Shown: piece by piece, positions 1 to 64,000 of the stretch
How the letters are laid out: every line of letters starts with the position of its first letter
Position numbering within the stretch: the stretch's first letter is position 1
Source: Gorillibacterium timonense
Lineage (GTDB): Bacteria > Bacillota > Bacilli > Paenibacillales > NBRC-103111
Assembly: GCF_001457415.1 (NCBI RefSeq)
Contig: NZ_LN881723.1
Coordinates: 839,246-903,245 of the forward strand
DNA: 64,000 bases
Reading direction: 5' to 3'
Notes under the pieces: model-generated
Told to the model about the DNA's origin: nothing
The model's input: only the letters and a program-made list of their open reading frames with translations
The model's database searches: none
Position numbers and translations under genes: made by a program

Positions 1-300
1 TTCCACGGCCATTCCAGTCATGATGCTAAAGGGCTCTGATAAAAATTCTACGCCCCTATCCGCTAATTTTTTGCATTCGGTATGTACATCTTCAACGACA
101 AACCAAATGGTGGGCTTTACATCCTTATAAACGCTTTTTTCCTTTAGAATGATCGCGGGTTCTTCTTCTCCCACATTGAAAGCTGCCATTCTTTTTTCAG
201 CAAAATTAAATTTCAGCTCCAAACCTAAAACCTGTCCATAGAATTCCTGTGCTTCTCCGAGGTTATCAACACCCAGAAAAAAATTGTCGTACCGTTTCAT
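1..300 (-). CDS. VOC (glyoxalase/bleomycin-resistance) family protein, 3' part cut by the window edge
   Basis: The frame opens at an ATG (300-298) preceded by AGGAGG (minus strand, about 8 bases upstream) and runs off the left edge without a stop, giving about 100 residues. The N-terminus MKRYDNFFLGVDNLGEAQEF, followed by FYGQVLGLEL, is the first beta-alpha-beta-beta-beta module of the vicinal-oxygen-chelate fold. A later PTIWFVVEDV segment starts the second module. Substrate cannot be told; such stand-alone proteins include antibiotic-binding proteins and glyoxalase-like enzymes. It is divergent from the PadR gene at 460, so the PadR protein is its likely regulator (inference). Confidence 0.85.
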   Translation of the reverse strand, partial: MKRYDNFFLGVDNLGEAQEFYGQVLGLELKFNFAEKRMAAFNVGEEEPAIILKEKSVYKDVKPTIWFVVEDVHTECKKLADRGVEFLSEPFSIMTGMAVE

Positions 301-395
301 GGTTTATCCTCCTTGTGGTTCCAAGCTTCATGTGAAGAATGGAGAATTTCACATTGATTTTTGCTATATTTTACACTAGTATAATTTATAGTATT

Positions 396-424
396 TTGTC
401 AATGACACGAATACCTTTTATACT
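396..424 (+). promoter_or_regulatory. sigma-A promoter for the PadR gene
   Basis: TTGTCA (396-401), a 17-base spacer and TATACT (419-424) lie about 36 bases before the padR start. The divergent VOC gene must use the same AT-rich 301-459 interval; a TTGACA on the minus strand (402-397) overlaps this -35 box. Overlapping divergent promoters fit autoregulation by the PadR protein, but I could not define an operator with certainty. Confidence 0.6.
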
Positions 425-459
425 AATTTTAATGATAGCAATGCTCGGAGGGGTACATC

Positions 460-978
460 ATGTCAGCCATTGATTTGGTCGTTTTAGGTCTCGTTAAACA
501 GCAACCACAGGGGGCTTATGATATCCAAAAGGAATTAGCCCATCGAAACCTTTCCAGCTTCATCAAAGTCAGCACTCCTTCCATTTACAAGAAGGTTATT
601 CAATTGGAGGATAAGGGATACATCGAAGGTGATGTGATGAAAGCGGGAAAAATGCCGGAAAAGGCCGTTTACAGCATCACGGCGAAAGGAGAAGAATACT
701 TCCTGAATCTAATGAGGAAGATGTCGGAGCAACCCGTAAATCTTTTTTTGGATTTTAATTCCGTCATCATGAATCTTGATTTAGTCCCTGAGGAAACGAA
801 GGATCACTACCTATCCCAAATCAAAGACAAGATTACGATTTTAAAAGAGCAAATCGTTGAAAACATCGCTTTGAAACCTCATATTCCTCAAACGGGAAAA
901 AGCATCTTATCTCAACAGCTGGCGTTAGCTGAAACCCTTGAACTGTGGATAAATGAAGGATCAAACAAAGAGGAATAA
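460..978 (+). CDS. PadR family transcriptional regulator
   Basis: This 172-residue protein has an N-terminal PadR winged-helix domain (residues 1-80). Recognisable features are LVLGLVKQQPQGAYDIQKEL, the recognition helix TPSIYKKVIQLEDKGYIE, and a wing ending KAVYSITAKGEEYF. A helical dimerisation tail follows (about 95-170). PadR proteins are mostly repressors of divergent detoxification or efflux genes, released by small ligands. The start is supported by GGAGGGG at 447-453. It is divergent from the VOC gene, which makes that gene the first candidate target. The ligand is unknown. Confidence 0.88.
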   Translation: MSAIDLVVLGLVKQQPQGAYDIQKELAHRNLSSFIKVSTPSIYKKVIQLEDKGYIEGDVMKAGKMPEKAVYSITAKGEEYFLNLMRKMSEQPVNLFLDFNSVIMNLDLVPEETKDHYLSQIKDKITILKEQIVENIALKPHIPQTGKSILSQQLALAETLELWINEGSNKEE

Positions 979-981
979 TCC

Positions 982-1019
982 AAAAAAAGCGCCTTCCCGA
1001 TCGATTCGGGAAGGCGCTT
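982..1019 (-). terminator. Rho-independent terminator of the nspC operon
   Basis: A perfect 14-bp stem (987-1000 with 1006-1019) has a 5-base loop. On the minus strand it is followed by a run of T (complement of the A run at 982-988). It therefore ends the minus-strand nspC transcript. It may also slow the convergent padR transcript. Confidence 0.9.
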
Positions 1020-1039
1020 CGTTATGTTCGACCACCTGT

Positions 1040-2176
1040 TCAGGACAGCCGGTTACGGTAATCTTCGTACTGGAAGCTGCGGACGACCTTGATGCCCTTC
1101 CCCTCTTGATAGAGGGCGATGGACGGCAGGTTCACGCCGTTGAACATGTGATTCTTGACCATCGTGTAATGCGCCATATCCGTGAAGACGAGCTTGTCAC
1201 CGGCTTTCAGCGGCTCCGGGAACGAATAGTCGCCGATCACGTCGCCGGCCAGGCAGGTCAGCCCGCCGAGGCGGTACGTATGGGCGAATTCGCCGGCCGC
1301 GCCCGCACCGATGATGGTCGGGCGATACGGCATCTCCAGCACATCCGGCATGTGGCAGGTGGCGGAGGTGTCGAGAATGGCCAGGTTCATGCCGTTGTCG
1401 ATCGTATCCAGCACCGTCGTCACCAGGTACCCGGTGTTCAGCGCGATCGCCTCTCCCGGCTCCAGATAGACATGTACGCCGTACTTATCCTGGATATGCG
1501 TGATGCAGCGGATGAGCCGCTCGATATCGTAATCCGGGCGGGTGATGTGATGCCCGCCGCCGAAGTTCAGCCATTTCATGCCGGGTAGGAACTCCCCGAA
1601 CTTCTCCTCCACCGCGGCAAGCGTCCGCTCCAGCGTATCGGAGTTCTGCTCGCAGAGGGCATGGAAGTGAAGGCCGTCGAGCCCCTCCAGCTCCTCCGGA
1701 CGGAAATTGGCCCGCGTGACGCCGAGCCGGGAAAAGGCATAGCACGGATCATACAGCGGCGTCGCCACCTCCGAATATTCCGGATTGACGCGGATGCCGC
1801 AGGAGATCTTCTTCGGATGCGCTTGTACCTTATCCTTGAACCGATTCCATTGGTCAAACGAATTGAAGACGATGTGATCGGAATACGTCAGGATCTCGTC
1901 GAATTCACTGTCCACATATGCGGGAGCGTAGACGTGAACCTCCTTGCTCATCTCCTCGTAGCCGAGGCGAGCTTCGAACAGGGAGCTGGACGTGACGCCC
2001 TTCAGGTATTCCCCGATAAGCGGATAGAGCTCGAACATCGAGAAGCCTTTTTGGGCGAGCAAAATGCTCGCGCCCGTGCGGTCCTGCACAGACTTCAAAA
2101 TCTCCAGGTTGCGGCGAATCAGCCGTTCGTCAACGAGGTAGCTAGGTGAAGGCAGCGAACGGATGTCGATGTCCAT
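1040..2176 (-). CDS. nspC: Carboxynorspermidine/carboxyspermidine decarboxylase
   Basis: This 378-residue PLP enzyme belongs to the alanine-racemase-fold (group IV) decarboxylases. It removes CO2 from carboxynorspermidine or carboxyspermidine to give norspermidine or spermidine in the aspartate-semialdehyde-dependent polyamine route. The PLP lysine is in LLAQKGFSMFELYP (about residue 43). Other family signatures are GLHFHALCEQ, WLNFGGGHHITRPDYD, the phosphate-binding EPGEA and the C-terminal catalytic TCHMPD. The length is normal for NspC/CASDC. Its ATG overlaps the stop of the upstream dehydrogenase by one base (TAATG), so the two are translationally coupled. Confidence 0.93.
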   Translation of the reverse strand: MDIDIRSLPSPSYLVDERLIRRNLEILKSVQDRTGASILLAQKGFSMFELYPLIGEYLKGVTSSSLFEARLGYEEMSKEVHVYAPAYVDSEFDEILTYSDHIVFNSFDQWNRFKDKVQAHPKKISCGIRVNPEYSEVATPLYDPCYAFSRLGVTRANFRPEELEGLDGLHFHALCEQNSDTLERTLAAVEEKFGEFLPGMKWLNFGGGHHITRPDYDIERLIRCITHIQDKYGVHVYLEPGEAIALNTGYLVTTVLDTIDNGMNLAILDTSATCHMPDVLEMPYRPTIIGAGAAGEFAHTYRLGGLTCLAGDVIGDYSFPEPLKAGDKLVFTDMAHYTMVKNHMFNGVNLPSIALYQEGKGIKVVRSFQYEDYRNRLS

Positions 2177-3384
2177 TATTTCACCTCGTCAAGCATGACG
2201 GGCGAGAGTTCTTCCTGCCAAGGCAGTCCGTGCTTGTTCAGAGCGTCCATATACGGGTCCGGATCGAACTCTTCCACGTTGTAGACGCCGGGCTTCTTCC
2301 AAACGCCTTGGAGAATCAGCATCGCGCCGATCATGGCCGGGACGCCGGTCGTATAGGAGATGGCCTGGGAGCCGACTTCTGCGTAAGCTTCCTGATGGTC
2401 GCAGACGTTGTAGACGTAGTAGGTCTTTTCCTTGCCGTCCTTCACGCCGCGAATGATGCAGCCGATGTTGGTCTTGCCCTTCGTGCGCGGTCCGAGGGAC
2501 GCCGGGTCCGGCAGGATCGCTTTCAGGAAATGCAGCGGGATGATCTCTTGACCCTCGAACTTAATCGGCTCAATGGAGGTCATGCCGACATTTTCCAACA
2601 CCTTCAAGTGATTCAGGTAGTTGTCCGAGAACGTCATCCAGAAGCGGATGCGTTTCAGACCTTTTATGTTAACCGCAAGCGATTCAAGCTCTTCATGATA
2701 CAAAAGGTAAATATTCTTCGGACCGATCTGGTCGAAATCGTACGTCTGCTTGACGGACAGCGGAGCGGTTTCGATCCATTTGCCGTCTTCATAATAGCGG
2801 CCGTTCGCCGTAATTTCGCGGATGTTGATCTCCGGGTTGAAATTCGTGGCGAAGGGATAGCCGTGATCGCCGCCGTTGGCGTCCAGAATATCGATGGAAT
2901 GAATTTCGTCAAAATGATGCTTTTGAGCATACGCGCAAAAAACGCCGGTTACCCCCGGGTCGAAGCCGCTGCCAAGAAGAGCGGTGATTCCCGCTTGCTC
3001 GAACTTTTCCCGGTAAGCCCATTGCCATTTGTATTCGAATTTCGGCGTATCGGGCGGTTCGTAATTGGCCGTGTCCACATAGTGGACTTTGGTTGCCAGG
3101 CAGGCGTCCATGATGCTCAGATCCTGATAAGGAAGAGCGACATTGATGACCACATCCGGCTGAAAGCTGCGGATCAGGGCGATGACCTCATCCGTGTTAT
3201 CGGCGTCCAGTTGAGCAGTTTGGATCTTCGTGCGTCCTCCGTCAAGCTTGGCTTTCAGGGCGTCGCACTTCTCCTTCGTCCTGCTCGCGATGCAAATTTC
3301 CTCAAATACGTCCGGATTCTGGCAGCATTTGTGTACGACTACACTCGCTACGCCGCCAGCGCCAATAATCAACGCCTTTCCCAA
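2176..3384 (-). CDS. Carboxynorspermidine/carboxyspermidine synthase (saccharopine dehydrogenase family)
   Basis: This 402-residue NAD(P)H-dependent enzyme condenses a diamine with aspartate semialdehyde to make the carboxy-polyamine that the downstream decarboxylase uses. The Rossmann motif GKALIIGAGGVASVVVHKC is at the extreme N-terminus, and PDVVINVALPY and GSGFDPGVTGVFCAYAQ are typical of the saccharopine-dehydrogenase-like group. The frame is open further upstream, but I chose the TTG at 3384-3382. It follows GGAGG by 9 bases and places the nucleotide fold at residue 2. No ATG fits this frame near the ribosome site. Confidence 0.88.
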   Translation of the reverse strand: MGKALIIGAGGVASVVVHKCCQNPDVFEEICIASRTKEKCDALKAKLDGGRTKIQTAQLDADNTDEVIALIRSFQPDVVINVALPYQDLSIMDACLATKVHYVDTANYEPPDTPKFEYKWQWAYREKFEQAGITALLGSGFDPGVTGVFCAYAQKHHFDEIHSIDILDANGGDHGYPFATNFNPEINIREITANGRYYEDGKWIETAPLSVKQTYDFDQIGPKNIYLLYHEELESLAVNIKGLKRIRFWMTFSDNYLNHLKVLENVGMTSIEPIKFEGQEIIPLHFLKAILPDPASLGPRTKGKTNIGCIIRGVKDGKEKTYYVYNVCDHQEAYAEVGSQAISYTTGVPAMIGAMLILQGVWKKPGVYNVEEFDPDPYMDALNKHGLPWQEELSPVMLDEVK

Positions 3385-3435
3385 AATAGCATTCCTCCAG
3401 TTCAATAGGGCTTTGCTTTCCAACAAACAAAATTG

Positions 3436-3464
3436 ATTATACCTATAATGGTATGCAATAGCAA
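3436..3464 (-). promoter_or_regulatory. Sigma-A promoter of the carboxyspermidine operon
   Basis: Read on the minus strand there is TTGCTA (3464-3459), a 17-base spacer and a perfect TATAAT (3441-3436). This lies about 50 bases before the TTG start of the dehydrogenase. Confidence 0.65.
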
Positions 3465-3637
3465 TAAATTCGGACAAATACCGGGATTATTTCGGGTTTC
3501 GCAAGCATTTGCCCACAAATTCTTAAAGATATGTAAAGCTTGTCAGCGTTTTTCTGCAAAATGCTAGAGAATTCTCCGATTTTCACGAACAAATGTGTAC
3601 CTTTACTTGCCGATGTGTGGGTCTTTTTCCCAGAGTT

Positions 3638-3667
3638 TGAATAAAAATGGGCCAGCAGCAAATAGTA
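3638..3667 (+). promoter_or_regulatory. Possible sigma-G (forespore) promoter of the gerA operon
   Basis: TGAATA (3638-3643), a 17-base spacer and AATAGTA (3661-3667) resemble the sigma-G consensus TGAATA-N17/18-CATACTA. GerA-type operons are known to be forespore expressed. The predicted start of transcription lies very close to the ribosome site at 3673-3680, which weakens the call. Confidence 0.4.
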
Positions 3668-3686
3668 TGCCCAAGAGGTGACAGAG

Positions 3687-5204
3687 ATGGAACATCCTAC
3701 AGCGAATCCAGAGAGCATTCGACACCTTCCTCTCTCCTCAGATCTCGATGCAACTATCGCGCAGCTCAAGTCTGCATTTGGGAATAGCTCCGATCTGATC
3801 ATTCGGAGTCAGGATGGGATGAGCCTCCCTGTCCAAGTCGCAGTAGTATACATCGCGGGTGTTACGAACAAGCAGCTGATCGATTCCTTTGTGGGGCAAG
3901 CTCTAGCCTCCGAAACGATTCTCAAAGAATCCACCGAATCGGAAGCGGGTGCGCCTGTTTTTCGTCAAGTGAAAGCAGCGGCGTTCCGTTATGGCAAGGA
4001 AGTCGTCATTTCGAATTTCACGGAATTAGGTGAAGCTCTACTTGGCGGATTAACGGTAGTCCTTGTTGATGGAATGAGCCAAGCCATCGGTGCCGATACA
4101 AGTGGGATGGAAGAAAGAGCGGTCACCGAAGCGTCCACTCAGGTTGCGATTCGTGGCCCCAAGGAAGCCTTCACGGAATCGATCGGAACGAATATTGCGC
4201 TAGTGCGCAAACGCATCAAGAATCCTGCTTTATGGCTGGAATCGATGAAGATCGGCTCGGTAACCCAAACCGATGTGTCCATCATGTACATTCATGGAAT
4301 TGCAGACGAAAAGCAGGTGCGGGACTTGAAAACCAAGCTGGAAGCGATCCGTACCGACTCCATTCTTGAATCCGGCTACATTGAACAATTGATTGAAGAA
4401 AACAAATACTCCCCGTTCCCGACGATGTTCAATACCGAGCGGCCGGATAGTGTAGCCGGAAATCTGCTGGAGGGGCGAATCGCTATTTTTGTAAACGGAA
4501 CCCCCTTTGTGCTGATTGCACCGACGACGTTCTTCATGTTTTTTCATACCGTTGAGGATTACTATCAGCGTTACGACATCTCTTCCCTGCTTCGGCTGCT
4601 GCGGATCATCTGCCTGTTTATTTCGTTATTCGGACCCGCCCTTTTCATTGCCGCGCTCAATTATCACCAGGAGATGATCCCTACTCCGCTCTTGATCAGC
4701 TTGGCCTCACAGCGGGAGGGTGTTCCTTTTCCCATCTTCATCGAGGCCCTGCTGATGGAAATCACATTTGAGGTCATCCGCGAGGCCGGTATTCGTTTGC
4801 CTTCCTCCATCGGACAAACGGTGTCCATCATTGGGGGCTTGGTGCTCGGGCAGGCCGCGGTTCAGGCAGGAATCGTATCCTCGGCCATGGTCATTGTCGT
4901 TTCCGTAACGGGCATCTCTAGCTTTGCAACCCCAGCGTTCAACATGGCTTTATCTGTGCGAATGCTTCGGTTTTTCATCATGTTTGCCGCCGGTTTTATG
5001 GGACTTTTCGGGATTGTTATCGCTGGCTTGATTCTGAGCGCCCATCTGTGCAGCCTTCAATTCTTGGGAACCCCCTATCTGTCTCCGCTAGCTCCCTTCT
5101 CTTCAAAGGGCCAATCGGATACGCTAATTCGCTCCCATAAGGCGTTATCGAAATCGGCTAACCAAGGGACGAAGAACGGTACGGGAAAAGGTGGTCCCAG
5201 ATGA
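3687..5204 (+). CDS. gerAA: Spore germination protein, GerA (A subunit) family
   Basis: This is the A subunit of a germinant receptor in the spore inner membrane, about 505 residues. A soluble N-terminal domain (about 1-280) contains the GerA signatures TQVAIRGPKEAFTESIGTNI and ALVRKRIKN. A C-terminal membrane domain has about five to six helices (about 285-460), including the AALNYHQEMIPTPLLISLAS and EALLMEITFEVIREAGIRLP stretches typical of GerAA/GerKA. A GTG nine bases upstream is in frame, but it overlaps the AAGAGGTG ribosome site, so the ATG at 3687 is preferred. It overlaps the next gene by 4 bases (ATGA). Confidence 0.93.
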   Translation: MEHPTANPESIRHLPLSSDLDATIAQLKSAFGNSSDLIIRSQDGMSLPVQVAVVYIAGVTNKQLIDSFVGQALASETILKESTESEAGAPVFRQVKAAAFRYGKEVVISNFTELGEALLGGLTVVLVDGMSQAIGADTSGMEERAVTEASTQVAIRGPKEAFTESIGTNIALVRKRIKNPALWLESMKIGSVTQTDVSIMYIHGIADEKQVRDLKTKLEAIRTDSILESGYIEQLIEENKYSPFPTMFNTERPDSVAGNLLEGRIAIFVNGTPFVLIAPTTFFMFFHTVEDYYQRYDISSLLRLLRIICLFISLFGPALFIAALNYHQEMIPTPLLISLASQREGVPFPIFIEALLMEITFEVIREAGIRLPSSIGQTVSIIGGLVLGQAAVQAGIVSSAMVIVVSVTGISSFATPAFNMALSVRMLRFFIMFAAGFMGLFGIVIAGLILSAHLCSLQFLGTPYLSPLAPFSSKGQSDTLIRSHKALSKSANQGTKNGTGKGGPR

Positions 5205-6400
5205 AGGCCCGATGGAGGCGCGGATTTGTCCTTTTCCTATGCCTATCTCTCCTGCTCACGGGTTGCTGGAACAGCAGGGAGTTGAATACCCTCGCGATCG
5301 TGAGCGGCCTCGGAATCGACAAGCTGGACAATCAAGAGGGATATCGCGTCTCGTTCCAAATCGTACTTCCATCGTCCACTTCATCCAAGCCGGAAAGCTC
5401 CGTGGGAGGGGCGGGAATCATCATAAACACCGCCACCGACAAAACGTTGTTTGGAGCTTTGCGCAAAGCCTCGAAGAAAACATCCCGGCAGCTTTTCTTT
5501 GCTCACTGCCAGCTCGTGATCCTTGGAGAAGAGTTAGCAAAGGACGGTCTGGGAACCGTTTTTGACATTTTCGAACGCTCGCATGAACTCCGGCTGAACA
5601 CGGCCGTACTTGTTTCAAGGGGAACGGATGCCGCGTCTATCTTAAAGATTTTGCTTCCGGCGGACAATGTTCCTTCGATTGGAGTAGTAAAAAAAAACCA
5701 GATCACATCCAAGGTTTGGGGAGAAAACAACAGTGTCGACGTCATGGAGGTCATCCAGCAGCTTACGGGAGAAGGGGACACGATCATAAGCGGCGTCCGG
5801 ATTATCGGAGACAAAGAAGGTGGCAAGAAAAAAAAGGACTTGGAACAAACGGAGCTGCCTTCCGTCGTCGTCATGAGCGGTATGGGTGTGTTTAAAAAAG
5901 GGAAATTGACGCGCTGGGTCGACGGTCATGAGGCCAGAGGAACCTTGACGGTTTTGGACAAGCTGAAGGAAACCGTTGTAAACATCGACAATCAAGATCA
6001 AGCAGAAGCAATTGCCGTCAACATTTTCTCTTCGAAGACAAACGTCAAGGTGAGCATGCGGGGAGGCGTTCCCCATTTTCAAGTAAGCATCCTGGAGGAA
6101 GGGAATATAACGGAAACCAAGCTCGATGTAAACCTGAGCGACCGGAAAACCATCGCCATCCTGGAGAGAAAGCTGGAAAAGAAGACGAAAGACGAGGTTA
6201 TCCGGACGATTCAAGCCGCTCAGGAGAAAGAGAGCGATCCCTTTAAGTTCGGCAACGAATTGAAACGAGCTCATCCGGCAGAGTGGAAAAAGGTTGGGGA
6301 GAATTGGGATTCCGCCTTCGCAAGCGGAGTACTCGATGTCGCTGTCGAAGCGCATATCCGCACCACCGGAATGAGATTAAATCCCTATTCCGCAAAATAA
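5201..6400 (+). CDS. gerAC: Spore germination lipoprotein, GerC subunit
   Basis: This 399-residue lipoprotein is the C subunit of the germinant receptor. It has a basic signal peptide and the lipobox LLLTGC (Cys about residue 22). The GerC family opening CWNSRELNTLAIVSGLGIDK and VSFQIVLPS follows. The ATG overlaps the stop of gerAA. The order here is A-C-B rather than the commoner A-B-C, as in some gerK-type operons. A small hairpin (6405-6420) separates it from the next gene. Confidence 0.93.
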   Translation: MKARWRRGFVLFLCLSLLLTGCWNSRELNTLAIVSGLGIDKLDNQEGYRVSFQIVLPSSTSSKPESSVGGAGIIINTATDKTLFGALRKASKKTSRQLFFAHCQLVILGEELAKDGLGTVFDIFERSHELRLNTAVLVSRGTDAASILKILLPADNVPSIGVVKKNQITSKVWGENNSVDVMEVIQQLTGEGDTIISGVRIIGDKEGGKKKKDLEQTELPSVVVMSGMGVFKKGKLTRWVDGHEARGTLTVLDKLKETVVNIDNQDQAEAIAVNIFSSKTNVKVSMRGGVPHFQVSILEEGNITETKLDVNLSDRKTIAILERKLEKKTKDEVIRTIQAAQEKESDPFKFGNELKRAHPAEWKKVGENWDSAFASGVLDVAVEAHIRTTGMRLNPYSAK

Positions 6401-6441
6401 CCGCGAGCGGCTTTCCGCTCTCGTCTGGAGTGTTCTGACGG

Positions 6442-7539
6442 ATGACAAATGAAACGATCAGCCCCAAACAGCTTTTCGCCTTGATGATCTTGTTTGAACT
6501 CGGGACGGCGCTTGTGGTTCCAATCGGACTGGAGAGCGGGCACGCCATCTGGTTGTCCATTTTGCTCGCACTTCCCGGTGGTTTGCTGTTATTTTTGATT
6601 TTCAGCGATTTACATCGCCGGCATCCGGGTGCAAGCTTCAGCAGCTGCATGCAAAAGATAATGGGCAAGTGGATCGGTTTTGCGCTGAGTCTGTTGTACA
6701 TTTCATTTTTTTTGCTGAACGGTTCCCGAAATTTACGGGAATCGGGAAATCTCCTGCTATCCGCCTATTACGACCAAACACCGATCCTGTTCATGAACGC
6801 GATAATGGTTATCGCGATTGTTTATTTCATGAGGAAGGGGGTCAACGTCTTCGGAAGAACATCTGAAATCTATCTTTTCGTCATCGCTATGATTGGAATC
6901 ATCTGCAATTTTGTCGTGATCGCATCCGGTCTGGTGAAGCTGCACAACCTGTTCCCTCTGCATATGCAGGACTGGAAAGGAGCGCTGAGTTCGGCCTACC
7001 CCGATATCTGGTTGTTCCCCTTTGGGGAGACCCTCCTCTTCTCAATCCTGCTGCCCTATCTATCGAAATCGAAATCCGCGAGGAAAACGGGTTTGCTTGC
7101 GATGTTGACAAGCGGTTTGCTCCTCAGCTTCACGCATGCGATCGAAATATCCGTACTCGGCGAGGACATCTACGGACGAACGACGTTTCCTCTGTTCACC
7201 ACCATTTCGCTCGTGAATGTAGCGAATTTCATTCAGCGCCTCGATGCATTCGTTATGCTGGCCATGATCATTTGTGTCTTTTTTAAGGCGACGGCTTATT
7301 GTTTTGGCGCCTGCATCCTGGCGGCAGACCTATTTCACGTTCAGGATTTCCGGATGTTGGCGGTTCCGATCGGCGTGGTTCTTCTGTTTACCTCTCTCAT
7401 CAGTGCCGAAAATTACGTCATCCATCTGGATGAAGGAAAAGTGGCCATGGCCTACATTTTGCCGGTTACGAATGTGCTTATACCAGCCATTCTGGCTGTG
7501 GTCGACCGGGTACGGACGAAATTCGGACTTTACCGGTGA
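6442..7539 (+). CDS. gerAB: Spore germination permease-like protein, GerB subunit
   Basis: This 365-residue integral membrane protein of the APC superfamily has about ten predicted helices. It is the germinant-binding B subunit of Ger receptors. The N-terminal ISPKQLFALMILFELGTALV and GHAIWLSILLALPGGLLLFL are typical. It is the last receptor gene and follows gerAC by 41 bases, with GGAG at 6427-6430 as the ribosome site. The germinant cannot be deduced from sequence. Confidence 0.92.
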   Translation: MTNETISPKQLFALMILFELGTALVVPIGLESGHAIWLSILLALPGGLLLFLIFSDLHRRHPGASFSSCMQKIMGKWIGFALSLLYISFFLLNGSRNLRESGNLLLSAYYDQTPILFMNAIMVIAIVYFMRKGVNVFGRTSEIYLFVIAMIGIICNFVVIASGLVKLHNLFPLHMQDWKGALSSAYPDIWLFPFGETLLFSILLPYLSKSKSARKTGLLAMLTSGLLLSFTHAIEISVLGEDIYGRTTFPLFTTISLVNVANFIQRLDAFVMLAMIICVFFKATAYCFGACILAADLFHVQDFRMLAVPIGVVLLFTSLISAENYVIHLDEGKVAMAYILPVTNVLIPAILAVVDRVRTKFGLYR

Positions 7540-7586
7540 AGCCGTAATGTCGATCGTACCCATGCCGATACGAAGATAACAACGGA

Positions 7587-7820
7587 TTAGCCTTTCGTCC
7601 TCCGATTGTGCTTTTTCTTGCGCGTATCTGCCCAGGCAGCCACAAGTGGAGCGACCAGAAAGCAAACGATGGCGATGGACTCTTGGATCGATGTGGTGCG
7701 AAAGAGATAGAGAATAGGGTGAAACACCGAAAACCAACTCATCCCGGACAGCAAATCGATGAAGACGACCATGGCGGATGCGAGCAACAACAGAACTCCA
7801 TAGAGCCAAATGATTTTCAT
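7587..7820 (-). CDS. Small two-helix membrane protein, function unknown
   Basis: This 77-residue protein opens MKIIWLYGVLLLLASAMVVF and has two or three hydrophobic stretches (about 3-22, 27-40, 45-66). The basic tail TRKKKHNRRTKG would face the cytoplasm. The ATG at 7820 follows GAAGGAGG closely; a longer reading to 7877 lacks a good ribosome site. It is convergent with gerAB. I recognise no family. Confidence 0.6.
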   Translation of the reverse strand: MKIIWLYGVLLLLASAMVVFIDLLSGMSWFSVFHPILYLFRTTSIQESIAIVCFLVAPLVAAWADTRKKKHNRRTKG

Positions 7821-8237
7821 AGGAGAGGGCCTCCTTCGATAGAGTTTCGCTGCGAATTCGGAATGAACCTGGGACAATGCTCGTATAAACCGATTGCAGA
7901 AACCAACGTTTGAGTCGACATGTTCTTGGCTAGTATTGCCCCGTGTAAATGATCATAGTCTTGACCGATGACATGCAATGCCCTCTGTGCCTTAGAGCGC
8001 CCGTTACACGTTTCAGAGCCCGCCCTCCGCATTCTCGTGAGTCTTTGGATTACGGTTCTCCAGTCTCTCTGTACCCTCAGGAGCAGCCTTTCTCCGAAAA
8101 GACTCGGCTCCATTCTTCGACACGTTAACTCAATGATGCATCAATGCGTCAATCCAGCCACTCGTCAATGATAATTGTCTCACACTTCTCCCTTTAATTT
8201 TCAATTTTACAGACTCGTGACAACTTGGCTTCTCTCA
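7821..8237. other. Intergenic region, about 420 bases without a recognised gene
   Basis: Short open frames exist on both strands, but none has a ribosome site and a protein-like sequence. I looked for the core motifs of S-box (SAM), T-box and cobalamin elements and did not see them. The region separates the germination genes from the promoter of the nitrogenase-like cluster. Confidence 0.5.
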
Positions 8238-8266
8238 TTGACAGGAATAGGTCTATGCCCTACGAT
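8238..8266 (+). promoter_or_regulatory. Sigma-A promoter of the nitrogenase-like cluster
   Basis: A perfect TTGACA (8238-8243), a 17-base spacer and TACGAT (8261-8266) lie about 150 bases upstream of the nifB-like start. An inverted repeat, TTATCC (8266-8271) and GGATAA (8286-8291), sits right at the expected transcription start and could be an operator. I see no GlnR-type TGTNA-N7-TNACA site, which normal Paenibacillus nif operons would carry. Confidence 0.65.
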
Positions 8267-8331
8267 TATCCCATTAAATCTCATTGGATAAGTAAGAATT
8301 AAACCTACACCGAGCCGACTGGATCACCAGA

Positions 8332-8378
8332 GGCCGGACTCCTACCGCTTTCGACCAAGCGGCGAGTCCGGCCTTTTT
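8332..8378 (+). terminator. Terminator hairpin in the leader of the nifB-like gene (possible attenuator)
   Basis: GGCCGGACTC (8332-8341) pairs with GAGTCCGGCC (8364-8373). A second stem, CCGCTT with AAGCGG (8345-8350, 8357-8362), lies inside it, and five T follow. It lies about 65 bases after the probable transcription start and 36 bases before the gene, so transcripts from the 8238 promoter must read through it. That arrangement is typical of attenuation or antitermination. No known riboswitch class is recognised in the short leader. Confidence 0.7.
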
Positions 8379-8413
8379 GCGTAATCCGTTTGCCGAAGGA
8401 AAGGAGCAGCCTC

Positions 8414-9316
8414 ATGGACTCGTCGACGAGCACCGCACGCACCGCGGATGACCCCTTCGGCCACCTGGTACGCAGACATCCCTGCTTCAGCGCCGAAGGT
8501 CATTTCAAGCACGGTCGCCTTCACCTGCCGGTCAGCCCGGCTTGCAACATCTCCTGCAAGTTCTGCAAACGCGCTTTTCACAAAGAAGAGAAGCGTCCGG
8601 GAGTAGCCCGAAGCCTTCTCTCTCCCGAGAAGGCGGCCGATGTGGTGAGGAAGGCTTTGAAGCTTTGTCCGGAGCTCACCGTAGCCGGCATCGCCGGGCC
8701 AGGCGATACCCTCGCCACGCCTCATGCGCTTGAGGCCTTCGAACGGATCCGGCAGGAGCATCCCGGCCTAATCCACTGCCTGAGCACAAACGGACTGCTT
8801 CTCGCCCGTTCGGTTGAACGGATCGTTCAAGCCGGCGTCGCGACGGTAACCGTGACCGTCAATGCAGTAGATCCGGTCATCCTGGAGCAGATCTGTTCGC
8901 GCATCGTGCTGGACGGGAGGCTGCTTGAAGGAAGGGAAGCGGTGGAAGCCTTGATCGACGCTCAGCTCCAGGGTATCCGGCGCGCTTCGGACGCCGGATT
9001 GGTCATCAAGATCAACACCGTGCTGATCCCGGGTGTGAACGAGTGGCATGTCGAAGAGATCGCTCGCCGGACGGCCGCGGAAGGAGCTTCCCTGATCAAT
9101 ATCATCCCGCTCATTCCACAGCATGAGATGATCCACATTCCCGCTCCCGACTGCTTCCAATTGAGCGAAGCCCGGGAAGCGGCGGAACGTTACCTTCCCG
9201 TCTTCCGGCACTGCCAGCAATGCCGGGCCGACGCCTGCGGCATTCCGGGAGCGGGGCGAGATTTGGCCTCCGCTCTCTATGATCATCCTCTGGAGGAGAC
9301 CTTCTCCCACGGCTGA
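8414..9316 (+). CDS. NifB-like radical SAM protein (metallocluster precursor synthase)
   Basis: This 300-residue protein is related to NifB, which fuses two 4Fe-4S clusters, inserts carbide from SAM and makes the 8Fe cofactor core. The radical-SAM triad is CNISCKFC (Cys 44, 48, 51). The NifB-specific N-terminal HPCFSAEGHF and C-terminal HCQQCRADACGIPG supply likely cluster ligands. There is no fused NifX domain; a separate NifX-like gene follows. I chose the ATG at 8414 because AAAGGAG (8399-8405) precedes it; an in-frame TTG at 8390 lacks a site. It is the first gene of the cluster. A MarB-type role, supplying the cofactor for the D/K proteins downstream, is the best inference. Confidence 0.85.
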   Translation: MDSSTSTARTADDPFGHLVRRHPCFSAEGHFKHGRLHLPVSPACNISCKFCKRAFHKEEKRPGVARSLLSPEKAADVVRKALKLCPELTVAGIAGPGDTLATPHALEAFERIRQEHPGLIHCLSTNGLLLARSVERIVQAGVATVTVTVNAVDPVILEQICSRIVLDGRLLEGREAVEALIDAQLQGIRRASDAGLVIKINTVLIPGVNEWHVEEIARRTAAEGASLINIIPLIPQHEMIHIPAPDCFQLSEAREAAERYLPVFRHCQQCRADACGIPGAGRDLASALYDHPLEETFSHG

Positions 9317-9334
9317 TTGCGAAATAATCGGGTT

Positions 9335-9429
9335 AGTACGCTGTCAGCCCTAATCGTATGAATATGAATCGTTGTCATTCGATATGGGAAGTTGTGCGGA
9401 GACCACGGTTTTCAAGCTGACAGCGCACT
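9335..9429 (+). other. Long-range inverted repeat between the nifB-like and nifX-like genes
   Basis: The 14 bases at 9335-9348 pair with 9416-9429 at all but one position (AGTACGCTGTCAGC against GCTGACAGCGCACT). They enclose 67 bases that contain a weaker inner pairing. In RNA this closes a structured element just ahead of the AAGGAGG of the nifX-like gene. There is no T run, so it is not a simple terminator. It could be a processing site or a regulatory RNA. Confidence 0.5.
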
Positions 9430-9456
9430 AGAGAATAAAGGAGGGGGTAAGCTTCC

Positions 9457-9807
9457 ATGACTTATCAAGTCGCCGTTGCCAGTCTGGACGGGGTGCGCAT
9501 CAACCAGCATTTCGGCCGGGCGGAACGGTTTCTTATTTACCAGATTGACGGCTCTGGCCAGGCGGCATGCATCGAAGAACGAGAGGTCAAGCGAGCCTGC
9601 GGTTACGGCTCGCATGAAGAAGACTCCCTGCTTGCTTCTGCAGCCGCACTTGCGGATTGCAGCTTCGCTCTGGTGGCGCGGATCGGTCCGGGAGCAGAGA
9701 AAATCCTCGCCAAACAAGGAGTCAAGGCGTTTGAAATTGCCGACTCCATTCCGAATGCCCTGGAGAAGCTCGTTCGTTACCTCGATCGGGTTCGGGAACG
9801 GACGTAA
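9457..9807 (+). CDS. NifX/NafY-like cofactor-carrier protein
   Basis: This 116-residue protein is one dinitrogenase iron-molybdenum-cofactor biosynthesis domain. The motifs VAVASLDGVRINQHFGRAER and FLIYQIDG are those of the NifX/NifB C-terminal/NafY group. These proteins hold cofactor or its precursor while it moves to the apo-enzyme. It has a strong AAGGAGGGGG ribosome site and sits between the NifB-like and NifH-like genes, which fits a carrier for this cluster's own cofactor. Confidence 0.85.
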   Translation: MTYQVAVASLDGVRINQHFGRAERFLIYQIDGSGQAACIEEREVKRACGYGSHEEDSLLASAAALADCSFALVARIGPGAEKILAKQGVKAFEIADSIPNALEKLVRYLDRVRERT

Positions 9808-9893
9808 CTGCCGCGCTTCATGTCCGCTTCCCGCTCTCGTCAATCGAGTTTCTTGTACAAACAATCACGACCAAACGAACAGGAGTGACTAAC

Positions 9894-10772
9894 ATGCCCA
9901 AAAAAGTCAAACAAATCGCCATCTACGGAAAAGGAGGCATCGGCAAGTCCACCACCACCTCGAATATCAGCGCCGCCCTGTCCGTCGCCGGCTACAAGGT
10001 GATGCAGTTCGGCTGCGATCCCAAGAGCGATTCGACGAATACCCTGCGCGACGGCCAGTATATTCCCACCGTTCTCGACACCCTGCGGGAGAGGACGAAG
10101 ATCAATGCGCATGATGTCATCTTCCAAGGCTTCAACGGCATCTACTGCGTGGAAGCCGGCGGTCCCGCTCCCGGCGTCGGCTGCGCAGGCCGGGGCATCA
10201 TCACCGCCGTTCAGCTCTTCAAGCAGCAGCGGGTGTTCGAGGAGCTCGATCTCGACTACGTCATCTACGATGTATTGGGCGATGTGGTTTGCGGAGGCTT
10301 CGCCGTCCCGGTCCGGGAAGGGATCGCCGAGCATGTCTTCACGGTTTCCTCAGCCGATTTCATGGCCGTTTACGCCGCGAACAACCTGTTTAAGGGCATC
10401 CACAAATATTCCAACGCCGGAGGCGCCCTCCTTGGCGGCGTGATCGCCAACTCGATCAACGCTCCTTATTCCAAGGATATCATCGACGATTTTGTCCGCC
10501 GCACTCATACCCAGGTTGTGGAATACGTCCCGCGCTCCGTGACCGTAACCCAAAGCGAGCTGCAAGGAAAAACGACCATCGAGGCGGCTCCGGACTCTCA
10601 TCAAGCCCGTATCTACCGCGAACTCGCCCGAAAAATCGACGAGCACGAGGTTTCCCGCGTTCCGGCTCCGATGGAAGTGAGCGAGCTGAGAGAATGGGCA
10701 GCCAAATGGGGTGAGCAGCTTGTACAGCTGGAAAGCGGGATTCTCACCCCGCAGGCGGCGGGCAATCTGTAA
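9894..10772 (+). CDS. NifH-like Fe protein (ATP-dependent reductase)
   Basis: This 292-residue protein passes electrons to the D/K partner at the cost of ATP. The P-loop YGKGGIGKST is at residues 11-20. The 4Fe-4S cysteines are C97 (GVGCAGRG) and C133 (GDVVCGGFAVP), and R100 matches the ADP-ribosylation arginine of NifH. Overall it is close to true NifH, rather than to BchL or CfbC. The ATG at 9894 follows AGGAG (9881-9885) by 8 bases. It lies upstream of cysK and the K-like and D-like genes. Confidence 0.92.
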   Translation: MPKKVKQIAIYGKGGIGKSTTTSNISAALSVAGYKVMQFGCDPKSDSTNTLRDGQYIPTVLDTLRERTKINAHDVIFQGFNGIYCVEAGGPAPGVGCAGRGIITAVQLFKQQRVFEELDLDYVIYDVLGDVVCGGFAVPVREGIAEHVFTVSSADFMAVYAANNLFKGIHKYSNAGGALLGGVIANSINAPYSKDIIDDFVRRTHTQVVEYVPRSVTVTQSELQGKTTIEAAPDSHQARIYRELARKIDEHEVSRVPAPMEVSELREWAAKWGEQLVQLESGILTPQAAGNL

Positions 10773-10870
10773 GCTGTTTGGCGCTAGGCGAGTGTTGGAG
10801 TGTTGGTGGTAGAGGTATATGAGCGACTTGCCGCTGCCCCTCTTAAAACAGGAAAGGAAGTGTCTTGGAG

Positions 10871-11815
10871 ATGGCTAAGATCGCCGCTAGTTTAACGGAT
10901 CTGATCGGCAACACCCCTCTGCTTGAGCTGAAGGCCTTCAACAAAGCGCAGGGCGTAAAGGCACGAATCATCGCCAAGTTGGAATATTTCAATCCGGCGG
11001 GCAGCGTCAAGGACCGCATTGGCCTCGCCATGATCCAGGCGGCCGAGGAGCAAGGGCTCCTGCATCCCGATTCCGTCATCGTCGAGCCGACGAGCGGCAA
11101 CACGGGCATCGCGCTAGCCTTCGTTTCGGCCTCACGCGGATACCGGCTCATCCTGACCATGCCGGAGACGATGAGCACCGAACGACGGAATCTCCTCAAG
11201 GCGCTGGGAGCCGAACTGGTCCTGACGCCCGGTGCGGAAGGCATGAGAGGCGCGGTGCGCCGAGCCGAAGAGATCGCGGCGGAGATTCCGAATGCGTTCC
11301 TGCCGCAGCAATTTAACAATCCAGCCAATCCGGAAGTTCACCGCCGGACAACGGCGGAGGAAATTTGGCGGGATACGGACGGTACCGTGGACCTCTTCGT
11401 AGCAGGCGTCGGTACTGGCGGCACGGTCAGCGGCGTCGGCGAAGTGCTCAAGGGACGCAAATCCGATGTGCAGATCGTCGCCGTCGAGCCCTTCGACTCC
11501 CCCGTTCTATCAGGTGGCGCTTCAGGATCGCATCGAATTCAAGGCCTCGGAGCGGGATTCGTGCCGAAGACCTTCAATCCCGAAGTCATCGATGAAATTT
11601 ACAAGGTCAAGAACGAGGAAGCCTTGGAGACCTCGCGGGAACTGGCCCGACTGGAAGGGCTGCTCGTCGGCATCTCCTCGGGAGCGGCTGCCTTCGCTGC
11701 GGTGCAAGTAGCCAAACGGCCGGAGAACGCCGGGAAGACGATCATCGTCTTGCTGCCGGATACCGGAGAGCGCTATCTGTCGACTGTGCTTTTTCAGGAG
11801 CCGGCACGAGCTTAA
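10871..11815 (+). CDS. cysK: Cysteine synthase (O-acetylserine thiol-lyase)
   Basis: This 314-residue PLP enzyme makes cysteine from O-acetylserine and sulfide; such enzymes can also accept thiols such as methanethiol. Motifs are [10 protein letters not shown], the PLP-lysine site [11 protein letters not shown], the substrate loop [20 protein letters not shown] and [11 protein letters not shown]. The ATG at 10871 follows AAGGAAG (10854-10860). Its position inside the nitrogenase-like cluster, between the Fe protein and the catalytic subunits, is the strongest hint that the enzyme complex releases a reduced sulfur compound. Confidence 0.93.
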
Positions 11816-11907
11816 TGCCTGTCGCAAGAGTCTCCACCTATTCAATCAACAGTCCATATTCAATCAGCAGTCCTTATTCAATCAGTAGTCTCCCCCCCAT
11901 CCCATAA
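11815..11907 (+). CDS. Possible 30-residue peptide with three internal repeats, coupled to cysK
   Basis: The ATG overlaps the TAA of cysK (TAATG). The frame stays open through three tandem 18-base repeats and stops at 11907. The peptide is MPVARVST followed by YSINSP, YSISSP and YSISSL and a PPIP end. The repeat length is a multiple of three and the frame is uninterrupted. There is no independent ribosome site, so expression would depend on reinitiation from cysK. I recognise no homologue; it may be a chance frame. Confidence 0.3.
   Translation: MPVARVSTYSINSPYSISSPYSISSLPPIP
11839..11892 (+). repeat. Three tandem 18-bp direct repeats
   Basis: Units at 11839-11856, 11857-11874 and 11875-11892 follow TATTCAATCARCAGTCCW with few changes, exactly head to tail. 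They lie between cysK and the K-like gene. They could be an iteron-type binding site, the coding repeats of the small peptide above, or slipped-strand expansion. Confidence 0.85.
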
Positions 11908-11911
11908 GCAT

Positions 11912-11952
11912 CCGATCAACAAACGTTCAGCATTCGAGCTTGAGTTGATCGG
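11912..11952 (+). other. Inverted repeat upstream of the K-like gene
   Basis: CCGATCAAC (11912-11920) and GTTGATCGG (11944-11952) are perfect complements with 23 bases between them. They lie 54 bases before the K-like start. The T-poor context argues against a terminator; an operator or mRNA-stabilising stem is possible. Confidence 0.5.
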
Positions 11953-12006
11953 TATTCATCGGTACCTCCTGATAAGACATCGCAAGGCGGAAAGGAGTAG
12001 GAGAAC

Positions 12007-13347
12007 ATGAGTCAAGTCGTAGAAAGACCGCGGTTTACCTGCGCCTTGGGCGGAGCCATCGGCACCGTACAGGCGCTGCCCCGGGCCATTCCCATCCTGC
12101 ACAGCTCGCCGGGCTGCGGAGGCAATCTGGCCGGGGCTCTCAGCGGAGCCTCCGGTTATCACGGGGGCAGCTACTGCGGAGGCAATACCCTGCCGAGCTC
12201 CAACGTCTCGGAGCGAGACATCGTCTTCGGAGGCGAGGAGCGGCTGGCTGAGCAGATTGAGAATACGATCAAGGTCATGGACGGGGATCTCTATTTTGTC
12301 GTCACCGGCTGCATGGTGGAGATGATCGGCGATGATGTGCATGCGGTTGTGAAAAGATTCGCAGGCAGCGAGCATCCCGTATTCGGAACGGAAACGACCA
12401 GCTTCAAGGGAAACTCTTATAAAGGCTATGACGATGTCCTCCAGGCGCTCATCCGCGACTTTGTCGAACCGGCAGAAGTCAAGGACGCGGCGACGGTAAA
12501 CCTCTTCGGCATCGTTCCTCTCCAGGACGTGTTCTGGAAAGGCAATATCGATGCCCTGAAGGGCCTGTTGGAGAAGCTCGGTCTTCGCGTCAATACCTTT
12601 TTCGGAACGGGGGAAACGATCGACAACCTGCGTTATTCTGCGTCGGCTTCCCTTAATATTGTCGTCTCTGAGGTATACGGGCAAGCGTCCGCAGAGACCT
12701 TCGAGGAAGTCCATGGCGTTCCCTTTCTGACGGTGCCGCTCCCGATCGGCGATCATGCAACGACGGCTTTCCTGCTTGCTGTAGGCCTTGCGCTCGGACT
12801 TGATCCGGTGCAGGTCGACAAGGTGATCTCCGAAGAGCGCAGGTTTTACTACGATTACCTGCAGAGATTGTCCGACTCGTATAACGACCTGGATTTTCAA
12901 CGCTACGCCACCGTGGTCGGTGATGTCAACTACGCCCAGGCCGTCACGCGCTTTCTTGCCGACGATCTCGGCTGGCTGCCGGAGCTCGCCATCGTGACCG
13001 ACACGCTCCAGGACGATCAGGTGGAACGTGTGCGCGGCAACTTTACCGCCTACCGATCCGGTCTGCAGCCCGAGGTCGTCTTCGATCCGAACGGCGCGAA
13101 CGTTCCCAAGCATATCAACCGTCACTGGCCTCAATCGAATGCCCAGAGATATTATGAGGGCTTTACCCCGGGTTTCATCGTCGGCAGCGTCATGGAGAGA
13201 GATGTCGCCGAGCAGTTCAAGGTGCCGCTTCTCGCCGTCAGTTATCCGATCACCAACCGTGTCGTGCTGAATCGCGCCTATACCGGCTTCAAGGGAGGGC
13301 TGACGCTGGCCGAGGACCTCATCAGCCTCGTTGTCGCTCACCGCTGA
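12007..13347 (+). CDS. Nitrogenase-like component 1, beta (K-like) subunit
   Basis: This 446-residue protein belongs to the NifD/NifK/BchN superfamily. Cys12 (RFTCALGGAIG), Cys37 (HSSPGCGG) and Cys102 (TGCMVEMIGDD) match the three P-cluster cysteines of NifK (C70, C95, C153). SERDIVFGGEERL is the usual motif between them. It is about 75 residues shorter than NifK, because the NifK N-terminal extension is missing. It would pair with the next gene product to form a D2K2-type complex fed by the NifH-like protein. The K gene comes before the D gene, the reverse of nifDK. Confidence 0.85.
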   Translation: MSQVVERPRFTCALGGAIGTVQALPRAIPILHSSPGCGGNLAGALSGASGYHGGSYCGGNTLPSSNVSERDIVFGGEERLAEQIENTIKVMDGDLYFVVTGCMVEMIGDDVHAVVKRFAGSEHPVFGTETTSFKGNSYKGYDDVLQALIRDFVEPAEVKDAATVNLFGIVPLQDVFWKGNIDALKGLLEKLGLRVNTFFGTGETIDNLRYSASASLNIVVSEVYGQASAETFEEVHGVPFLTVPLPIGDHATTAFLLAVGLALGLDPVQVDKVISEERRFYYDYLQRLSDSYNDLDFQRYATVVGDVNYAQAVTRFLADDLGWLPELAIVTDTLQDDQVERVRGNFTAYRSGLQPEVVFDPNGANVPKHINRHWPQSNAQRYYEGFTPGFIVGSVMERDVAEQFKVPLLAVSYPITNRVVLNRAYTGFKGGLTLAEDLISLVVAHR

Positions 13348-13404
13348 CGCTCGTCGCGACTTCCATCCGTATCTCAGACCATCCGATAAGGAGTGATTTC
13401 CACC

Positions 13405-14973
13405 ATGGATTATCTCGATCAAAAAGCTCCGCCGATCCGCGAAGACCGGCTCGCCGCTTGCGGAGCATATGGAGGCTCCTGCTGCGATCTGTCCGGCCAG
13501 TCGAAGAAAGGCGGCTGCCTGTTCAACACGAAGCGCACCTTCTCGCAGACCCAAGGCTGCCAGCTCAGCCTGAGCCTCGGCATGGTCGCCTCCATGCGCG
13601 ATTCCGTCGTCATCGTGCACAGTCCGGGCGGCTGCGGGGCGAACATGCTGCAGATGGCCGGCATCAACAAGGTGTTCCAACAACTGCGCAGCACCTCGGC
13701 GCGCGGACTGCGCTGGATCAACACCAATCTCGACGAGGTGGACGTTATCCAGGGCGGAGAGAAGAAGCTCCGCGAAGCCGTTCTTCTCGCCGAGAAGGAA
13801 TTCCGTCCGGAAGCGATCCTCGTGATGAATTCCTGCGTGCCAGCTCTCATCGGCGACGATATCGACAGCGTATTGGATGACTTGCAGCGGCAGGTGAACG
13901 CGAGAATCGTGCCGATTCACTGCGAGGGCTTCCGGACCAAGATCCAGGCGACGGCGTATGATGCCGTCTATCACGGAATTCTTCGCAATCTGGTCGGCGA
14001 AGACAAACGGAAAGCCGAACTTCCTGTTTCAGTACGAGGCGAAGATCCACTGGTGGAGGCCGAACGGCAAGCCAGGATCAGCCGCACCGTCAACCTGCTC
14101 AATGTCGGCTCCATGAGCCGGCTGGACGAGGTGGAACTGGTCCGCATCCTGAATGCCCTGGATTTGAACGTGCGGATTCTCCCCTGCTTCAGCCATCCAG
14201 ACGATTTCGCCGACTCGTACGAGGCAGCTCTCAACGTCAGCATTTGCGCGACCCATGACGACTATTTCGTAGAGCATTTCCTGGAGAAATACAACGTTCC
14301 TTTCGTCCTCCGCACCATTCCCATCGGAATCGCCAACACGAACAAATGGATTCGCGACATCGCCTCCTTCTTTGGCATCGAGGAGCGGGCCGAACGGTTC
14401 ATCGCGGCGGAGACTCGGGAGTTGAACGAAGCTCTTGAGCCTTATCGGCGTCAGCTCAGCGGCAAAAAGGTGTTTCTCACCGGCGGCGAAATCCGCATCA
14501 TGACCACAGCCGAGCTGCTTCACAACCTCGGAATGGAAGTGATCGGGCTTAGGGGATACCATTTTGACAAATTCGGGGAAATCCTGCTCGATGAGTTCCT
14601 GGAGGACGTACCGGAAGCGAAGGAAGCCGTCTTCAACATTGGGGCGGGCCAAGTATTTGAGCAGGCTAATCTCCTCAATCGGCTGCAGCCGGATCTGTTT
14701 GTAGGGCATAACGGCTGCAACAGCTCCGCCGCCAAGCAGGGCTTTCCGATCTTCCCGCTGTTTGGGCAAAGCAACGATTATCTCGGCTATCAAGGCGTCT
14801 TCGAAGTCGCGACCCGCGTTGCCCGAATGATGAGAAATCCGGCGTACAACGTCAATTTGGGCCATAATACCAAGTTACCTTATCGACAATCCTGGTATTC
14901 AGAAAATCCCTTCCATTATATCGATCAGGCCGCTCTTCTGGAGGAAGATTCCCCTTCCGCCCAGTTCGCCTGA
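13405..14973 (+). CDS. Nitrogenase-like component 1, alpha (D-like) subunit
   Basis: This 522-residue probable catalytic subunit has P-cluster-type cysteines at C52 (QTQGCQLSL), C77 (SPGGCGAN) and C144 (NSCVPALIGDD). IHCEGFRTKIQ at about 172-181 parallels the NifD RCEGFRG motif. C281 in LNVSICATHDDYF lines up with the NifD cofactor ligand Cys275. The region corresponding to NifD His442 (about 448-465, PLFGQSNDYLGYQG) has no histidine. Four extra N-terminal cysteines (C19, C26, C27, C38) are unusual. The ATG at 13405 follows AAGGAG (13388-13393); an in-frame GTG overlaps that site. A NifB-derived but non-FeMo cofactor is inferred. Confidence 0.87.
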   Translation: MDYLDQKAPPIREDRLAACGAYGGSCCDLSGQSKKGGCLFNTKRTFSQTQGCQLSLSLGMVASMRDSVVIVHSPGGCGANMLQMAGINKVFQQLRSTSARGLRWINTNLDEVDVIQGGEKKLREAVLLAEKEFRPEAILVMNSCVPALIGDDIDSVLDDLQRQVNARIVPIHCEGFRTKIQATAYDAVYHGILRNLVGEDKRKAELPVSVRGEDPLVEAERQARISRTVNLLNVGSMSRLDEVELVRILNALDLNVRILPCFSHPDDFADSYEAALNVSICATHDDYFVEHFLEKYNVPFVLRTIPIGIANTNKWIRDIASFFGIEERAERFIAAETRELNEALEPYRRQLSGKKVFLTGGEIRIMTTAELLHNLGMEVIGLRGYHFDKFGEILLDEFLEDVPEAKEAVFNIGAGQVFEQANLLNRLQPDLFVGHNGCNSSAAKQGFPIFPLFGQSNDYLGYQGVFEVATRVARMMRNPAYNVNLGHNTKLPYRQSWYSENPFHYIDQAALLEEDSPSAQFA

Positions 14974-14995
14974 TCGGAGAAAGGAGCAAGAAGAC

Positions 14996-16201
14996 ATGGG
15001 CAACTCGAAGTCTCCCCTGTTTGTTCCCGCCGAAGCGGCGGCCGGAGCGGCCCGTTCGAGTCATTCAACAGAGACGACGGCTGGTTCAGTCGAAGATCTT
15101 CACTTGGCTGACTTAACGGAAACGATTCCCTTGGAAGAGAGAACGAAAGCCGTCAAGGATAACCCCGGCAAACGACCATCCTCTCTTCAGTCCGTGAGCG
15201 TGAAGGAGCTCGATGAAGCGGAAGAAGCGTTCGCCCGGCCGGCTCAGTTGACCCGCCTGCAGACCTGGCGGTCCTGGTTGCCTCCTCTGGCTGCCGCCGC
15301 CGCGCTCTTGGTTCACCTGCTGCTGCCGTCGAAGAGCATCTTCGTGCCAGAGCATCCTTACTTTCTGTACTTTTTGATTCTGGTCGGAGCGATCACCCTG
15401 GGGCTTGCGGTTACGGACACGGTGCGCCGCAAACCAACGTCCTCTTATCGCCATCAATCGCTTTTTCTGGCGGTCGCCATCACCTTCCTAAATGTGCTCA
15501 ATGCTTTCACGCTCAAGACTACTCTGCTTCCGGCCCTGTATTTTCCGCCGCTCGATAAGATTCTCGCGGTGATCGTCGAGGATTCCGGCTTCCTTGCAAC
15601 CTGCATCGGCCATTCCGCCAAGCTCCTCTTCACCGGATTCTTCTTCGGAGCCTTAGCCGGACTGGCAACAGGGATCAGCGTCGGCTTCAGCCGAAAATGG
15701 GCGTATTGGATCAATCCGATCATCAAAGCGCTCGGTCCAATTCCTGCAACCGCCTGGATTCCGGTCGTACTGGTCGTCTTTCCGACCAGCTATTCCGCCA
15801 GTGTCTTCATGATCGCGTTCGCTGTATGGTTTCCGACGACCGTCATGACAAGCAGCGGCGTATCGAATGTGCAAAATTCCTATTTTGAGGTATCCAGCAC
15901 GCTTGGCGCCAGCTCCCGCTATCAAATTTTCCGCGTCGGGGTTCCCGCCGCCATGCCGAGCATGTTCATCGGCATCTTCAATGGAGCTTGCGCTTCCTTC
16001 ATCGCCCTCATGACGGCGGAGATGCTTGGTGTCAAATACGGGATCGGCTGGTACATCAACTGGCAGAAGGAGATGCTTGCTTACGCAAACGTCTATGCCG
16101 GACTGCTGCTCATCGCCATTAGCTTCTCCGTGCTCATCACCCTGCTGTTCAAGTTCCGCGACCGCGTGCTTCTCTGGCAAAAGGGAGTGATCAAATGGTA
16201 G
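14996..16201 (+). CDS. ABC transporter permease, SsuC/TauC type, with long N-terminal extension
   Basis: This 401-residue membrane protein has a C-terminal core (about 190-395) that is a binding-protein-dependent permease of the nitrate/sulfonate/taurine family. It includes the EAA-type loop SSTLGASSRYQIFRVGVPAA and the helices around LGPIPATAWIPVVLVVF. About 90 polar, probably disordered residues and two or three additional helices (about 95-175) precede it, so it is about 140 residues longer than SsuC. It follows the D-like gene by 22 bases with its own AAAGGAG and overlaps the ATPase gene, so the importer is co-transcribed with the reductase. Confidence 0.9.
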   Translation: MGNSKSPLFVPAEAAAGAARSSHSTETTAGSVEDLHLADLTETIPLEERTKAVKDNPGKRPSSLQSVSVKELDEAEEAFARPAQLTRLQTWRSWLPPLAAAAALLVHLLLPSKSIFVPEHPYFLYFLILVGAITLGLAVTDTVRRKPTSSYRHQSLFLAVAITFLNVLNAFTLKTTLLPALYFPPLDKILAVIVEDSGFLATCIGHSAKLLFTGFFFGALAGLATGISVGFSRKWAYWINPIIKALGPIPATAWIPVVLVVFPTSYSASVFMIAFAVWFPTTVMTSSGVSNVQNSYFEVSSTLGASSRYQIFRVGVPAAMPSMFIGIFNGACASFIALMTAEMLGVKYGIGWYINWQKEMLAYANVYAGLLLIAISFSVLITLLFKFRDRVLLWQKGVIKW

Positions 16202-17055
16202 TTCGGGATATTGCTAACAAATCCGCCGCAAAGATCGCTACCATGGGCGAGCTCTCCAGCCAAAGCGGGTCAGCCGTACAAGGTGAAATCCTCATCCGCG
16301 ATGTGAAAAAGACGTTCGTCCAGCCGTCTGGAGAGACGATCACCGCACTCAGCCGGGTGAACACGACGATCCGGCCGGGAGAGTTCGTCACTCTGATCGG
16401 TCCCTCCGGCTGCGGCAAATCCACGCTGCTGCGGTTGATCGCCGGCTTGCTTCAGCCGGATGAAGGAACGCTCACGTTGGACGAGAGTCCCATCCAGGCT
16501 CCCCACTTCGAACGCGGCCTCGTCTTTCAGGATCCGACTCTCTTCCCTTGGCTCACGGTCGAAGACAATGTGGCCTTCGGGCTGAAAGCACGAGGGATCT
16601 ACAAGAAGAAGAAAGGAGAGGTGCAAACGTTCCTCGGCCTGGTTGGGCTGGGAGGCTTCGGCAAGTCGTATCCTCACCAGCTGTCGGGAGGGATGGCTCA
16701 GCGAGCGTCTCTCGCCCGAGCGCTGATCAATCATCCGAAGGTGCTTCTGCTGGATGAACCGTTCGGTGCGCTCGACGCCTTCACCCGCATGAACATGCAG
16801 GAAGAGCTGCTCCGCATCTGGAAGGAGCGCGGTACCACCATGGTCATGGTCACCCATGATGTGGACGAAGCCATCTATTTGTCAGACCGCATCCTCGTCA
16901 TGACCACCCGGCCCGCAAAGATCGAGACCTCCATCACCGTGGAGCTCGCCCGCCCACGAGCAAGAGGAAACCCAGAATTCCTGCAGCTTCGTTCACGCAT
17001 TCTGGAAATTCTCGATTTTGCCGGCAAAGTGGAAGAACCGGCTTACTACTTATGA
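16195..17055 (+). CDS. ABC transporter ATPase, SsuB/TauB type
   Basis: This 286-residue ATPase has Walker A GPSGCGKST (about residues 74-82), Q-loop LVFQDPTLFPW, signature QLSGGMAQRASLARAL, Walker B VLLLDEPFGALD and switch histidine VTHDVDEAIYL. The PTLFPWLTVEDNV and PFGALDAFTR forms are those of nitrate/sulfonate/taurine importers. A non-homologous 25 to 30-residue N-terminus precedes the domain. It overlaps the permease gene by 7 bases and the lipoprotein gene by 4 bases. Confidence 0.93.
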   Translation: MVVRDIANKSAAKIATMGELSSQSGSAVQGEILIRDVKKTFVQPSGETITALSRVNTTIRPGEFVTLIGPSGCGKSTLLRLIAGLLQPDEGTLTLDESPIQAPHFERGLVFQDPTLFPWLTVEDNVAFGLKARGIYKKKKGEVQTFLGLVGLGGFGKSYPHQLSGGMAQRASLARALINHPKVLLLDEPFGALDAFTRMNMQEELLRIWKERGTTMVMVTHDVDEAIYLSDRILVMTTRPAKIETSITVELARPRARGNPEFLQLRSRILEILDFAGKVEEPAYYL

Positions 17056-17429
17056 GCACGGCCCAGTGGCATAAGCCTACTCAAAGGGTCCGTAAGTCGG
17101 CTGTCATCTGCCTCGTTCTGACTTTGGTCGCAGCCGCAGTCGGTCTCTCCGGCTGCGGCCCAAAGAAAGCAACAGACACAAGTTCAAACGGGCATCATCC
17201 TGCCGTTACAGCCTCGCCCGGTACCTCTTCTTCGGAAGGATCCTTCGGATCGGCGATCCGTTCTACCGATCCAACGAGTGGGCTGTTCACTTCATTGCCG
17301 GATGCCAGCTCAGCCGATTCCAGCGATTCGACGGGCTCCTCTTCCGCAGATGCCGCCCATTCCAGCCCTTCTACCGACAGTCATTCTGCTGGTGCTGCCG
17401 CTGCGACGGAGAAAGAAGATTGCCACTGA
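17052..17429 (+). CDS. Short Ser-rich lipoprotein of unknown function
   Basis: This 125-residue protein has a signal peptide and the lipobox VGLSGC (Cys about residue 35), followed only by a Ser/Ala/Pro/Thr-rich low-complexity tail that ends KEDCH. There is no substrate-binding domain. Its ATG overlaps the ATPase stop (ATGA), so it is probably translated. It may be the lipid-anchored stub of a duplicated binding protein, since the next gene has a similar lipobox and linker, or an accessory surface protein of the importer. Confidence 0.6.
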   Translation: MSTAQWHKPTQRVRKSAVICLVLTLVAAAVGLSGCGPKKATDTSSNGHHPAVTASPGTSSSEGSFGSAIRSTDPTSGLFTSLPDASSADSSDSTGSSSADAAHSSPSTDSHSAGAAAATEKEDCH

Positions 17430-17462
17430 TAAACCTGCTGCCAAGTTTGTCTGCGAGAGGTA

Positions 17463-17479
17463 CCGGCGAGATACGCCGG
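17463..17479 (+). other. Small GC-rich hairpin before the binding-protein gene
   Basis: CCGGCG (17463-17468) and CGCCGG (17474-17479) pair around a 5-base loop with no T run. It lies in the 203-base gap between the lipoprotein gene and the binding-protein gene. It may mark an mRNA processing or stability point, allowing higher binding-protein levels. Confidence 0.35.
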
Positions 17480-17632
17480 CAAGTGTAAGCTGTTTGCCTG
17501 AGCTAGTATCCAGGCCCGGCCAATCATTTCGAAAACATCTTAGGGGGGTACTCGCTTTTCCCACATTTTCGCTTTCACGCATTCCCGCTTTCTAGCTTTT
17601 TTCATCCAAAAATACCAAGGAGTGATTCGCCA

Positions 17633-18775
17633 GTGACAGACAAGAAAGTCAAGCGAGCGCGCAAAATCCGCAAAGCGGCTACCCTCGGCCTCGCCTTAAC
17701 CCTGCTTGCCTCCGGCCTCGCCGGATGCGCTCAAAGCTCCAAAACCTCATCCTCCGCAGCTCCTTCCGCTTCGGCGAGCAGTTCGGCGTCACCCGCCGCC
17801 TCACCATCCGCCTCGGCGGGGCAAGCCACCAACGTTGCGGCGAAAGCGGACGATTATGTCCTGCAGATCGGCTTTGGCGGCGGGCTGTGCGAAGCCGCTC
17901 TGCATATTGCCATCGAGAAAGGGTTCTTCGCCGAGGAAGGACTGAAGTACACGACGACCAAGGTGGACTCCACCACTTCGCTTGAGCTCATCTCCACTAA
18001 GAAGATCGATGCCAGCTTCGGACTGCTCGCCAAAATGATCCAGCCGATCGAGAATGGCCTCGATATCCAATTCGTCACCGGCGTCCATACCGGGTGCATA
18101 CGCATCTTGGTTCCTGCGGGCAGCCCGATCAAGAGCCTGGCCGACCTGAAGGGCAAACGCATCGGCGTTCCCGGTCTCGCTTCAAGTCCTGCTGTAGTCG
18201 CCCGCCGCGCCCTGGCGAAAGTCGGGGTCGGCGTCACCGAGAAGAATATGGAAGTCGAACTCGTCAACTATACGGCGGCCGATCTGCCGCTAGCCCTGAA
18301 GAACGGAGCTGTGGACGCCATCGCTCACAGCGATCCCCAAGCCGTTGTCGCCGAGAAGGATCAGAACCTGACGGAGCTCTTGAATACCGCCACAGATCCC
18401 TTCTTCAAGAACGAATACTGCTGCGTGGCGTACCTTCGCCGGGACATCATTCAAGACCATCCGGAAGCGGCCGCAAAGTATGCTCGCGCCATCCAAAAGG
18501 CAGCGCATTGGGTTGCCGAGCATCCCGATGAAGCCGCTCAAATCCAAATCGACAAGAAATGGGTTCCGGGAGATCCGAAGCTGAACGGTGAAGTGCTCGC
18601 CACCTACGACTTCCGTCCGTCCGGGAGCGGCGCAAAGGATGCCCTCGCCGTCACCGCCAAGGATCTGCAAAGCCTCGGGCTGCTGAAGGAAACGACCAGC
18701 ATCGACCAGTTGGTGGAACACAGCTATATTCATCTTGAGGGAGTCGAAGATAATCAGGTTCAGTTGAACAAGTAA
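17633..18775 (+). CDS. ABC transporter substrate-binding lipoprotein, SsuA/TauA/NMT1-like
   Basis: This 380-residue lipoprotein has lipobox GLAGC (Cys about 32), a 40-residue Ser/Ala/Pro linker and a periplasmic-binding type II domain. QIGFGGGLCEAALHIAIEKG and FFAEEGLKY open the domain, and SLADLKGKRIGVPG and FGLLAKMIQPIENGLDI follow. The cysteine-containing motifs GGGLCEA, VHTGCIRIL and NEYCCVAY are unusual for sulfonate binders. The start is GTG at 17633 with AAGGAG (17617-17622). It is the last gene before the terminator at 18810. The ligand is probably an organosulfur or other small anion (inference from the cluster). Confidence 0.88.
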   Translation: MTDKKVKRARKIRKAATLGLALTLLASGLAGCAQSSKTSSSAAPSASASSSASPAASPSASAGQATNVAAKADDYVLQIGFGGGLCEAALHIAIEKGFFAEEGLKYTTTKVDSTTSLELISTKKIDASFGLLAKMIQPIENGLDIQFVTGVHTGCIRILVPAGSPIKSLADLKGKRIGVPGLASSPAVVARRALAKVGVGVTEKNMEVELVNYTAADLPLALKNGAVDAIAHSDPQAVVAEKDQNLTELLNTATDPFFKNEYCCVAYLRRDIIQDHPEAAAKYARAIQKAAHWVAEHPDEAAQIQIDKKWVPGDPKLNGEVLATYDFRPSGSGAKDALAVTAKDLQSLGLLKETTSIDQLVEHSYIHLEGVEDNQVQLNK

Positions 18776-18809
18776 TCGTTCTGAGTTAGCTGTGTTGGGC
18801 AAACCGAAT

Positions 18810-18862
18810 GAAGCTTCCACCTCTGCGCCTAGTCAGAGGTAGAAGCTTCTCTTTTGTCTTTT
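18810..18862 (+). terminator. Rho-independent terminator of the nitrogenase-like/ABC cluster
   Basis: A 16-bp stem with one mismatch (18810-18825 with 18834-18849) has an 8-base loop and is followed by TCTTTTGTCTTTT. It separates this cluster from the convergent xylan-utilisation operon. Confidence 0.9.
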
Positions 18863-18870
18863 ACCATGCG

Positions 18871-20889
18871 CTAATAGATCGTTCGTCCCTCAACATCGGC
18901 TATTCCCGATTTCCGGTAAAAGTACGTGTTGATCACGTCCCGCCACTGCTCCGCATGCTCAGCCTGTTCCTCCAGCCGTCCCGCAATTTGCCGAAACCGC
19001 TCTTCATCGATTCGACCTTCAAGCGCAGCCCACTCTTCACACAGGCGATATGCATCGGCAGCTCCCTTGAAATGGGTGTCATAGATATGCTGGATCACCG
19101 TCTTGCCTGATTTCAGCACATGGCGGTAAGGTACGTGATGGAAGAAGAGCAGCAGTTCATCCGGGCAAGTTTCGAGCGATTCGTAGCGATCCGCGTTCTC
19201 CCTTTTATACTGGGCCGTGTATCCTGTTCCGGTTGCTCGTGTTCGATCCACGCCGATTCCATCCCGGTCGGCAAAATGATAAGTCCCCCATCGGGAATAT
19301 TCGTAGCCGTCCACATCCGGACCGTAATGCGTATGAGGGGTCACCATCCAGCCCACCCCAAGCGGCGCTGTATAGCTTTCATAGATTGGCCAAGATTTAA
19401 GAAGGATGCGGCATACGGCCGCGACCGTCTCTTCATCGCTCCCAAAGGTCAGTCGGCACCATTCCAAGGCGATCTCCTCGGAGGTCAACTCCGGGTTCCA
19501 GATCAACCGTCCGTAGCCGTACAGATTCGCCTGAGCGAGAAGATGTCCGGTCCAGTTCTCATCCATCCCGATGTTGGAGACGGCTGCGATCCCGCTGTGC
19601 TTCATACCGAAGAGAGAGCCGCTTACGATCTCCTTAACCGTTGAACCAGGTCCGCATGCGAAGCTGTCGAAGTCAAGCACTTCCTTCCACTGGGGAACGA
19701 GAAAGCAGACATGGCGCTGCTGGCCCGTATATTCCTGCGCAATCTGGAACTCCAGAACCTGATTCGTCCGGGCAAGCCCGCCGAACAGCGGAGACACCGG
19801 CTCGCGCACCTGGAAATCCATCGGCCCGTTCTTGATTTGCAGCAGCACGTTGTCGCGGAAACGCCCGTCGAGCGGCGTGAAATGGTCATACGCCGCCCGC
19901 GCGCGATCGGTCGAGCGGTCGCGCCAGTCCTGCATGCAGTTGTACACGAAGCAGCGCCAGATCACGAGCCCGCCGTGCGGCAAGAGAGCGTCGGCCAGCA
20001 GATTGGCTCCGTCCGCATGATCGCGGCCATAGGCAAACGGTCCCGGACGGTGCTCTGAATCAGCCTTCACCAGGACCCCGCCGAAGTCGGGAATATGACG
20101 GTACACCGTTTCCGCCGTTTCCCGCCACCAACGGATCACGCCTTCATCGAGCGGATCGGCGGTCGGCAAGCCTCCGATCTGCAGCGGCGCGGCAAAGTTC
20201 ACGCTCAGAAACAGACGGATCCCATAAGCGCGGAGAATGTCCGCAACTTTCGCGACGTCCGGAAGCCCTTCCTCGGTTATGAAGCGAGTTTCCGTTTCGT
20301 GAACGTTGACATTGTTGATGGAGATGGCGTTGATCCCGACCGATGCGAGCAGCCGGGCGTAATCTCGAATTCGTCCGAAACGGCCTGCAAATCTGCCTTT
20401 CTCATAAAAAATGGAACGCCCCGCATAGCCCCGTTCTACCGTACCGTCCGCATTATCCCATTGATTGATCATCCGCAGCCGGTTCTTCGGCTCTTCCCGC
20501 AAATCGATGTCTTCCGGGCGGATCCCGGCGGAGATTAAACGGCGGAGATGATAGATGCCGTACAAGATGCCGGTCTCCGATCCGCCGGCCAGTTCAAGCA
20601 CATCGCGTTCACCCGTCCGAAGATGCCGGAGCCGGAAGCCTTCGAAATTCAGAACCTCCGGGTATATCCGAATTCGCAGATGCAGCCCTTCCGGCTCCCG
20701 CTCGGCATGGCTGCCTTTAAAATCCAGCAAATCCCGGCAGAGGGCCTCCCATTCTCGAAGAGCCGTATCCAAAACAGCGGTAACCGGCTCTTCCAGCCAT
20801 ACGGTTCCGATAAGGCTGCGCCAGGCATCGCGCAGGCTCGCTTCCTCAATGGGCTCATGTTGAAGCCACGCGTAATATGAGGTATTCAC
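18871..20889 (-). CDS. aguA: Alpha-glucuronidase, GH67
   Basis: This 672-residue cytoplasmic enzyme removes 4-O-methylglucuronic acid from the non-reducing end of aldouronates. Characteristic GH67 stretches are [33 protein letters not shown], the general acid in [10 protein letters not shown], and the general-base pair in [34 protein letters not shown] and FFHHVPY are near the end. There is no signal peptide. An ATG-started frame runs 27 codons further upstream. I chose the GTG at 20889-20887 because AAGGAGGGG precedes it by 9 bases and the family N-terminus begins there. It is the last gene of the operon. Confidence 0.95.
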
Positions 20890-20966
20890 TCGTGTTGGCC
20901 CCTCCTTGACGCTTGATGCTTGATTCGTCCCGTTCCCTTTCCCGTGCCTTGTCTCTATCCCTGCTT

Positions 20967-21986
20967 TCAATCGGCTGCCGCAAACGCCCCGGCGATCCGG
21001 TGAAAGGCAGGCTTCTGTTGATGGCGCTCATCGAACAAAAAGGGCCAATTTTTACGTCCTCTAACCGGAAAATCGTCAAGCCACGTGTAATCGTCCGCCG
21101 CTCCCCAGAACGTCACGGAATCAATGGAAGCCCGGTATTCCTGTAGCAGGCGGAAGATCGCCTCATACCGCTCGGCCTGCAGCTCCAGCAGCTCGGCCGG
21201 AGGGCTCGTCAGGTCCGTTCGCCTGTCGTCGAAGCGAAACAACGAGAGATCCAGCTCCGTCAGTTGAAGCCTGAGCCCAAGGGAAGCGTATTTCTCGATG
21301 GCGGCACGGATGTCGTCGAGTCCCGGATCATAAAGATTCCAGTGAGCCTGCAAGCCAACCCCATGAATCGGCACCCCTTGCTCCAAGAGGGAGCGAAGCA
21401 GCGCGACTATCTTATCCCGCTTGTGCGGGTGCGATTCGTTGTAATCGTTGTAGAACAGGAGCGCATTCGGATCAGCTTCATGAGCGTATCGGAACGCTTC
21501 CGCAATGAACTCGGTTCCCGCGATCTCCGTCCACAACGATGAGCGCAATCGCGATTCCCCTTCATCCGCTATGGCTTCATTAACGACATCCCAGGCATAG
21601 ATGTCGTTCTTGTATCTCTTTACGACCGTGTCGATATGAGCCTTCAACCGACTGAACAAGGTCGCTTTGTCCACCAACTCACCCGACTTGCTCCGAAACA
21701 GCCAGTCGCTGGTCTGGTTATGCCACACCAGCGTATGCCCGCGCATCTTCATTCCATGTTTGCGGGCGAAGTCGGCGAGCCGGTCCGCATCCCCGAAGGT
21801 ATAGCGGTCTTCCTCCGGATGCACGTTGATGAATTTCATTTCATTTTCTGCGGTAATGCAGTTGAAGTGACGGGTTAGCAGGTTTTCCTGGGTACCAATC
21901 GTTCGCGGATTCACCGCCGCCCCGATGAGAAAATCATCTTCAAACAGCTCCTTCAGCGCTCGTGCTTGATCCGTGTCCCTATTCAT
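20967..21986 (-). CDS. xynA2: Intracellular endo-1,4-beta-xylanase, GH10
   Basis: This 339-residue GH10 enzyme has no signal peptide or binding module, so it acts on imported xylo- and aldouronate oligosaccharides. The acid/base is Glu137 in DVVNEAI and the nucleophile is Glu244 in [19 protein letters not shown] and [13 protein letters not shown] are family signatures. The ATG overlaps the stop of the GH52 gene (ATGA). The pairing of an intracellular GH10 with aguA is known from the Paenibacillus JDR-2 aldouronate cluster. Confidence 0.94.
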
Positions 21987-24112
21987 CGCTCAACCTCCGA
22001 TTCATCCAGCCACAGGATTGCGGTCACCCCGCGCGGATAGTATTTGCTGCCGGCTATCTCTCCGGCGATGATCTGATCGCTCCAGCTCCAGACCGACAGT
22101 GACTCGTGCGTCAGCCACTTGACATGTGCGCGGTCCGCCGCTGCTCCGGCAGCCTCCCAATGAAAGCCGAGCAAGTGGCGGGCGATGAACTGGCAGAGGT
22201 AGATCTTGCTGAGCCAGGAATTGTTGCTGGTTGAGGAGAGCTTCCAGCCTCCGTCAGGGAACAAACAGACACCCTCCTTCAGAACCGCCTGCACATGCTG
22301 CTTGAGCCCTTGAAGATAACGGCCATAGCGCCCATTCTCGTCCAGCGCCTCCCGGCAGCCGGCATAATACGGGAAGACGAGTCCTTCGATAGCCGGAATG
22401 ATCCGGGAGTCGTTGCCTTCTCCCATTACCGCCGGAATGAAGCCCTCTGCCGTCTGATAGGACAGGATGGTCGCAGCGCATTTTTCCGCCTGCCCGCCTG
22501 CAGCATTGGAGAGCTCCGACTTGCCATTCTCGCGGAACAGCTTCTCTAGTGCGACGTAAGCGGCCCAGCATTTCCCGGCAAGATACAGATTGTTGCGGGC
22601 TTGCCCGAGCGAGACATCCAAGCTGTCATAGGTCGTGATCTCCGCTCCGCCCATCGCCCGCGTGCTATCCAGTCCCATAACGCCATTGCGCTTGCTAGAT
22701 TCGGGATGATCCCGGTTCATCATGCTGGTTAGACATTCGGCCAGAATGTCAAGATTCCCTGCCAGCCACTGCCGATCTCCCGTTTGTTCGGTATAAACGG
22801 CGGCGCAGAGCACCCAGTTCACAAGCTGCTCATGCGTCATGTGGGAGAAACAGCCGTCCAAGCCGTACAGCTCATAGGAAGAGAAGCCCGGACGCGAAAA
22901 GGTATTGGCCACGCCCATATCATGAGTGAAGCTGATGCCGCCAGGATATTCCTTCTCCTCGCCGGGAAATCGAACGCGATCCTCATACTTGTACCGCGCG
23001 GAGAATCGATCGAGCTCATTGCGCACCGTCCACGGATTCAGCTTCAGCTCGAAGAACAGCTGATCCACCGTCAGGTCGAAGGTGTTCATCATGCGGTATT
23101 CGCCTTCATTGACCACCCAGAACGGCTCGCCCTCCAGCTCCAGCAGCTGAGTGGAGCCGTAGTAGCTGCGGATGGCATGGGCCAGCTGGAATTTCTGATC
23201 GTCCGATAGCGCTGCATCGTCCACCAGCCGGTTGCTGTCCTGCGCCAGCCGGATCAGCCTGCCGCTCTCCCGGTTCGCATATTCGCCTACCTCTTCCAGA
23301 TTGCGGAAGAGTCGGGTGTAATAATACGACGCATCCGCTCCCGCCGTCACGATTCCTCCGCGGTAAAAGCAGACGGCGAACCGGTACGTCCTCTTCTCGC
23401 CTGCCGGCACATCCATGATGAGAGAGCCGAGTGTGCCGAGCCCGAAGGTCCAGTTCTCCTCCCGCTCGCTCAGCAGGATGTCCTCCATGCTGAAATGAAG
23501 TGCGGAGCGTACCTCGGGGTCATCCGTGACGAGCGAGGTCAACCGGCCTTGACCGACCCCAGCCAAGCGGCTCGTATCATCTAACCGGCGCATGGAGCTG
23601 TAGGGATCGCTGCCTTCATAACCGAAGAAAGCGCGCCGCGATCGGCTTCCGAGACGGTTGTCCACAGTCAGCTCGGCGATGACGGCGGGAACGAGAGCCT
23701 CTCGAAGCTCCTCCTCGTTCGCCGCGGCCGGATCAGGCACTCCCCGGACCGGGGAATAGATCGTAAACGTCAGGTCACCCGCCGTCCACGAATCCGTGGA
23801 GAGCCGGAAATCCCGCTTAATCGCTTCCTTCGGAAACGGCACGATGATCACCGGCTTTTCCTGATTCGGGTCCGGGTTCTCCACATCGTAGCGTGAAGCT
23901 TCATCGCCTTGGGACGCAAAGAACGGCAGCGCTTCATAGAGACCGCCTTCCGGTGTCTCCACCCCGATGTACACATTCCTCCGGGGGGAGCGGCCCAGCT
24001 CCAGATCAAGACCGCCGCCTGCTCCCGGGAAGCCTAAGGTGAGGCTGGCAAAGGCTCCGATCGGAGAATGGTGGGCATTGAAGAATTTGTTCACAGGCGC
24101 TTCGATTATCAT
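21983..24112 (-). CDS. Beta-xylosidase, GH52
   Basis: This 709-residue cytoplasmic enzyme is strongly similar, from memory, to Geobacillus XynB2, along the whole length. It matches in NAHHSPIGAFAS, DPNQEKPVIIVPF, RRAFFGYEGSDPYSSMRR, VNEGEYRMMNTFDLTVDQ, SFTHDMGVANTFSRP and SSTSNNSWLSKIYLCQFIAR. The nucleophile should be the first Glu of NEGEYR (about residue 336); the acid/base should lie in the MGLDSTR/TTYDSLDVSLG segment (about 495-520). It would release xylose from the ends of short xylo-oligosaccharides made by the GH10 and GH67 enzymes. Both neighbours overlap by 4 bases. Confidence 0.93.
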   Translation of the reverse strand: MIIEAPVNKFFNAHHSPIGAFASLTLGFPGAGGGLDLELGRSPRRNVYIGVETPEGGLYEALPFFASQGDEASRYDVENPDPNQEKPVIIVPFPKEAIKRDFRLSTDSWTAGDLTFTIYSPVRGVPDPAAANEEELREALVPAVIAELTVDNRLGSRSRRAFFGYEGSDPYSSMRRLDDTSRLAGVGQGRLTSLVTDDPEVRSALHFSMEDILLSEREENWTFGLGTLGSLIMDVPAGEKRTYRFAVCFYRGGIVTAGADASYYYTRLFRNLEEVGEYANRESGRLIRLAQDSNRLVDDAALSDDQKFQLAHAIRSYYGSTQLLELEGEPFWVVNEGEYRMMNTFDLTVDQLFFELKLNPWTVRNELDRFSARYKYEDRVRFPGEEKEYPGGISFTHDMGVANTFSRPGFSSYELYGLDGCFSHMTHEQLVNWVLCAAVYTEQTGDRQWLAGNLDILAECLTSMMNRDHPESSKRNGVMGLDSTRAMGGAEITTYDSLDVSLGQARNNLYLAGKCWAAYVALEKLFRENGKSELSNAAGGQAEKCAATILSYQTAEGFIPAVMGEGNDSRIIPAIEGLVFPYYAGCREALDENGRYGRYLQGLKQHVQAVLKEGVCLFPDGGWKLSSTSNNSWLSKIYLCQFIARHLLGFHWEAAGAAADRAHVKWLTHESLSVWSWSDQIIAGEIAGSKYYPRGVTAILWLDESEVER

Positions 24113-25047
24113 CCCTTCACCCCTCCCAGCGTCATGCCTTTCACGAAGTATTTTTGCAGAAATGGATAGACGAGAATGATCGGAACGCTGGCGACAATGG
24201 TCATGGTAGCTCTAATCGAGGTCGGCGTCACCCGATTCGCTCCGCTTTCCGAGGCCGCAAACTGACTGGCAAAGTCCTGTCCGGAATTCAAGGACGTATT
24301 GGAGTTCTGCAAGATTTTCATCAGCTCGTACTGCAGGGTGCTGAGCTCCTTGTAGGAGGAGTTGTACAAGAAGACGTCAAACCAGGAATTCCATTGGCCG
24401 ACTGCACTAAACAGTGATACCGTGGCAAGAACAGGAACGCACAGAGGCAGCACGACCTTCAAGAAGGTGGCGAATTCGCCCGCTCCGTCGATCCGGGCCG
24501 ATTCCAGAATGCCCTCCGGCAAGCCTTCGATGAAGGACCGGATAACGATGATATTGAACACGCCGATCAAGCCTGGAATGATATAGACGCTGAAGGAGCC
24601 GAGCATCCCGAGCTCGCGGATCAGGAGGAAGTTCGGAATAAGTCCGCCGCTAAAATACATCGTCAGGATGAACGCGATCGAGACGAACTTCCGCAGTACG
24701 TATTCGGGGCGACTGATCGTGTAAGCCACCATGGCGCAGCAGAAAACGGAAGTCACGGTTCCGATCAAGGTTCGCAGCACGGAGATCAAGGTCGCATGAA
24801 AGATGGTCGCCTCGTTAAACACGTAATGGTAATTCTCCCAAGTGAACGCTCGGGGCCACAGGTAGATTCCGCCCCTGACGGAATCGCTCGCCTCATTCAA
24901 GGATACCGCGAAGGTGTTAAGGAACGGATACAGGGTAAACGCCATGAGCAGGATCATGAAAATGATGTTCACTGTATCGAAGATCCGGTCCGAAGGAGCC
25001 TTGAACCGGGCATGCTGTTTGACCGCCATCGTTTTTGTCTTCGCCAT
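24109..25047 (-). CDS. ytcP: ABC transporter permease for aldouronates, YtcP/LplC type
   Basis: This 312-residue inner-membrane permease of the carbohydrate uptake-1 family has six predicted helices. The cytoplasmic EAA motif is ESARIDGAGEFATFLKVVLP. Its N-terminus (IFDTVNIIFMILLMAFTLYP) and C-terminal FLQKYFVKGMTLGGVKG are typical of LplC/YtcP. It works with LplB and the LplA binding protein to import oligosaccharides; the ATPase is not in the operon, so a shared MsmX-type ATPase is expected. The stop overlaps the GH52 start. Confidence 0.92.
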   Translation of the reverse strand: MAKTKTMAVKQHARFKAPSDRIFDTVNIIFMILLMAFTLYPFLNTFAVSLNEASDSVRGGIYLWPRAFTWENYHYVFNEATIFHATLISVLRTLIGTVTSVFCCAMVAYTISRPEYVLRKFVSIAFILTMYFSGGLIPNFLLIRELGMLGSFSVYIIPGLIGVFNIIVIRSFIEGLPEGILESARIDGAGEFATFLKVVLPLCVPVLATVSLFSAVGQWNSWFDVFLYNSSYKELSTLQYELMKILQNSNTSLNSGQDFASQFAASESGANRVTPTSIRATMTIVASVPIILVYPFLQKYFVKGMTLGGVKG

Positions 25048-25062
25048 AAGGCACTCTCCTCT

Positions 25063-26037
25063 CTAGAACAGCCGATCTTCGCCGAGTCTCTTCGCGATGT
25101 TGTTGGCGGAGAACAAGAGAATGAAGCTGACTACCGTCTTGAACATGCCCGCCGCAATGGAGAGCGAGAAGTTCCCCATTTGAATCCCATATTTGAGCAC
25201 GAAAATATCGAGATTTTCGGAATAGTCCACGTTCATACCGTTGCCGAGCAGGTATTGAGGCTCGAATCCGGATTCCAACAGATTGCCGATGTTCATGATG
25301 AGCAAAATGATGAATACCGGCTTGAGGCCCGGAAGCGTCACATGCCAAATGCGCTGAAACCGTCCGGCTCCGTCGATCTCCGCCGCTTCATACTGCGCCT
25401 GGTCAATCGTAGTGATCGCGGCCAAATAGATGATCGTGTTCCAGCCGACATTCTTCCACACTTCAGATGCGCCGAGTATGCCCCAGAAGTACTTGCCCAC
25501 TCCGAGCCACAGGATCGGCTCCTTGATGAGGCCGAGTCCGATCAACAGCTCATTGATAATGCCTCCGTCTGCTGAAAGGACGGTGGAGATGATGCTGGCC
25601 GCCACTACCCACGAAATAAAGTGAGGCAGGTAGCTGATCGTCTGAACGACCCGCTTGAAGGCGATATTTCTCAGCTCGTTGAGCAGGATGGCGAGCAGAA
25701 TAGCCGTGAAGAACCCGAGCACCAGATTGATGAAGCTCATGGCGAGCGTATTGCGGAGAACGAGCAGGAAGTGTTCATCCTGGAACAGAAACTTGAAGTG
25801 CTTCCAGCCTACCCAATGCTGATCGAAGATCTTGCGGTTCGGCTTGAAGTCTTGAAAAGCGATGGTCCAGCCCCAAAGAGGCAAGTACTTGAAGATAAAC
25901 AGCCAGATGAGAAAAGGCACCGACATGAATACGAGAGATTTTTGCTGAAGCAGCTTCTTAAAGAAGCCCTTTGATTGGCTTGAGCTGCGGGGCAGCTCTG
26001 CCGCTTGGGCGGGGTGAGCCGGAACGATCCTGCGCAC
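25063..26037 (-). CDS. lplB: ABC transporter permease for aldouronates, LplB type
   Basis: This 324-residue permease starts at a GTG (26037) with AAGGAGA. It has a basic cytoplasmic N-terminus of about 35 residues, then six helices. Signatures are FKYLPLWGWTIAFQDFKP, TISYLPHFISWVV and the EAA loop EAAEIDGAGRFQRIWHVTLP. It pairs with the YtcP-type permease 15 bases downstream. Confidence 0.92.
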   Translation of the reverse strand: MRRIVPAHPAQAAELPRSSSQSKGFFKKLLQQKSLVFMSVPFLIWLFIFKYLPLWGWTIAFQDFKPNRKIFDQHWVGWKHFKFLFQDEHFLLVLRNTLAMSFINLVLGFFTAILLAILLNELRNIAFKRVVQTISYLPHFISWVVAASIISTVLSADGGIINELLIGLGLIKEPILWLGVGKYFWGILGASEVWKNVGWNTIIYLAAITTIDQAQYEAAEIDGAGRFQRIWHVTLPGLKPVFIILLIMNIGNLLESGFEPQYLLGNGMNVDYSENLDIFVLKYGIQMGNFSLSIAAGMFKTVVSFILLFSANNIAKRLGEDRLF

Positions 26038-26089
26038 AGTCCCATCTCCTTCCTATCTCTAGCCCGTATGGGGAGTGAGCTGAAGAGAG

Positions 26090-26126
26090 GGAGCCGGAAG
26101 CCCTTGATCTCCGAGCAACCGGCTCC
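26090..26126 (-). other. Intercistronic stem-loop downstream of the binding-protein gene
   Basis: GGAGCCGG (26090-26097) and CCGGCTCC (26119-26126) pair in the 101-base gap between lplA and lplB. There is no good T run on the minus strand. Such stems after a binding-protein gene usually stabilise its mRNA or let only part of transcription continue, giving more binding protein than permease. Confidence 0.5.
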
Positions 26127-26138
26127 TCCCTTTCCGCT

Positions 26139-27863
26139 TTATTTTTTGCCTTGGGCGTTTTCGATTTTCTTGGCGACTTCCGCCGTGATCAGGTCCTCGT
26201 AGACCTTGACGTCAAGCTTGTTGAAGGCGGTGTAGTACTCGTTCCAGATTCCATCAAATTCAGAAGGAGTCGCGAGCACGAGCTTCGGGAAGTACTTGCG
26301 CTGCAGATCGCCTTTCTTCTGAGTGAAAATTTGAGAAGGCGAGCCTTGATCGACCGGAATGCTCCAAGCCGGGTACCACGGGCGATCGTCCGGTGCCGAG
26401 AACAGTTGCGAGAAGGACTTGATCCCATACGCTTCAAGCAGCTTCTTATCGTTATCGGTGTAGGACATTTGCGCAACCTCCGCCTGACGGCCGGCGCCGA
26501 CCGAGTTCCCGTCCGGGAGGCTGGAGCCGTTGCCGTAACGCGGCCAGTTGTATTCAAAATATTTGAGGCCGAAGGTTTCGCGGAACGATTCCGTAATGGT
26601 TTGAGCGACTTGCTCCTTCGTGCGGTACAAACGGCCCTTATCGTCTACGGAGTAGGTTTGGTCCTTGATGCCCCAGTTCGAGAGAACTTGGTTCTCGTCG
26701 GTGAGCAGGCTGTTGAAGAACTTGACGATCCGTTCCGGATCCTTGGCACTGACGGTTATCCCTACGCCACGGTTGTTAACGAAGGAGGGCGGGTCGAGGT
26801 ATTGATCCTTCGTGTCCTTGTCATAGACGATGGGAAGTCCCATGTATTCGAGATCATCGTTGTTCGACTTCACGGCGTCTTCATGCAAGTTCGAGAGAGC
26901 CTGCCCGGCCTGCCAGCGATAGTCGAAGAAGCCGAGCACCTTACCGGAAGCGATCTTGGCGAGGTATTGGTCATAGTTATCTACGAAAGAGGATTTGTCG
27001 AACAGGCCTTCAGCGTTCAGCTTGTTGAGCTCTTGCAGGTAACGCTTGGTGATGTCGTCGTCGCCGTAATCGTTGGCCTTGTGGGTCTGCATATCGACGA
27101 TCACGCCGCCATCGTTCGGATAACCAGCCAGATGCATCGGAGCGTTCGTGAAGGAGAAGAATTTGTCCTGGGTGGTGAGCGCCAGATAACCGGTCAAATT
27201 TTCTTCCGGGTGTTTCTTCACATAATCGCGGATCAGGTTCAAGTATTCGTCAAAGGTTTTGATTTTCGGATAACCTGCTTCCTTCAGCACCCGGCGTTGA
27301 ATCCAGAAGGCTCCTTGATCAACGTTCGGAGCCGGGATGTATTCCCCTACAACGGCGCTAAGCGGAAGAAAGTAAATGTTGCCATCTGCAGCTTTCATCA
27401 GGTTGTAATAAGGTTCATAGACTCGTTTGATATTCGGCCCGTATTTATCGATCAGATCGTTCAACGGAATGAAGGCGCCTGCGCCGACCAGCTTATCAAT
27501 GGAGTTGCCCGGAACGATGACGTCAGGATAGCTGTTGCTCGCAATGAACGTACCGACCTTCGTATTTTCATCGCCGACCAGATGCTCCATTTTGAAATTG
27601 ACGCCGGTTTGATCTTCAAAGATTTTGCCGATCGTCGTTTCGTTCGTGTTCTTGTCTTTCCCCGCAGAAGCGTTAAAGTACGTGAACGTGACCTTCTCTT
27701 CCTTCTTCTCCTCCTTGCCGCTATCGGTTGCTGCAGCCGTGCTTGAGGTTGGCGAAGATTTCTTGTCCGAGTTGTCCGAGTTGTCCGAGTTTTTCGAGCA
27801 TGCTCCAAGGAGGGATACCATCATAACTGCGCATAGGCAGCCGAGCCAAACCTTCCTCTTCAT
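26139..27863 (-). CDS. lplA: Extracellular solute-binding lipoprotein for aldouronates, LplA/YtcQ type
   Basis: This 574-residue lipoprotein has lipobox SLLGAC (Cys about 22), a short Asp/Asn/Ser linker, and a large cluster-F-type solute-binding domain. FTYFNASAGKDKNTNETTIG, DVIVPGNSIDKLV and GAFIPLNDLIDKYGPNIKR are typical for LplA proteins. It is the first gene of the lplA-lplB-ytcP-GH52-GH10-GH67 operon, and a cre-like site lies 35 bases upstream. Aldouronate specificity is inferred from the enzymes encoded downstream. Confidence 0.92.
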   Translation of the reverse strand: MKRKVWLGCLCAVMMVSLLGACSKNSDNSDNSDKKSSPTSSTAAATDSGKEEKKEEKVTFTYFNASAGKDKNTNETTIGKIFEDQTGVNFKMEHLVGDENTKVGTFIASNSYPDVIVPGNSIDKLVGAGAFIPLNDLIDKYGPNIKRVYEPYYNLMKAADGNIYFLPLSAVVGEYIPAPNVDQGAFWIQRRVLKEAGYPKIKTFDEYLNLIRDYVKKHPEENLTGYLALTTQDKFFSFTNAPMHLAGYPNDGGVIVDMQTHKANDYGDDDITKRYLQELNKLNAEGLFDKSSFVDNYDQYLAKIASGKVLGFFDYRWQAGQALSNLHEDAVKSNNDDLEYMGLPIVYDKDTKDQYLDPPSFVNNRGVGITVSAKDPERIVKFFNSLLTDENQVLSNWGIKDQTYSVDDKGRLYRTKEQVAQTITESFRETFGLKYFEYNWPRYGNGSSLPDGNSVGAGRQAEVAQMSYTDNDKKLLEAYGIKSFSQLFSAPDDRPWYPAWSIPVDQGSPSQIFTQKKGDLQRKYFPKLVLATPSEFDGIWNEYYTAFNKLDVKVYEDLITAEVAKKIENAQGKK

Positions 27864-27897
27864 GTGAACGACCTTCCCCTTTCGTTCCTCGTGGTTT

Positions 27898-27911
27898 TGT
27901 AAGCACTTTCA
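27898..27911 (-). promoter_or_regulatory. cre-like site upstream of lplA
   Basis: Read on the minus strand the 14 bases are TGAAAGTGCTTACA, one mismatch from the CcpA consensus TGWAANCGNTNNCA. The site is about 35 bases before the lplA start, where CcpA binding would repress transcription when glucose is present. Confidence 0.5.
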
Positions 27912-27969
27912 GTATAGAAGATGGCCTGCGGATTGATTACCCGCCAATCTAAAGCCCTTACTTAGTAAA

Positions 27970-29715
27970 TTACAGGTCTTGCCGCGGGATAAATAAGTCC
28001 ACTCTCGTCCCCTCATTCGGGCGGCTCTCTACCGCAAGCTTGAACCGGTCGCCGTAAAAAAGCTTGAGTCGGTAGACGACATTCTGAATCCCGATCCGTT
28101 CCCCCATCTCGTCCTCCGTCTGCAAATAACGGTGAATCCGTTCGACCTGCTCAGCCGCCATGCCGACTCCATTATCTTTCACCGTGCAGACGAGCCCCTC
28201 ATTCCGGACTCCGATGGTCACCTCGATGCAGCCGCCGGCCTTCCGCTTCTCAATGCCGTGGATGCTGGCATTCTCCACGAACGTCACGATGGCCATTTTC
28301 GGAATGACCTCTTCCAGAGTGTCCGCATCGGCTTGAACCCGATAGTTGATTTTGTCTCCGAAGCGGTATTTCTGGATTTCCAGGAAGCAGTGAACAAACT
28401 CCATTTCCTCCTGAACCGTCACCATGTCCCGTTTCCAAACGAGGGAATTGCGGAACAGCTTCGCCATGTTGTGAATGATATGGGAAGTCTCATCCTCATC
28501 CTTCATCAGGCTGCGCATCCGGATCGTCTCAAGGGCATTGAACAGAAAATGGGGGTTGATCTGGCTTTGCAAGGCGTTCAATTGGGCGTTGCGGCGCTCC
28601 AGCTCCAGATTGGCCCGCTGGATATCTGCGACATACACATCGTTGATCAGGCTCCTCAGCTCCAGGGTCATTCGGTTGAACTCTGCTGTGAGCTGGCCGA
28701 TCTCATCCCGGTAGTCCGGCTCCTTGATTGTCTCGTAATGCTGGTTCTTGACCTTCTTCATATGCTTTAGAATGCGGACGAGGCGCGCGTTCATCGAACG
28801 GCTGATCCAGATGATGACCAGGGAAGGGAGTAGGAAATTCAAACAGCTCAACAGCACAATCAGCTTCTGCGATTGAGCAGAATCCCGCAGCACAACATCC
28901 TTCGGAATCTTCGCGACGAGCTTCCATTCATTCTGATCATTGGTGTAAAAGGCGCCCGTATCAAATTCCAGCCGGCGGTCCTCCTTCGCGGCGGTCTGGT
29001 AAGGAATCATCCCCTTGGTGGTATCGATGTTCGGATCGGTGGTAAACTCGATCTCACCTGCTTCGTTCAACAGATAGATGCTCCCTTGCACGTTCAGGTT
29101 GCCGAGGATTTTGTGAATGGTCGACATCCGTAAGTCGATCTTGAGAAATTTCTCATATTCGTTTTGCGGATAGTAGTAGTTCATGCGGCGAATGATGCTG
29201 AGCTTATCCATCCGTCCATCCGAGCCTGTGCGCATAATGACCGGCTGAGAGCGATCAACCTTAAGAATGGTTCGGTACCACTCTTGCTGCTTCACCGCCT
29301 CATCGATAAAGTAGATTCCCCCGGAGTATAAGAGCGTGGGATTATCGACGTACAGAGAGATTCCCTCGACCGAATTGTAGACAGGGCTTCCCGAATTCAA
29401 GATCCGTCGCAGGTAAGAATCATAGGCTCCAATGTAATCCGCAGGATGCTCGTAATCCGTGTCGATGATTTCATTCAGTAGATGGTCGGTGTAAAAGCCC
29501 GAGGAAATGTCGAGCGCATCTCCCACTTCTCGCTCGAATTCGTTCTTCATCTGGCTGAGGGCAAGCTGGACGTCCTGCATGCGCTGCTCCCTCACGCTGT
29601 CAGTCGTAGCCTTATAGATGTACAGATTGGTCAGAACAATCGGCAGAAAGACCGAGAGAAAATACATCAGCAGCATTTTGCCGCGCAGACGGACATTATT
29701 GATGCTAGGTTTCAT
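27970..29715 (-). CDS. yesM: Sensor histidine kinase, YesM family
   Basis: This 581-residue membrane kinase has helix 1 at about 12-32, an extracellular sensing region to about 285 and helix 2 at about 288-308. A HAMP-like segment follows. The His_kinase domain has its phospho-acceptor in INPHFLFNALETIRM, and the ATPase domain has TFVENASIHGIEKR, VKDNGVGMA and IGIQNVVYRLKLFYG. I chose the ATG at 29715, preceded by AGGAGA; an in-frame TTG seven codons upstream overlaps the yesN stop. It is co-transcribed with the response regulator and presumably senses xylan-derived oligosaccharides. Confidence 0.92.
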   Translation of the reverse strand: MKPSINNVRLRGKMLLMYFLSVFLPIVLTNLYIYKATTDSVREQRMQDVQLALSQMKNEFEREVGDALDISSGFYTDHLLNEIIDTDYEHPADYIGAYDSYLRRILNSGSPVYNSVEGISLYVDNPTLLYSGGIYFIDEAVKQQEWYRTILKVDRSQPVIMRTGSDGRMDKLSIIRRMNYYYPQNEYEKFLKIDLRMSTIHKILGNLNVQGSIYLLNEAGEIEFTTDPNIDTTKGMIPYQTAAKEDRRLEFDTGAFYTNDQNEWKLVAKIPKDVVLRDSAQSQKLIVLLSCLNFLLPSLVIIWISRSMNARLVRILKHMKKVKNQHYETIKEPDYRDEIGQLTAEFNRMTLELRSLINDVYVADIQRANLELERRNAQLNALQSQINPHFLFNALETIRMRSLMKDEDETSHIIHNMAKLFRNSLVWKRDMVTVQEEMEFVHCFLEIQKYRFGDKINYRVQADADTLEEVIPKMAIVTFVENASIHGIEKRKAGGCIEVTIGVRNEGLVCTVKDNGVGMAAEQVERIHRYLQTEDEMGERIGIQNVVYRLKLFYGDRFKLAVESRPNEGTRVDLFIPRQDL

Positions 29716-29732
29716 CGATCGTTCTCTCCTAC

Positions 29733-31337
29733 TCAAGCATCCTTTTTCAACCGATTGCGGTATTCGCTAGGGGTCAAGTGCTCCAGCTTCTCAAACTGAG
29801 TGACGAAATAATCGGCATTGCCGAAGCCGACCTGTTCTGCAACCTCATAAATCCTCCGATCCGTTTGACGGAGCAGCTTCTTGGCCGCGGCGATTCTCAG
29901 CTGCAGCAAATAATCGTTGAAGTAAACCCCATAGGTCTTCTTAAACAGCTGCCCCAAATAAACGGGATTGAGATAAAAGGCTCTGGCAATGCTCTTTAAG
30001 CTGATATTCTCTTGATAATGGGCATCGATGTAGGCACGGATTTTTTGAATCCCTCCATTGCCCTGTTCCTTGCGAAGCTCTGCCAAATAGAGGCTGCTCT
30101 CTTCGGCAAACTGGCGGAATAACCGCTTGAGCCCTCCGATGGTCAGGTTCTGATCGTGCCAGTTGAGCATGGGATGGAGCGTGCTCAGTGCTGACTTGTC
30201 CCCTTCCATGCCTTCCACGATCCGAAGCACTCCGATTACGCATTGATGGATCGCCATCTTGACCGCTTCCGGCGCGAACAGCTCTATGTGAAATGTGGCG
30301 AACATCCTTTCGATGGTATCGTCAAGCGGAGCAAGCTGCTGCTCCTCAAGCTTTTCGAGAAATTCATGATACAGAACTTCATTTATGGCGATGTAACTGA
30401 GAGGGGGGAGCGGCTTCTCCTCCTCCAAAATAACGAGACCGCTCTCCTCCTCGTGATATTTATAAAGGAGTGCTTCCTTCGCACTGCTATAAGAGTCCGC
30501 TAATCGAAGCAAGCCTTCAGCCGGCCTTCCGGCGTACAGGAAGATGCGTTCGTTTTCCTGCTCGGTCTGAAGCTTTATCCTTACCTTTTCGGCAAAGGTT
30601 CGCATACTTCCCCCGAATGATCCCAAGGACCGGGCCGGAAGCAGGATTCCGATGCGGTTTCGGTGTTCATGGAGGTAGAAGGTGAGGCAGCCATCTGTCA
30701 TTTCCGCCAGCGCTTTTTCCACTCTCTGCTTAAAAGGCGGGATTTCATGGGCATTCTCCTTCTGTGAGCCTTCCTCCCTACCGAAAAGCTCCGCTGCATC
30801 GTTGTTCTCCGCAAACAAATAGTAAAGCGATTCATCCGTGTTCAGATGAAGCCGCTCTGCCCATATCCGCAGCGTTTCTTCATCCAATTCTTCCATAATA
30901 AGCGCTTCCACAAGTGCGCTGGGCAGCAATCTCGTTTCCCGCTCTTTATCCTGCTTTTGCTTCAGCAGACGGTCATTCAAGCGCCGAAGCGCTTCAGAAA
31001 ATTCCTGTTCGTTGATCGGCTTAAGCAGGAAGTCCTGCACACCGTACCGCAGTGCTTGACGTGCATACTGAAAGTCATCATAGCCGCTGATGATCACAAA
31101 AAAAGGATGGGCCACCCCGTTTTCCTGGACCTGTCGAATCAGTTCCAGCCCATCCAGCACAGGCATGCGGATATCGGTAATCACCACATCAGGACGAACG
31201 CTTTCGATTAGCGCGAGTGCGTCCTCCCCGTCATCCGCTTCTTCCACCACGCGAAAGCCGCAGGCTTCCCAATCGATCAGCTTCATAAGCCCCTTGCGAG
31301 TGAACACTTCATCATCGACGAGAATGGCTCGATGCAA
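29733..31337 (-). CDS. yesN: Response regulator with AraC-type DNA-binding domain, YesN family
   Basis: This 534-residue protein has a receiver domain (1-120) with the phospho-Asp in DVVITDIRMPVLDG (about residue 55) and Lys in DFLLKPINEQEF. A long linker follows, then a C-terminal AraC double helix-turn-helix (about 430-530) in SLKSIARAFYLNPVYLGQLF and IYEVAEQVGFGNADYFVTQF. With YesM it is expected to activate the lplA operon. A cre-like site (31356-31371) lies just upstream. Confidence 0.93.
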   Translation of the reverse strand: MHRAILVDDEVFTRKGLMKLIDWEACGFRVVEEADDGEDALALIESVRPDVVITDIRMPVLDGLELIRQVQENGVAHPFFVIISGYDDFQYARQALRYGVQDFLLKPINEQEFSEALRRLNDRLLKQKQDKERETRLLPSALVEALIMEELDEETLRIWAERLHLNTDESLYYLFAENNDAAELFGREEGSQKENAHEIPPFKQRVEKALAEMTDGCLTFYLHEHRNRIGILLPARSLGSFGGSMRTFAEKVRIKLQTEQENERIFLYAGRPAEGLLRLADSYSSAKEALLYKYHEEESGLVILEEEKPLPPLSYIAINEVLYHEFLEKLEEQQLAPLDDTIERMFATFHIELFAPEAVKMAIHQCVIGVLRIVEGMEGDKSALSTLHPMLNWHDQNLTIGGLKRLFRQFAEESSLYLAELRKEQGNGGIQKIRAYIDAHYQENISLKSIARAFYLNPVYLGQLFKKTYGVYFNDYLLQLRIAAAKKLLRQTDRRIYEVAEQVGFGNADYFVTQFEKLEHLTPSEYRNRLKKDA

Positions 31338-31355
31338 AAGTAACAGCTCCTTTCA

Positions 31356-31371
31356 TGGCAAGCGTTTTCAT
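31356..31371 (+). promoter_or_regulatory. cre-like site upstream of yesN
   Basis: TGGCAAGCGTTTTCAT matches the 16-base CcpA consensus WTGNAARCGNWWWCAW at all but the second position. It lies 19 bases upstream of the yesN start and would put the two-component system under catabolite repression. Confidence 0.6.
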
Positions 31372-31469
31372 ATGGCATGTTCAGTTTAAATGCCCTGTTG
31401 AAAATAGAAAAGAGTCTCTGTTACCGATATCCGTCTTCCCTCGGATTCGTCCTACTAGTCGCATCAACC

Positions 31470-31498
31470 TTCACCGCGAAAATCTACAGTTCCATACT
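31470..31498 (+). promoter_or_regulatory. Possible promoter of the gntR-uxuA-uxuB operon
   Basis: TTCACC (31470-31475), 17 bases and CATACT (31493-31498) form a weak sigma-A-like pair. The -10 hexamer lies inside the palindrome below, so a bound repressor would block RNA polymerase. Confidence 0.35.
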
Positions 31499-31524
31499 AC
31501 CATACAAGTATGGTAGTATGGAAC
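31489..31524 (+). promoter_or_regulatory. Perfect 36-bp palindrome, probable GntR operator
   Basis: GTTCCATACTACCATAC (31489-31505) is exactly complementary to 31508-31524 around a central AA. It lies between the probable promoter and the AAAGGAGG of the GntR gene. FadR-subfamily GntR proteins bind shorter palindromes, so the site may hold two dimers. As RNA it would also form a very stable hairpin, but no T run follows. Confidence 0.7.
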
Positions 31525-31544
31525 ACAGGAAAGGAGGCGCTTCC

Positions 31545-32222
31545 ATGAAAGATCCTCAGCTCAAGCAGCCGCTTGCGGCAGGAGCGCTGGTCTATGCATC
31601 TCTCAAAGAACAGATTGTCAATTTGACGCTTCCACCCGGAACTGCTTTGTCGGAGAAGGAGACGGCCCTCCAGTATCAGGTTAGCCGAACGCCGGTGCGG
31701 GAAAGCTTTGTTCGGCTGGCGCAGGAAGGGCTTGTCGTCGTGCTCCCCCAGCGGGGAACCCGGGTGTCCTTGATCGATTCCGAGCTGGTGGAGGAGGCGC
31801 GGTTCATGCGCGAGCAATTGGAGCGCGCGGTGATTCGCCTCGCTTGCGACCGGTTTCCAGAAGAGCTTCTGCTGCAATTGGATGCGAATCTGGAGGAACA
31901 GCGGCTCAGCATCCAGAAGCATGACAGCAAGCAAATGTTCGAGCTGGACGAGGAATTTCACCGACTTCTCTTCCAGGGCTGCCGCAAGCAGGGCACCTGG
32001 AATGTCATTCAGCAGATGAACGCTCATCTTAACCGATCCCGGATCCTTTGGCTCGCAAGTGACCCTGATTGGCTCAAGCTTTATGAGCATCACCATACGA
32101 TGCTGAAGGCGATTCGCCTTCACGATGCGGATGGGGCGGAGCGCTTGATGCAGGAGCATCTTCGCCTCTCGATCTCGGATCTGCCGAAGCTGAAGGAACA
32201 GCATCCCGATTTCTTTCGGTAA
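31545..32222 (+). CDS. GntR family regulator, FadR subfamily (FCD domain)
   Basis: This 225-residue regulator has an N-terminal winged helix (about 15-85) with LKEQIVNLTLPPGTALSEKE, SRTPVRESFVRLAQEGLVVV and LPQRGTRVS. A helical FCD ligand domain (about 90-215) follows, with metal-type residues in EFHRLLFQGC and HHTMLKAI. I chose the ATG at 31545 with AAAGGAGG immediately upstream; the open frame extends further but into the operator. It heads an operon with uxuA and uxuB, so it probably responds to a hexuronate intermediate, as UxuR/ExuR/LgoR-type proteins do. Confidence 0.9.
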   Translation: MKDPQLKQPLAAGALVYASLKEQIVNLTLPPGTALSEKETALQYQVSRTPVRESFVRLAQEGLVVVLPQRGTRVSLIDSELVEEARFMREQLERAVIRLACDRFPEELLLQLDANLEEQRLSIQKHDSKQMFELDEEFHRLLFQGCRKQGTWNVIQQMNAHLNRSRILWLASDPDWLKLYEHHHTMLKAIRLHDADGAERLMQEHLRLSISDLPKLKEQHPDFFR

Positions 32223-32292
32223 GGTCGAGCCCATCGGATAATCAGACTCATCGTTTCGGAAGTCAATTCTCTCATAAGGTGGTGGCAGCTTC

Positions 32293-33384
32293 ATGCGAAT
32301 GGTATTCAGATGGTTCGGTGAAGGCAATGATACGGTTCCGCTGAAGCATATCCGGCAAATTCCCGGCGTGGAGGGTATTGTGTGGGCGCTGCATGATATC
32401 CCAGCCGGAGAAGAGTGGCCGATGGACCGGATTGTCGAGGTGGAACGCCAGGCGAAGGAATACGGCCTGCACCTGGACGTAGTGGAAAGCGTAAACGTAC
32501 ACGAGGACATCAAGCTGGGCTTGCCCACCCGGGATGTCTATATCGCGAATTACATCCGCACCATTGAAAAGCTGGCTCAGGTCGGCGTCAAGGTGATCTG
32601 CTACAATTTTATGCCGGTCTTCGACTGGGCACGCACCGATCTTTTCCATCAGGCTGAGGATGGCTCAACCGCGCTCTTTTTTGAGAAATCGAAAATTCAC
32701 GGCATCGATCCGTTTGAGCTTGTCCGTACGATCAATGAGAACAGTACCCTGACGATGCCCGGCTGGGAGCCGGAGCGGCTCGCCCACCTCGCCCTTTTGT
32801 TCGAAGCGTACAAAACGATCACCGAGGAAGATCTTTGGGATAACCTGGCCTATTTCCTCCAGGCGGTCATTCCGGCTGCGGAGAAGAATGGCATTCAGAT
32901 GGCGATCCATCCGGATGATCCGCCCTGGTCTATCTTCGGCCTGCCGCGTATCGTAACCAGCCAAGACAATCTCCGCCGGCTCCTCGGACTCTATGACAGC
33001 CCGGCGAACGCCATCACCCTCTGCACCGGCTCGCTCGGCGCCAATCCGAGCAATGACCTGATTGCCATCATTCAAGAGTTCCACAACCGCATCCCATTCA
33101 CGCACATCCGCAACGTCCGCGTCTACGAGAACGGAGATTTTATCGAAACCTCACACCGGACACAGGACGGAACAGTTGACGTCTCCGGAGTGGTGAAAGC
33201 CTATCACGATAACGGCTTCACCGGATACTGCCGCCCTGATCACGGGCGTCATATCTGGGAGGAAGTATGCCGGCCGGGATACGGGCTGTATGACCGCGCG
33301 CTCGGCATCATGTATCTGTGGGGGCTGTGGGATGCCTACTGCAAAGCCTCCATCGAAGCCGAAAAGGAGAGTGTGGCATCATGA
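32293..33384 (+). CDS. uxuA: D-mannonate dehydratase
   Basis: This 363-residue enzyme (EC 4.2.1.8) converts D-mannonate to 2-keto-3-deoxygluconate. The TIM-barrel family signatures are [78 protein letters not shown] and [13 protein letters not shown], which carry the metal and catalytic residues. Length is normal. It overlaps uxuB by 4 bases. It continues the glucuronate route fed by AguA. Confidence 0.95.
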
Positions 33385-34256
33385 GTGAGCAAGGATTGCA
33401 GGTTCAACCGCTGCCGCTGCATCCGAAGCTTAAGGGCAAAACGGCCGTCATTACCGGTGGCTCCGGCGTCCTGTGCCGGGTCATGGCAATTGAGCTCGGA
33501 CGCCAGGGAGTCCGCGTGGCGATCCTGAATCGGACGGCGGAGAAAGGGCAGTCTGTCGCCGACGAGATTGCGGTCGCAGGCGGCCAGGCCATCGCGATCG
33601 TATGCGATGTCACCGACATCGAGAGCGTCCGTGCCGCCGAGGCTGAGGTTCGCAAGGTATTCGGCCCCTGCGACATCCTGATCAACGGCGCAGGTGGCAA
33701 CCGCAAGGATGCCAACACGACGAATGAAATCTATCGGCCAGAGGATACAGGATCGCCGGAATTGACCACCTTCTTCGGCCTCAGTATCCCTGGTTTCCGC
33801 AGCGTGTTCGATTTGAATTTCATCGGGACGCTGATCCCGACACAGGTTTTTACCGAGTCCATGCTGGGCCGCCCTGGGGCGGTGATTCTGAACGTCTCGT
33901 CGATGAGCTCGTTTGCACCGATGACCAAGGTTCCCGCATACAGCGCCGCCAAAGCCGCCATCAACAACTTCACCCAGTGGCTGTCGGTTCATCTGGCGGA
34001 ATCCGGTATCCGGGTGAACGCGATCGCTCCCGGCTTTTTCATGACCGAGCAGAACCGCGAGCTGCTCACCAACGAGGACGGGTCGCTCACCGAGCGCTCC
34101 CGGAAGATCCTCACACATACCCCGATGCGGAGATTCGGCATCCCCGATGACCTGCTCGGAACCATGCTGTGGCTGGTCGATGAGCAAACCTCAGCGTTCG
34201 TAACCGGAGCCGTCATCCCCGTAGACGGCGGTTTTATGGCCTATTCCGGGGTCTGA
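33381..34256 (+). CDS. uxuB: D-mannonate oxidoreductase, SDR type (fructuronate reductase)
   Basis: This 291-residue short-chain dehydrogenase has cofactor motif [20 protein letters not shown], the NGAGG motif, the catalytic Ser in [11 protein letters not shown] and [11 protein letters not shown] with Tyr/Lys. INAPGFF and [18 protein letters not shown] lie near the C-terminus. It corresponds to the SDR-type UxuB/YjmF that interconverts fructuronate and mannonate. The ATG overlaps the uxuA stop, which fixes the start. Uronate isomerase (uxaC) is not in the window. Confidence 0.88.
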
Positions 34257-34310
34257 GGAGGGCCGTCAAGGGTTCAAGTCTGCTACACCGTGGATGCTCC
34301 CCTTGCAAAC

Positions 34311-34361
34311 GAAAATCCCCCGCTGTCGCCTCCGTTCCGGATAAGAGGCGCTTGGCGGGGG
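34311..34361 (-). terminator. Terminator of gerE
   Basis: CCCCCGC (34317-34323) pairs with GCGGGGG (34355-34361), and an inner CGCCTC/GAGGCG stem (34327-34332, 34345-34350) lies inside. On the minus strand it is followed by ATTTTCGTTT. It lies 36 bases beyond the gerE stop and faces the end of uxuB. Confidence 0.7.
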
Positions 34362-34396
34362 TATCGGGGTTGATGAGGATCGGATGACAAGGGAGG

Positions 34397-34621
34397 CTAG
34401 ATTTTCAATTCCCCAAGCTTGATCAACTCGACAACCGCTTGCGAACGGCCTTTGACATTCAGCTTTTGCATCACGTTCGAAATATGATTACGGACGGTTT
34501 TCTCACTGATGAACAACTGCTGAGCGATATCTTTGGTCGTTTTGTCTTGGACGAGAAGTTCGAAAACTTCGCGCTCGCGGTGCGTCAATAAGAACTTGCT
34601 GTTGTGGTCGCTGCCTTTCAA
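34397..34621 (-). CDS. gerE: GerE, late mother-cell transcription regulator
   Basis: This 74-residue LuxR/FixJ-type helix-turn-helix protein is the length of Bacillus GerE. LLTHREREVFELLVQDKTTK, DIAQQLFISEKTVRNHISNV and MQKLNVKGRSQAVVELIKLG are near-family consensus. With sigma-K it switches coat genes on and off late in sporulation. The start is TTG at 34621 with AAGGAGGGG 8 bases upstream. Confidence 0.94.
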   Translation of the reverse strand: MKGSDHNSKFLLTHREREVFELLVQDKTTKDIAQQLFISEKTVRNHISNVMQKLNVKGRSQAVVELIKLGELKI

Positions 34622-34879
34622 TTATGTCACCCCTCCTTGCTCGGGTTTTGGATGGTTTCAAGGAAAAGGATACAGTCAAACCATCTTATGAGAGCGCCAA
34701 AGTCTTGGTGCTGTATCCAAGAAAAATAGGCTGGATGCGGATTTCAACGCTTTTGCCAAGCTGTCGAAAAGGGAAGGATGCCCCTCGTTCACACGCTCCC
34801 GTCTTCTGCATCGGACACGCAAGCAGGGCGAAGACGAGCTCGCTCAGCTCGAATGGACCATGCTTAGAACGTTCTAGCT

Positions 34880-35164
34880 TTAGCGTTGTTCGTTCCACCT
34901 GTTCCATTCTCTAAATATGTCTTCTACCTGATCAGCCAGGGTAAGCTCCAATCGAGCCAAGCTGTCTAAATAGACGGTTAGATTTTTGGCGATCTCCATC
35001 CCGCGTTCTTTTTGCTCTGCGGTATCTTCTCCTGGCTGTCCGGTAAGTGTTCCGATCAGTCTAGCCGTCTGATCCGATAGCGGCTGCTCCACCGCCAAAA
35101 GATGGGCAAGCTTTGCCTGGGTTTTGGCAACATTCCGGATCATCTCGCTCACTTGCTTTTCCAT
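34880..35164 (-). CDS. Small helical protein, function unknown
   Basis: This 94-residue, highly charged, almost entirely helical protein opens MEKQVSEMIRNVAKTQAKLA, with a likely coiled coil and a Trp-containing end (FREWNRWNEQR). The ribosome site GGAGGTGG is strong. It lies between gerE and the large repeat protein, all on the same strand, which suggests a sporulation link (inference). No family is recognised. Downstream, 34622-34879 holds no convincing gene. Confidence 0.65.
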   Translation of the reverse strand: MEKQVSEMIRNVAKTQAKLAHLLAVEQPLSDQTARLIGTLTGQPGEDTAEQKERGMEIAKNLTVYLDSLARLELTLADQVEDIFREWNRWNEQR

Positions 35165-35273
35165 TCAACCATCCACCTCCGTTAGGCTGAAATCGCACGT
35201 CCAATTGGTGCAGAAAGAAGCGGACGGTCTCCCGTTCGCCCCTTTCTGATGAGATAAACGAATCCTTGAAAGA

Positions 35274-38200
35274 CTAGACATCGATTCCCTCGGAATTCCG
35301 ATGTTCGATCGGCTCAACCGACGTCTCCTCTGAGATAGACGGATCCGCCGCATCCATTGCTATCTCGCTGAACGATTGCTCTGGCGCTGCTGCGGGAGCT
35401 GTTTCTCCGGGGGGCGCCTCGATAACTGCTGGATCTGAGTCAGCTTCAGGAGCCTTTTCTTCGAGGGTCGCCTCGATTGCTGCCTGCTCCGACACCGCTT
35501 CTGGAGCCGTTTCTACGGGCAGCGCTTCGATAGCTGCTTGATGCGTAGATTCCTCTATCGCGGCTCGCTCGAGGGTCGCCTCGATTGCCGCTTGCTCGGG
35601 TGCTACTGGGGCCATTTCATCCGGTATTTCCTCGATTGCCGCTTGTTCAGGCGCCGTCTCATTTTGTGATAGCTCCTGTATATTCGTTTTCAGCGAAATG
35701 ACCTGGCGGGTCCCCATCGCGATCCAATGGATGACCCCGTCAATAAACCCGTTATTCTCAAGCCGGGTTACTTCCAAAACAGCTCCGGATGAACGGGTTT
35801 CCTTTATCGAGAGCAAAAATGCGGAACTGTTCCCAGATACGACCACCGTCACCGCTTCGGACGCAATTTCCTCTTCAAATTCGATGGGAATGAGCAATTT
35901 CCAGGTTTCGGCTTCGAGTCCGAATTCCACTAACCCGCTTGCCGGTAAATTCGTGGGAGGGGCGTAAGCGACAGGGATCGGATAGGTATTCGTCAAGCTG
36001 AGCGCAGCCTGGACCGCCTGTTCAATCATTTCTGAGACTCGGGAAGAAAGGTGCTGCAGATCGACTGCACCCTTTTGCAGGTGGTCGCTTCCTACACTAT
36101 CCTCACCCAGGTGGCGGGCTTCCACCGCACCGGCTTGCAGCTGTACGCTTCCTACGCTTTCTGCGCTCAGATGACGATTCTCGATCGCACCTGATTGCAG
36201 CTTATCGCCTCCCACGCTATCCGCACTCAGGTGACGCGTCTTCACGGAGCCTACCTGCAATTTCTCGCTTCCGACACTCTCCGCGCTCAGGTGGCGCGTC
36301 TTGACTGAGCCGGCTTGCAGCTTGTCGCTGCCTACACTGTCCGCACTCAGATGGCGAGTCTCCACCACACCTGATTGCAGCTGGTCGTTTCCTATGATGC
36401 CCGCTCTCAAGTGACGCGCTTCAATTGCTCCCGTTTGCAGCTGCTCGCTCGCTACGCTATCCGCGCTCAGATGGTGGACATTTACGGCGCCTGTTCGCAG
36501 TTGCTCGCTTCCCACACTGCCAATGCCCAGGTGATGCGCTTCAACGATGCCCGGTTGCAGGTGCTCACTTCCCACACTATCCGCGCTCAGGTGACGCGCA
36601 TTTACAGCGTCCGGTTGCAGGTGTTCGCTCCCTACGCTATCCACACCAAGGTGACGCGCTTCAACGATGCCCGGTTGCAAGTGCTCGCTTCCTACGCTTT
36701 CCTTGCCCAGATGGCGAGTCTCCACGGCGTCTGCCTGCAGTTGCTCGCTTCCCACACTTTCCGCGCTCAGATGACGTGTCTCCACCGCGCCCGCCTGTAG
36801 CTGCTCGCTCCCCACGCTATTCGCGTTCAGATGATGCGCATTCACAGCGCCCGCTTGCAGCTGTTCGCTTCCCACACTGCCTGCACTCAGATGATGCGCC
36901 CCAACGATGCCCGATTGAAGCTGCTCGCTTCCTACGCTATTCGCACTCAAATGGCGCGCTTCGATGATGCCCGATTGCAGTTGCTCGCTGCCCACGCTCT
37001 CCGCGCTCAAATGGCGGGTCTCTACCGCACTCGCCTGCAGTTGCTCGCTCCCTACGCTACCCGTGCTCAAGTGGCGCAGATCCACCGCGTCCGCTTGCAG
37101 TTGCTCGCTTCCCACGCTCTCCGCGCTCAAATGGCGGGTCTCTACCGCGTCCGTTTGAAGCTGCTCGCTTCCCACGCTCTCCGCACTCAAGTGGCGCGTA
37201 TCCACCGCGTCCGTTTGTAACTGCTCGCTTCCTACGCTACCCGCGCTCAGGTGGCGAGTCTCTATCGCGTCTGCTTGCAGTTGCTCGCTTCCTACGCTAC
37301 CCGCACTCAAGTGGCGCGTATCCACCGCGTCCGCTTGTAACTGTTCGCTTCCTACGCTGCCCTCGTTCAGGTGGCGAGTCTCTACCGCGCCTGCTTGCAA
37401 TTGCTCGCTCCCTACGCTCTCCGCGCTCAGGTGGCGCGTATCCACCGCGTCCGCTTGCAGTTGCTCGCTTCCCACGCTACCCTCGCTCAGGTGGCGAGTC
37501 TCTACCGCGCCTGCTTGCAACTGCTCGCTTCCTACGCTGCCCACGCTCAGATGATGCGCAGCCACAGAACCCACTTCCAACTGGTCGCTTCCTACGCTGC
37601 CCATACTCAGGTGGCGCGCAGCCACGGAACCCGCTTGCAGTTGGTCGCTTCCTACGCTGCCCACACTCAGGTGTCGAGTCCCTACCGCGCCCGCTTGCAG
37701 CTGCTCGTTTCCCACGCTCTCCGCGCTCAGATGGCGCGTATCTATCGCATGTTCTCCGATGTGCTCGGCGAGCACGGAGTTGAAGGTTAGGTGCCGGGAT
37801 TGAACGCTGCTCGGCTTCAAGTGATTGGGCCCAACCGCTTCCACCTCCAGCTTCTCCGCAGTCACCGCTCCCGTCGCGAGCTTGCTTGTCGTAACGGAAG
37901 AGTCCTTCAATTTATCTACACTCACGCTAAGCGCCTGAAGGTGACCGGAGTTGATCGCTCCTCCGGAAATCTGAGCCGATCCGACGATGTCCACTCCGAG
38001 ATGCTGCGTCCCAATGCTTCCGGGAGCGAGAGCCTTCGCCGTCACCGCTCCTTCAGCCAAATGAGTGCTGGTCACTGACGCAGGCGCTAATTTGCTTCGG
38101 TCGACGGACCGTTCCGCCAGCTTGCCTCCCGTAATCGAGCCGTCATCCAGATGAAACGATTTGATGACTCCCGCCGGAAGGTGATGCCCCTTGATGACTT

Positions 38201-39782
38201 CCATTCCCAGATGGCGGCTCTCGATACTTCCTTCCATGAGGTGATCCGCGCCGACTGAACCATCTGCCAGCTTGGAGGAATCCACCGCATTGTCGGCCAG
38301 CAGCCCCCAGTGAATCTCTCCAGCCCGGATATGAGCCGCCGTTATCGTTCCATCCGCGAGATGGCGGGCATCGATTGAACCCGGAACGATTTTGTCCCCG
38401 TTGAGACTGCCCTTGGCCAAATGCTCAGCTGTAACAGCCCCGCTGGCCAAATGATAGCTGTTCACGGCCTCCGCCCCGATATGGCTGCTCAGAACCGAAT
38501 CGGCTGCAAGTCGGGACGACGTCACGCTGCCCTCGCTTAAATGGCGCTCCTGAATGGCACCTTCTGCGATTTGAGCTTCATGAACCGATCTTTCCGTCAA
38601 ATGCTGGTTGCCGACGGAATTCTCCGCAAGCTTGTCAACGGTGACAGAACCGCTCGCGAGCTGCTCCGTTCCTACGGACCCCGCGGCTATATGCTCCGCA
38701 TAGACGGAAGCGGCTTTCAGCTTGTCGAAGCCGACGCTGCCATCCGCCAGCTTCTCTTCGGTTACAGCGCCGGTACGAAGCTTCTCTGTCGTAACCGAAC
38801 CTGGCGATAGTTTGGCTGAGTTAACGGAGCTATTGGCAAGATGGGCCGATTTTACCGCCCCGCTGCGGATCTTATCCGAGGTTACAGCCTGATCCTGCAA
38901 CAGCTCGCCGGTGATGATGCTGTCATGAAGATGCCGGGAAGTGATCGAGCCGTAAGCGAGCTTATCCGGGCCGATGATCCGATCCGCCAGCTTTTCGGCA
39001 GTGACGGCACCATCCGCTAGCTTTTCCCCCGTCACGGTTCGGTTGCGCAGCTTTCCTCCCCCGATGGTTCCGTCTCCGATGTGATAGTCCTGGACTGATT
39101 CCGCAGCCAGTTTGGCTGTTGTCACCGATCCTTCCGCCAAATGGCGGCTCCTGATCGAACCATCCGCATAGTGGCTTTCATTCAAACTCCCGCCTGTAAT
39201 CTTGCTGCCCGTTACCGATCCGCTGGCCAGCTTTTCCTCCGTAACGCTGGCATCCGTGAGATCATCCGTATAGACGACGGAAGGAAGGCCGATTTCCGCT
39301 TTCCGGTCCTCAAGCATGGCCTTCAGTTCATCCCGGCTATGGTCTGGAACCGGATGAGGCTCGACTGCAGGTGCGCCGTTCGACGTGGATGACAGCTTTC
39401 CTTCCGGCTTCTCAAGAACGGGCTGTTGCACCTCGCTCAAATCGTTAGCTGGTGCGGGATTTTCTGCGAGCTCCGTAATTTCTGACTGCACGGGAGCTGC
39501 CGGCTGTTCCGGAGCGGAGGAAGCGACTTCCGGCACAAGTCCTTTATCAGCCGACGTCTTTTGCTCTTCCGTAGAGGAAATGGCTTCCGGAACAGCAATC
39601 GAACCGATTGTCGTTGGATTTTCCTCCGGGGAGGGAGCGGTTTCCGGCACGACTGTCTCCGGTTCGCGAGGCGATATCCCATCCAACCATTTCAATTCCT
39701 CTGTTCGGGCATCATAGCGATACCCGCGCGTCTTCTTTACCTTCTCCTTCCCTTTCCCGCGTACCGATTTCCCTTTGTCCAT
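35274..39782 (-). CDS. Giant WIAG-tail repeat protein
   Basis: This 1502-residue protein has a basic start (MDKGKSVRGKGKEKVKKTRG) and a Pro/Glu/Ala-rich stretch (about 40-160). More than 50 repeats of about 20 residues follow (about 165-1250), each of the form SVxSxxLxxGAVxxxHLxxG. A globular region of about 110 residues carries GVIHWIAMGTRQVISLKT, the WIAG-type tail, and a low-complexity AAIEA-rich end follows. Such hydrophobic-spaced repeats form long beta-solenoid or fibre stalks. There is no signal peptide, so it is cytoplasmic or laid down from the mother cell. The neighbouring gerE makes a spore-surface fibre attractive (inference). Confidence 0.85.
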   Translation of the reverse strand: MDKGKSVRGKGKEKVKKTRGYRYDARTEELKWLDGISPREPETVVPETAPSPEENPTTIGSIAVPEAISSTEEQKTSADKGLVPEVASSAPEQPAAPVQSEITELAENPAPANDLSEVQQPVLEKPEGKLSSTSNGAPAVEPHPVPDHSRDELKAMLEDRKAEIGLPSVVYTDDLTDASVTEEKLASGSVTGSKITGGSLNESHYADGSIRSRHLAEGSVTTAKLAAESVQDYHIGDGTIGGGKLRNRTVTGEKLADGAVTAEKLADRIIGPDKLAYGSITSRHLHDSIITGELLQDQAVTSDKIRSGAVKSAHLANSSVNSAKLSPGSVTTEKLRTGAVTEEKLADGSVGFDKLKAASVYAEHIAAGSVGTEQLASGSVTVDKLAENSVGNQHLTERSVHEAQIAEGAIQERHLSEGSVTSSRLAADSVLSSHIGAEAVNSYHLASGAVTAEHLAKGSLNGDKIVPGSIDARHLADGTITAAHIRAGEIHWGLLADNAVDSSKLADGSVGADHLMEGSIESRHLGMEVIKGHHLPAGVIKSFHLDDGSITGGKLAERSVDRSKLAPASVTSTHLAEGAVTAKALAPGSIGTQHLGVDIVGSAQISGGAINSGHLQALSVSVDKLKDSSVTTSKLATGAVTAEKLEVEAVGPNHLKPSSVQSRHLTFNSVLAEHIGEHAIDTRHLSAESVGNEQLQAGAVGTRHLSVGSVGSDQLQAGSVAARHLSMGSVGSDQLEVGSVAAHHLSVGSVGSEQLQAGAVETRHLSEGSVGSEQLQADAVDTRHLSAESVGSEQLQAGAVETRHLNEGSVGSEQLQADAVDTRHLSAGSVGSEQLQADAIETRHLSAGSVGSEQLQTDAVDTRHLSAESVGSEQLQTDAVETRHLSAESVGSEQLQADAVDLRHLSTGSVGSEQLQASAVETRHLSAESVGSEQLQSGIIEARHLSANSVGSEQLQSGIVGAHHLSAGSVGSEQLQAGAVNAHHLNANSVGSEQLQAGAVETRHLSAESVGSEQLQADAVETRHLGKESVGSEHLQPGIVEARHLGVDSVGSEHLQPDAVNARHLSADSVGSEHLQPGIVEAHHLGIGSVGSEQLRTGAVNVHHLSADSVASEQLQTGAIEARHLRAGIIGNDQLQSGVVETRHLSADSVGSDKLQAGSVKTRHLSAESVGSEKLQVGSVKTRHLSADSVGGDKLQSGAIENRHLSAESVGSVQLQAGAVEARHLGEDSVGSDHLQKGAVDLQHLSSRVSEMIEQAVQAALSLTNTYPIPVAYAPPTNLPASGLVEFGLEAETWKLLIPIEFEEEIASEAVTVVVSGNSSAFLLSIKETRSSGAVLEVTRLENNGFIDGVIHWIAMGTRQVISLKTNIQELSQNETAPEQAAIEEIPDEMAPVAPEQAAIEATLERAAIEESTHQAAIEALPVETAPEAVSEQAAIEATLEEKAPEADSDPAVIEAPPGETAPAAAPEQSFSEIAMDAADPSISEETSVEPIEHRNSEGIDV
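36061..37740 (-). repeat. 28 near-identical 60-bp tandem repeats inside the WIAG-tail gene
   Basis: The units keep exact 60-base phase over the whole block with no indels. They encode variants of a 20-residue motif containing SVGSEQLQ and RHLSAE. Repeats outside the block are far more divergent, so this part looks recently expanded or homogenised by recombination. Copy number is likely to vary between strains, and short-read assemblies may collapse it. Confidence 0.9.
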
Positions 39783-39956
39783 GCTGGGTCCCCTTCCGAG
39801 TCAATATCTCCTGTACCATATGCATGGCCTGTGCGGATTGCCCCTCCGAAATTGGTTGAATTTTGTAATGCATCTGTAATCTCCCGTTAATCACCCTTTA
39901 ATGTAGAGCGCATATAATAATCATTGACCCCCCTTTTAATGATATAGTTTCTCGTT

Positions 39957-39994
39957 AACCCGCGGCCCGTTGCCGACGGGTTCCTTTCTTTTTT
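39957..39994 (+). terminator. Hairpin with T run upstream of psd
   Basis: AACCCG (39957-39962) pairs with CGGGTT (39977-39982) with an inner GGC/GCC pairing, then CCTTTCTTTTTT. No plus-strand gene lies upstream, because the neighbour is the divergent repeat protein. It either attenuates psd transcription or ends a small RNA that starts at about 39920. Confidence 0.45.
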
Positions 39995-40050
39995 AGGGGC
40001 GTTGCGGAGATCGGCGAACTGTGGCAAGATAAGCAGGAATAAGATTTCCT

Positions 40051-40866
40051 ATGCAAAAAAGAAAACAGGTGAGACGGGTGTCCAAACGATTTTTTCGATT
40101 GTTAACCGAGCTATCCTCACGCAAAAGCGTGTCGAGAATAACCGGAGCTTTTGCCGAATCCCGATTCAGCCGCAGGCTGATCCCATGGTTTGGCCGTACC
40201 TACCACATCCCGTTTGAAGATGCAGAGAAGGAATGGACGGAGTATTCGTCCTTAAACGACTTCTTCACCCGCAGATTGAAGCCCGGCTTACGTCCGGTCG
40301 ACACGACCCCGGACAGCCTGATCAGTCCGGTTGACTCCAAGATCACCGGGATGGGACCGATTGCCGAAGGACAGCTTCTTAATATCAAAGGTCAGGATTA
40401 CACAGTGGAGGAGCTGCTGAACGGCTCGCCGCGCACGGTCAACTACCGGGACGGCTATTTTCTCGTGCTGTACCTGAGCCCGACCGATTATCATCGCATT
40501 CACACGCCTGTAGCCGGACGAATTCTGGAAAAGGAACGGATCTCGGGAAGAGTCTACCCGGTGAACGAGTTCGGCCTGCGGCATATGACGCGGGTGCTTA
40601 GCCGCAACGAGCGTTTGGTCACTTATCTGCATACGGTTTACGGGGAAGTGGCTGTGGTGAAGGTCGGGGCGATGAACGTCAGCGGAATCGTGTACGCCGA
40701 TCCCCTCCCGGAGAATGTTCAAGCAGGCGATGACCTGGCTTATTTCAAATTCGGCTCGACAGTCGTCCTGCTTTTGGAAAATGGCATCTTTGAGCCCCGT
40801 CCCGATCTGATGAACGGAACGGTCGTCAAAATGGGAGAACGACTCGGGTCCTTGCACAAGGCATAG
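40051..40866 (+). CDS. psd: Phosphatidylserine decarboxylase proenzyme
   Basis: This 271-residue membrane-associated enzyme makes phosphatidylethanolamine from phosphatidylserine. It is cut autocatalytically at the FGST motif (YFKFGSTVV, near residue 240), where the Ser becomes the pyruvoyl group. Supporting motifs are SLNDFFTRRLKPG, ISPVDSKI with the catalytic Asp, and YLSPTDYHRIHTPVAG with the catalytic His. The ATG at 40051 has only a weak ribosome site. A GTG at 40078 after AGGTGA is an alternative that would shorten it by nine residues. Confidence 0.93.
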   Translation: MQKRKQVRRVSKRFFRLLTELSSRKSVSRITGAFAESRFSRRLIPWFGRTYHIPFEDAEKEWTEYSSLNDFFTRRLKPGLRPVDTTPDSLISPVDSKITGMGPIAEGQLLNIKGQDYTVEELLNGSPRTVNYRDGYFLVLYLSPTDYHRIHTPVAGRILEKERISGRVYPVNEFGLRHMTRVLSRNERLVTYLHTVYGEVAVVKVGAMNVSGIVYADPLPENVQAGDDLAYFKFGSTVVLLLENGIFEPRPDLMNGTVVKMGERLGSLHKA

Positions 40867-40934
40867 GAGCTTGCAATTGCCTTCCTTTAGCCGCTGTTTT
40901 CGCATTCGTCCCGAACGGACAAGCGTATCCAGTG

Positions 40935-40985
40935 AAAAAGCCCAACCGGCAAAACGGATCAACTTCCGTTCTGCAGATTGGGCTT
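40935..40985 (-). terminator. Terminator of the yezD-like/hydrolase transcript
   Basis: AAGCCCAA (40938-40945) pairs with TTGGGCTT (40978-40985) with an inner ACGGA/TCCGT stem. On the minus strand TTTTTC follows (complement of 40935-40939). It may also stop the convergent psd transcript. Confidence 0.75.
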
Positions 40986-41011
40986 GCCTATTGGGATAGT
41001 AAGATCCGTGT

Positions 41012-41215
41012 TTACCGACGGCCTTTGGGATTCCCCTTCGCTTCGAAATCCGTTCTTTTCTCCGGCTGACCGTCGAACCGCTTGCGTTCCGTCCGTTCGA
41101 TCTGCACGATTCTTCCGTCATGCACGATGATCTGAACCGCTCCGTATTCCATTCCATTTAAGCTGGATACAATCCGTTCATTCCACTCATCATCGACTTC
41201 AAGCGGTTTAGCCAT
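41012..41215 (-). CDS. YezD family small protein (DUF2292)
   Basis: This 67-residue protein contains the family core WNERIVSSLNGMEYGAVQII and VHDGRIVQIERTERKRF. These proteins are widespread in Bacilli and their biochemical role is not established. A charged tail (DGQPEKRTDFEAKGNPKGRR) extends past the core. It lies 13 bases downstream of the alpha/beta hydrolase gene, so they probably share a transcript. Confidence 0.8.
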   Translation of the reverse strand: MAKPLEVDDEWNERIVSSLNGMEYGAVQIIVHDGRIVQIERTERKRFDGQPEKRTDFEAKGNPKGRR

Positions 41216-41228
41216 GGGATGGCCTCCT

Positions 41229-42041
41229 TCAAATGATCCGGCTTTTCGGTCCGCTGTGGCCGATCAGCCATCCTTTGGTCCGATCAATGACCGCAGTTAC
41301 ACTCTCTTCCGAAGAGAAGGTATGGTTCGCCCCCTGCACAAGCTCTTTGTCGCAGCAACCGTCGCGACGAATGCGGAAGATTTTTTGGTACAAGAAGCTG
41401 TAGTCGACGGGAATCACATCATCTCCGGTTCCATGAACGAGCAGGATCGGTCCTAGAAATTTACGAGCCTCTTGAAAGGGATGATGCGCGCTGAGCGAGT
41501 TGAAATAGCCTGAAGTAAGTCCATATCCGAGATAATCTGCACGGCCTTCTTGCATCGCCTTCTCATAAACATCCTTGCCGACGATGCGCACGATATCGCC
41601 GAACGGATTGGCCACCGGTGACCACAGCACCAGCTTGTTGACTCGTTTGTCGATGGTGGCTGTCAGGATGGCAACCGCTCCGCCTAGACTGTGGCCGAGA
41701 AGGGTCACATCCTCCGTCGCTATGCCCGGTATGGCAAGCACATGATCGAGCACCGCACGGGTTTGACTCACCATGGCATCGAGACCTCCCGCGCCATAAT
41801 CGCCTTCACTTTCCCCGCATCCGGCATAATCGAAGCGGAGAACGTTCAGTCCGGTACCGGCCAGCTCGCGCGCAGTCTTCACGAACAACCGGTCAACACC
41901 GATCCGGCTGCCGACAAACCCATGACAGATCACAACCAGCGGCGCAGCCTGAAAGCTCCCCCCTCGATCCTCTGCTAGAGGACGATGTAAGGTAGCGGCC
42001 AGCTCCCATTCTCCCTGTCGGATCATAAATGTGGTTTCCAT
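41229..42041 (-). CDS. Alpha/beta hydrolase
   Basis: This 270-residue soluble hydrolase has an oxyanion strand VVICHGFVGSRIG, FDYAGCGESEG, the nucleophile elbow LLGHSLGGAVAIL (Ser), an acid in VHGTGDDVIPV, and the catalytic His in GANHTFSS. It resembles feruloyl-esterase/peptidase-S9-like hydrolases such as Bacillus YtmA/YjfP types; the substrate is unknown. I prefer the ATG at 42041, which leaves the GAGGGG ribosome site about 6 bases upstream; an ATG six bases earlier abuts that site. Confidence 0.85.
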   Translation of the reverse strand: METTFMIRQGEWELAATLHRPLAEDRGGSFQAAPLVVICHGFVGSRIGVDRLFVKTARELAGTGLNVLRFDYAGCGESEGDYGAGGLDAMVSQTRAVLDHVLAIPGIATEDVTLLGHSLGGAVAILTATIDKRVNKLVLWSPVANPFGDIVRIVGKDVYEKAMQEGRADYLGYGLTSGYFNSLSAHHPFQEARKFLGPILLVHGTGDDVIPVDYSFLYQKIFRIRRDGCCDKELVQGANHTFSSEESVTAVIDRTKGWLIGHSGPKSRII

Positions 42042-42222
42042 GCGCATCCCCTCTCTCTTGTCCCTGCCCGGAACCCGATCATTCGACGAAACGGGTCAGG
42101 CTGCTAGATGTGATTGTCATCTATTTGATAAATCATATTGGTTTACTTGGTATTATCACTTTACCACTTCCTGTAGGGAACGTCAATCAGGAATTCAACC
42201 GAAGGAACATTCACCTCCCATT

Positions 42223-42266
42223 AAAAAGTCAGATGAGCATGTCCCCATTCTGGGAACATGCTCATC
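42223..42266 (-). terminator. Terminator of the SLH/giant surface protein operon
   Basis: An 11-bp stem, 42232-42242 with 42256-42266, has partial extension into the loop. On the minus strand it is followed by CTGACTTTTTA. It lies 27 bases beyond the stop of the giant gene. Confidence 0.85.
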
Positions 42267-42292
42267 CTTACCGTTCGCCATTTCTGGTCCGC

Positions 42293-45200
42293 TCAATGCC
42301 GAGTTTGATTGACGACAACCTTGTACATACTCCCCGCTACAACGAACGGAACATCTGCCGTAGATACTGCTCCATTCGACCAAACCGCGGTAAAACGAAC
42401 CGTATGCTCTCCATCTTCCAGCTTTGCAAGCTCAGGCCGATTCAAGATGCCTGTAAAGTGAATGGAGTCGCTCCCCGTTAACGGAAGCGAGAGACGGTTT
42501 GTCAGCAGCTTCGCAGTTACCCGCACCGGGCGGGTATCGGTATGCGTATCCGTTACCGTCGCATTCAGAACAAGCGCTTCTCCCGCCCAAAAGACGTTTT
42601 CCGCGCGAGTCTCCAGCGGATGCTTCTCATTCCAGCGAAGCCGAATCTCATTCCACTCCGGGGTATGCCGGATTTCACCGGCAATTGTGAGCGGCAATAC
42701 TGGGAATGACCATGTCTGTGCAAAGGTTTCCTCAAAGGGGTCGATCACCGTGATCGAGAGGGAGTGCATTCCCTTCTCCAACGGTCCATAGGTGAAGGTC
42801 TTCGTCGTTCCCGACGAAACGAGCAGCCAACTGGCTACTTCTACTCTCTCTCCGTTTACCACCGCATCAACCCTCACCTGCAAGTCATCTCCGTCAGGAT
42901 CGGAAACGGTGAGGGAGAAGGTCGGCGTATCTTGTTCGTAAATGGGAGCCGGTATGGTCAGCGTTGCCGAAGGTGCCCGATTCACTCTCATATAAGTGAA
43001 AGGCGAATCATCGCCCCAATCATAACCATCAAAGACCCGTACATGAACCTTGTACACTTCTCCCGGTGTCAGCGCCTTCGTCAGCTCATGAGCCCTCTCG
43101 GTCCAGGTCTCACTGCCTTCTTCACCTGCCAGATTGCCGGAATCGTAGACCTTGGTATTCCCCAGGTTGAAGACTTCAACCCGGAACAAAGGGAATACAG
43201 CTCCCGGATCGGGATCGCTCTGCGTAAAGACGATGGACGGATATCGAGCCACTATCGTTGGAGTACTCTGCGTGCCACTCGGATAGGTGATGATCGCTGT
43301 CGGCCGCCGGTTGATGAACAGCCATTCCTCGTTCGACCATTCGGACCACAGATCGCCGTCGTAGACACGCACCATGACCTTCAGCGGAATGTTGGTCGGC
43401 AGATCGAGCGGAACCTTCATGGACTGGCCCCCAAGCGCCCAATCGCCGCTCTTCGTTCCGGAGTCGTAAGCAACATCCCCATTCGCCCGTTGAATCAAGA
43501 CACGGTATGCTTTGATCCGTGCGCCGAAGCTCGAATCCGGATCTCCTGCGGTCCAGTCAATCGTCGGGCGCAGCTCGTCCAGGATCTTCTGAGGGTTTTC
43601 TTTTGTTCCTACCGGATTCGTCAACGTGACGGTTGGGGCTTGGTTCACTTGGATCCACCCGATGTTCGACCAGTCGGACCAAGCTTCCCCATCGGTTACG
43701 CGCACTTGCACCTGCAGCTTTTGACCCCGAGGCAGCGTCCCGGTCTGCCAGCTCCAGCTGCCGGCTGTCGTGGCAATTCCCACTTCACCACTTTCCGAAA
43801 TGACGCTGCCAGATTCGCTCGATACCTTGACCTGATATCCCCGGATCCATCCGCTGTCATCCCATTGGTTCCAGCTTACGGTTGGCCGGGTCGAAGTCGT
43901 GAAGCTTGGGGATGCCTTCGAGCCGCTTGGATACGTGAGATGCACCGTAGGTCGGATATTTGCCGGAGGAATGACCGCTGTTCCGATTTCCTTCGTGACC
44001 GGCTCGCTCCATGCTCCGTATTCATCCCTCACCTGAAGGGTCACGCTATAGACTCCTTTTTCCGTGGGCCGTACAAGCTGCTCTGTCCCTTGAACACCAC
44101 TTGGAGAAGTGTAGCTGTACTTGCGCTCCATGATCCCTCTCGTGGCTCGGTAATCGATGCCAGTGGCCTCCGTGGAGTAATTGGAGTCGCTGATCCATCG
44201 GTCCGGATCATAGCTCGTATCTGTCCAGGAGATTGTTCCGTCCGGATTGGCCGTCAGGTTGAACTCGGCCACTGGCCTGCGATGTACCGTCACCTTCACT
44301 TGATAAGCGTTCGAGTCCATCCGGTACTCATCGAATCGCATATTTGGATACAGGTATTCCGGATTCGGATCATCACGATCCCGCAAAGTGACGAGGTAAT
44401 CGCCTACCTTGTCAAAGGATAGCTGCGGACCCGTGAAGGTCTTGCCGTTCATGTCCGATAGCCCCTGATTATTCAGAAAGCGCGGTGTGTGCTGATAGCT
44501 CCACTTGCTGTCTCCACTCTTCGGGTCGTTCTCCGGATCACTGTACAAGATGCTGCTGTACCGAGCTTCCGCTTTACCGGTTGTCGGTTCCCATATGGCG
44601 TAACCGGAGAACCAGTCGATATCCGGCTCGTTGACTTCCAATGTGCTAACCGATCCGAATGTTACATGCTCCTTGTCGGTAAATGGACCAAACTTCCCTG
44701 CCGAGAAGGTGCTGTCGGTTACGGAAAGGTTTTGTACTCCATTTACCGATACCGTTAGAGCTGATCCAAGTGCTTTGACCTTGAAGCTATACTGTTCTTT
44801 GTCCTGGAAGGGATAAGCCCGACTTGCCAGAACACTCCGAGTTCCGTTCACGTATTTGGCCAAATACAGCGTCGTTCCGTTCGTCTCAACGGCATACCGA
44901 TTTTTACCGTCCTGCATCCGGAACGAGAATCCTGCTAGATCATCCTGGTACTTCTGGGCCTCATTCATCGTGAGCTTGAACGTGAACTCCGTGTCTCTTT
45001 CAGATACATTCGACATAAACTGGCCGAGTGAAAATCCTCTGAAGGTTAGAGGATTGGTTGTCGGTGGTCCAGCGGTCAACCAAGGGACAAAGGAGGGTCG
45101 TTCAGGATTGAGTGTATCTATAAGAGTGAAGAACGATAACATCAATCCATCACCTACGAATTGAGAGTAGATATGGTTCTTTGTAGAAGAAGAGTACCCC

Positions 45201-48200
45201 ATACCCACATATTGATAACTAAGAATACCTCCGCCTGCTAAATTGCCTGTCAAGGCATTGCCATCTGCGTCTCTTACTACTCCGCCTAATGTGTTGCGCC
45301 CATCGCTATTGGGCTGCCCTCCCACACCATCCCGGTATGAACCGTCAGGCTCAATCCGATAATTTGCAGGATATGCTGTGACACTTCTCGGAGAAATTGA
45401 TTTATGTCCTGTATCCATGTTAATAACTTCGTCAAATTCAATATGATCCATCCAACTTCTTGTGAACGATCTTACGGTAAGTTCACGTTTCACTGTGTTC
45501 ATAGATATTGTCCATGTACCTTCAACCGGTGATGAACCAGATGCAGCATAACTGTAACCAAACGTTGGATATTCCCCAGGCAACTGTACCCTCCACTCGA
45601 GAGTGTTGTCCCAGTTCACGCGTGACACGTAAGTTGTGTACGGGTCAGGTGTACCTATCTGTCCGTTATATCTATACGACTTAAAACCAACGGTGTAGAA
45701 GTAAATCTCCCCATCGGGTCCCAGGTAGAATGAATCCCCACCATTATCATATGAGTAGTAAACCATGTCTCCATTATCGTTCGTGGCGCTATATCCCTCT
45801 ATGCTCGGAAGTGACACGGGTTGAGTCGTGTTGCAATTTCTATCTAACGTCACACTCTTATATATAGTTGATGAGACATTGATGCCTGGCCATGTTGGAT
45901 ATATGACCTTCAGATTGCCGTTATAACCAATCAGTCGATGCCAGTAAGTTGGATCAAGTGTAATACCTTTTTCAAAGGTACTGGCGATGAAATTACCTGT
46001 TTCTGCGTCATATGTTCGAATATCCAAGACATATGACATACTCCCATTCTTTCTGATCTTCCAGACTATACCCTGGTAGATAGTAGGGCCTGAGAGTTCG
46101 AACTTAACGTCTTCGATCTTCTCGGGAAAGACAAACTCGCCACTGGAGTCTTTAACATAATCTGGAGGTGTTATTATGAAATCATACGGACTGGGACCAA
46201 GCCATGTAGGTTTTGATTTCGTCGCATTACCGCCAGCATATACCTCCACATCCATTTTAAAATCAGGTATTCGTAATTTATTCATTGCGTAGACATTGTT
46301 GTTATACGCAAAATACATGCGTTCTCGAGTCGTTTTAAATGCGACAGAAGATCCTTCATTAAAAATGACAGGGTATAATTGAGTTCCATCATCGCTAGGC
46401 ACTAGTAACGGCTGACTCTTGTTTGTGTCCATAGAAGTCATCGTTCTGTAGGGATTAATACTATTATTCCCGAACCCAGCATTTTGGAAATCCGAGAACC
46501 ATGCATATATAGATGTAAAAGATCCGAATGTTTTTTCATAGGAATATGCATATTGCCTTTCTATACCTTTGCCACTCCCTCCCTCCAATTGTGACCCGGA
46601 GGAGTACCATCCGTTGGTTAAAGTAGGCGCGTTTGTATTCGTCTGGATTAATGACCATTTGGACAAAATCGTGTTCGCAGCGTATTCCTTCTTATCAGGA
46701 GGAACCGGCTGTTCGTTCTTACCCTCCACAACAAAGGATACCGTTGGCGCTTGGTTGATGGTATCGAGCTGCCCTTCCCCATAGCTGCCCTGCTTCAATT
46801 CCTCGTCGGAGCGAACCCGGAAAAGGTACTTGCCGACTTTGGTTGGTGAAAAGGTCGCCTTCTCCATCGTTCCGGAAAGAGGTTGCCATCCATCATCATC
46901 GAAACCGTTGTTGTTGGCATCGTACTTGTACCAATAATAGGCCACTACAAGCGGATCTCCGTCCGGGCTATAGGACTTGTTGTATATCGTTACGGGAAGT
47001 CCGCGCAAGGTAAGCGGTGCGACATCCAGCTTTCCTATCGGGGGCAAGTCCGGCTGCACGGTCAACGTATGTGTAGCCGGGGCCAATGATTTTAACGCTG
47101 GCATTCCCTCATCCCATACGTCGAGCTTTACCGTAACCTGGATATCGTGATCTGTTCCGTTGATGTAGACGGTTTGCTTGTTGGTCCACTCGTCCTTGCT
47201 GTGGTCGATTTTCCGTCCAACTGGGCTATAGCTCTTTGCGGAACTGAAGGCGACATCCGCAATAGGCCGGTTCTCTTTCACAACGGTAGGGCCTTCAATA
47301 ATCGGGATCGGATTTTTCGGGATAACCTCCAAGGTCGCTCCAGCTGTATAAGCAGCTCCGAAGGAATCCGTCATGGTTGCAAAAACCGTCTGATACCCCA
47401 CACTGGTCGTATCGATGCGATCCAGGTAGTCGGCTAACGGATGATACCCATAGAGATCTGGAAGACTTGCCACCCATTTTGAGCTTCGGCTGAAGTCCCA
47501 TCCGGTCAAGCTGAACGGATCACCATCCGGGTCGCTCGGAGAAACGGGATTGGAAGTTTGATCGTCGATTGGGCGAACCATAACCTTCGTGCCTTCGACA
47601 ACCTGAGTGAGAGGCTTCACACTAGTAAAGTCGCCATCCCGGAACCAACCGAGCCGGAAGTAAGGAGGATGGTTTTCTGCCGGTGCCTTGACGGTAAATG
47701 ACTTTGTAACCCATTCCGATGAACATTGTGTCCCATAGACTTTCATCTGGACTTGTACCGTTCCGGCGCTAATTGCCGCTGGATAGTAGTCTGGGTAGGT
47801 GAAGTCGATTCGTTTGGTCTTGTCTGTTTGCCTGGGTGAAGCCCAAGTAGCGCCGTTCGCCATTTTGAATTCATGGTAACGGTAGGTGCAGTTGCCGGTT
47901 GTTTTGATGTCCTTCGGCTGCAGCGAAACGCTGTCCCGATAGGTTATCGAATTGCCTGGAAGAATGTCGAAGTCTCCGATGATTCCGGCTGGTTGCGGCG
48001 TTGGCGTTGAGCCTGTGACTGGAGGCGATGTGATTGGAGGAGTTGTCTCTGTGTCCTTTTTGACGATCTCCACGGTCACATCGTAAGGGTAGCGGTAGGT
48101 GACCGACTTCACGGTTGTATTGTACCCGAGTATATAATACAGAGAAGCAGCGCCCGGGGCTCCCAAAGGACGGTAGAAATCCTGAAAATCCATTTGCAGA

Positions 48201-48997
48201 TCGAACGCGATTTTGAATAGAGTGCTACTTTGTGGAATGATGCGCTGATTCAGGATTTTGGATTGCGGAACATTCATGTATTGTTTGATTTCATATACAC
48301 CATTAATAATTAATTTCAACTCGCGATAATAGTCCGGGTTAGCGTCGATATCGCTCTCAATCGGCGTCGCAACGACAGATGGATCGATAACAGTGCCCTT
48401 GCCAACATTCTGTCCATCATCCACCTCGTATTTCTCCGATATTCTGTTTGGAAACTCTAATCCTTTGCCAATCACGCCAGGATAATCTGGAACCCGGTAC
48501 CCATCCACCGTACTGTAGGATACCGTTCCGACCGGCTTAAGAATGCTCGTTTCCGATGAAATAGGAGCCGTTACAGTCTGGCCGCCTAGCGTTGCCTTCC
48601 ATACCTTTGAGGCTGAGCCGCTATATCGGTCCCATGCATAATAGGTGAGATTATCGTTGCTCTTTGAAGTCACCTTGATTGGCACTCCTTGAATCTTAAT
48701 GGAAGTTGTGCCAGAATCACTCAGACTAAGCTGTACATTACTACCTGTTTTAGGATCCTTGTAATAAGCTTGTTTTACTTTGTAGCCGCTTTTTGGTGTA
48801 TAGGATATTTGCCCTTTGCCCGCGCTGCTAGCACTGAAGCTTCCATCGCTCAGCCGCTTTACATTGTCATATTGAATGGGAACGCTAACGGATTCGGCAT
48901 GTGCCACACTCCCACCAGTCCACTGAGAAAGCAGTTGGAAAACAAGAGAGATAATCACAAGTGCAGCGATCCCGATTCCAAATCGCTTTTTTCTGCT
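42293..48997 (-). CDS. Giant exported multidomain surface protein (PKD/Ig/fibronectin-like, LamG-like)
   Basis: This protein of about 2234 residues has a signal peptide (RKKRFGIGIAALVIISLVFQ, cleavage near AHA-ES), a unique N-terminal domain and a TPPITSPPVTGSTPTPQP linker. Many Ig/PKD/fibronectin-like modules follow; repeated signatures are NRAPTAxITYPSGT, WSDWSN and VRVYDGDLWSEWSN. A LamG-like jelly roll lies at about 1320-1455 (FSFRMQDGKNRYAVETNGTT). The C-terminal modules are Ig-like without an LPXTG or SLH anchor. I prefer the GTG at 48997 after GGGGGA; an in-frame start at 49030 would overlap the SLH gene. Function is unknown; adhesion or carbohydrate binding is likely. Confidence 0.85.
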   Translation of the reverse strand, partial: SRKKRFGIGIAALVIISLVFQLLSQWTGGSVAHAESVSVPIQYDNVKRLSDGSFSASSAGKGQISYTPKSGYKVKQAYYKDPKTGSNVQLSLSDSGTTSIKIQGVPIKVTSKSNDNLTYYAWDRYSGSASKVWKATLGGQTVTAPISSETSILKPVGTVSYSTVDGYRVPDYPGVIGKGLEFPNRISEKYEVDDGQNVGKGTVIDPSVVATPIESDIDANPDYYRELKLIINGVYEIKQYMNVPQSKILNQRIIPQSSTLFKIAFDLQMDFQDFYRPLGAPGAASLYYILGYNTTVKSVTYRYPYDVTVEIVKKDTETTPPITSPPVTGSTPTPQPAGIIGDFDILPGNSITYRDSVSLQPKDIKTTGNCTYRYHEFKMANGATWASPRQTDKTKRIDFTYPDYYPAAISAGTVQVQMKVYGTQCSSEWVTKSFTVKAPAENHPPYFRLGWFRDGDFTSVKPLTQVVEGTKVMVRPIDDQTSNPVSPSDPDGDPFSLTGWDFSRSSKWVASLPDLYGYHPLADYLDRIDTTSVGYQTVFATMTDSFGAAYTAGATLEVIPKNPIPIIEGPTVVKENRPIADVAFSSAKSYSPVGRKIDHSKDEWTNKQTVYINGTDHDIQVTVKLDVWDEGMPALKSLAPATHTLTVQPDLPPIGKLDVAPLTLRGLPVTIYNKSYSPDGDPLVVAYYWYKYDANNNGFDDDGWQPLSGTMEKATFSPTKVGKYLFRVRSDEELKQGSYGEGQLDTINQAPTVSFVVEGKNEQPVPPDKKEYAANTILSKWSLIQTNTNAPTLTNGWYSSGSQLEGGSGKGIERQYAYSYEKTFGSFTSIYAWFSDFQNAGFGNNSINPYRTMTSMDTNKSQPLLVPSDDGTQLYPVIFNEGSSVAFKTTRERMYFAYNNNVYAMNKLRIPDFKMDVEVYAGGNATKSKPTWLGPSPYDFIITPPDYVKDSSGEFVFPEKIEDVKFELSGPTIYQGIVWKIRKNGSMSYVLDIRTYDAETGNFIASTFEKGITLDPTYWHRLIGYNGNLKVIYPTWPGINVSSTIYKSVTLDRNCNTTQPVSLPSIEGYSATNDNGDMVYYSYDNGGDSFYLGPDGEIYFYTVGFKSYRYNGQIGTPDPYTTYVSRVNWDNTLEWRVQLPGEYPTFGYSYAASGSSPVEGTWTISMNTVKRELTVRSFTRSWMDHIEFDEVINMDTGHKSISPRSVTAYPANYRIEPDGSYRDGVGGQPNSDGRNTLGGVVRDADGNALTGNLAGGGILSYQYVGMGYSSSTKNHIYSQFVGDGLMLSFFTLIDTLNPERPSFVPWLTAGPPTTNPLTFRGFSLGQFMSNVSERDTEFTFKLTMNEAQKYQDDLAGFSFRMQDGKNRYAVETNGTTLYLAKYVNGTRSVLASRAYPFQDKEQYSFKVKALGSALTVSVNGVQNLSVTDSTFSAGKFGPFTDKEHVTFGSVSTLEVNEPDIDWFSGYAIWEPTTGKAEARYSSILYSDPENDPKSGDSKWSYQHTPRFLNNQGLSDMNGKTFTGPQLSFDKVGDYLVTLRDRDDPNPEYLYPNMRFDEYRMDSNAYQVKVTVHRRPVAEFNLTANPDGTISWTDTSYDPDRWISDSNYSTEATGIDYRATRGIMERKYSYTSPSGVQGTEQLVRPTEKGVYSVTLQVRDEYGAWSEPVTKEIGTAVIPPANIRPTVHLTYPSGSKASPSFTTSTRPTVSWNQWDDSGWIRGYQVKVSSESGSVISESGEVGIATTAGSWSWQTGTLPRGQKLQVQVRVTDGEAWSDWSNIGWIQVNQAPTVTLTNPVGTKENPQKILDELRPTIDWTAGDPDSSFGARIKAYRVLIQRANGDVAYDSGTKSGDWALGGQSMKVPLDLPTNIPLKVMVRVYDGDLWSEWSNEEWLFINRRPTAIITYPSGTQSTPTIVARYPSIVFTQSDPDPGAVFPLFRVEVFNLGNTKVYDSGNLAGEEGSETWTERAHELTKALTPGEVYKVHVRVFDGYDWGDDSPFTYMRVNRAPSATLTIPAPIYEQDTPTFSLTVSDPDGDDLQVRVDAVVNGERVEVASWLLVSSGTTKTFTYGPLEKGMHSLSITVIDPFEETFAQTWSFPVLPLTIAGEIRHTPEWNEIRLRWNEKHPLETRAENVFWAGEALVLNATVTDTHTDTRPVRVTAKLLTNRLSLPLTGSDSIHFTGILNRPELAKLEDGEHTVRFTAVWSNGAVSTADVPFVVAGSMYKVVVNQTRH
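45000..46650 (-). other. AT-rich segment inside the giant surface-protein gene
   Basis: Base composition drops sharply. In one sample line, 46261-46320, I count 19 of 60 G+C; in 43381-43440 I count 38 of 60. The segment encodes about 550 residues with many Tyr/Asn/Ser, resembling a separate beta-rich domain rather than the flanking Ig repeats. Edges are approximate. The reading frame stays open throughout, which suggests an acquired domain-sized insertion. Confidence 0.6.
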
Positions 48998-49014
48998 CAC
49001 CTGAATTCCCCCAC

Positions 49015-50301
49015 TCAGAAGTTTGGCCACCCGCTAAGAACTGGATCATGTTGAATGATTCCGATGCCAGGAACCTCAAGATACAGAGTGAGAGAACCCT
49101 TTGTAGGATCCACCTTCAATCCCTTTTTGGGGAACAGGTACAATTCTCGATCGTCTATCTGCCCACCTTCCACAAAAACCGAAGCAATATTAACCAGCTT
49201 TCCATTCCAAAAATCCTCAATGTTTGCAGTAAAAGGCCGATCGATGTAGGTTTCAATCTTACTTGAACCCGCGAATCTCGCATAACCCCCATCCGCCTTC
49301 ACGACACGCCCCTGAATGTAGAGAAGGTAGCTGTTCATGAACTTGTCCAGAGGAATACCCGGTTTATTTGCCCTTGCATACCACCGTAAATTTTTCACCG
49401 GAGGAAGTAGCTCCAGATTGGGATCATTCGGGTCGGCCAGATCGATCGCAATGACCGAGTCAATGACGGATTTATAATTCTTATCTTCCGATTCTACGGT
49501 TAGCTTGTTCGGATCGTAGTGAGCAACTCCATCCGCAAAAAATTCCGGCATAACGCTGAAAACGTTAGTTTTGTGCCAGTACAGCTCCGCCGCTTGTACT
49601 GCATATTTGTCCACTTTCAGCTTGCCGCCATTCTTGACGGTCAATATGCGTTCGATCACGGTAATCGACTCTGCACGAGTCGTCGTGTTGTCCGGAGCGA
49701 TCACACCAGGAGCCACGCCTCCGATAACCCCGGTTTGTGCGGCATAAAGCACAAACTTTTTCGGATTGTAGTGGTCATCACCTTCAGCCTTGAATTCATC
49801 GAATGTATGGCCAACTTCATGGCGTTCCGGCTCATAGCCGGTCAACTTCTTGCCGAGCGCCTTCATCGCCAACCGAGACATTTCTAACCGCGTCAACGGC
49901 TTGTCTACGTTGTTGTTGAACTCGGACGCTGAGGTTATGTCGGCCTTGGATGCCGCGGCGAAATACGGGTCGTACCACTTGCCGCCGTCTACCGACGGTT
50001 CAACTGTCAGTCCGAGCGCACTCACCAGCATCTTCGTAAACTCGGCCCGGCTGATCTGCCGATTCGGCTGGAAGGTCCCATCTGCGTAGCCGTTGACGTA
50101 TCCCTTTTTCATAGCCTGTTCGATCGAGGATTTGGCCCAATGTTTGGAGATATCTGAGAACGTTACTTGCTTAGGAAGCTGTTCGCCTCCGGTTTCATCT
50201 GCTTTTACGGATACTCCGCTGCTCAGCACGAGTCCAGCCGCAAGCAAGAGAGCTCCGATTTTGACTGATTTTTTGGTATCCAGCACGTTCCCGATTCTCA
50301 T
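49015..50301 (-). CDS. S-layer homology (SLH) domain protein
   Basis: This 428-residue exported protein has a signal peptide at about 1-34 (VKIGALLLAAGLVLSSGVSV) and three SLH motifs (about 45-225). The first is canonical (FSDISKHWAKSSIEQAMKKG, YVNGYADGTFQPNRQISRAE); the other two are degenerate (LTRLEMSRLAMKALG, GVAPGVIAPDNTTTRAES). A 200-residue C-terminal region of unknown function follows. SLH domains bind pyruvylated secondary cell-wall polymer. The gene lies 17 bases upstream of the giant protein gene, so this protein may anchor it (inference). Confidence 0.92.
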   Translation of the reverse strand: MRIGNVLDTKKSVKIGALLLAAGLVLSSGVSVKADETGGEQLPKQVTFSDISKHWAKSSIEQAMKKGYVNGYADGTFQPNRQISRAEFTKMLVSALGLTVEPSVDGGKWYDPYFAAASKADITSASEFNNNVDKPLTRLEMSRLAMKALGKKLTGYEPERHEVGHTFDEFKAEGDDHYNPKKFVLYAAQTGVIGGVAPGVIAPDNTTTRAESITVIERILTVKNGGKLKVDKYAVQAAELYWHKTNVFSVMPEFFADGVAHYDPNKLTVESEDKNYKSVIDSVIAIDLADPNDPNLELLPPVKNLRWYARANKPGIPLDKFMNSYLLYIQGRVVKADGGYARFAGSSKIETYIDRPFTANIEDFWNGKLVNIASVFVEGGQIDDRELYLFPKKGLKVDPTKGSLTLYLEVPGIGIIQHDPVLSGWPNF

Positions 50302-50405
50302 AAATTCTCTCCTCTATTCAATAGGATATAGGAACTCTTCAACATCGTTCGCCAACTCCATATACAACCAACAATGGAATATCATTGTAGGATTGAACTG
50401 ATCAT

Positions 50406-50436
50406 ATCATAAACCTTCACCGGTTCCCGGTAACAA
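50406..50436 (-). promoter_or_regulatory. Candidate promoter of the SLH operon
   Basis: On the minus strand there is TTGTTA (50436-50431), a 19-base spacer and TATGAT (50411-50406). The spacer contains a perfect inverted repeat ACCGG-N3-CCGGT (50419-50431) that could be an operator. The long spacer lowers confidence. The leader to the SLH start would be about 100 bases. Confidence 0.35.
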
Positions 50437-50593
50437 ATTACACAGTTCTTCCGGTTCCAGCACTTTTCTCCTCTTTTTGCGATCTCGCAAGAACAGGAAT
50501 TTGAGGAAACGCGCACGGTAGTGCGCTTCATGACGGTGATGCCGTGCAATAGATAGTAATACTGCGCTCATATCTCCACCCACCCGAAAATAA

Positions 50594-50640
50594 GAAGCAC
50601 CTCCATTCCCCTGTATAATCAGGGAAAAGGACGGTGCTTC
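50594..50640 (-). terminator. Nested hairpin, probable terminator of the endonuclease/phosphatase-family gene
   Basis: GAAGCACC (50594-50601) pairs with GGTGCTTC (50633-50640), with CCCTG/CAGGG inside (50609-50613, 50620-50624). On the minus strand it is followed by TTATTTTC. It is 277 bases past the stop at 50917; the repeats described next lie between. No gene is visible in 50302-50916. Confidence 0.55.
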
Positions 50641-50751
50641 CGTCTCGCCTTGCTATTCGCAACCCTTAGGTTTATCGCGCAACTTGTTACTACTCATTAT
50701 ATCCGCAGAACGAAGATACGCAAGAGAATTTGTAAAATTTTCCTCGAAGAG

Positions 50752-50900
50752 TCCGTTCGACCGACAACAAACAGGGGCCCCATACCTTACAAAACCCATT
50801 CAACCGACGATAAACACGGGCTCCCCTACCTCGCCAAATCCGTTCGACCGACGACAAGTTTTGCTATCACCCTTTCCAAATCGTTCGACCCACCGCGAGT
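50752..50900. repeat. Imperfect 42-44-bp tandem repeats
   Basis: Three units (50752-50794, 50795-50838, 50839-50880) and a partial fourth start with variants of TCCGTTCGACCGACRAC and end in CCAAA or similar. They lie in the untranslated region after the minus-strand endonuclease gene. A plus-strand frame crosses them but has no ribosome site. Confidence 0.65.
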
Positions 50901-50916
50901 ATCCGCTCTTACCTGC

Positions 50917-51588
50917 TTACCACTCCAATTGCGCGACGACTGCATGATGATCCGACGCATCGGTGGCTTGCACGTAGGCTTGCTGCTTTTTCAGCGGAAG
51001 CTTGGTATAGATATGGTCAATTTCGCGGCCCGAACGAACCGTCGGTGCGAAAGGTTCGGGGGCGACTTTGCTCCAAGTCGGGTGCAATTGGTCCAGAAAG
51101 GGATGCTGAGCGCCCATATTGAAATCCCCGAGCAGAATGCCGTGTCCGTCAATCGACCGCAAGACGTTAAGAAGATAAGGAAACTGCTGCTCCCGTTCCC
51201 TTTCCATAACCCCCAAATGAATGTTCACGATCGTGCACGGCTCATCGGGGGTATCCACCCGTACCGACAGAATGCTCCTTCGCTCATTCACACCCTGGAG
51301 ATAAACCACTTGCTTGGACAAGATTGGATACCGGGATAGAATGCCGTTGCCGTATTGAACGAGCCCGAAATTGATGCTCGGAGCAAAAGCGGACTTCATA
51401 TCGAGCTTTCGGCCGATCCGCCGGAGCTGGTCATGCAGGTAACTGCGCGGGTGAAAGCGGTCAACCTCCTGCAAGGCGATCACATCCGCATTCATCTTGA
51501 GAATCTCTGCCGAGATCCGGTCGATTTCAAGCTTGCCATCCATGCCCACGGCATGGTGGATATTAAAGGTCGCCACCTTCAAACGCAA
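50917..51588 (-). CDS. Endonuclease/exonuclease/phosphatase family protein
   Basis: This 223-residue DNase I-fold metal-dependent phosphoesterase has the motifs LKVATFNIHHAVG, VIALQEVDR, NGILSRYPIL, IVNIHLG, LLGDFNMG, REIDHIYT and ASDHHAVVA, all the expected catalytic blocks. The substrate could be a nucleic acid, phospholipid or phosphoinositide-like compound. I prefer the TTG at 51588, 8 bases after GGAGGG; a GTG six codons upstream is inside that site. Confidence 0.85.
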   Translation of the reverse strand: MRLKVATFNIHHAVGMDGKLEIDRISAEILKMNADVIALQEVDRFHPRSYLHDQLRRIGRKLDMKSAFAPSINFGLVQYGNGILSRYPILSKQVVYLQGVNERRSILSVRVDTPDEPCTIVNIHLGVMEREREQQFPYLLNVLRSIDGHGILLGDFNMGAQHPFLDQLHPTWSKVAPEPFAPTVRSGREIDHIYTKLPLKKQQAYVQATDASDHHAVVAQLEW

Positions 51589-51908
51589 AACGGTTTCCCT
51601 CCTCACCTGCCCGCCTGAGCAGACTCCATCCCTTTATACATACCCGTTCCTGCGGGTTTCGTGACCGAGTCTCGACATAAAACCATAAATTTATAATTCT
51701 AACGAGGAAAAAGTCCTTTGACACCGTTTCAGAGTCGGCCTACAAGGGTATTTGAAAGAATAGGCCCTTTGTTCCCACCGCCCTGATGCTTATCCAGGCG
51801 AGATCCCGCGAGAGGAGGCATGGTGCGTCGTTCGAAATTGGCAGCCGGTCGTTCAACCTTTCCTTTCAAGGAATCACCCAAACTATTCAGGTAAAGGAGA
51901 TCTTGAGA

Positions 51909-52157
51909 ATGAAACCACCTGCTTCTCAAATGCCGTTGACGCTGCTAAAGGACCTGCAGACCGCGGATCGTTCCATGCTCCAGCTGACCCTTCACCTGGG
52001 CCAATATCCGGAGGACAAGGTTGCCCTGGATCAATACAATGAATTAAGCCAAGCGAGACAGAATACTCGAACCAAAGCGGAAGCCGCTTTTGGACCGATG
52101 CGTTCTTATCATACTTCGTTAATCGATAAGCATTGGGATTGGCATCAGGCCAATTGA
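51909..52157 (+). CDS. cotJB: Spore coat protein CotJB-like
   Basis: This 82-residue protein shows the CotJB pattern: LLKDLQTADRSMLQLTLHLG, then YPEDKVALDQYNELSQARQN and an FGPM...WDWHQ ending. CotJB proteins go to the inner coat and are normally encoded with cotJA and cotJC (a Mn-catalase-like protein); neither is next to it here. The ATG at 51909 has AAAGGAG (51894-51900) 8 bases upstream; the frame is open further 5' but without a site. A terminator follows at 52245. Confidence 0.8.
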   Translation: MKPPASQMPLTLLKDLQTADRSMLQLTLHLGQYPEDKVALDQYNELSQARQNTRTKAEAAFGPMRSYHTSLIDKHWDWHQAN

Positions 52158-52244
52158 ACGGATGAAGCGGTATTTAACCGGTCCGGTATCTAAGCTTATC
52201 AAAGTCGGAACTCTGTAGCAAACATGTACCTCTCCCCATCTTAG

Positions 52245-52289
52245 GGATCGCCCCGGAACAAGAAATGGTTCCAGGACGGTCCTTTTTTT
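52245..52289 (+). terminator. Terminator downstream of cotJB
   Basis: Two 15-base arms (52245-52259 and 52268-52282) pair with two mismatches around an 8-base loop, followed by seven T (52283-52289). Confidence 0.85.
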
Positions 52290-52334
52290 GCTATAGTGGA
52301 TCAAAATAACAGATATCGGGGAGGGAAAGAATCC

Positions 52335-52961
52335 ATGAGACGCAAGGAGTTTTCCATGGAGGAAGAACAGGAAATCCGACTGTTTTTGGAGCGGCAAAGC
52401 TTTGGCTATCTCGGAACGATCGGGCCGGACGGCTGGCCGTCCATCACTCCGTTAAATTTCGTCTTCTATCAGGGCAATCTCTATTTCCACGGAAGCAAAA
52501 TCGGACAGAAAATGGCCAACCTTCAAGCAGATCCCCGTGTCACCTTCGCGGTTGCCGAGGAATATGCTCTAATTCCCTCCTATTTCAGCGACCCCCAGTA
52601 TGCATGTCCCGCCACCGCCTTTTACAAGTCCGTTCTCCTGAAAGGAACAGCCCGCAGCATTGACGATCTTTCACGCAAAGCGGAGGTGCTCGGCGCCTTC
52701 ATGAAGAAGCTCCAGCCCGAAGGAGGGTACGTGGAGCTCAATGCCGAAGATCCGGGTTATGCTGCCCCAGTCAAAGGGGTCGCTGTAGTGGAAATCGCCG
52801 TCTCCGAAATCACGGCCAAGTTCAAATTCGGTCAAAACCTCAAGGAGAAGAAAAGGGAGAACATCCAGACCCGTCTGCAGGAACGCGGGCTGTCGAAGGA
52901 TGCGGAAACGGCGGAGCTGATGAGCCGCTATTGCCCTTACCATCAGGCAGGCGAGAAATGA
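52335..52961 (+). CDS. Pyridoxamine 5'-phosphate oxidase-like flavin-binding protein
   Basis: This 208-residue protein has the split-barrel FMN-binding fold (NimA/FMN-dependent subgroup). RQSFGYLGTIGPDGWPSITP, LNFVFYQGNLYFHGSKIGQK and MANLQADPRVTFAV are the typical blocks; a late SEITAKFKFGQNLKEKKREN follows. The ATG at 52335 follows GGGGAGGG. Such proteins act as heme- or nitro-reductase-like FMN proteins; the exact reaction is unknown. Confidence 0.85.
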   Translation: MRRKEFSMEEEQEIRLFLERQSFGYLGTIGPDGWPSITPLNFVFYQGNLYFHGSKIGQKMANLQADPRVTFAVAEEYALIPSYFSDPQYACPATAFYKSVLLKGTARSIDDLSRKAEVLGAFMKKLQPEGGYVELNAEDPGYAAPVKGVAVVEIAVSEITAKFKFGQNLKEKKRENIQTRLQERGLSKDAETAELMSRYCPYHQAGEK

Positions 52962-52992
52962 AGGCATGTCGAGATTTGTCGCGCCCCATGGA

Positions 52993-53021
52993 GTGACGCT
53001 TACCTGTGAAGATGCTATAAT
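52993..53021 (+). promoter_or_regulatory. Sigma-A promoter of the aminotransferase gene
   Basis: GTGACG (52993-52998), a 17-base spacer and a perfect TATAAT (53016-53021) lie 52 bases before the start. Confidence 0.65.
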
Positions 53022-53073
53022 GAATGCCAATATGCAAGCTACCGAATTTAACCGGAAGGAAGGACGCCCACTC

Positions 53074-54375
53074 ATGAATCCGCAGGCCGCACAGTTGAAC
53101 GATACGATCCGCGATGGCAATCCCCATGTTTACGAGATGCTGTCGGATTTGGGTCGAGCGATTTATTTTCCCAAGCTGGGAATTCTGAGCCAGTCGGCTG
53201 AAGCGAAGGCAAAAGCAGGCAAATACAACGCCACGATCGGAACCGCTCTTGAAGGCGGCAAGGCGATGCATCTCGGAGTCATTCAGGATACCCTCTCCGC
53301 TTATGACCCGAAAGACTTGTACGATTACGCCCCCGCCTCTGGGAAGCCGGAGCTGAGAGAAGCCTGGAAGAAGAAAATGGTCGCCGATAACCCCTCGATG
53401 GAGGGAAAATCCTTCAGTCATCCGATTGTTACCAATGCGCTGACCCATGGGCTCAGCATCGTCGCCGACCTGTTCGCCGGCCCCGGAGATGCGGTGATCA
53501 TCCCCGACAAAAATTGGGAAAATTACGAGCTGACCTTCGGAATCCGACGCGGCGCCGATATGATGGAATATCCACTCTATAACGCGGATAATCGCTTCAA
53601 CGCGGAAGGCTTGAAGGAAGCCATCCTTGCGGCCAAGCCATCCGGCAAGGCCATTGTGGTGTTGAACTTCCCGAACAATCCGACCGGATATACGCCGGGA
53701 GCCGAGGAGGGCCGGACCATCGTAGAGGCGGTGAAGGCAGGAGCCGAGGCAGGAATCAACGTCGTGGTAGTCACCGATGACGCTTACTTCGGCCTTTTCT
53801 TCGAGGATTCTCTCCACGAATCCATCTTCGGTCAGCTATGCGGCCTGCATCCACGCATTCTCCCTATTAAGATCGACGGAGCGACCAAGGAAGAGTATGT
53901 ATGGGGCTTCCGGGTCGGATTCATTACCTACGGCAGCGACAATCGGGATGTACTGGCGGCGCTTGAGCAAAAGACGATGGGCATCATTCGCGCCACCATC
54001 TCGAGCGGTCCTCACCCTTCTCAAACCTTCGTTCTGCATGCGTTAAAAGCCCCCGGCTTTGAGGAGCAGCGGAAACAAAAGTTCGAGGTGATGAAAGGGC
54101 GCGCCAACCGTGTGAAAGAGGTGCTGGACTGCGGCAAATATGCCGAGGAATGGGACTACTATCCGTTCAATTCCGGCTATTTCATGTGCCTCAAGCTGAA
54201 GAAGGTTTCCGCCGAGCCGCTTCGCCAGCTTCTTCTTGAGAAGTACGGAATCGGCACCATCGCCCTTGGTGATACCGACCTCCGCGTAGCCTTCTCCTGC
54301 ATCGAAGAGAGCGGGATCAGCGAATTGTTCGACCTGATCCATCAAGCCGCTTTGGAGCTCGAAGCCGCCAACTAA
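53074..54375 (+). CDS. PLP-dependent aminotransferase, class I/II fold
   Basis: This 433-residue aminotransferase has family blocks NALTHGLSIVADLFAGPGDA, IPDKNWENYEL, VLNFPNNPTGYTP, VVVTDDAYFGLFFED and the PLP-lysine region KIDGATKEEYVWGFRVGFI. FNSGYFMCLKL and DLRVAFSCIEESGI follow. Substrate is not determined; the aromatic/aspartate and alanine branches are possible. The ATG at 53074 follows AAGGAAGGA. A clear promoter lies upstream and a bidirectional terminator downstream, so it is monocistronic. Confidence 0.88.
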   Translation: MNPQAAQLNDTIRDGNPHVYEMLSDLGRAIYFPKLGILSQSAEAKAKAGKYNATIGTALEGGKAMHLGVIQDTLSAYDPKDLYDYAPASGKPELREAWKKKMVADNPSMEGKSFSHPIVTNALTHGLSIVADLFAGPGDAVIIPDKNWENYELTFGIRRGADMMEYPLYNADNRFNAEGLKEAILAAKPSGKAIVVLNFPNNPTGYTPGAEEGRTIVEAVKAGAEAGINVVVVTDDAYFGLFFEDSLHESIFGQLCGLHPRILPIKIDGATKEEYVWGFRVGFITYGSDNRDVLAALEQKTMGIIRATISSGPHPSQTFVLHALKAPGFEEQRKQKFEVMKGRANRVKEVLDCGKYAEEWDYYPFNSGYFMCLKLKKVSAEPLRQLLLEKYGIGTIALGDTDLRVAFSCIEESGISELFDLIHQAALELEAAN

Positions 54376-54425
54376 TCCCAAAAAGCTCGTGACCATGTAT
54401 TGATGGGGTCACGAGCTTTTTATTT
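54376..54425. terminator. Bidirectional terminator
   Basis: A perfect 14-bp stem (54381-54394 with 54407-54420) has T runs on both strands. It ends the plus-strand aminotransferase transcript and the minus-strand CorA-like transcript. Confidence 0.92.
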
Positions 54426-54471
54426 TCAGAGCCGCTTATCGAGAATCAGCCCATTTTGAGTTGAAAGCTTA

Positions 54472-55923
54472 CTAAAACGATCCCGGCCGATTCTTTCTCC
54501 TCCAGATGCGGATTCTCCGATAGGTCATGCGGCAGCCGAGGACAAGCCCCGTCGCAATCCCCGTTATCGTCACAACCAGCGCGATGTATTGAAAGAGAGA
54601 ATAGCTCCTCAGCACACCCCAATCAATCTTCGGCCCCTTCAGGTCCTCGATCACCTGATTCATGCCGTAGATGCCGCTGATCACCGTATATACCGTGAAG
54701 ATCATGATCAAATTGCTCGTGCGTCGATCCGTGGTATCCGCCTGGTACTTGTACAGGTCGTTCAGAGTCTGCTTGACTTCCTCATATAGGCTGTTGTTGC
54801 CGAACAGTTTCCGCAGCTGGATGAAGATCTCTCGGCCCTGCGACTGAGTGACCAGCTCCAGGAAAAAATATTTCGACGAAAACTTGGTGATCTGTCCGAT
54901 CAGATCTTCGATGTCGTCGGGATTGCGGTCATACCGCACCGTGGAGTAGCAGTTGCTCAGCTTGAGCAGAACGATCTTGTGAAAGAGGTTAAGCAGCAGC
55001 CCGTAATAATATTCGCCGTACATCTGGTCAGCCAGCAGCTTCCGCATCTGCCCGCTTCGGCTCGTCAGGCAGCAGAAGGAGTTTTCGTCCATGACATAGA
55101 ACGTATTCGGCGCCCATCGCTCATACGCGTGCTTGTCGAGGTAAGCGTTGATGTAGGCCATATTGCTGGAGCTGACATTGGGCTTACCCGACAGATTTAA
55201 GCCGTCGATTCTCCCCGCCCGGTACAGATCCTCCCGATCGATCTCCGTCCCTTCCGGAAAGTTATAGAAGGCTTGAACATACATCCGTTCGTCCACAAAG
55301 AACGGCATCGTCTCAAAGTACGCCCCGGCCTGATCGGAATTATCCAGAAAGGGCAGAGTGCTCGCCGCTACAACTTTGAAGATGAAGTCCTCGACTTCTT
55401 TGTATTCGCGGCCGTCACACTCCACATAGGTCAAGTCATCCGGCAGGCTGATGTCCTGCAGAACACGAAACCGGTTGGCGAATTCCAGCGCTTCGGTATA
55501 GGTCAGCTTGTCGTTGGTGAGTTGAACGCGGACCGTGATGAAGCCGAGGGAAAACGGGCACAGAAACACATCCGCCGAAAGAATGCGAAACGGAGTCCGA
55601 TTATGCAGGCTTCTGAGCACGCCATCGATGTTCAATTTGCGGGAATACCGCTGAAAAGCATCCTCATCCTCCGCATGGGGGAAGAGCACATTATTGGTGA
55701 AGGGAAGGTAATAGCGCTCCATATTCCGGTGGGAGACGCGGAAATCGCCGTAGAATTCGCCTTCCAAATCGAGATTGTCCAGAAAAAACGGTTCATATCC
55801 GTCTTCCCTCAGCTTGCGCTTAAAAGCGGGTTGTGAGCGAGGGACGAGGGAAAAAGGGAAGATGAATTGCAGGAGCGCGTTTTCCAGTTGCTTTTCCCGC
55901 AGTACGGGCATATCCATAGCCAA
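54472..55923 (-). CDS. CorA-like membrane protein with GMN motif
   Basis: This 483-residue protein has a long soluble N-terminal domain (about 1-395) and two C-terminal helices (about 400-425 and 438-462). The first helix ends in the CorA-type pore signature, VYTVISGIYGMNQV. The N-terminal domain is not typical CorA and I do not recognise it in detail. The basic tail (RRIRIWRRKNRPGSF) would be cytoplasmic. A role in divalent-cation movement is inferred from the GMN motif only. Confidence 0.65.
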   Translation of the reverse strand: MAMDMPVLREKQLENALLQFIFPFSLVPRSQPAFKRKLREDGYEPFFLDNLDLEGEFYGDFRVSHRNMERYYLPFTNNVLFPHAEDEDAFQRYSRKLNIDGVLRSLHNRTPFRILSADVFLCPFSLGFITVRVQLTNDKLTYTEALEFANRFRVLQDISLPDDLTYVECDGREYKEVEDFIFKVVAASTLPFLDNSDQAGAYFETMPFFVDERMYVQAFYNFPEGTEIDREDLYRAGRIDGLNLSGKPNVSSSNMAYINAYLDKHAYERWAPNTFYVMDENSFCCLTSRSGQMRKLLADQMYGEYYYGLLLNLFHKIVLLKLSNCYSTVRYDRNPDDIEDLIGQITKFSSKYFFLELVTQSQGREIFIQLRKLFGNNSLYEEVKQTLNDLYKYQADTTDRRTSNLIMIFTVYTVISGIYGMNQVIEDLKGPKIDWGVLRSYSLFQYIALVVTITGIATGLVLGCRMTYRRIRIWRRKNRPGSF

Positions 55924-55939
55924 GCTCCTCCCCCTGTCA

Positions 55940-55973
55940 CATCAAGGATGAGATCTCTTCCGATTCCTTGATG
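55940..55973 (-). other. Stem-loop between the helicase and CorA-like genes
   Basis: CATCAAGGA (55940-55948) and TCCTTGATG (55965-55973) pair around 16 bases in the 58-base gap. No T run follows, so it is probably an mRNA-stability or read-through element. Confidence 0.4.
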
Positions 55974-55981
55974 CTCCGCCA

Positions 55982-57412
55982 TCAGGAGCGTTTATCCTGC
56001 TCCCGCTTTTCCTTCAGCCACTTCGGCGCTCCCTTGGACTTCCGGTCACGTTCGCGGCTGCTCTTCGCACGCGCCGATTCCGCCGCTTTGCCGGACTGCC
56101 CCTTCGGCTTCGCGGTAACAGCCGCCTTCGGCTTGTCTGCAGACGCTGCCGCCTTTCGCGGACTTGCTTGCGGGGATCGCGAAGCGCTCGGACCGGCCTT
56201 GACGGACTCCGCCGTGGTTTGCTCCGGCTTGTCAGATCGCACGGTCCCCTTGCCTCCTCTGCTCCCGCCGCGCATCTCAGCTGGGGCGAGTGCTTCTCCG
56301 CCGTACAGCTTGCGCTCCGTGAATGTGACTCCGAGCGCCTTCTCGAACTTGCGGATGATGAAGCGCTCCCGCTCCGTTAAGAGGGAGATAACGGTCCCGG
56401 TACGGCCCATCCGCCCCGTGCGTCCAGCGCGATGCACGTAATGCTCGGCATCGATCGGCAGATCGAAGTTGATGACATGCGTCACTCCGGGGAAATCCAG
56501 CCCTCGCGCCGCCACATCCGTCGCGAGCAGCAGCTGGAATCTCCCGTCGCGGAAGCCGCTCATCACCTTCGCGCGCTCTTGCTTCCCTGAGTCTCCGTAC
56601 AAAGCTTCTATCGATAGGCCGGTATATCGGATCTTGGCGGCCACCTCTGCGATGTCTTCCGTATCGCCGATAAAGACAATCGCCAGCTTTGGATTGAAGT
56701 GACGCACGACCCGGCGCAGCAGATTGATCTTGTCTCGGTCATCTCCGACGAGATAGAGATGCTCGAGAGTCGCGGCCGCTCTCTCCTCAGGTTTAATCGC
56801 TAGCTCCACCGGCTCCCGCATCCATTTGCCTGCCAGATTGCGAATTCCCGCCGTGATCGTCGCGGAGAAAAAGAGGATTTGGCGGTCGCGGAGCATGCTG
56901 CTTAGGATCTTGTCCACCTCAGCTTTGGAGCCGAGATCAAACACCTGGTCGACCTCATCGACAACAACCGCTTTCGCTTGATGCAAGCTCAATTTGCGCT
57001 TCGTAATCAGCTCGAGTACCCGTCCCGGCGTTCCGACAACCAACTGCGGATGAAGCTTCAGCTTCTCCAACTGCCGAGACAGCGAGGCCCCGCCGATCAA
57101 CTGCTGCACGCGGATATCCGTCCCAGCCGCCAGCTTCTCGGCTTCCTGGACAATCTGCATGCCAAGCTCGCGAGTCGGCACCAGAATGACCACCTGCACC
57201 GCCCGCTTGGCTTCCTCGAGCCGAGCCATCACCGGCAGCAGATAAGCGAGGGTCTTGCCGGTGCCCGTCTGCGACTGGGCGATGACATCCGAGCCGCCCA
57301 AAATGACAGGAATCGCTTCCTGCTGAACGGGGGTCGGTTCGGTGATTCCCGCCTCTCTCAGATTGTGGACAAACCGCTCCGGCAGCGGCCATTGTTCGAA
57401 GGTTGTCGTCAT
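55982..57412 (-). CDS. DEAD-box family ATP-dependent RNA helicase
   Basis: This 476-residue helicase has a Q motif (FEQWPLPERF through TPVQQEAIP), motif I AQSQTGTGKT, Ia PTRELG, Ib TPGR, motif III SATI, motif V ATDVAARGLD and motif VI HRAGRTGRMG. Motif II reads DEVD instead of DEAD. A 100-residue basic, Ala/Lys/Ser-rich tail, probably RNA-binding and disordered, follows the core. I prefer the ATG at 57412 over the ATG three codons upstream, which lies only 2 bases from the AAAGGAG; the frame also opens much further upstream. Confidence 0.93.
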   Translation of the reverse strand: MTTTFEQWPLPERFVHNLREAGITEPTPVQQEAIPVILGGSDVIAQSQTGTGKTLAYLLPVMARLEEAKRAVQVVILVPTRELGMQIVQEAEKLAAGTDIRVQQLIGGASLSRQLEKLKLHPQLVVGTPGRVLELITKRKLSLHQAKAVVVDEVDQVFDLGSKAEVDKILSSMLRDRQILFFSATITAGIRNLAGKWMREPVELAIKPEERAAATLEHLYLVGDDRDKINLLRRVVRHFNPKLAIVFIGDTEDIAEVAAKIRYTGLSIEALYGDSGKQERAKVMSGFRDGRFQLLLATDVAARGLDFPGVTHVINFDLPIDAEHYVHRAGRTGRMGRTGTVISLLTERERFIIRKFEKALGVTFTERKLYGGEALAPAEMRGGSRGGKGTVRSDKPEQTTAESVKAGPSASRSPQASPRKAAASADKPKAAVTAKPKGQSGKAAESARAKSSRERDRKSKGAPKWLKEKREQDKRS

Positions 57413-57576
57413 TACACGCATTACTCCTTTAATTGTCGTGGTTCTACATTCTCGGTCTATCATAGCATGAACGGCCGCGAGAGAGAAGAAAACGCCTAGG
57501 TAGCCGCTGTCTACTCCATCAGCAAGCATTCCCAGGCGATCCACATCAGTCGTCCCTTCTCCGTTCCGTTCGCTCC

Positions 57577-58488
57577 TTAGATTTGGCCGATCCAGTCCTC
57601 TTCGGCTGTACTCGCCCATTTCTCGCGGATATCCCGAATGATGCCAGGAGCGAGTGGTCCCTTCTCCAAAAGTTTGGCGTTCTGCACCCAGCGGTCCGGG
57701 TTGGTGGTTCCGACAATCGCCGTACAGACACCGCTCATGGAGAGCGTAAACCGGAGAGCGGTTGCCACGGCATCCTGCGGATGCTCCTGAAGGAAGCCGT
57801 AATCGAGTTTGCGGAGCCGCCTCCAATACTCGGTGGCGTACTCGTTTTGCGGCGGCTCCGAGCCGGATGCCCAGGCCACATTCGCAATCGGCCGCTTGGC
57901 GATGATCCCCATCTCCCGGTCCCGCGCCTCCGGCAGAACCAGATCGATTCCCCGCTGATCCGCCAGGTTAATGGAGGTTTGCAGAGAATCGAATTCACCG
58001 GTCCGGATCGCGTAGAGGGCGGCCTCGTTCTCCCCGCTGTACCCGATATAGCGGGTTTTCCCTGCTTCCTTGGCCCGCTTCAAGACCTCGATGACCTCTC
58101 CCCGTTTCAAAATCTCCTCCGAGCAGCTGTGAAGATGGATCAAGTCGACATAATCCGTCTTCAGCCGTTTCAAGCTGCGGTCGATGGACTCGGCAAGCAG
58201 CAAGGGATCCCAATCGTCATACTCCATGCCTGCGGCATGTCCGCATTTGGTGAACAAATAATAGTCCTTGCGCCGTCCCGCCACCGCAAGGCCGATCAGC
58301 TCCTCGCTATTCCCGTAGCATTCGGCTGTATCCATGACATTCAGACCGGCGTCAAGCGCGCTGCCGAGCAGACGGTCCATCGTCTTAAGCGCTTCCGGGT
58401 CATGAGGCTGCAACGATCGAATCTCCGCGCCGCCAAACCCCAAAACGCTGACGTTCATATCCGTTTTGCCGAATTTTCTCTTTTCCAT
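57577..58488 (-). CDS. Aldo/keto reductase
   Basis: This 303-residue NADPH-dependent oxidoreductase with a TIM barrel has the catalytic tetrad visible: Asp and Tyr in MDTAECYGNSEELIG, Lys in YLFTKCGHAA and His in DLIHLHSCSEEIL. The opening KFGKTDMNVSVLGFGGAEIR is typical of the AKR family. Length and arrangement are normal; the substrate is unknown. It is divergent from the HAD phosphatase gene. Confidence 0.92.
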   Translation of the reverse strand: MEKRKFGKTDMNVSVLGFGGAEIRSLQPHDPEALKTMDRLLGSALDAGLNVMDTAECYGNSEELIGLAVAGRRKDYYLFTKCGHAAGMEYDDWDPLLLAESIDRSLKRLKTDYVDLIHLHSCSEEILKRGEVIEVLKRAKEAGKTRYIGYSGENEAALYAIRTGEFDSLQTSINLADQRGIDLVLPEARDREMGIIAKRPIANVAWASGSEPPQNEYATEYWRRLRKLDYGFLQEHPQDAVATALRFTLSMSGVCTAIVGTTNPDRWVQNAKLLEKGPLAPGIIRDIREKWASTAEEDWIGQI

Positions 58489-58693
58489 TGCTGATACCTC
58501 CTCTGTGTAGGGATGTCCATGTTTGCATGGTGCAATTAACCCCCTACCTATTTACCCGGAATCCGGCCGTTGACTCCAGTTTACCGTTTGCCTTCGCATG
58601 TTGCAAAAAGGGAGATAGCCTGCCTGCATCCGTTCTGGTATTATGGAAAAGATAGTCAGATATTCTTACTCCATGTGAAAAAGAGGTCTTCCT

Positions 58694-59473
58694 ATGCCCG
58701 GATACATCATCGATTTGGACGGCACGCTGTACGCCGGAACGAATCCGATCCCCCAGGCGGCTCCGTTCATCGATTCGCTGCGCAGAGCCGGCTCACCTTA
58801 TCTCTTCGTCACCAACAATTCCTCCCGGACACCGGATGAAGTAGCTCGTCATCTCCGCGAGATCGCGGGCATCCCTGCCGCTGCGGAAGACGTGCTGACC
58901 TCCGCTCAAGCGGCTGCGCGTTATCAGGCCGATGCCGCCCCCGGAAGCCGCGTCTACGCCATCGGAGAGCAGGGGCTGCGGCAGGCGCTTGCGAAAGCCG
59001 GGCTTCACCTCGTTGAAGGTCCCGACGATAAACCGGACGCGGTCATCCAGGGAATCGACCGCTCCTTCACGTATGCCAAGCTGTTTTCCGCCAGCCGGGC
59101 GATTCTCGGTGGTGCCGCCTTTATCGCCACCAACTCCGATCTACAGCTTCCGACAGAGCAAGGGCTGACTCCCGGCTCCGGTTCGCTCTCATTAGCCATC
59201 CGAGCCGCTTCCGGTGTGGAGCCGGTTTGGATCGGCAAACCGTCGCCGATCATCATGAACTATGCGATCGAGCGGCTTGGTCTTCCCGCCGATGAGATCT
59301 GGGTCGTAGGCGACAACCTGCGCACCGACATCGCAGGAGGAATCGCGGCCGGATGCCGCACTGCCTGGGTACTGACAGGGATCGCGCAAGACGTTGATCC
59401 GGAAGAGCAGATCCGGATAACCAGCATCAAGCCGGAGCTCGTTCTCCGCCATCTGCTGGATTGGCCGGCTTGA
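58694..59473 (+). CDS. HAD-superfamily hydrolase, NagD/YutF type
   Basis: This 259-residue phosphatase has motif I IIDLDGTLYAG, motif II LFVTNNSSRTP, motif III Lys in IGKPSPIIMNYA and motif IV VVGDNLRTDIAGG, with the C2 cap typical of NagD. These enzymes act on sugar phosphates, nucleotides or p-nitrophenyl phosphate. The ribosome site is AGAGGT. The Yip1-like gene follows 34 bases later. Confidence 0.9.
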   Translation: MPGYIIDLDGTLYAGTNPIPQAAPFIDSLRRAGSPYLFVTNNSSRTPDEVARHLREIAGIPAAAEDVLTSAQAAARYQADAAPGSRVYAIGEQGLRQALAKAGLHLVEGPDDKPDAVIQGIDRSFTYAKLFSASRAILGGAAFIATNSDLQLPTEQGLTPGSGSLSLAIRAASGVEPVWIGKPSPIIMNYAIERLGLPADEIWVVGDNLRTDIAGGIAAGCRTAWVLTGIAQDVDPEEQIRITSIKPELVLRHLLDWPA

Positions 59474-59507
59474 TGAGCATACCTTTTCCTAGAAATGAGG
59501 ATTTTAT

Positions 59508-60104
59508 ATGGATTGGCTTTCCATCTGGATTCATCCCCGCCAGGTAACCGAACGGGCGCTTCAAAAAGGCTACGGTCGGCACATCCTCTGGCTGATCATT
59601 CTCGGCAATTTCGCTCAGACCGCAACAAGAGAAGCCAACCGAAACCTAGGTGATGACCATTCGACGGGGTATGTCCTCTTTGCCATCCTGATCGCCGCTC
59701 TGATCAGTGTACCGCTTACGCTCTATATCGTCGCTCCGCTGTTGCGTTGGACAGGATCGTGGTTAGGCGGACAGGGAGACACCGACGACATTCGAATCGC
59801 GTTCGCGTATGGGTCCATCCCGATGATTTGGACTTTGCCGGTGCTGCTTGCTGACTATGCCCTTCTCGGCGAGAAGATGTTTCAGAGTTCGCTGACGATG
59901 CCCACTGAGCCTTTTGCGCTCATGGTCTTTTTGCTTCTGACGATCCTGAAGGTGATCATGGTCGTCTGGGGAATCGTCGTATTTCTGAACGCCATTGCGG
60001 CAGCTCATCGATTTTCCGGTGGGAGGGCCCTGCTATGCTGTATCATTCCCGGCTTTATACTCATCCTGGTGGTCATTCTGCTCACCGTCGTCGCTTCACT
60101 CTGA
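59508..60104 (+). CDS. Yip1 family membrane protein
   Basis: This 198-residue protein opens MDWLSIWIHPRQVTERALQK, the usual start of bacterial YIP1 proteins. Five predicted helices follow at about 28-42, 55-80, 100-122, 140-165 and 170-195. The function of bacterial members is unknown. It probably shares a transcript with the HAD gene. Confidence 0.8.
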   Translation: MDWLSIWIHPRQVTERALQKGYGRHILWLIILGNFAQTATREANRNLGDDHSTGYVLFAILIAALISVPLTLYIVAPLLRWTGSWLGGQGDTDDIRIAFAYGSIPMIWTLPVLLADYALLGEKMFQSSLTMPTEPFALMVFLLLTILKVIMVVWGIVVFLNAIAAAHRFSGGRALLCCIIPGFILILVVILLTVVASL

Positions 60105-60188
60105 CCGTCCCCTCACTCTACCCTTGCCAATCGCGCCAATCCGTAACCAGATTGCCTTTTTTTCATATAAAGATGGAAATTGAACTCA

Positions 60189-60218
60189 TTGCCCATTTCC
60201 GCCTCTATCGCCTATAAT
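60189..60218 (+). promoter_or_regulatory. Promoter of the LysR gene
   Basis: TTGCCC (60189-60194), an 18-base spacer and TATAAT (60213-60218). The following AT-rich 60230-60275 stretch contains ATAATNNNNAATTAT-like dyads where a LysR protein could bind its own leader. Confidence 0.5.
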
Positions 60219-60294
60219 ACATATAACGAAAAGAATTATTTATGGCGAACAAAAACATAATAATCAATAATTATAGGCTAAGGGAGGCTACCCT

Positions 60295-61197
60295 TTGAAC
60301 ATCAATCAGCTTGAAACCCTCATCACCATCTCCAAAACCATGAGCTTCCGCAAGGCGGGCGAGCTGCTCAACCTGACCCAGCCAGCCGTGTCCGCCCAGA
60401 TCAAGAGCCTCGAGGACGAGTTCGGGACGGTTCTGGTCGACCGCAACCAACCTGTCACCTTAACGGACAGCGGCCGGGTATTCCTGGAGCATGCTTACCG
60501 CATTCTTCACACCGTCGAAGATCTCAAGCAGCGCCTCGCCGATATGGAGAATACGCCTCAAGGAAACATCAGCGTAGGCACGACCGCCTCCATTGCCGTG
60601 CAGATTCTGCCGCGCGTGCTCTCGTATTTTCAAAACCAATATCCGCTCATCAAGCCCTCCATTCACTCGATGACGTCCTCGCAGATTTTGAGTGCAGTGG
60701 AGAACGGCAGCGTGGATATCGGCATTTCCTATCTTTTTGACAAGAGCTCCACGGTAGAATCGTCTGTGCTCTATTATGATACCTTCGAGCTCGTCGTATC
60801 ACCGAATCACCCGCTCGCTTCGGTCGGCCATGCGACCGCCAACGATCTGCATCACCTTCCGCTCATCCTGATGACTCCGGGTACGGCGGTCCGCCGCTTC
60901 ACCGACAAGCTGTTCCGGGAGCTGGAGATCAATCCGCAAGTCGTCATGGAGCTGTCCAGCAGCGAGGAAGTCAAGCGCGTCGTCGAGCTGAACCTGGGAG
61001 CCGCCATCATTGCCAAAAATACCGTCAGCAATGAGCTGAGAATGGGCACACTTCGCCTCGTCAACTTGGACGAGATTGAAACGAGTCAGCCGGTTGTGGT
61101 GATGTACAAAACCGGGCGCTACCTCAGCTCCGCCATGCTGCAGTTCCTGAATGACCTGAAGGGCATGCCGCAAACGCAGTTTCTCGGCAGCGAATAA
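60295..61197 (+). CDS. LysR family transcriptional regulator
   Basis: This 300-residue regulator has an N-terminal winged helix (1-60) with NINQLETLITISKTMSFRKA and LNLTQPAVSAQIKSLEDEFG. A type II periplasmic-binding-like effector domain (about 90-290) follows. The start is TTG at 60295 after AAGGGAGG. It stands immediately upstream of the histidinol-phosphatase gene on the same strand. The effector is unknown. Confidence 0.92.
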   Translation: MNINQLETLITISKTMSFRKAGELLNLTQPAVSAQIKSLEDEFGTVLVDRNQPVTLTDSGRVFLEHAYRILHTVEDLKQRLADMENTPQGNISVGTTASIAVQILPRVLSYFQNQYPLIKPSIHSMTSSQILSAVENGSVDIGISYLFDKSSTVESSVLYYDTFELVVSPNHPLASVGHATANDLHHLPLILMTPGTAVRRFTDKLFRELEINPQVVMELSSSEEVKRVVELNLGAAIIAKNTVSNELRMGTLRLVNLDEIETSQPVVVMYKTGRYLSSAMLQFLNDLKGMPQTQFLGSE

Positions 61198-61211
61198 GGA
61201 GGAATCGGCTT

Positions 61212-62021
61212 TTGAAATTTGATATGCACACTCACCATGAACGCTGCGGACATGCGGACAACCAGATTCGTGCCTATATCGAATCGGCGATCGAGAAGGG
61301 CTTTGACGTCATCGGGATCTCGGATCACTCCCCGTACTTCAGCCGCGAAGAGGATCAACCGGAACCGCTGATCGCCATGGCCAAGAGCCAATTCACTTCC
61401 TATATATCGGAAGTCTTGAAGCTGAAGGAAGAATATCGCGGCAAGATCGACGTTCTTCTCGGTGTGGAATCCGATTACTACCCCCGCTTCGCGGATATCT
61501 ACCGAGAAGCCTTCGCTCCGTATCCGTTCGATTACATCATCGGTTCGGTGCACCAAACCTCAAACAAAGTCAGCATCTTCAACCGGACCCGCTGGCGGGG
61601 CTTGTCCGAGTTTGAGAAGGTGCAGGCCAAGGACGATTACTATCGGCTGATCCGCCAGTCCGCCGAAAGCGGCATGTTTCAAATCCTCGGCCATATCGAC
61701 GCAATGAAAGGCAACTACCCGGAATTCTCGGCGATTCCGTTCAAGGCGCTGGAGGAGACGCTCGCTGCCATCGGCGATACCGGCGTTGCCATCGAAATCA
61801 ACACCTCCGGTAAGACGAAGCTATCCGGCGGCTGGTATCCCTCCGACGAAATCCTGGAACGCGCCCTCTATTACCGCATCCCGATTACATTCGGCTCGGA
61901 TGCCCACACCCCATCGCGAGTCGGCGACGAGTTTGAGCAGGTTCAGCAGAAGCTGCGGGAAATCGGCTTCAAGGAATGGGTTTACTTCAAGCAAAAGGTC
62001 ATGCAGCGCGTCCCGCTTTAA
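61212..62021 (+). CDS. hisJ: Histidinol-phosphatase, PHP family
   Basis: This 269-residue metal-dependent phosphatase dephosphorylates histidinol phosphate in histidine synthesis. PHP motifs are MHTHHERCGHADNQIR, ISDHSPYFSRE, LLGVESDYYP, IIGSVHQTS, ILGHIDAMKGNYP, EINTSG and FGSDAHTPSRVG. The start is TTG at 61212 with AAGGAGG overlapping the LysR stop. It is not in a his operon here. Confidence 0.9.
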   Translation: MKFDMHTHHERCGHADNQIRAYIESAIEKGFDVIGISDHSPYFSREEDQPEPLIAMAKSQFTSYISEVLKLKEEYRGKIDVLLGVESDYYPRFADIYREAFAPYPFDYIIGSVHQTSNKVSIFNRTRWRGLSEFEKVQAKDDYYRLIRQSAESGMFQILGHIDAMKGNYPEFSAIPFKALEETLAAIGDTGVAIEINTSGKTKLSGGWYPSDEILERALYYRIPITFGSDAHTPSRVGDEFEQVQQKLREIGFKEWVYFKQKVMQRVPL

Positions 62022-62102
62022 TCAGAGTTAGCCCATCACTGACGCCATTCGTTCCATTTGGTAACCGGAAGATGTGAATCGTGGATCGAAACTGATTTAT
62101 CG

Positions 62103-62131
62103 AAAAAGAGCTTCGGCATTGGCCGAAGCTC
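62103..62131 (-). terminator. Terminator of the acyl-CoA-ligase operon
   Basis: GAGCTTCGGC (62108-62117) pairs with GCCGAAGCTC (62122-62131) around a 4-base loop. On the minus strand five T follow. It is 110 bases past the ligase stop. Confidence 0.85.
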
Positions 62132-62243
62132 CTTCGCATCGCAGTCACTTATTCGAAAGCGGGTCTCAGCCCAGGCTGAGTATCGTCTCCTCGATTCCCC
62201 ACTTTCCGCCACCCACGCTCTTCCTCAGCTCGTTCTCCATCCG

Positions 62244-63809
62244 CTACCTCTCGATCCTTCGGCTCTCTTCCACCTTCAACCGCTTCTTGTCCAGCTTCCC
62301 GAGCGGCGTGTACGGAAGTTCGTTCACAATCGTGAGCTCCCGAGGCATCTGATAGCGTGCCAGACGGGGCCGCAGCCAATCGAGCAGATCCTCCTCAGCA
62401 AGCTCCTCTCCTTCGATCAAGCGGACGATTGCTTTCAGCCGCTGGCCGAACCGTTCGTCCCGCACTCCGATCACCGCTCCGTCCGCAACTCGGGGATGGG
62501 TAAGCAGCACCTGCTCCACTTCAAGCGGATATACATTTTCTCCCGCCGAAACCACGAGATCATCGCTTCTTCCGCACAGGTAGAAATGCCCGGATCGATC
62601 CATGTAACCGATATCTCCCGTATCGACCCAAACTCGTCGGCGATTGTGCATGGCACCGCTATTCTTGACAGTGAGTCGCCCGATTTGGCCGGGCTGCGCT
62701 TTGCGCCCGAGCGCATCTCTGACCTGAAGCCGAACGCCGAAGATGGGCTTGCCAAGCGTCGTCGGCGCTTGCTCCAAGTCTTTCGGAGTAGCGATCAGGG
62801 TCAACCCGGCCTCCGATGTTCCGTATAGGTTATACAGCACGGCTCCGAGGAGTCGGGAGGTTTCCTTGACCAGCCTGGGGTTCAGCTCTGCTCCTCCGGA
62901 AGCGATGCAAGTGAGGGACCTCAGGTCATTCGCGTTATGCCGCAGCATCTTGTCGATCATCAACGGAACGGCTATCACGACTTGAACCTGATGCTCGCGG
63001 ATCGCCATGCATCCTATCGCCTCGTTGAAGCCTCCACGAAGCACGATCTTCTTCCCTAACGCGAGGAACAGGAACAAGACCGCTATTCCATACCCGTGGT
63101 ACAGGGGAGTCGCTATGTAGGCCGTTTGGGTGTTCATTAGCTTCAAGCGGGTCAGCATCGTTGCAAAAGCCGGCGAATAGGCGAACAGCGAAGGCTGATG
63201 CGCCGCCTCCTTTGCCTTTCCGGTCGTTCCGCTCGTCAGCAGCACCAGCTTCCCCCGAGAAGTCCTGGGCAGATTCTGCACGGGGTGAGCTGGAGGTTGG
63301 AGTAGGCTGGATTTTACCGGAGCGTCACCTATCGACCTGCCTGATCGGTGGAGATCGCCAGACCTGCTCACCCGTGTGGCCTTCGAATAAGCCGAGCACT
63401 CGACCCGGGCGGCGGCCTCGGGGTCATAGATCAGCAGATCAAAATCCTGCCGTTCAATGGCATCGTCAAGCTGGCTTTGGCTCATTTCGGCGTTCATGAG
63501 AACGAGATCGGCACCGCAGCGCGACACCGCAATCACCGTGATGACCAGCTCCGCGTGATTCCGGCACAGAACCCCTGCCTTACTGCCGCTCTTCAACCCG
63601 TAACACGCTCGCAGTTCCCTGGCAAGCCTCTCCGCCGCTTCAGCCAGCTGCTTGTAGGTGAGTGTCTCCCTCTCATCGGTTACAGCAATCCGATCCGGGT
63701 ACAAAGTGGCCGCATATTCCAACAGCGCCAGCAGATTGGTGCCATGCACGCGGATGGCTTGGAGCAAGCGAAACAGGGAAGCGGGTGTCAGCAGCCGGAG
63801 CACGGTCAT
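62244..63809 (-). CDS. AMP-binding acyl-CoA synthetase/ligase
   Basis: This 521-residue adenylate-forming enzyme has a P-loop-like LLTSGTTGKAKEAAH, ATPLYHGYGIAVLF, a LYGTSEAG motif, VDTGDIGYMDRSGHFYLCGR and the C-terminal catalytic Lys in YTPLGKLDKKRL. It activates a carboxylic acid, probably a medium- or long-chain fatty acid, as the CoA thioester. Its ATG overlaps the stop of the upstream SDR gene (ATGA), so the pair is an operon. A modestly unusual linker (about 140-190) has no clear family match. Confidence 0.9.
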   Translation of the reverse strand: MTVLRLLTPASLFRLLQAIRVHGTNLLALLEYAATLYPDRIAVTDERETLTYKQLAEAAERLARELRACYGLKSGSKAGVLCRNHAELVITVIAVSRCGADLVLMNAEMSQSQLDDAIERQDFDLLIYDPEAAARVECSAYSKATRVSRSGDLHRSGRSIGDAPVKSSLLQPPAHPVQNLPRTSRGKLVLLTSGTTGKAKEAAHQPSLFAYSPAFATMLTRLKLMNTQTAYIATPLYHGYGIAVLFLFLALGKKIVLRGGFNEAIGCMAIREHQVQVVIAVPLMIDKMLRHNANDLRSLTCIASGGAELNPRLVKETSRLLGAVLYNLYGTSEAGLTLIATPKDLEQAPTTLGKPIFGVRLQVRDALGRKAQPGQIGRLTVKNSGAMHNRRRVWVDTGDIGYMDRSGHFYLCGRSDDLVVSAGENVYPLEVEQVLLTHPRVADGAVIGVRDERFGQRLKAIVRLIEGEELAEEDLLDWLRPRLARYQMPRELTIVNELPYTPLGKLDKKRLKVEESRRIER

Positions 63810-64000
63810 CCTCGCACTCTCCTCTTCTCCCTGTGTTCTGCAATCCTCTCAAACAGCCCTCTGAACAAGAGGGAAGCTGTTTGCCCGAAGAAGAGCCACC
63901 AGGGTCGATATCGTCTCTTCTTGGTATACAAGGATTTACAGATGATTCGAGCCGCTCGATCGGCGGACATAGCGGGCATCGTTCGGTATTTAGCAGTCGG
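63806..64000 (-). CDS. C-terminal end of a probable short-chain dehydrogenase, cut by the window edge
   Basis: On the minus strand a frame enters from the right edge and ends at TGA 63808-63806, overlapping the ligase ATG. The visible 64 residues include MPAMSADRAARIICKSLYTK and RPWWLFFGQTASLLFRGLFE. Ser-Ala-Asp-x-Ala-Ala-x-x-Ile is typical of the C-terminal cap of SDR enzymes in acyl-lipid metabolism. The catalytic part lies outside the window, so the call is tentative. Confidence 0.55.
   Translation of the reverse strand, partial: PTAKYRTMPAMSADRAARIICKSLYTKKRRYRPWWLFFGQTASLLFRGLFERIAEHREKRRVRG

What the first reader, a model, noticed from the sequence alone, without database searches (positions are those of the whole stretch)
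8238..18862. Nitrogenase-like reductase cluster wired to cysteine synthase and a sulfonate-type importer
One plus-strand block holds NifB-, NifX- and NifH-like proteins, CysK, a K-like and a D-like subunit, and a full SsuABC/TauABC-type transporter. The NifH-like protein and the D/K pair keep the cluster cysteines, but nifE, nifN, nifV and molybdate genes are absent from the window. From established knowledge, methylthio-alkane reductases (MarBHDK, Rhodospirillum rubrum) are nitrogenase-like enzymes that use NifB-type cofactor to break C-S bonds under sulfur limitation. My inference is that this is a related but differently organised Firmicute system. It would import an organosulfur compound, reduce it, and pass the freed sulfide or thiol to CysK.
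Basis: partly seen in the sequence, partly recalled or inferred. Interest (0 to 1): 0.92.

Follow-up and report, generated by a model that had tools for sequence, protein, structure and literature searches.

The report
RNA-switched, nitrogenase-like organosulfur-cutting enzyme cluster
This bacterial gene cluster encodes a relative of nitrogenase that is predicted to cut sulfur out of imported organic molecules and likely pass it to a cysteine-making enzyme encoded beside it, and it lies behind a conserved predicted RNA hairpin, found here in front of many related genes, that would switch it on or off.

Summary
The cluster is real: NifB-, NifX- and NifH-like proteins, CysK, K, D and an Ssu/Tau-like importer at 8238-18850. 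D and K are not nitrogenase. Their nearest solved relatives are methylthio-alkane reductase (Mar) subunits, but D falls outside the Mar clade (UFBoot 99) and lacks the proposed Mar hallmark Arg428 while keeping both cofactor ligands. CysK lies within 3 kb of D in 46 of 83 relatives and the methionine-type enzyme MetY in none; for 47 Mar-type relatives the counts are 8 and 10. So the likely product is sulfide. The genome holds Mo- and Fe-nitrogenase genes elsewhere. Published tests of the nif-like genes of Paenibacillus sabinae, which has an orthologue, argue against nitrogen fixation. New here: a 21-nt hairpin overlapping a terminator just upstream of nifB. It covaries (5 of 7 pairs), matches no Rfam family at E<=1 in the window, and precedes nitrogenase-like sulfur genes, Ssu-like importers and, in some genomes lacking the enzyme, an importer-monooxygenase operon. 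I read it as an antitermination switch of an organosulfur regulon; its ligand or protein is unknown. Reaction and switching are inferred, not shown.

The parts
8238..8266 (+). predicted sigma-70 promoter TTGACA-17-TACGAT
   Evidence: 10 of 12 consensus matches; TTGACA/TTGACG with a -10-like box at the same place upstream of nifB in L001, L002, L007
8314..8334 (+). conserved leader hairpin GCCGACTGG-ATCA-CCAGAGGC (antiterminator candidate)
   Evidence: model R1 hit 8304-8337, 35.5 bits, a training member; folds (((..((((....)))).))); covariation on A3
8331..8378 (+). terminator stem and T-run that reuse the AGGC of the hairpin (mutually exclusive fold)
   Evidence: RNAfold -31.0 kcal/mol
8415..9316 (+). 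NifB-like radical SAM protein without the C-terminal NifX domain
   Evidence: TIGR01290 265 bits, below its cut-off of 344, profile 9-287 of 441; HPC, CxxxCxxC, AGPGD and QCRADACG stretches visible in the sequence (as NifB motifs: recalled); listed ORF starts at TTG 8390
9340..9424 (.). inverted repeat GCTGTCAG ... CTGACAGC between nifB-like and nifX-like genes
   Evidence: sequence; not followed up
9457..9807 (+). NifX-like cofactor-binding protein
   Evidence: PF02579 68.1 bits, cut-off 26.3
9894..10772 (+). NifH-like reductase
   Evidence: TIGR01287 415 bits, cut-off 394; listed ORF starts at GTG 9885
10865..11815 (+). CysK, cysteine synthase
   Evidence: TIGR01139 462 bits, cut-off 351
12007..13347 (+). 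K-like subunit
   Evidence: PF00148; best solved relative MarK 9d9u_C, E 1e-77
13393..14973 (+). D-like catalytic subunit
14996..16201 (+). Ssu/Tau/NitT-type ABC permease
   Evidence: PF00528; TIGR01183 84.6 bits, below cut-off
16195..17055 (+). Ssu/Tau/NitT-type ABC ATPase
   Evidence: NF040729 249 bits, below cut-off
17052..17429 (+). 125-aa predicted lipoprotein, no family
   Evidence: signal-like N-terminus and LSGCG visible in the translation; no Pfam or NCBIfam match
17633..18775 (+). substrate-binding protein, NMT1/SsuA-like
   Evidence: PF09084 87.6 bits; TIGR01728 118 bits, cut-off 163.5
18810..18849 (.). 16-bp terminator-like stem at the end of the cluster
   Evidence: reported on the minus strand; on the plus strand it is followed by TCTTTTG

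Best explanation
The cluster encodes a nitrogenase-like enzyme that is predicted to break a carbon-sulfur bond in an imported organosulfur compound and would thereby feed sulfide to the neighbouring cysteine synthase, under the likely control of an RNA antitermination hairpin in the leader. Proposed steps: (1) the Ssu/Tau-like ABC system imports a small organosulfur anion or thioether (inferred). (2) The NifB-like protein builds an [Fe8S9C] precursor cluster, perhaps carried by the NifX-like protein (inferred from family and conserved stretches). (3) DK holds a P-cluster through six cysteines and the [Fe8S9C] cluster through Cys285 and His439 of D (residues shown, clusters inferred from Mar). 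(4) The NifH-like dimer delivers electrons with ATP (inferred). (5) The C-S bond is cut reductively to sulfide (inferred). (6) CysK joins sulfide to O-acetylserine (family function). (7) In the leader, hairpin GCY-GA-CUGG/CCAG-A-GGC and the terminator compete for the same GGC; sulfur limitation would favour the hairpin through an unknown ligand or protein (the exclusive folds follow from the sequence, the switching is inferred).
Against: No biochemical evidence exists for this clade and the substrate is unknown. CysK is not found within 8 kb for 27 of 83 relatives (some loci are cut by contig ends). The importer scores below Ssu/Tau cut-offs. Monophyly of the wider D clade has only 77% UFBoot, and the FastTree node joining it to the Mar clade 0.722 (0.993 with three more sequences). 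The strict hairpin is missing from 4 of 10 genomes with a D-like match; in G615 and G700 it stands before a separate importer, not at the D cluster. It also precedes MarR-like genes in two genomes. The RNA model finds it at E<=0.05 in only 23 of 64 sources, in none of the Treponema loci. Two of five covariation measures are weak: 9 of 500 shuffles reach 5 double-changed pairs and 488 of 500 reach the number of pair types. The P. sabinae complementation tested D genes alone, without their own K.
Confidence: 0.7

Rival explanations
1. It is a methylthio-alkane reductase in the strict sense: it releases methanethiol from methylthioethers, and the CysK neighbour is incidental.
For: MarDK are the closest solved relatives; Mar-type pairs often sit in the same loci and share the RNA leader.
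Against: D falls outside the Mar clade (UFBoot 99). Arg428, proposed as a Mar hallmark in PMC12552129, is absent in 81 of 81 lettered relatives while 47 of 48 Mar-type sequences keep it; Phe199 is Tyr in 84 of 84 and Trp195 is kept in 14 of 84. MetY, the usual methanethiol acceptor (established knowledge), is within 3 kb in 0 of 83.
Confidence: 0.15
2. It is a divergent nitrogenase (group IV-A, the Nfa type reported for Endomicrobium proavitum) that reduces N2.
For: PMC9147875 (section read in part) reports that E. proavitum incorporates 15N2 with only group IV genes, and classes a Paenibacillus riograndensis homologue as Nfa of unknown role. Window D keeps the cofactor cysteine and has Gln at the NifD Gln191 position.
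Against: The genome already has Mo- and Fe-nitrogenase genes. The nitrogenase cofactor His442 has no counterpart; the Mar-type His is there instead. P. sabinae T27 nif-like genes are not N-regulated and do not complement nif mutants (PMC4246453). The clade is tied to CysK and Ssu-like genes. E. proavitum itself could not be placed (no Endomicrobium named among the 120 listed of 544 hits).
Confidence: 0.1
3. It is an isethionate reductase (Isr) or another sulfonate reductase that releases sulfite.
For: IsrBHDK of Rhodobacter capsulatus also has a B-H-D-K set with an Ssu-type importer in the locus (PMC11423573, sections read).
Against: IsrD is reported to keep one of three P-cluster cysteines and neither FeMo-co ligand; window D keeps all three and the cofactor cysteine. 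IsrB is reported to resemble NifB only in the radical SAM motif, whereas this protein matches the NifB profile over positions 9-287 with 265 bits. A cysteine synthase fits sulfide better than sulfite. No IsrD sequence was at hand for the tree.
Confidence: 0.08
4. The cluster serves metallocofactor assembly: CysK and the importer supply sulfur for iron-sulfur clusters and DK is a scaffold like NifEN.
For: NifB-, NifX- and NifH-like genes are cofactor-assembly genes; D scores best with NifE among NCBIfam profiles (166.8 bits, below cut-off).
Against: DK is closest to the catalytic MarDK in sequence and D in fold. The CysK-like genes found in this genome are not at its nif or anf loci (coordinates). 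The RNA leader links the cluster to importers and monooxygenases instead.
Confidence: 0.04

Closest known systems
Methylthio-alkane reductase MarBHDK (Rhodospirillum rubrum; PDB 9FMG, 9D9U)
   Different: Outside the Mar clade; Arg428, Phe199 and Trp195 replaced in the window; K before D; CysK rather than MetY next door; operon-encoded importer and NifX-like protein
Isethionate reductase IsrBHDK (Rhodobacter capsulatus)
   Same: Nitrogenase-like enzyme for organosulfur, locus with an Ssu-type importer
   Different: IsrD is reported to lack two P-cluster cysteines and the cofactor ligands, and IsrB to resemble NifB only in the radical SAM motif
nifDK-like genes of Paenibacillus (P. sabinae T27, P. 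zanthoxyli, P. forsythiae)
   Same: Orthologous D genes at 72-73% identity; P. sabinae is identified here by its genome length; its orthologue keeps all the ligands checked
   Different: Published as of unknown function and as lacking the alpha-Cys275 equivalent, which I find present in this orthologue; no mention of cysteine synthase in the two papers' main texts
Cys275-bearing nif-like genes next to cysteine synthase or O-acetylhomoserine sulfhydrylase (Dos Santos 2012)
   Same: The CysK/MetY neighbourhood and a suggested role in sulfur metabolism were already noted (passages)
   Different: In the passages seen, no split of CysK to one clade and MetY to another, and no RNA leader
Terminator/antiterminator leaders such as LicT/SacY RAT or ANTAR sites (recalled)
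   Same: Short hairpin that overlaps the 5' arm of an intrinsic terminator
   Different: Different sequence and internal loop (recalled); no match to any Rfam 15 family in the window leader at E<=1

Membership tests
Methylthio-alkane reductase (Mar) | D subunit inside the MarD clade | tested here: not met
   Mar clade UFBoot 99 excludes window D; joint clade 100
Methylthio-alkane reductase (Mar) | Arg428 together with His429 (proposed hallmark, PMC12552129) | tested here: not met
   His kept, Arg replaced by Gly in the window; Arg 0 of 81 lettered relatives
Methylthio-alkane reductase (Mar) | Cys270 ligand and six P-cluster cysteines | tested here: met
Methylthio-alkane reductase (Mar) | release of methanethiol from methylthioethers | not testable with these tools
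   needs biochemistry
Nitrogenase (Nif/Vnf/Anf) | D and K score over the NCBIfam cut-offs of NifDK/VnfDK/AnfDK | tested here: not met
   e.g. NifD 147 of 653.6 bits, NifK 87 of 427.3 bits
Nitrogenase (Nif/Vnf/Anf) | His442-type cofactor ligand in loop II | tested here: not met
   alignment to NifD shows no His there
Nitrogenase (Nif/Vnf/Anf) | NifH-type reductase | tested here: met
   TIGR01287 415 bits, cut-off 394; Mar and Nfa reductases are also reported as NifH homologues, so this does not discriminate
Isethionate reductase (Isr) | IsrD with only the Cys88 equivalent and no cofactor ligands | tested here: not met
   window D keeps C56, C81, C148, C285 and H439
Group IV-A (Nfa) | clade with Endomicrobium proavitum NfaD | tested here: inconclusive
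   no E. proavitum sequence obtained
Ssu/Tau-type ABC importer | subunits over the Ssu and Tau NCBIfam cut-offs | tested here: not met
   same families, scores below cut-off
Cysteine synthase A | score over TIGR01139 cut-off | tested here: met
   462 bits, cut-off 351; activity not tested
Known Rfam leader RNA | match to any of 4227 Rfam 15 families | tested here: not met
   0 matches at E<=1 in window 7540-9460; in 11 related loci two matches far below gathering scores, E 0.15 (sok, overlapping the hairpin of L225) and 0.22

The most novel reading that the evidence does not exclude
A previously undescribed class of RNA switch, a 21-nt GA/A-loop hairpin that blocks its own terminator, jointly controls nitrogenase-like C-S reductases of two families, Ssu-like importers and an importer-flavin monooxygenase operon across Bacillota, with relaxed forms in Geobacter relatives. 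The window's BHDK is the founder of a third sulfur-releasing nitrogenase family whose product is sulfide and whose dedicated partner is CysK.
Probability: 0.45. Interest if true: 0.9.

Novelty: new variant of a known kind. Interest (0 to 1): 0.77.

Why it matters
If right, nitrogenase chemistry is used for sulfur by at least one more family than Mar and Isr, in a bacterium that also carries Mo- and Fe-nitrogenase genes, so three cofactor systems must be kept apart in one cell. The split between CysK-linked and MetY-linked clades gives a direct prediction of product (sulfide or methanethiol). The RNA hairpin gives a regulon marker: it can find further organosulfur genes without knowing the substrate, and its unknown ligand or protein would be a new sulfur sensor.

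Tried and rejected
Tried without result: Rfam search of the window and of the leader region at E<=1 gave nothing; a protein search meant to find Endomicrobium proavitum NfaD named none in the 120 listed of 544 hits, so the group IV-A question stays open; the MAFFT alignment of nine full leaders misplaced terminator arms, so the model was built on the hairpin alone. Paper searches aimed at the RNA element (listings only) showed nothing about it; subscription papers (North 2020, Zheng 2016, Fernandes 2014) were not seen and are known here only through papers that cite them.

Considered and rejected: a true nitrogenase (profiles, tree, ligands); Isr (cysteines); a coincidence of neighbours (CysK within 3 kb in 46 of 83). 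Two of the strict-pattern hits lie inside long open reading frames and are taken as chance (L245, L226); three others (L247, L252, L258) overlap only an upstream extension or another frame of an ORF. One strict hit, L224, has no gene right after it. L010 and L016 have it before genes I could not tie to the cluster. The pattern was selected for exact consensus, so alone says little on covariation; one search uses hits of a model that itself contains the structure and so leans towards it.

Rows dropped: of 63 model hits at E<=0.05 (29, 34), 55 were inspected; seven were second copies of a listed place and one (L271) was left out by oversight. Of the 55, L008 and L201 are still one place. The 4-kb loci were left out of the tree, as were nitrogenase-like proteins over 700 aa (fusions) or with a matched stretch under 300 residues. 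The tree is a thinned set (19 window-clade, 20 Mar-clade, 24 others). Fisher tests do not correct for relatedness beyond the thinning.

Full report
What is there. The plus-strand block is real and compact. Searches give B (NifB-like, no NifX domain), X (PF02579), H (over the NifH cut-off), CysK (over the CysK cut-off), K, D, ABC permease, ATPase, a 125-aa predicted lipoprotein and a substrate-binding protein. A sigma-70-like promoter starts at 8238 and a 16-bp terminator-like stem ends the block at 18849 (by count neither kind of site is above shuffles). The genome is 5.26 Mb in 7 contigs.

What the window hid. The same genome has ten PF00148 proteins and three strong NifH-type proteins. One set is NifD, NifK, NifE and NifN, all over cut-off; the other is AnfD and AnfK, with a NifN just over and a NifE below cut-off. 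So the organism carries Mo- and Fe-nitrogenase genes and this cluster is a third nitrogenase-type system. None of the CysK-like genes found in the genome lies at the nif or anf loci.

Active site. The MarD ligands Cys270 and His429 are kept in 84 of 84 and 81 of 81 lettered clade members, and His375 in 77 of 83 lettered. The nitrogenase His442 has no counterpart. Arg428, which PMC12552129 (section 8 read) suggests as a Mar hallmark, is absent in all 81 lettered members but present in 47 of 48 Mar-type sequences; Phe199 becomes Tyr in 84 of 84 (Mar: Phe in 45 of 48); Trp195 is kept in 14 of 84 against 44 of 48. So the cofactor seat looks like Mar's and the substrate pocket does not.

Neighbours predict the product. 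A genome scan with D gave 63 loci in Paenibacillus, Peptococcaceae, Ruminiclostridium, Pelosinus, Treponema, Geobacter relatives and Fibrobacteres. In these, ORFs similar to the ABC ATPase occur in 45, CysK in 44, permease in 36, B and SBP in 32 each, H in 30 and X in 18 of 63 (contig ends cut many loci, so these are lower bounds). With further loci from 398 genomes of the phylum of G001, a Ruminiclostridium, CysK is within 3 kb of D in 46 of 83 members of the window's clade and MetY in none; in the Mar clade the counts are 8 and 10 of 47. At 8 kb they are 56 and 4 of 83 against 23 and 15 of 47. After thinning at 70% identity the 3-kb counts are 12 and 0 of 29 against 3 and 7 of 27. MetY joins methanethiol, and CysK sulfide, to an activated amino acid (established knowledge), so I infer a sulfide product. 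The CysK seems to travel with the enzyme: in the 46 loci the best copy is 61-80% identical to the window's, median 69%, while the other CysK-like proteins of the window's genome are 60, 55 and 44% identical, with one weak 26% match. Dos Santos 2012 (PMC3464626, passages) already noted that Cys275-bearing nif-like genes sit next to O-acetylhomoserine sulfhydrylase or cysteine synthase, and PMC13067680 (passages) noted nifK and nifD with a cysteine synthase in a termite-gut spirochaete; the split by clade is what I add.

Not nitrogen fixation. Genome G700 has one contig of 5,270,569 bp, the size given for Paenibacillus sabinae T27 in PMC4246453, and carries a D orthologue at 73% with every ligand checked. 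That paper (section 12 read) reports that nifHDK-like transcripts do not differ between N2-fixing and non-fixing conditions and that none of nifD-like1 to 5 restores a Klebsiella nifD mutant. It also says alpha-Cys275 is not conserved in its NifD-like sequences, which does not fit what I see in this orthologue; and D genes were tested without their own K. The contrary case is E. proavitum (PMC9147875, section read in part), which I could not place.

A conserved RNA leader. Aligning the region upstream of B with three relatives showed a conserved promoter and a hairpin-terminator. The core GCYGACTGG-N3-5-CCAGAGGC occurs once in the window's genome, and the later model finds nothing at E<=0.05 at its nif and anf loci. 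In 398 genomes of the phylum of G001 it has 5 hits in 4 genomes, with 0 for the reversed pattern; 3 of the 4 are among the 14 with a D match at 1e-80, and the hit of the fourth genome lies inside an ORF. In 296 genomes of the window's order it has 17 hits in 15 genomes, with 2 for the reversed pattern; 6 of 10 genomes with a D-like match at 1e-30 have it against 9 of 286 without (p 1e-6). Where both occur, the next gene is the nifB-like gene of this cluster (G000, G035, G036, G037), a Mar-type D (second sites in G036 and G037, 46% identical to MarD; one site in G164), a D of the window's clade (the other site in G164) or an importer permease away from the D cluster (G615, G700); in G222 it is an unassigned membrane protein and in G431 there is none. 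Of the nine order genomes without a D-like match, six have it before one and the same importer ATPase (90-100% identical); in all three of these read further an NtaA/DmoA-like monooxygenase follows (scored in L261; 92-94% identical copies in L262 and L263), with an SsuE-like FMN reductase next in L263. Two have it before an ORF that looks like a MarR regulator (by eye) and one inside an ORF.

The hairpin looks like real RNA structure. All 20 instances folded give (((..((((....)))).))), a five-base-loop form or one extra pair, and each is followed by a stem of -16.6 to -36.1 kcal/mol that starts within the AGGC already used by the hairpin's lower stem, so the two folds exclude each other. A covariance model from 19 instances finds 29 places at E<=0.05 in the window plus 63 loci, 6 of them training members, in 23 of 64 sources, including Geobacter relatives but no Treponema. 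On these 28 distinct sequences 99.0% of cells pair, 5 of 7 pairs change on both sides (9 of 500 shuffles do as well), and 0 of 500 shuffles reach the 22 double-changed cells; the number of pair types is not above shuffles. The hits were found with the structure, so the counts lean towards it. Of 55 hits inspected, 36 have B, K, D, MarD, H, CysK, MetY or an importer subunit starting within 900 nt. The window leader matches no Rfam family at E<=1.

Mechanism and limits. I read the leader as an antitermination switch for an organosulfur regulon that serves an anaerobic reductive route (nitrogenase-like) in some genomes and an aerobic flavin-monooxygenase route in others. Ligand or protein, substrate, product and direction of switching are inferences. 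Interest is high because the enzyme family is a clear variant of Mar and the RNA element appears undescribed in the searches made (Rfam 15; paper searches).

Noticed in passing
L021/L100-L102 (Pelosinus propionicus, G002:C78:50972-88741): Seven D/K-type pairs within about 38 kb, among 27 PF00148 matches in the genome: an unusually large array of nitrogenase-like enzymes.
   Followed up: partly
L015 genome (Ruminiclostridium hungatei, G009): 28 PF00148 matches in one genome.
   Followed up: no
L257, L258 (G669, G634): The same hairpin-terminator precedes an ORF that looks like a MarR regulator in genomes without a D-like match; possibly the regulator of an organosulfur operon.
   Followed up: no
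L224/L267 (G431:C31:4524): Strict hairpin with no gene right after it, downstream of two genes that look like Cys/Met-type PLP enzymes, with a second weaker model hit nearby (L267:5443, E 0.0065).
   Followed up: no
L001:4267 (-), L007:4353 (-): Weak model hits (E 0.0085 and 0.029) with a palindromic stem in front of a large secreted-looking ORF; may be chance.
   Followed up: no
window 9340-9424: Inverted repeat GCTGTCAG...CTGACAGC between the nifB-like and nifX-like genes, maybe a second regulatory site.
   Followed up: no
window 35274-39782 (-): 1502-aa ORF made of many near-identical short repeats (SVGSEQLQAGAVETRHL type).
   Followed up: no
window 42293-50301 (-): A 2245-aa predicted secreted protein next to a 428-aa protein that looks like it carries S-layer homology repeats (by eye, no call).
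   Followed up: no
window 3678-7539 (+): Three genes that look like a spore germination (Ger) receptor operon just upstream of the cluster (by eye, no call).
   Followed up: no
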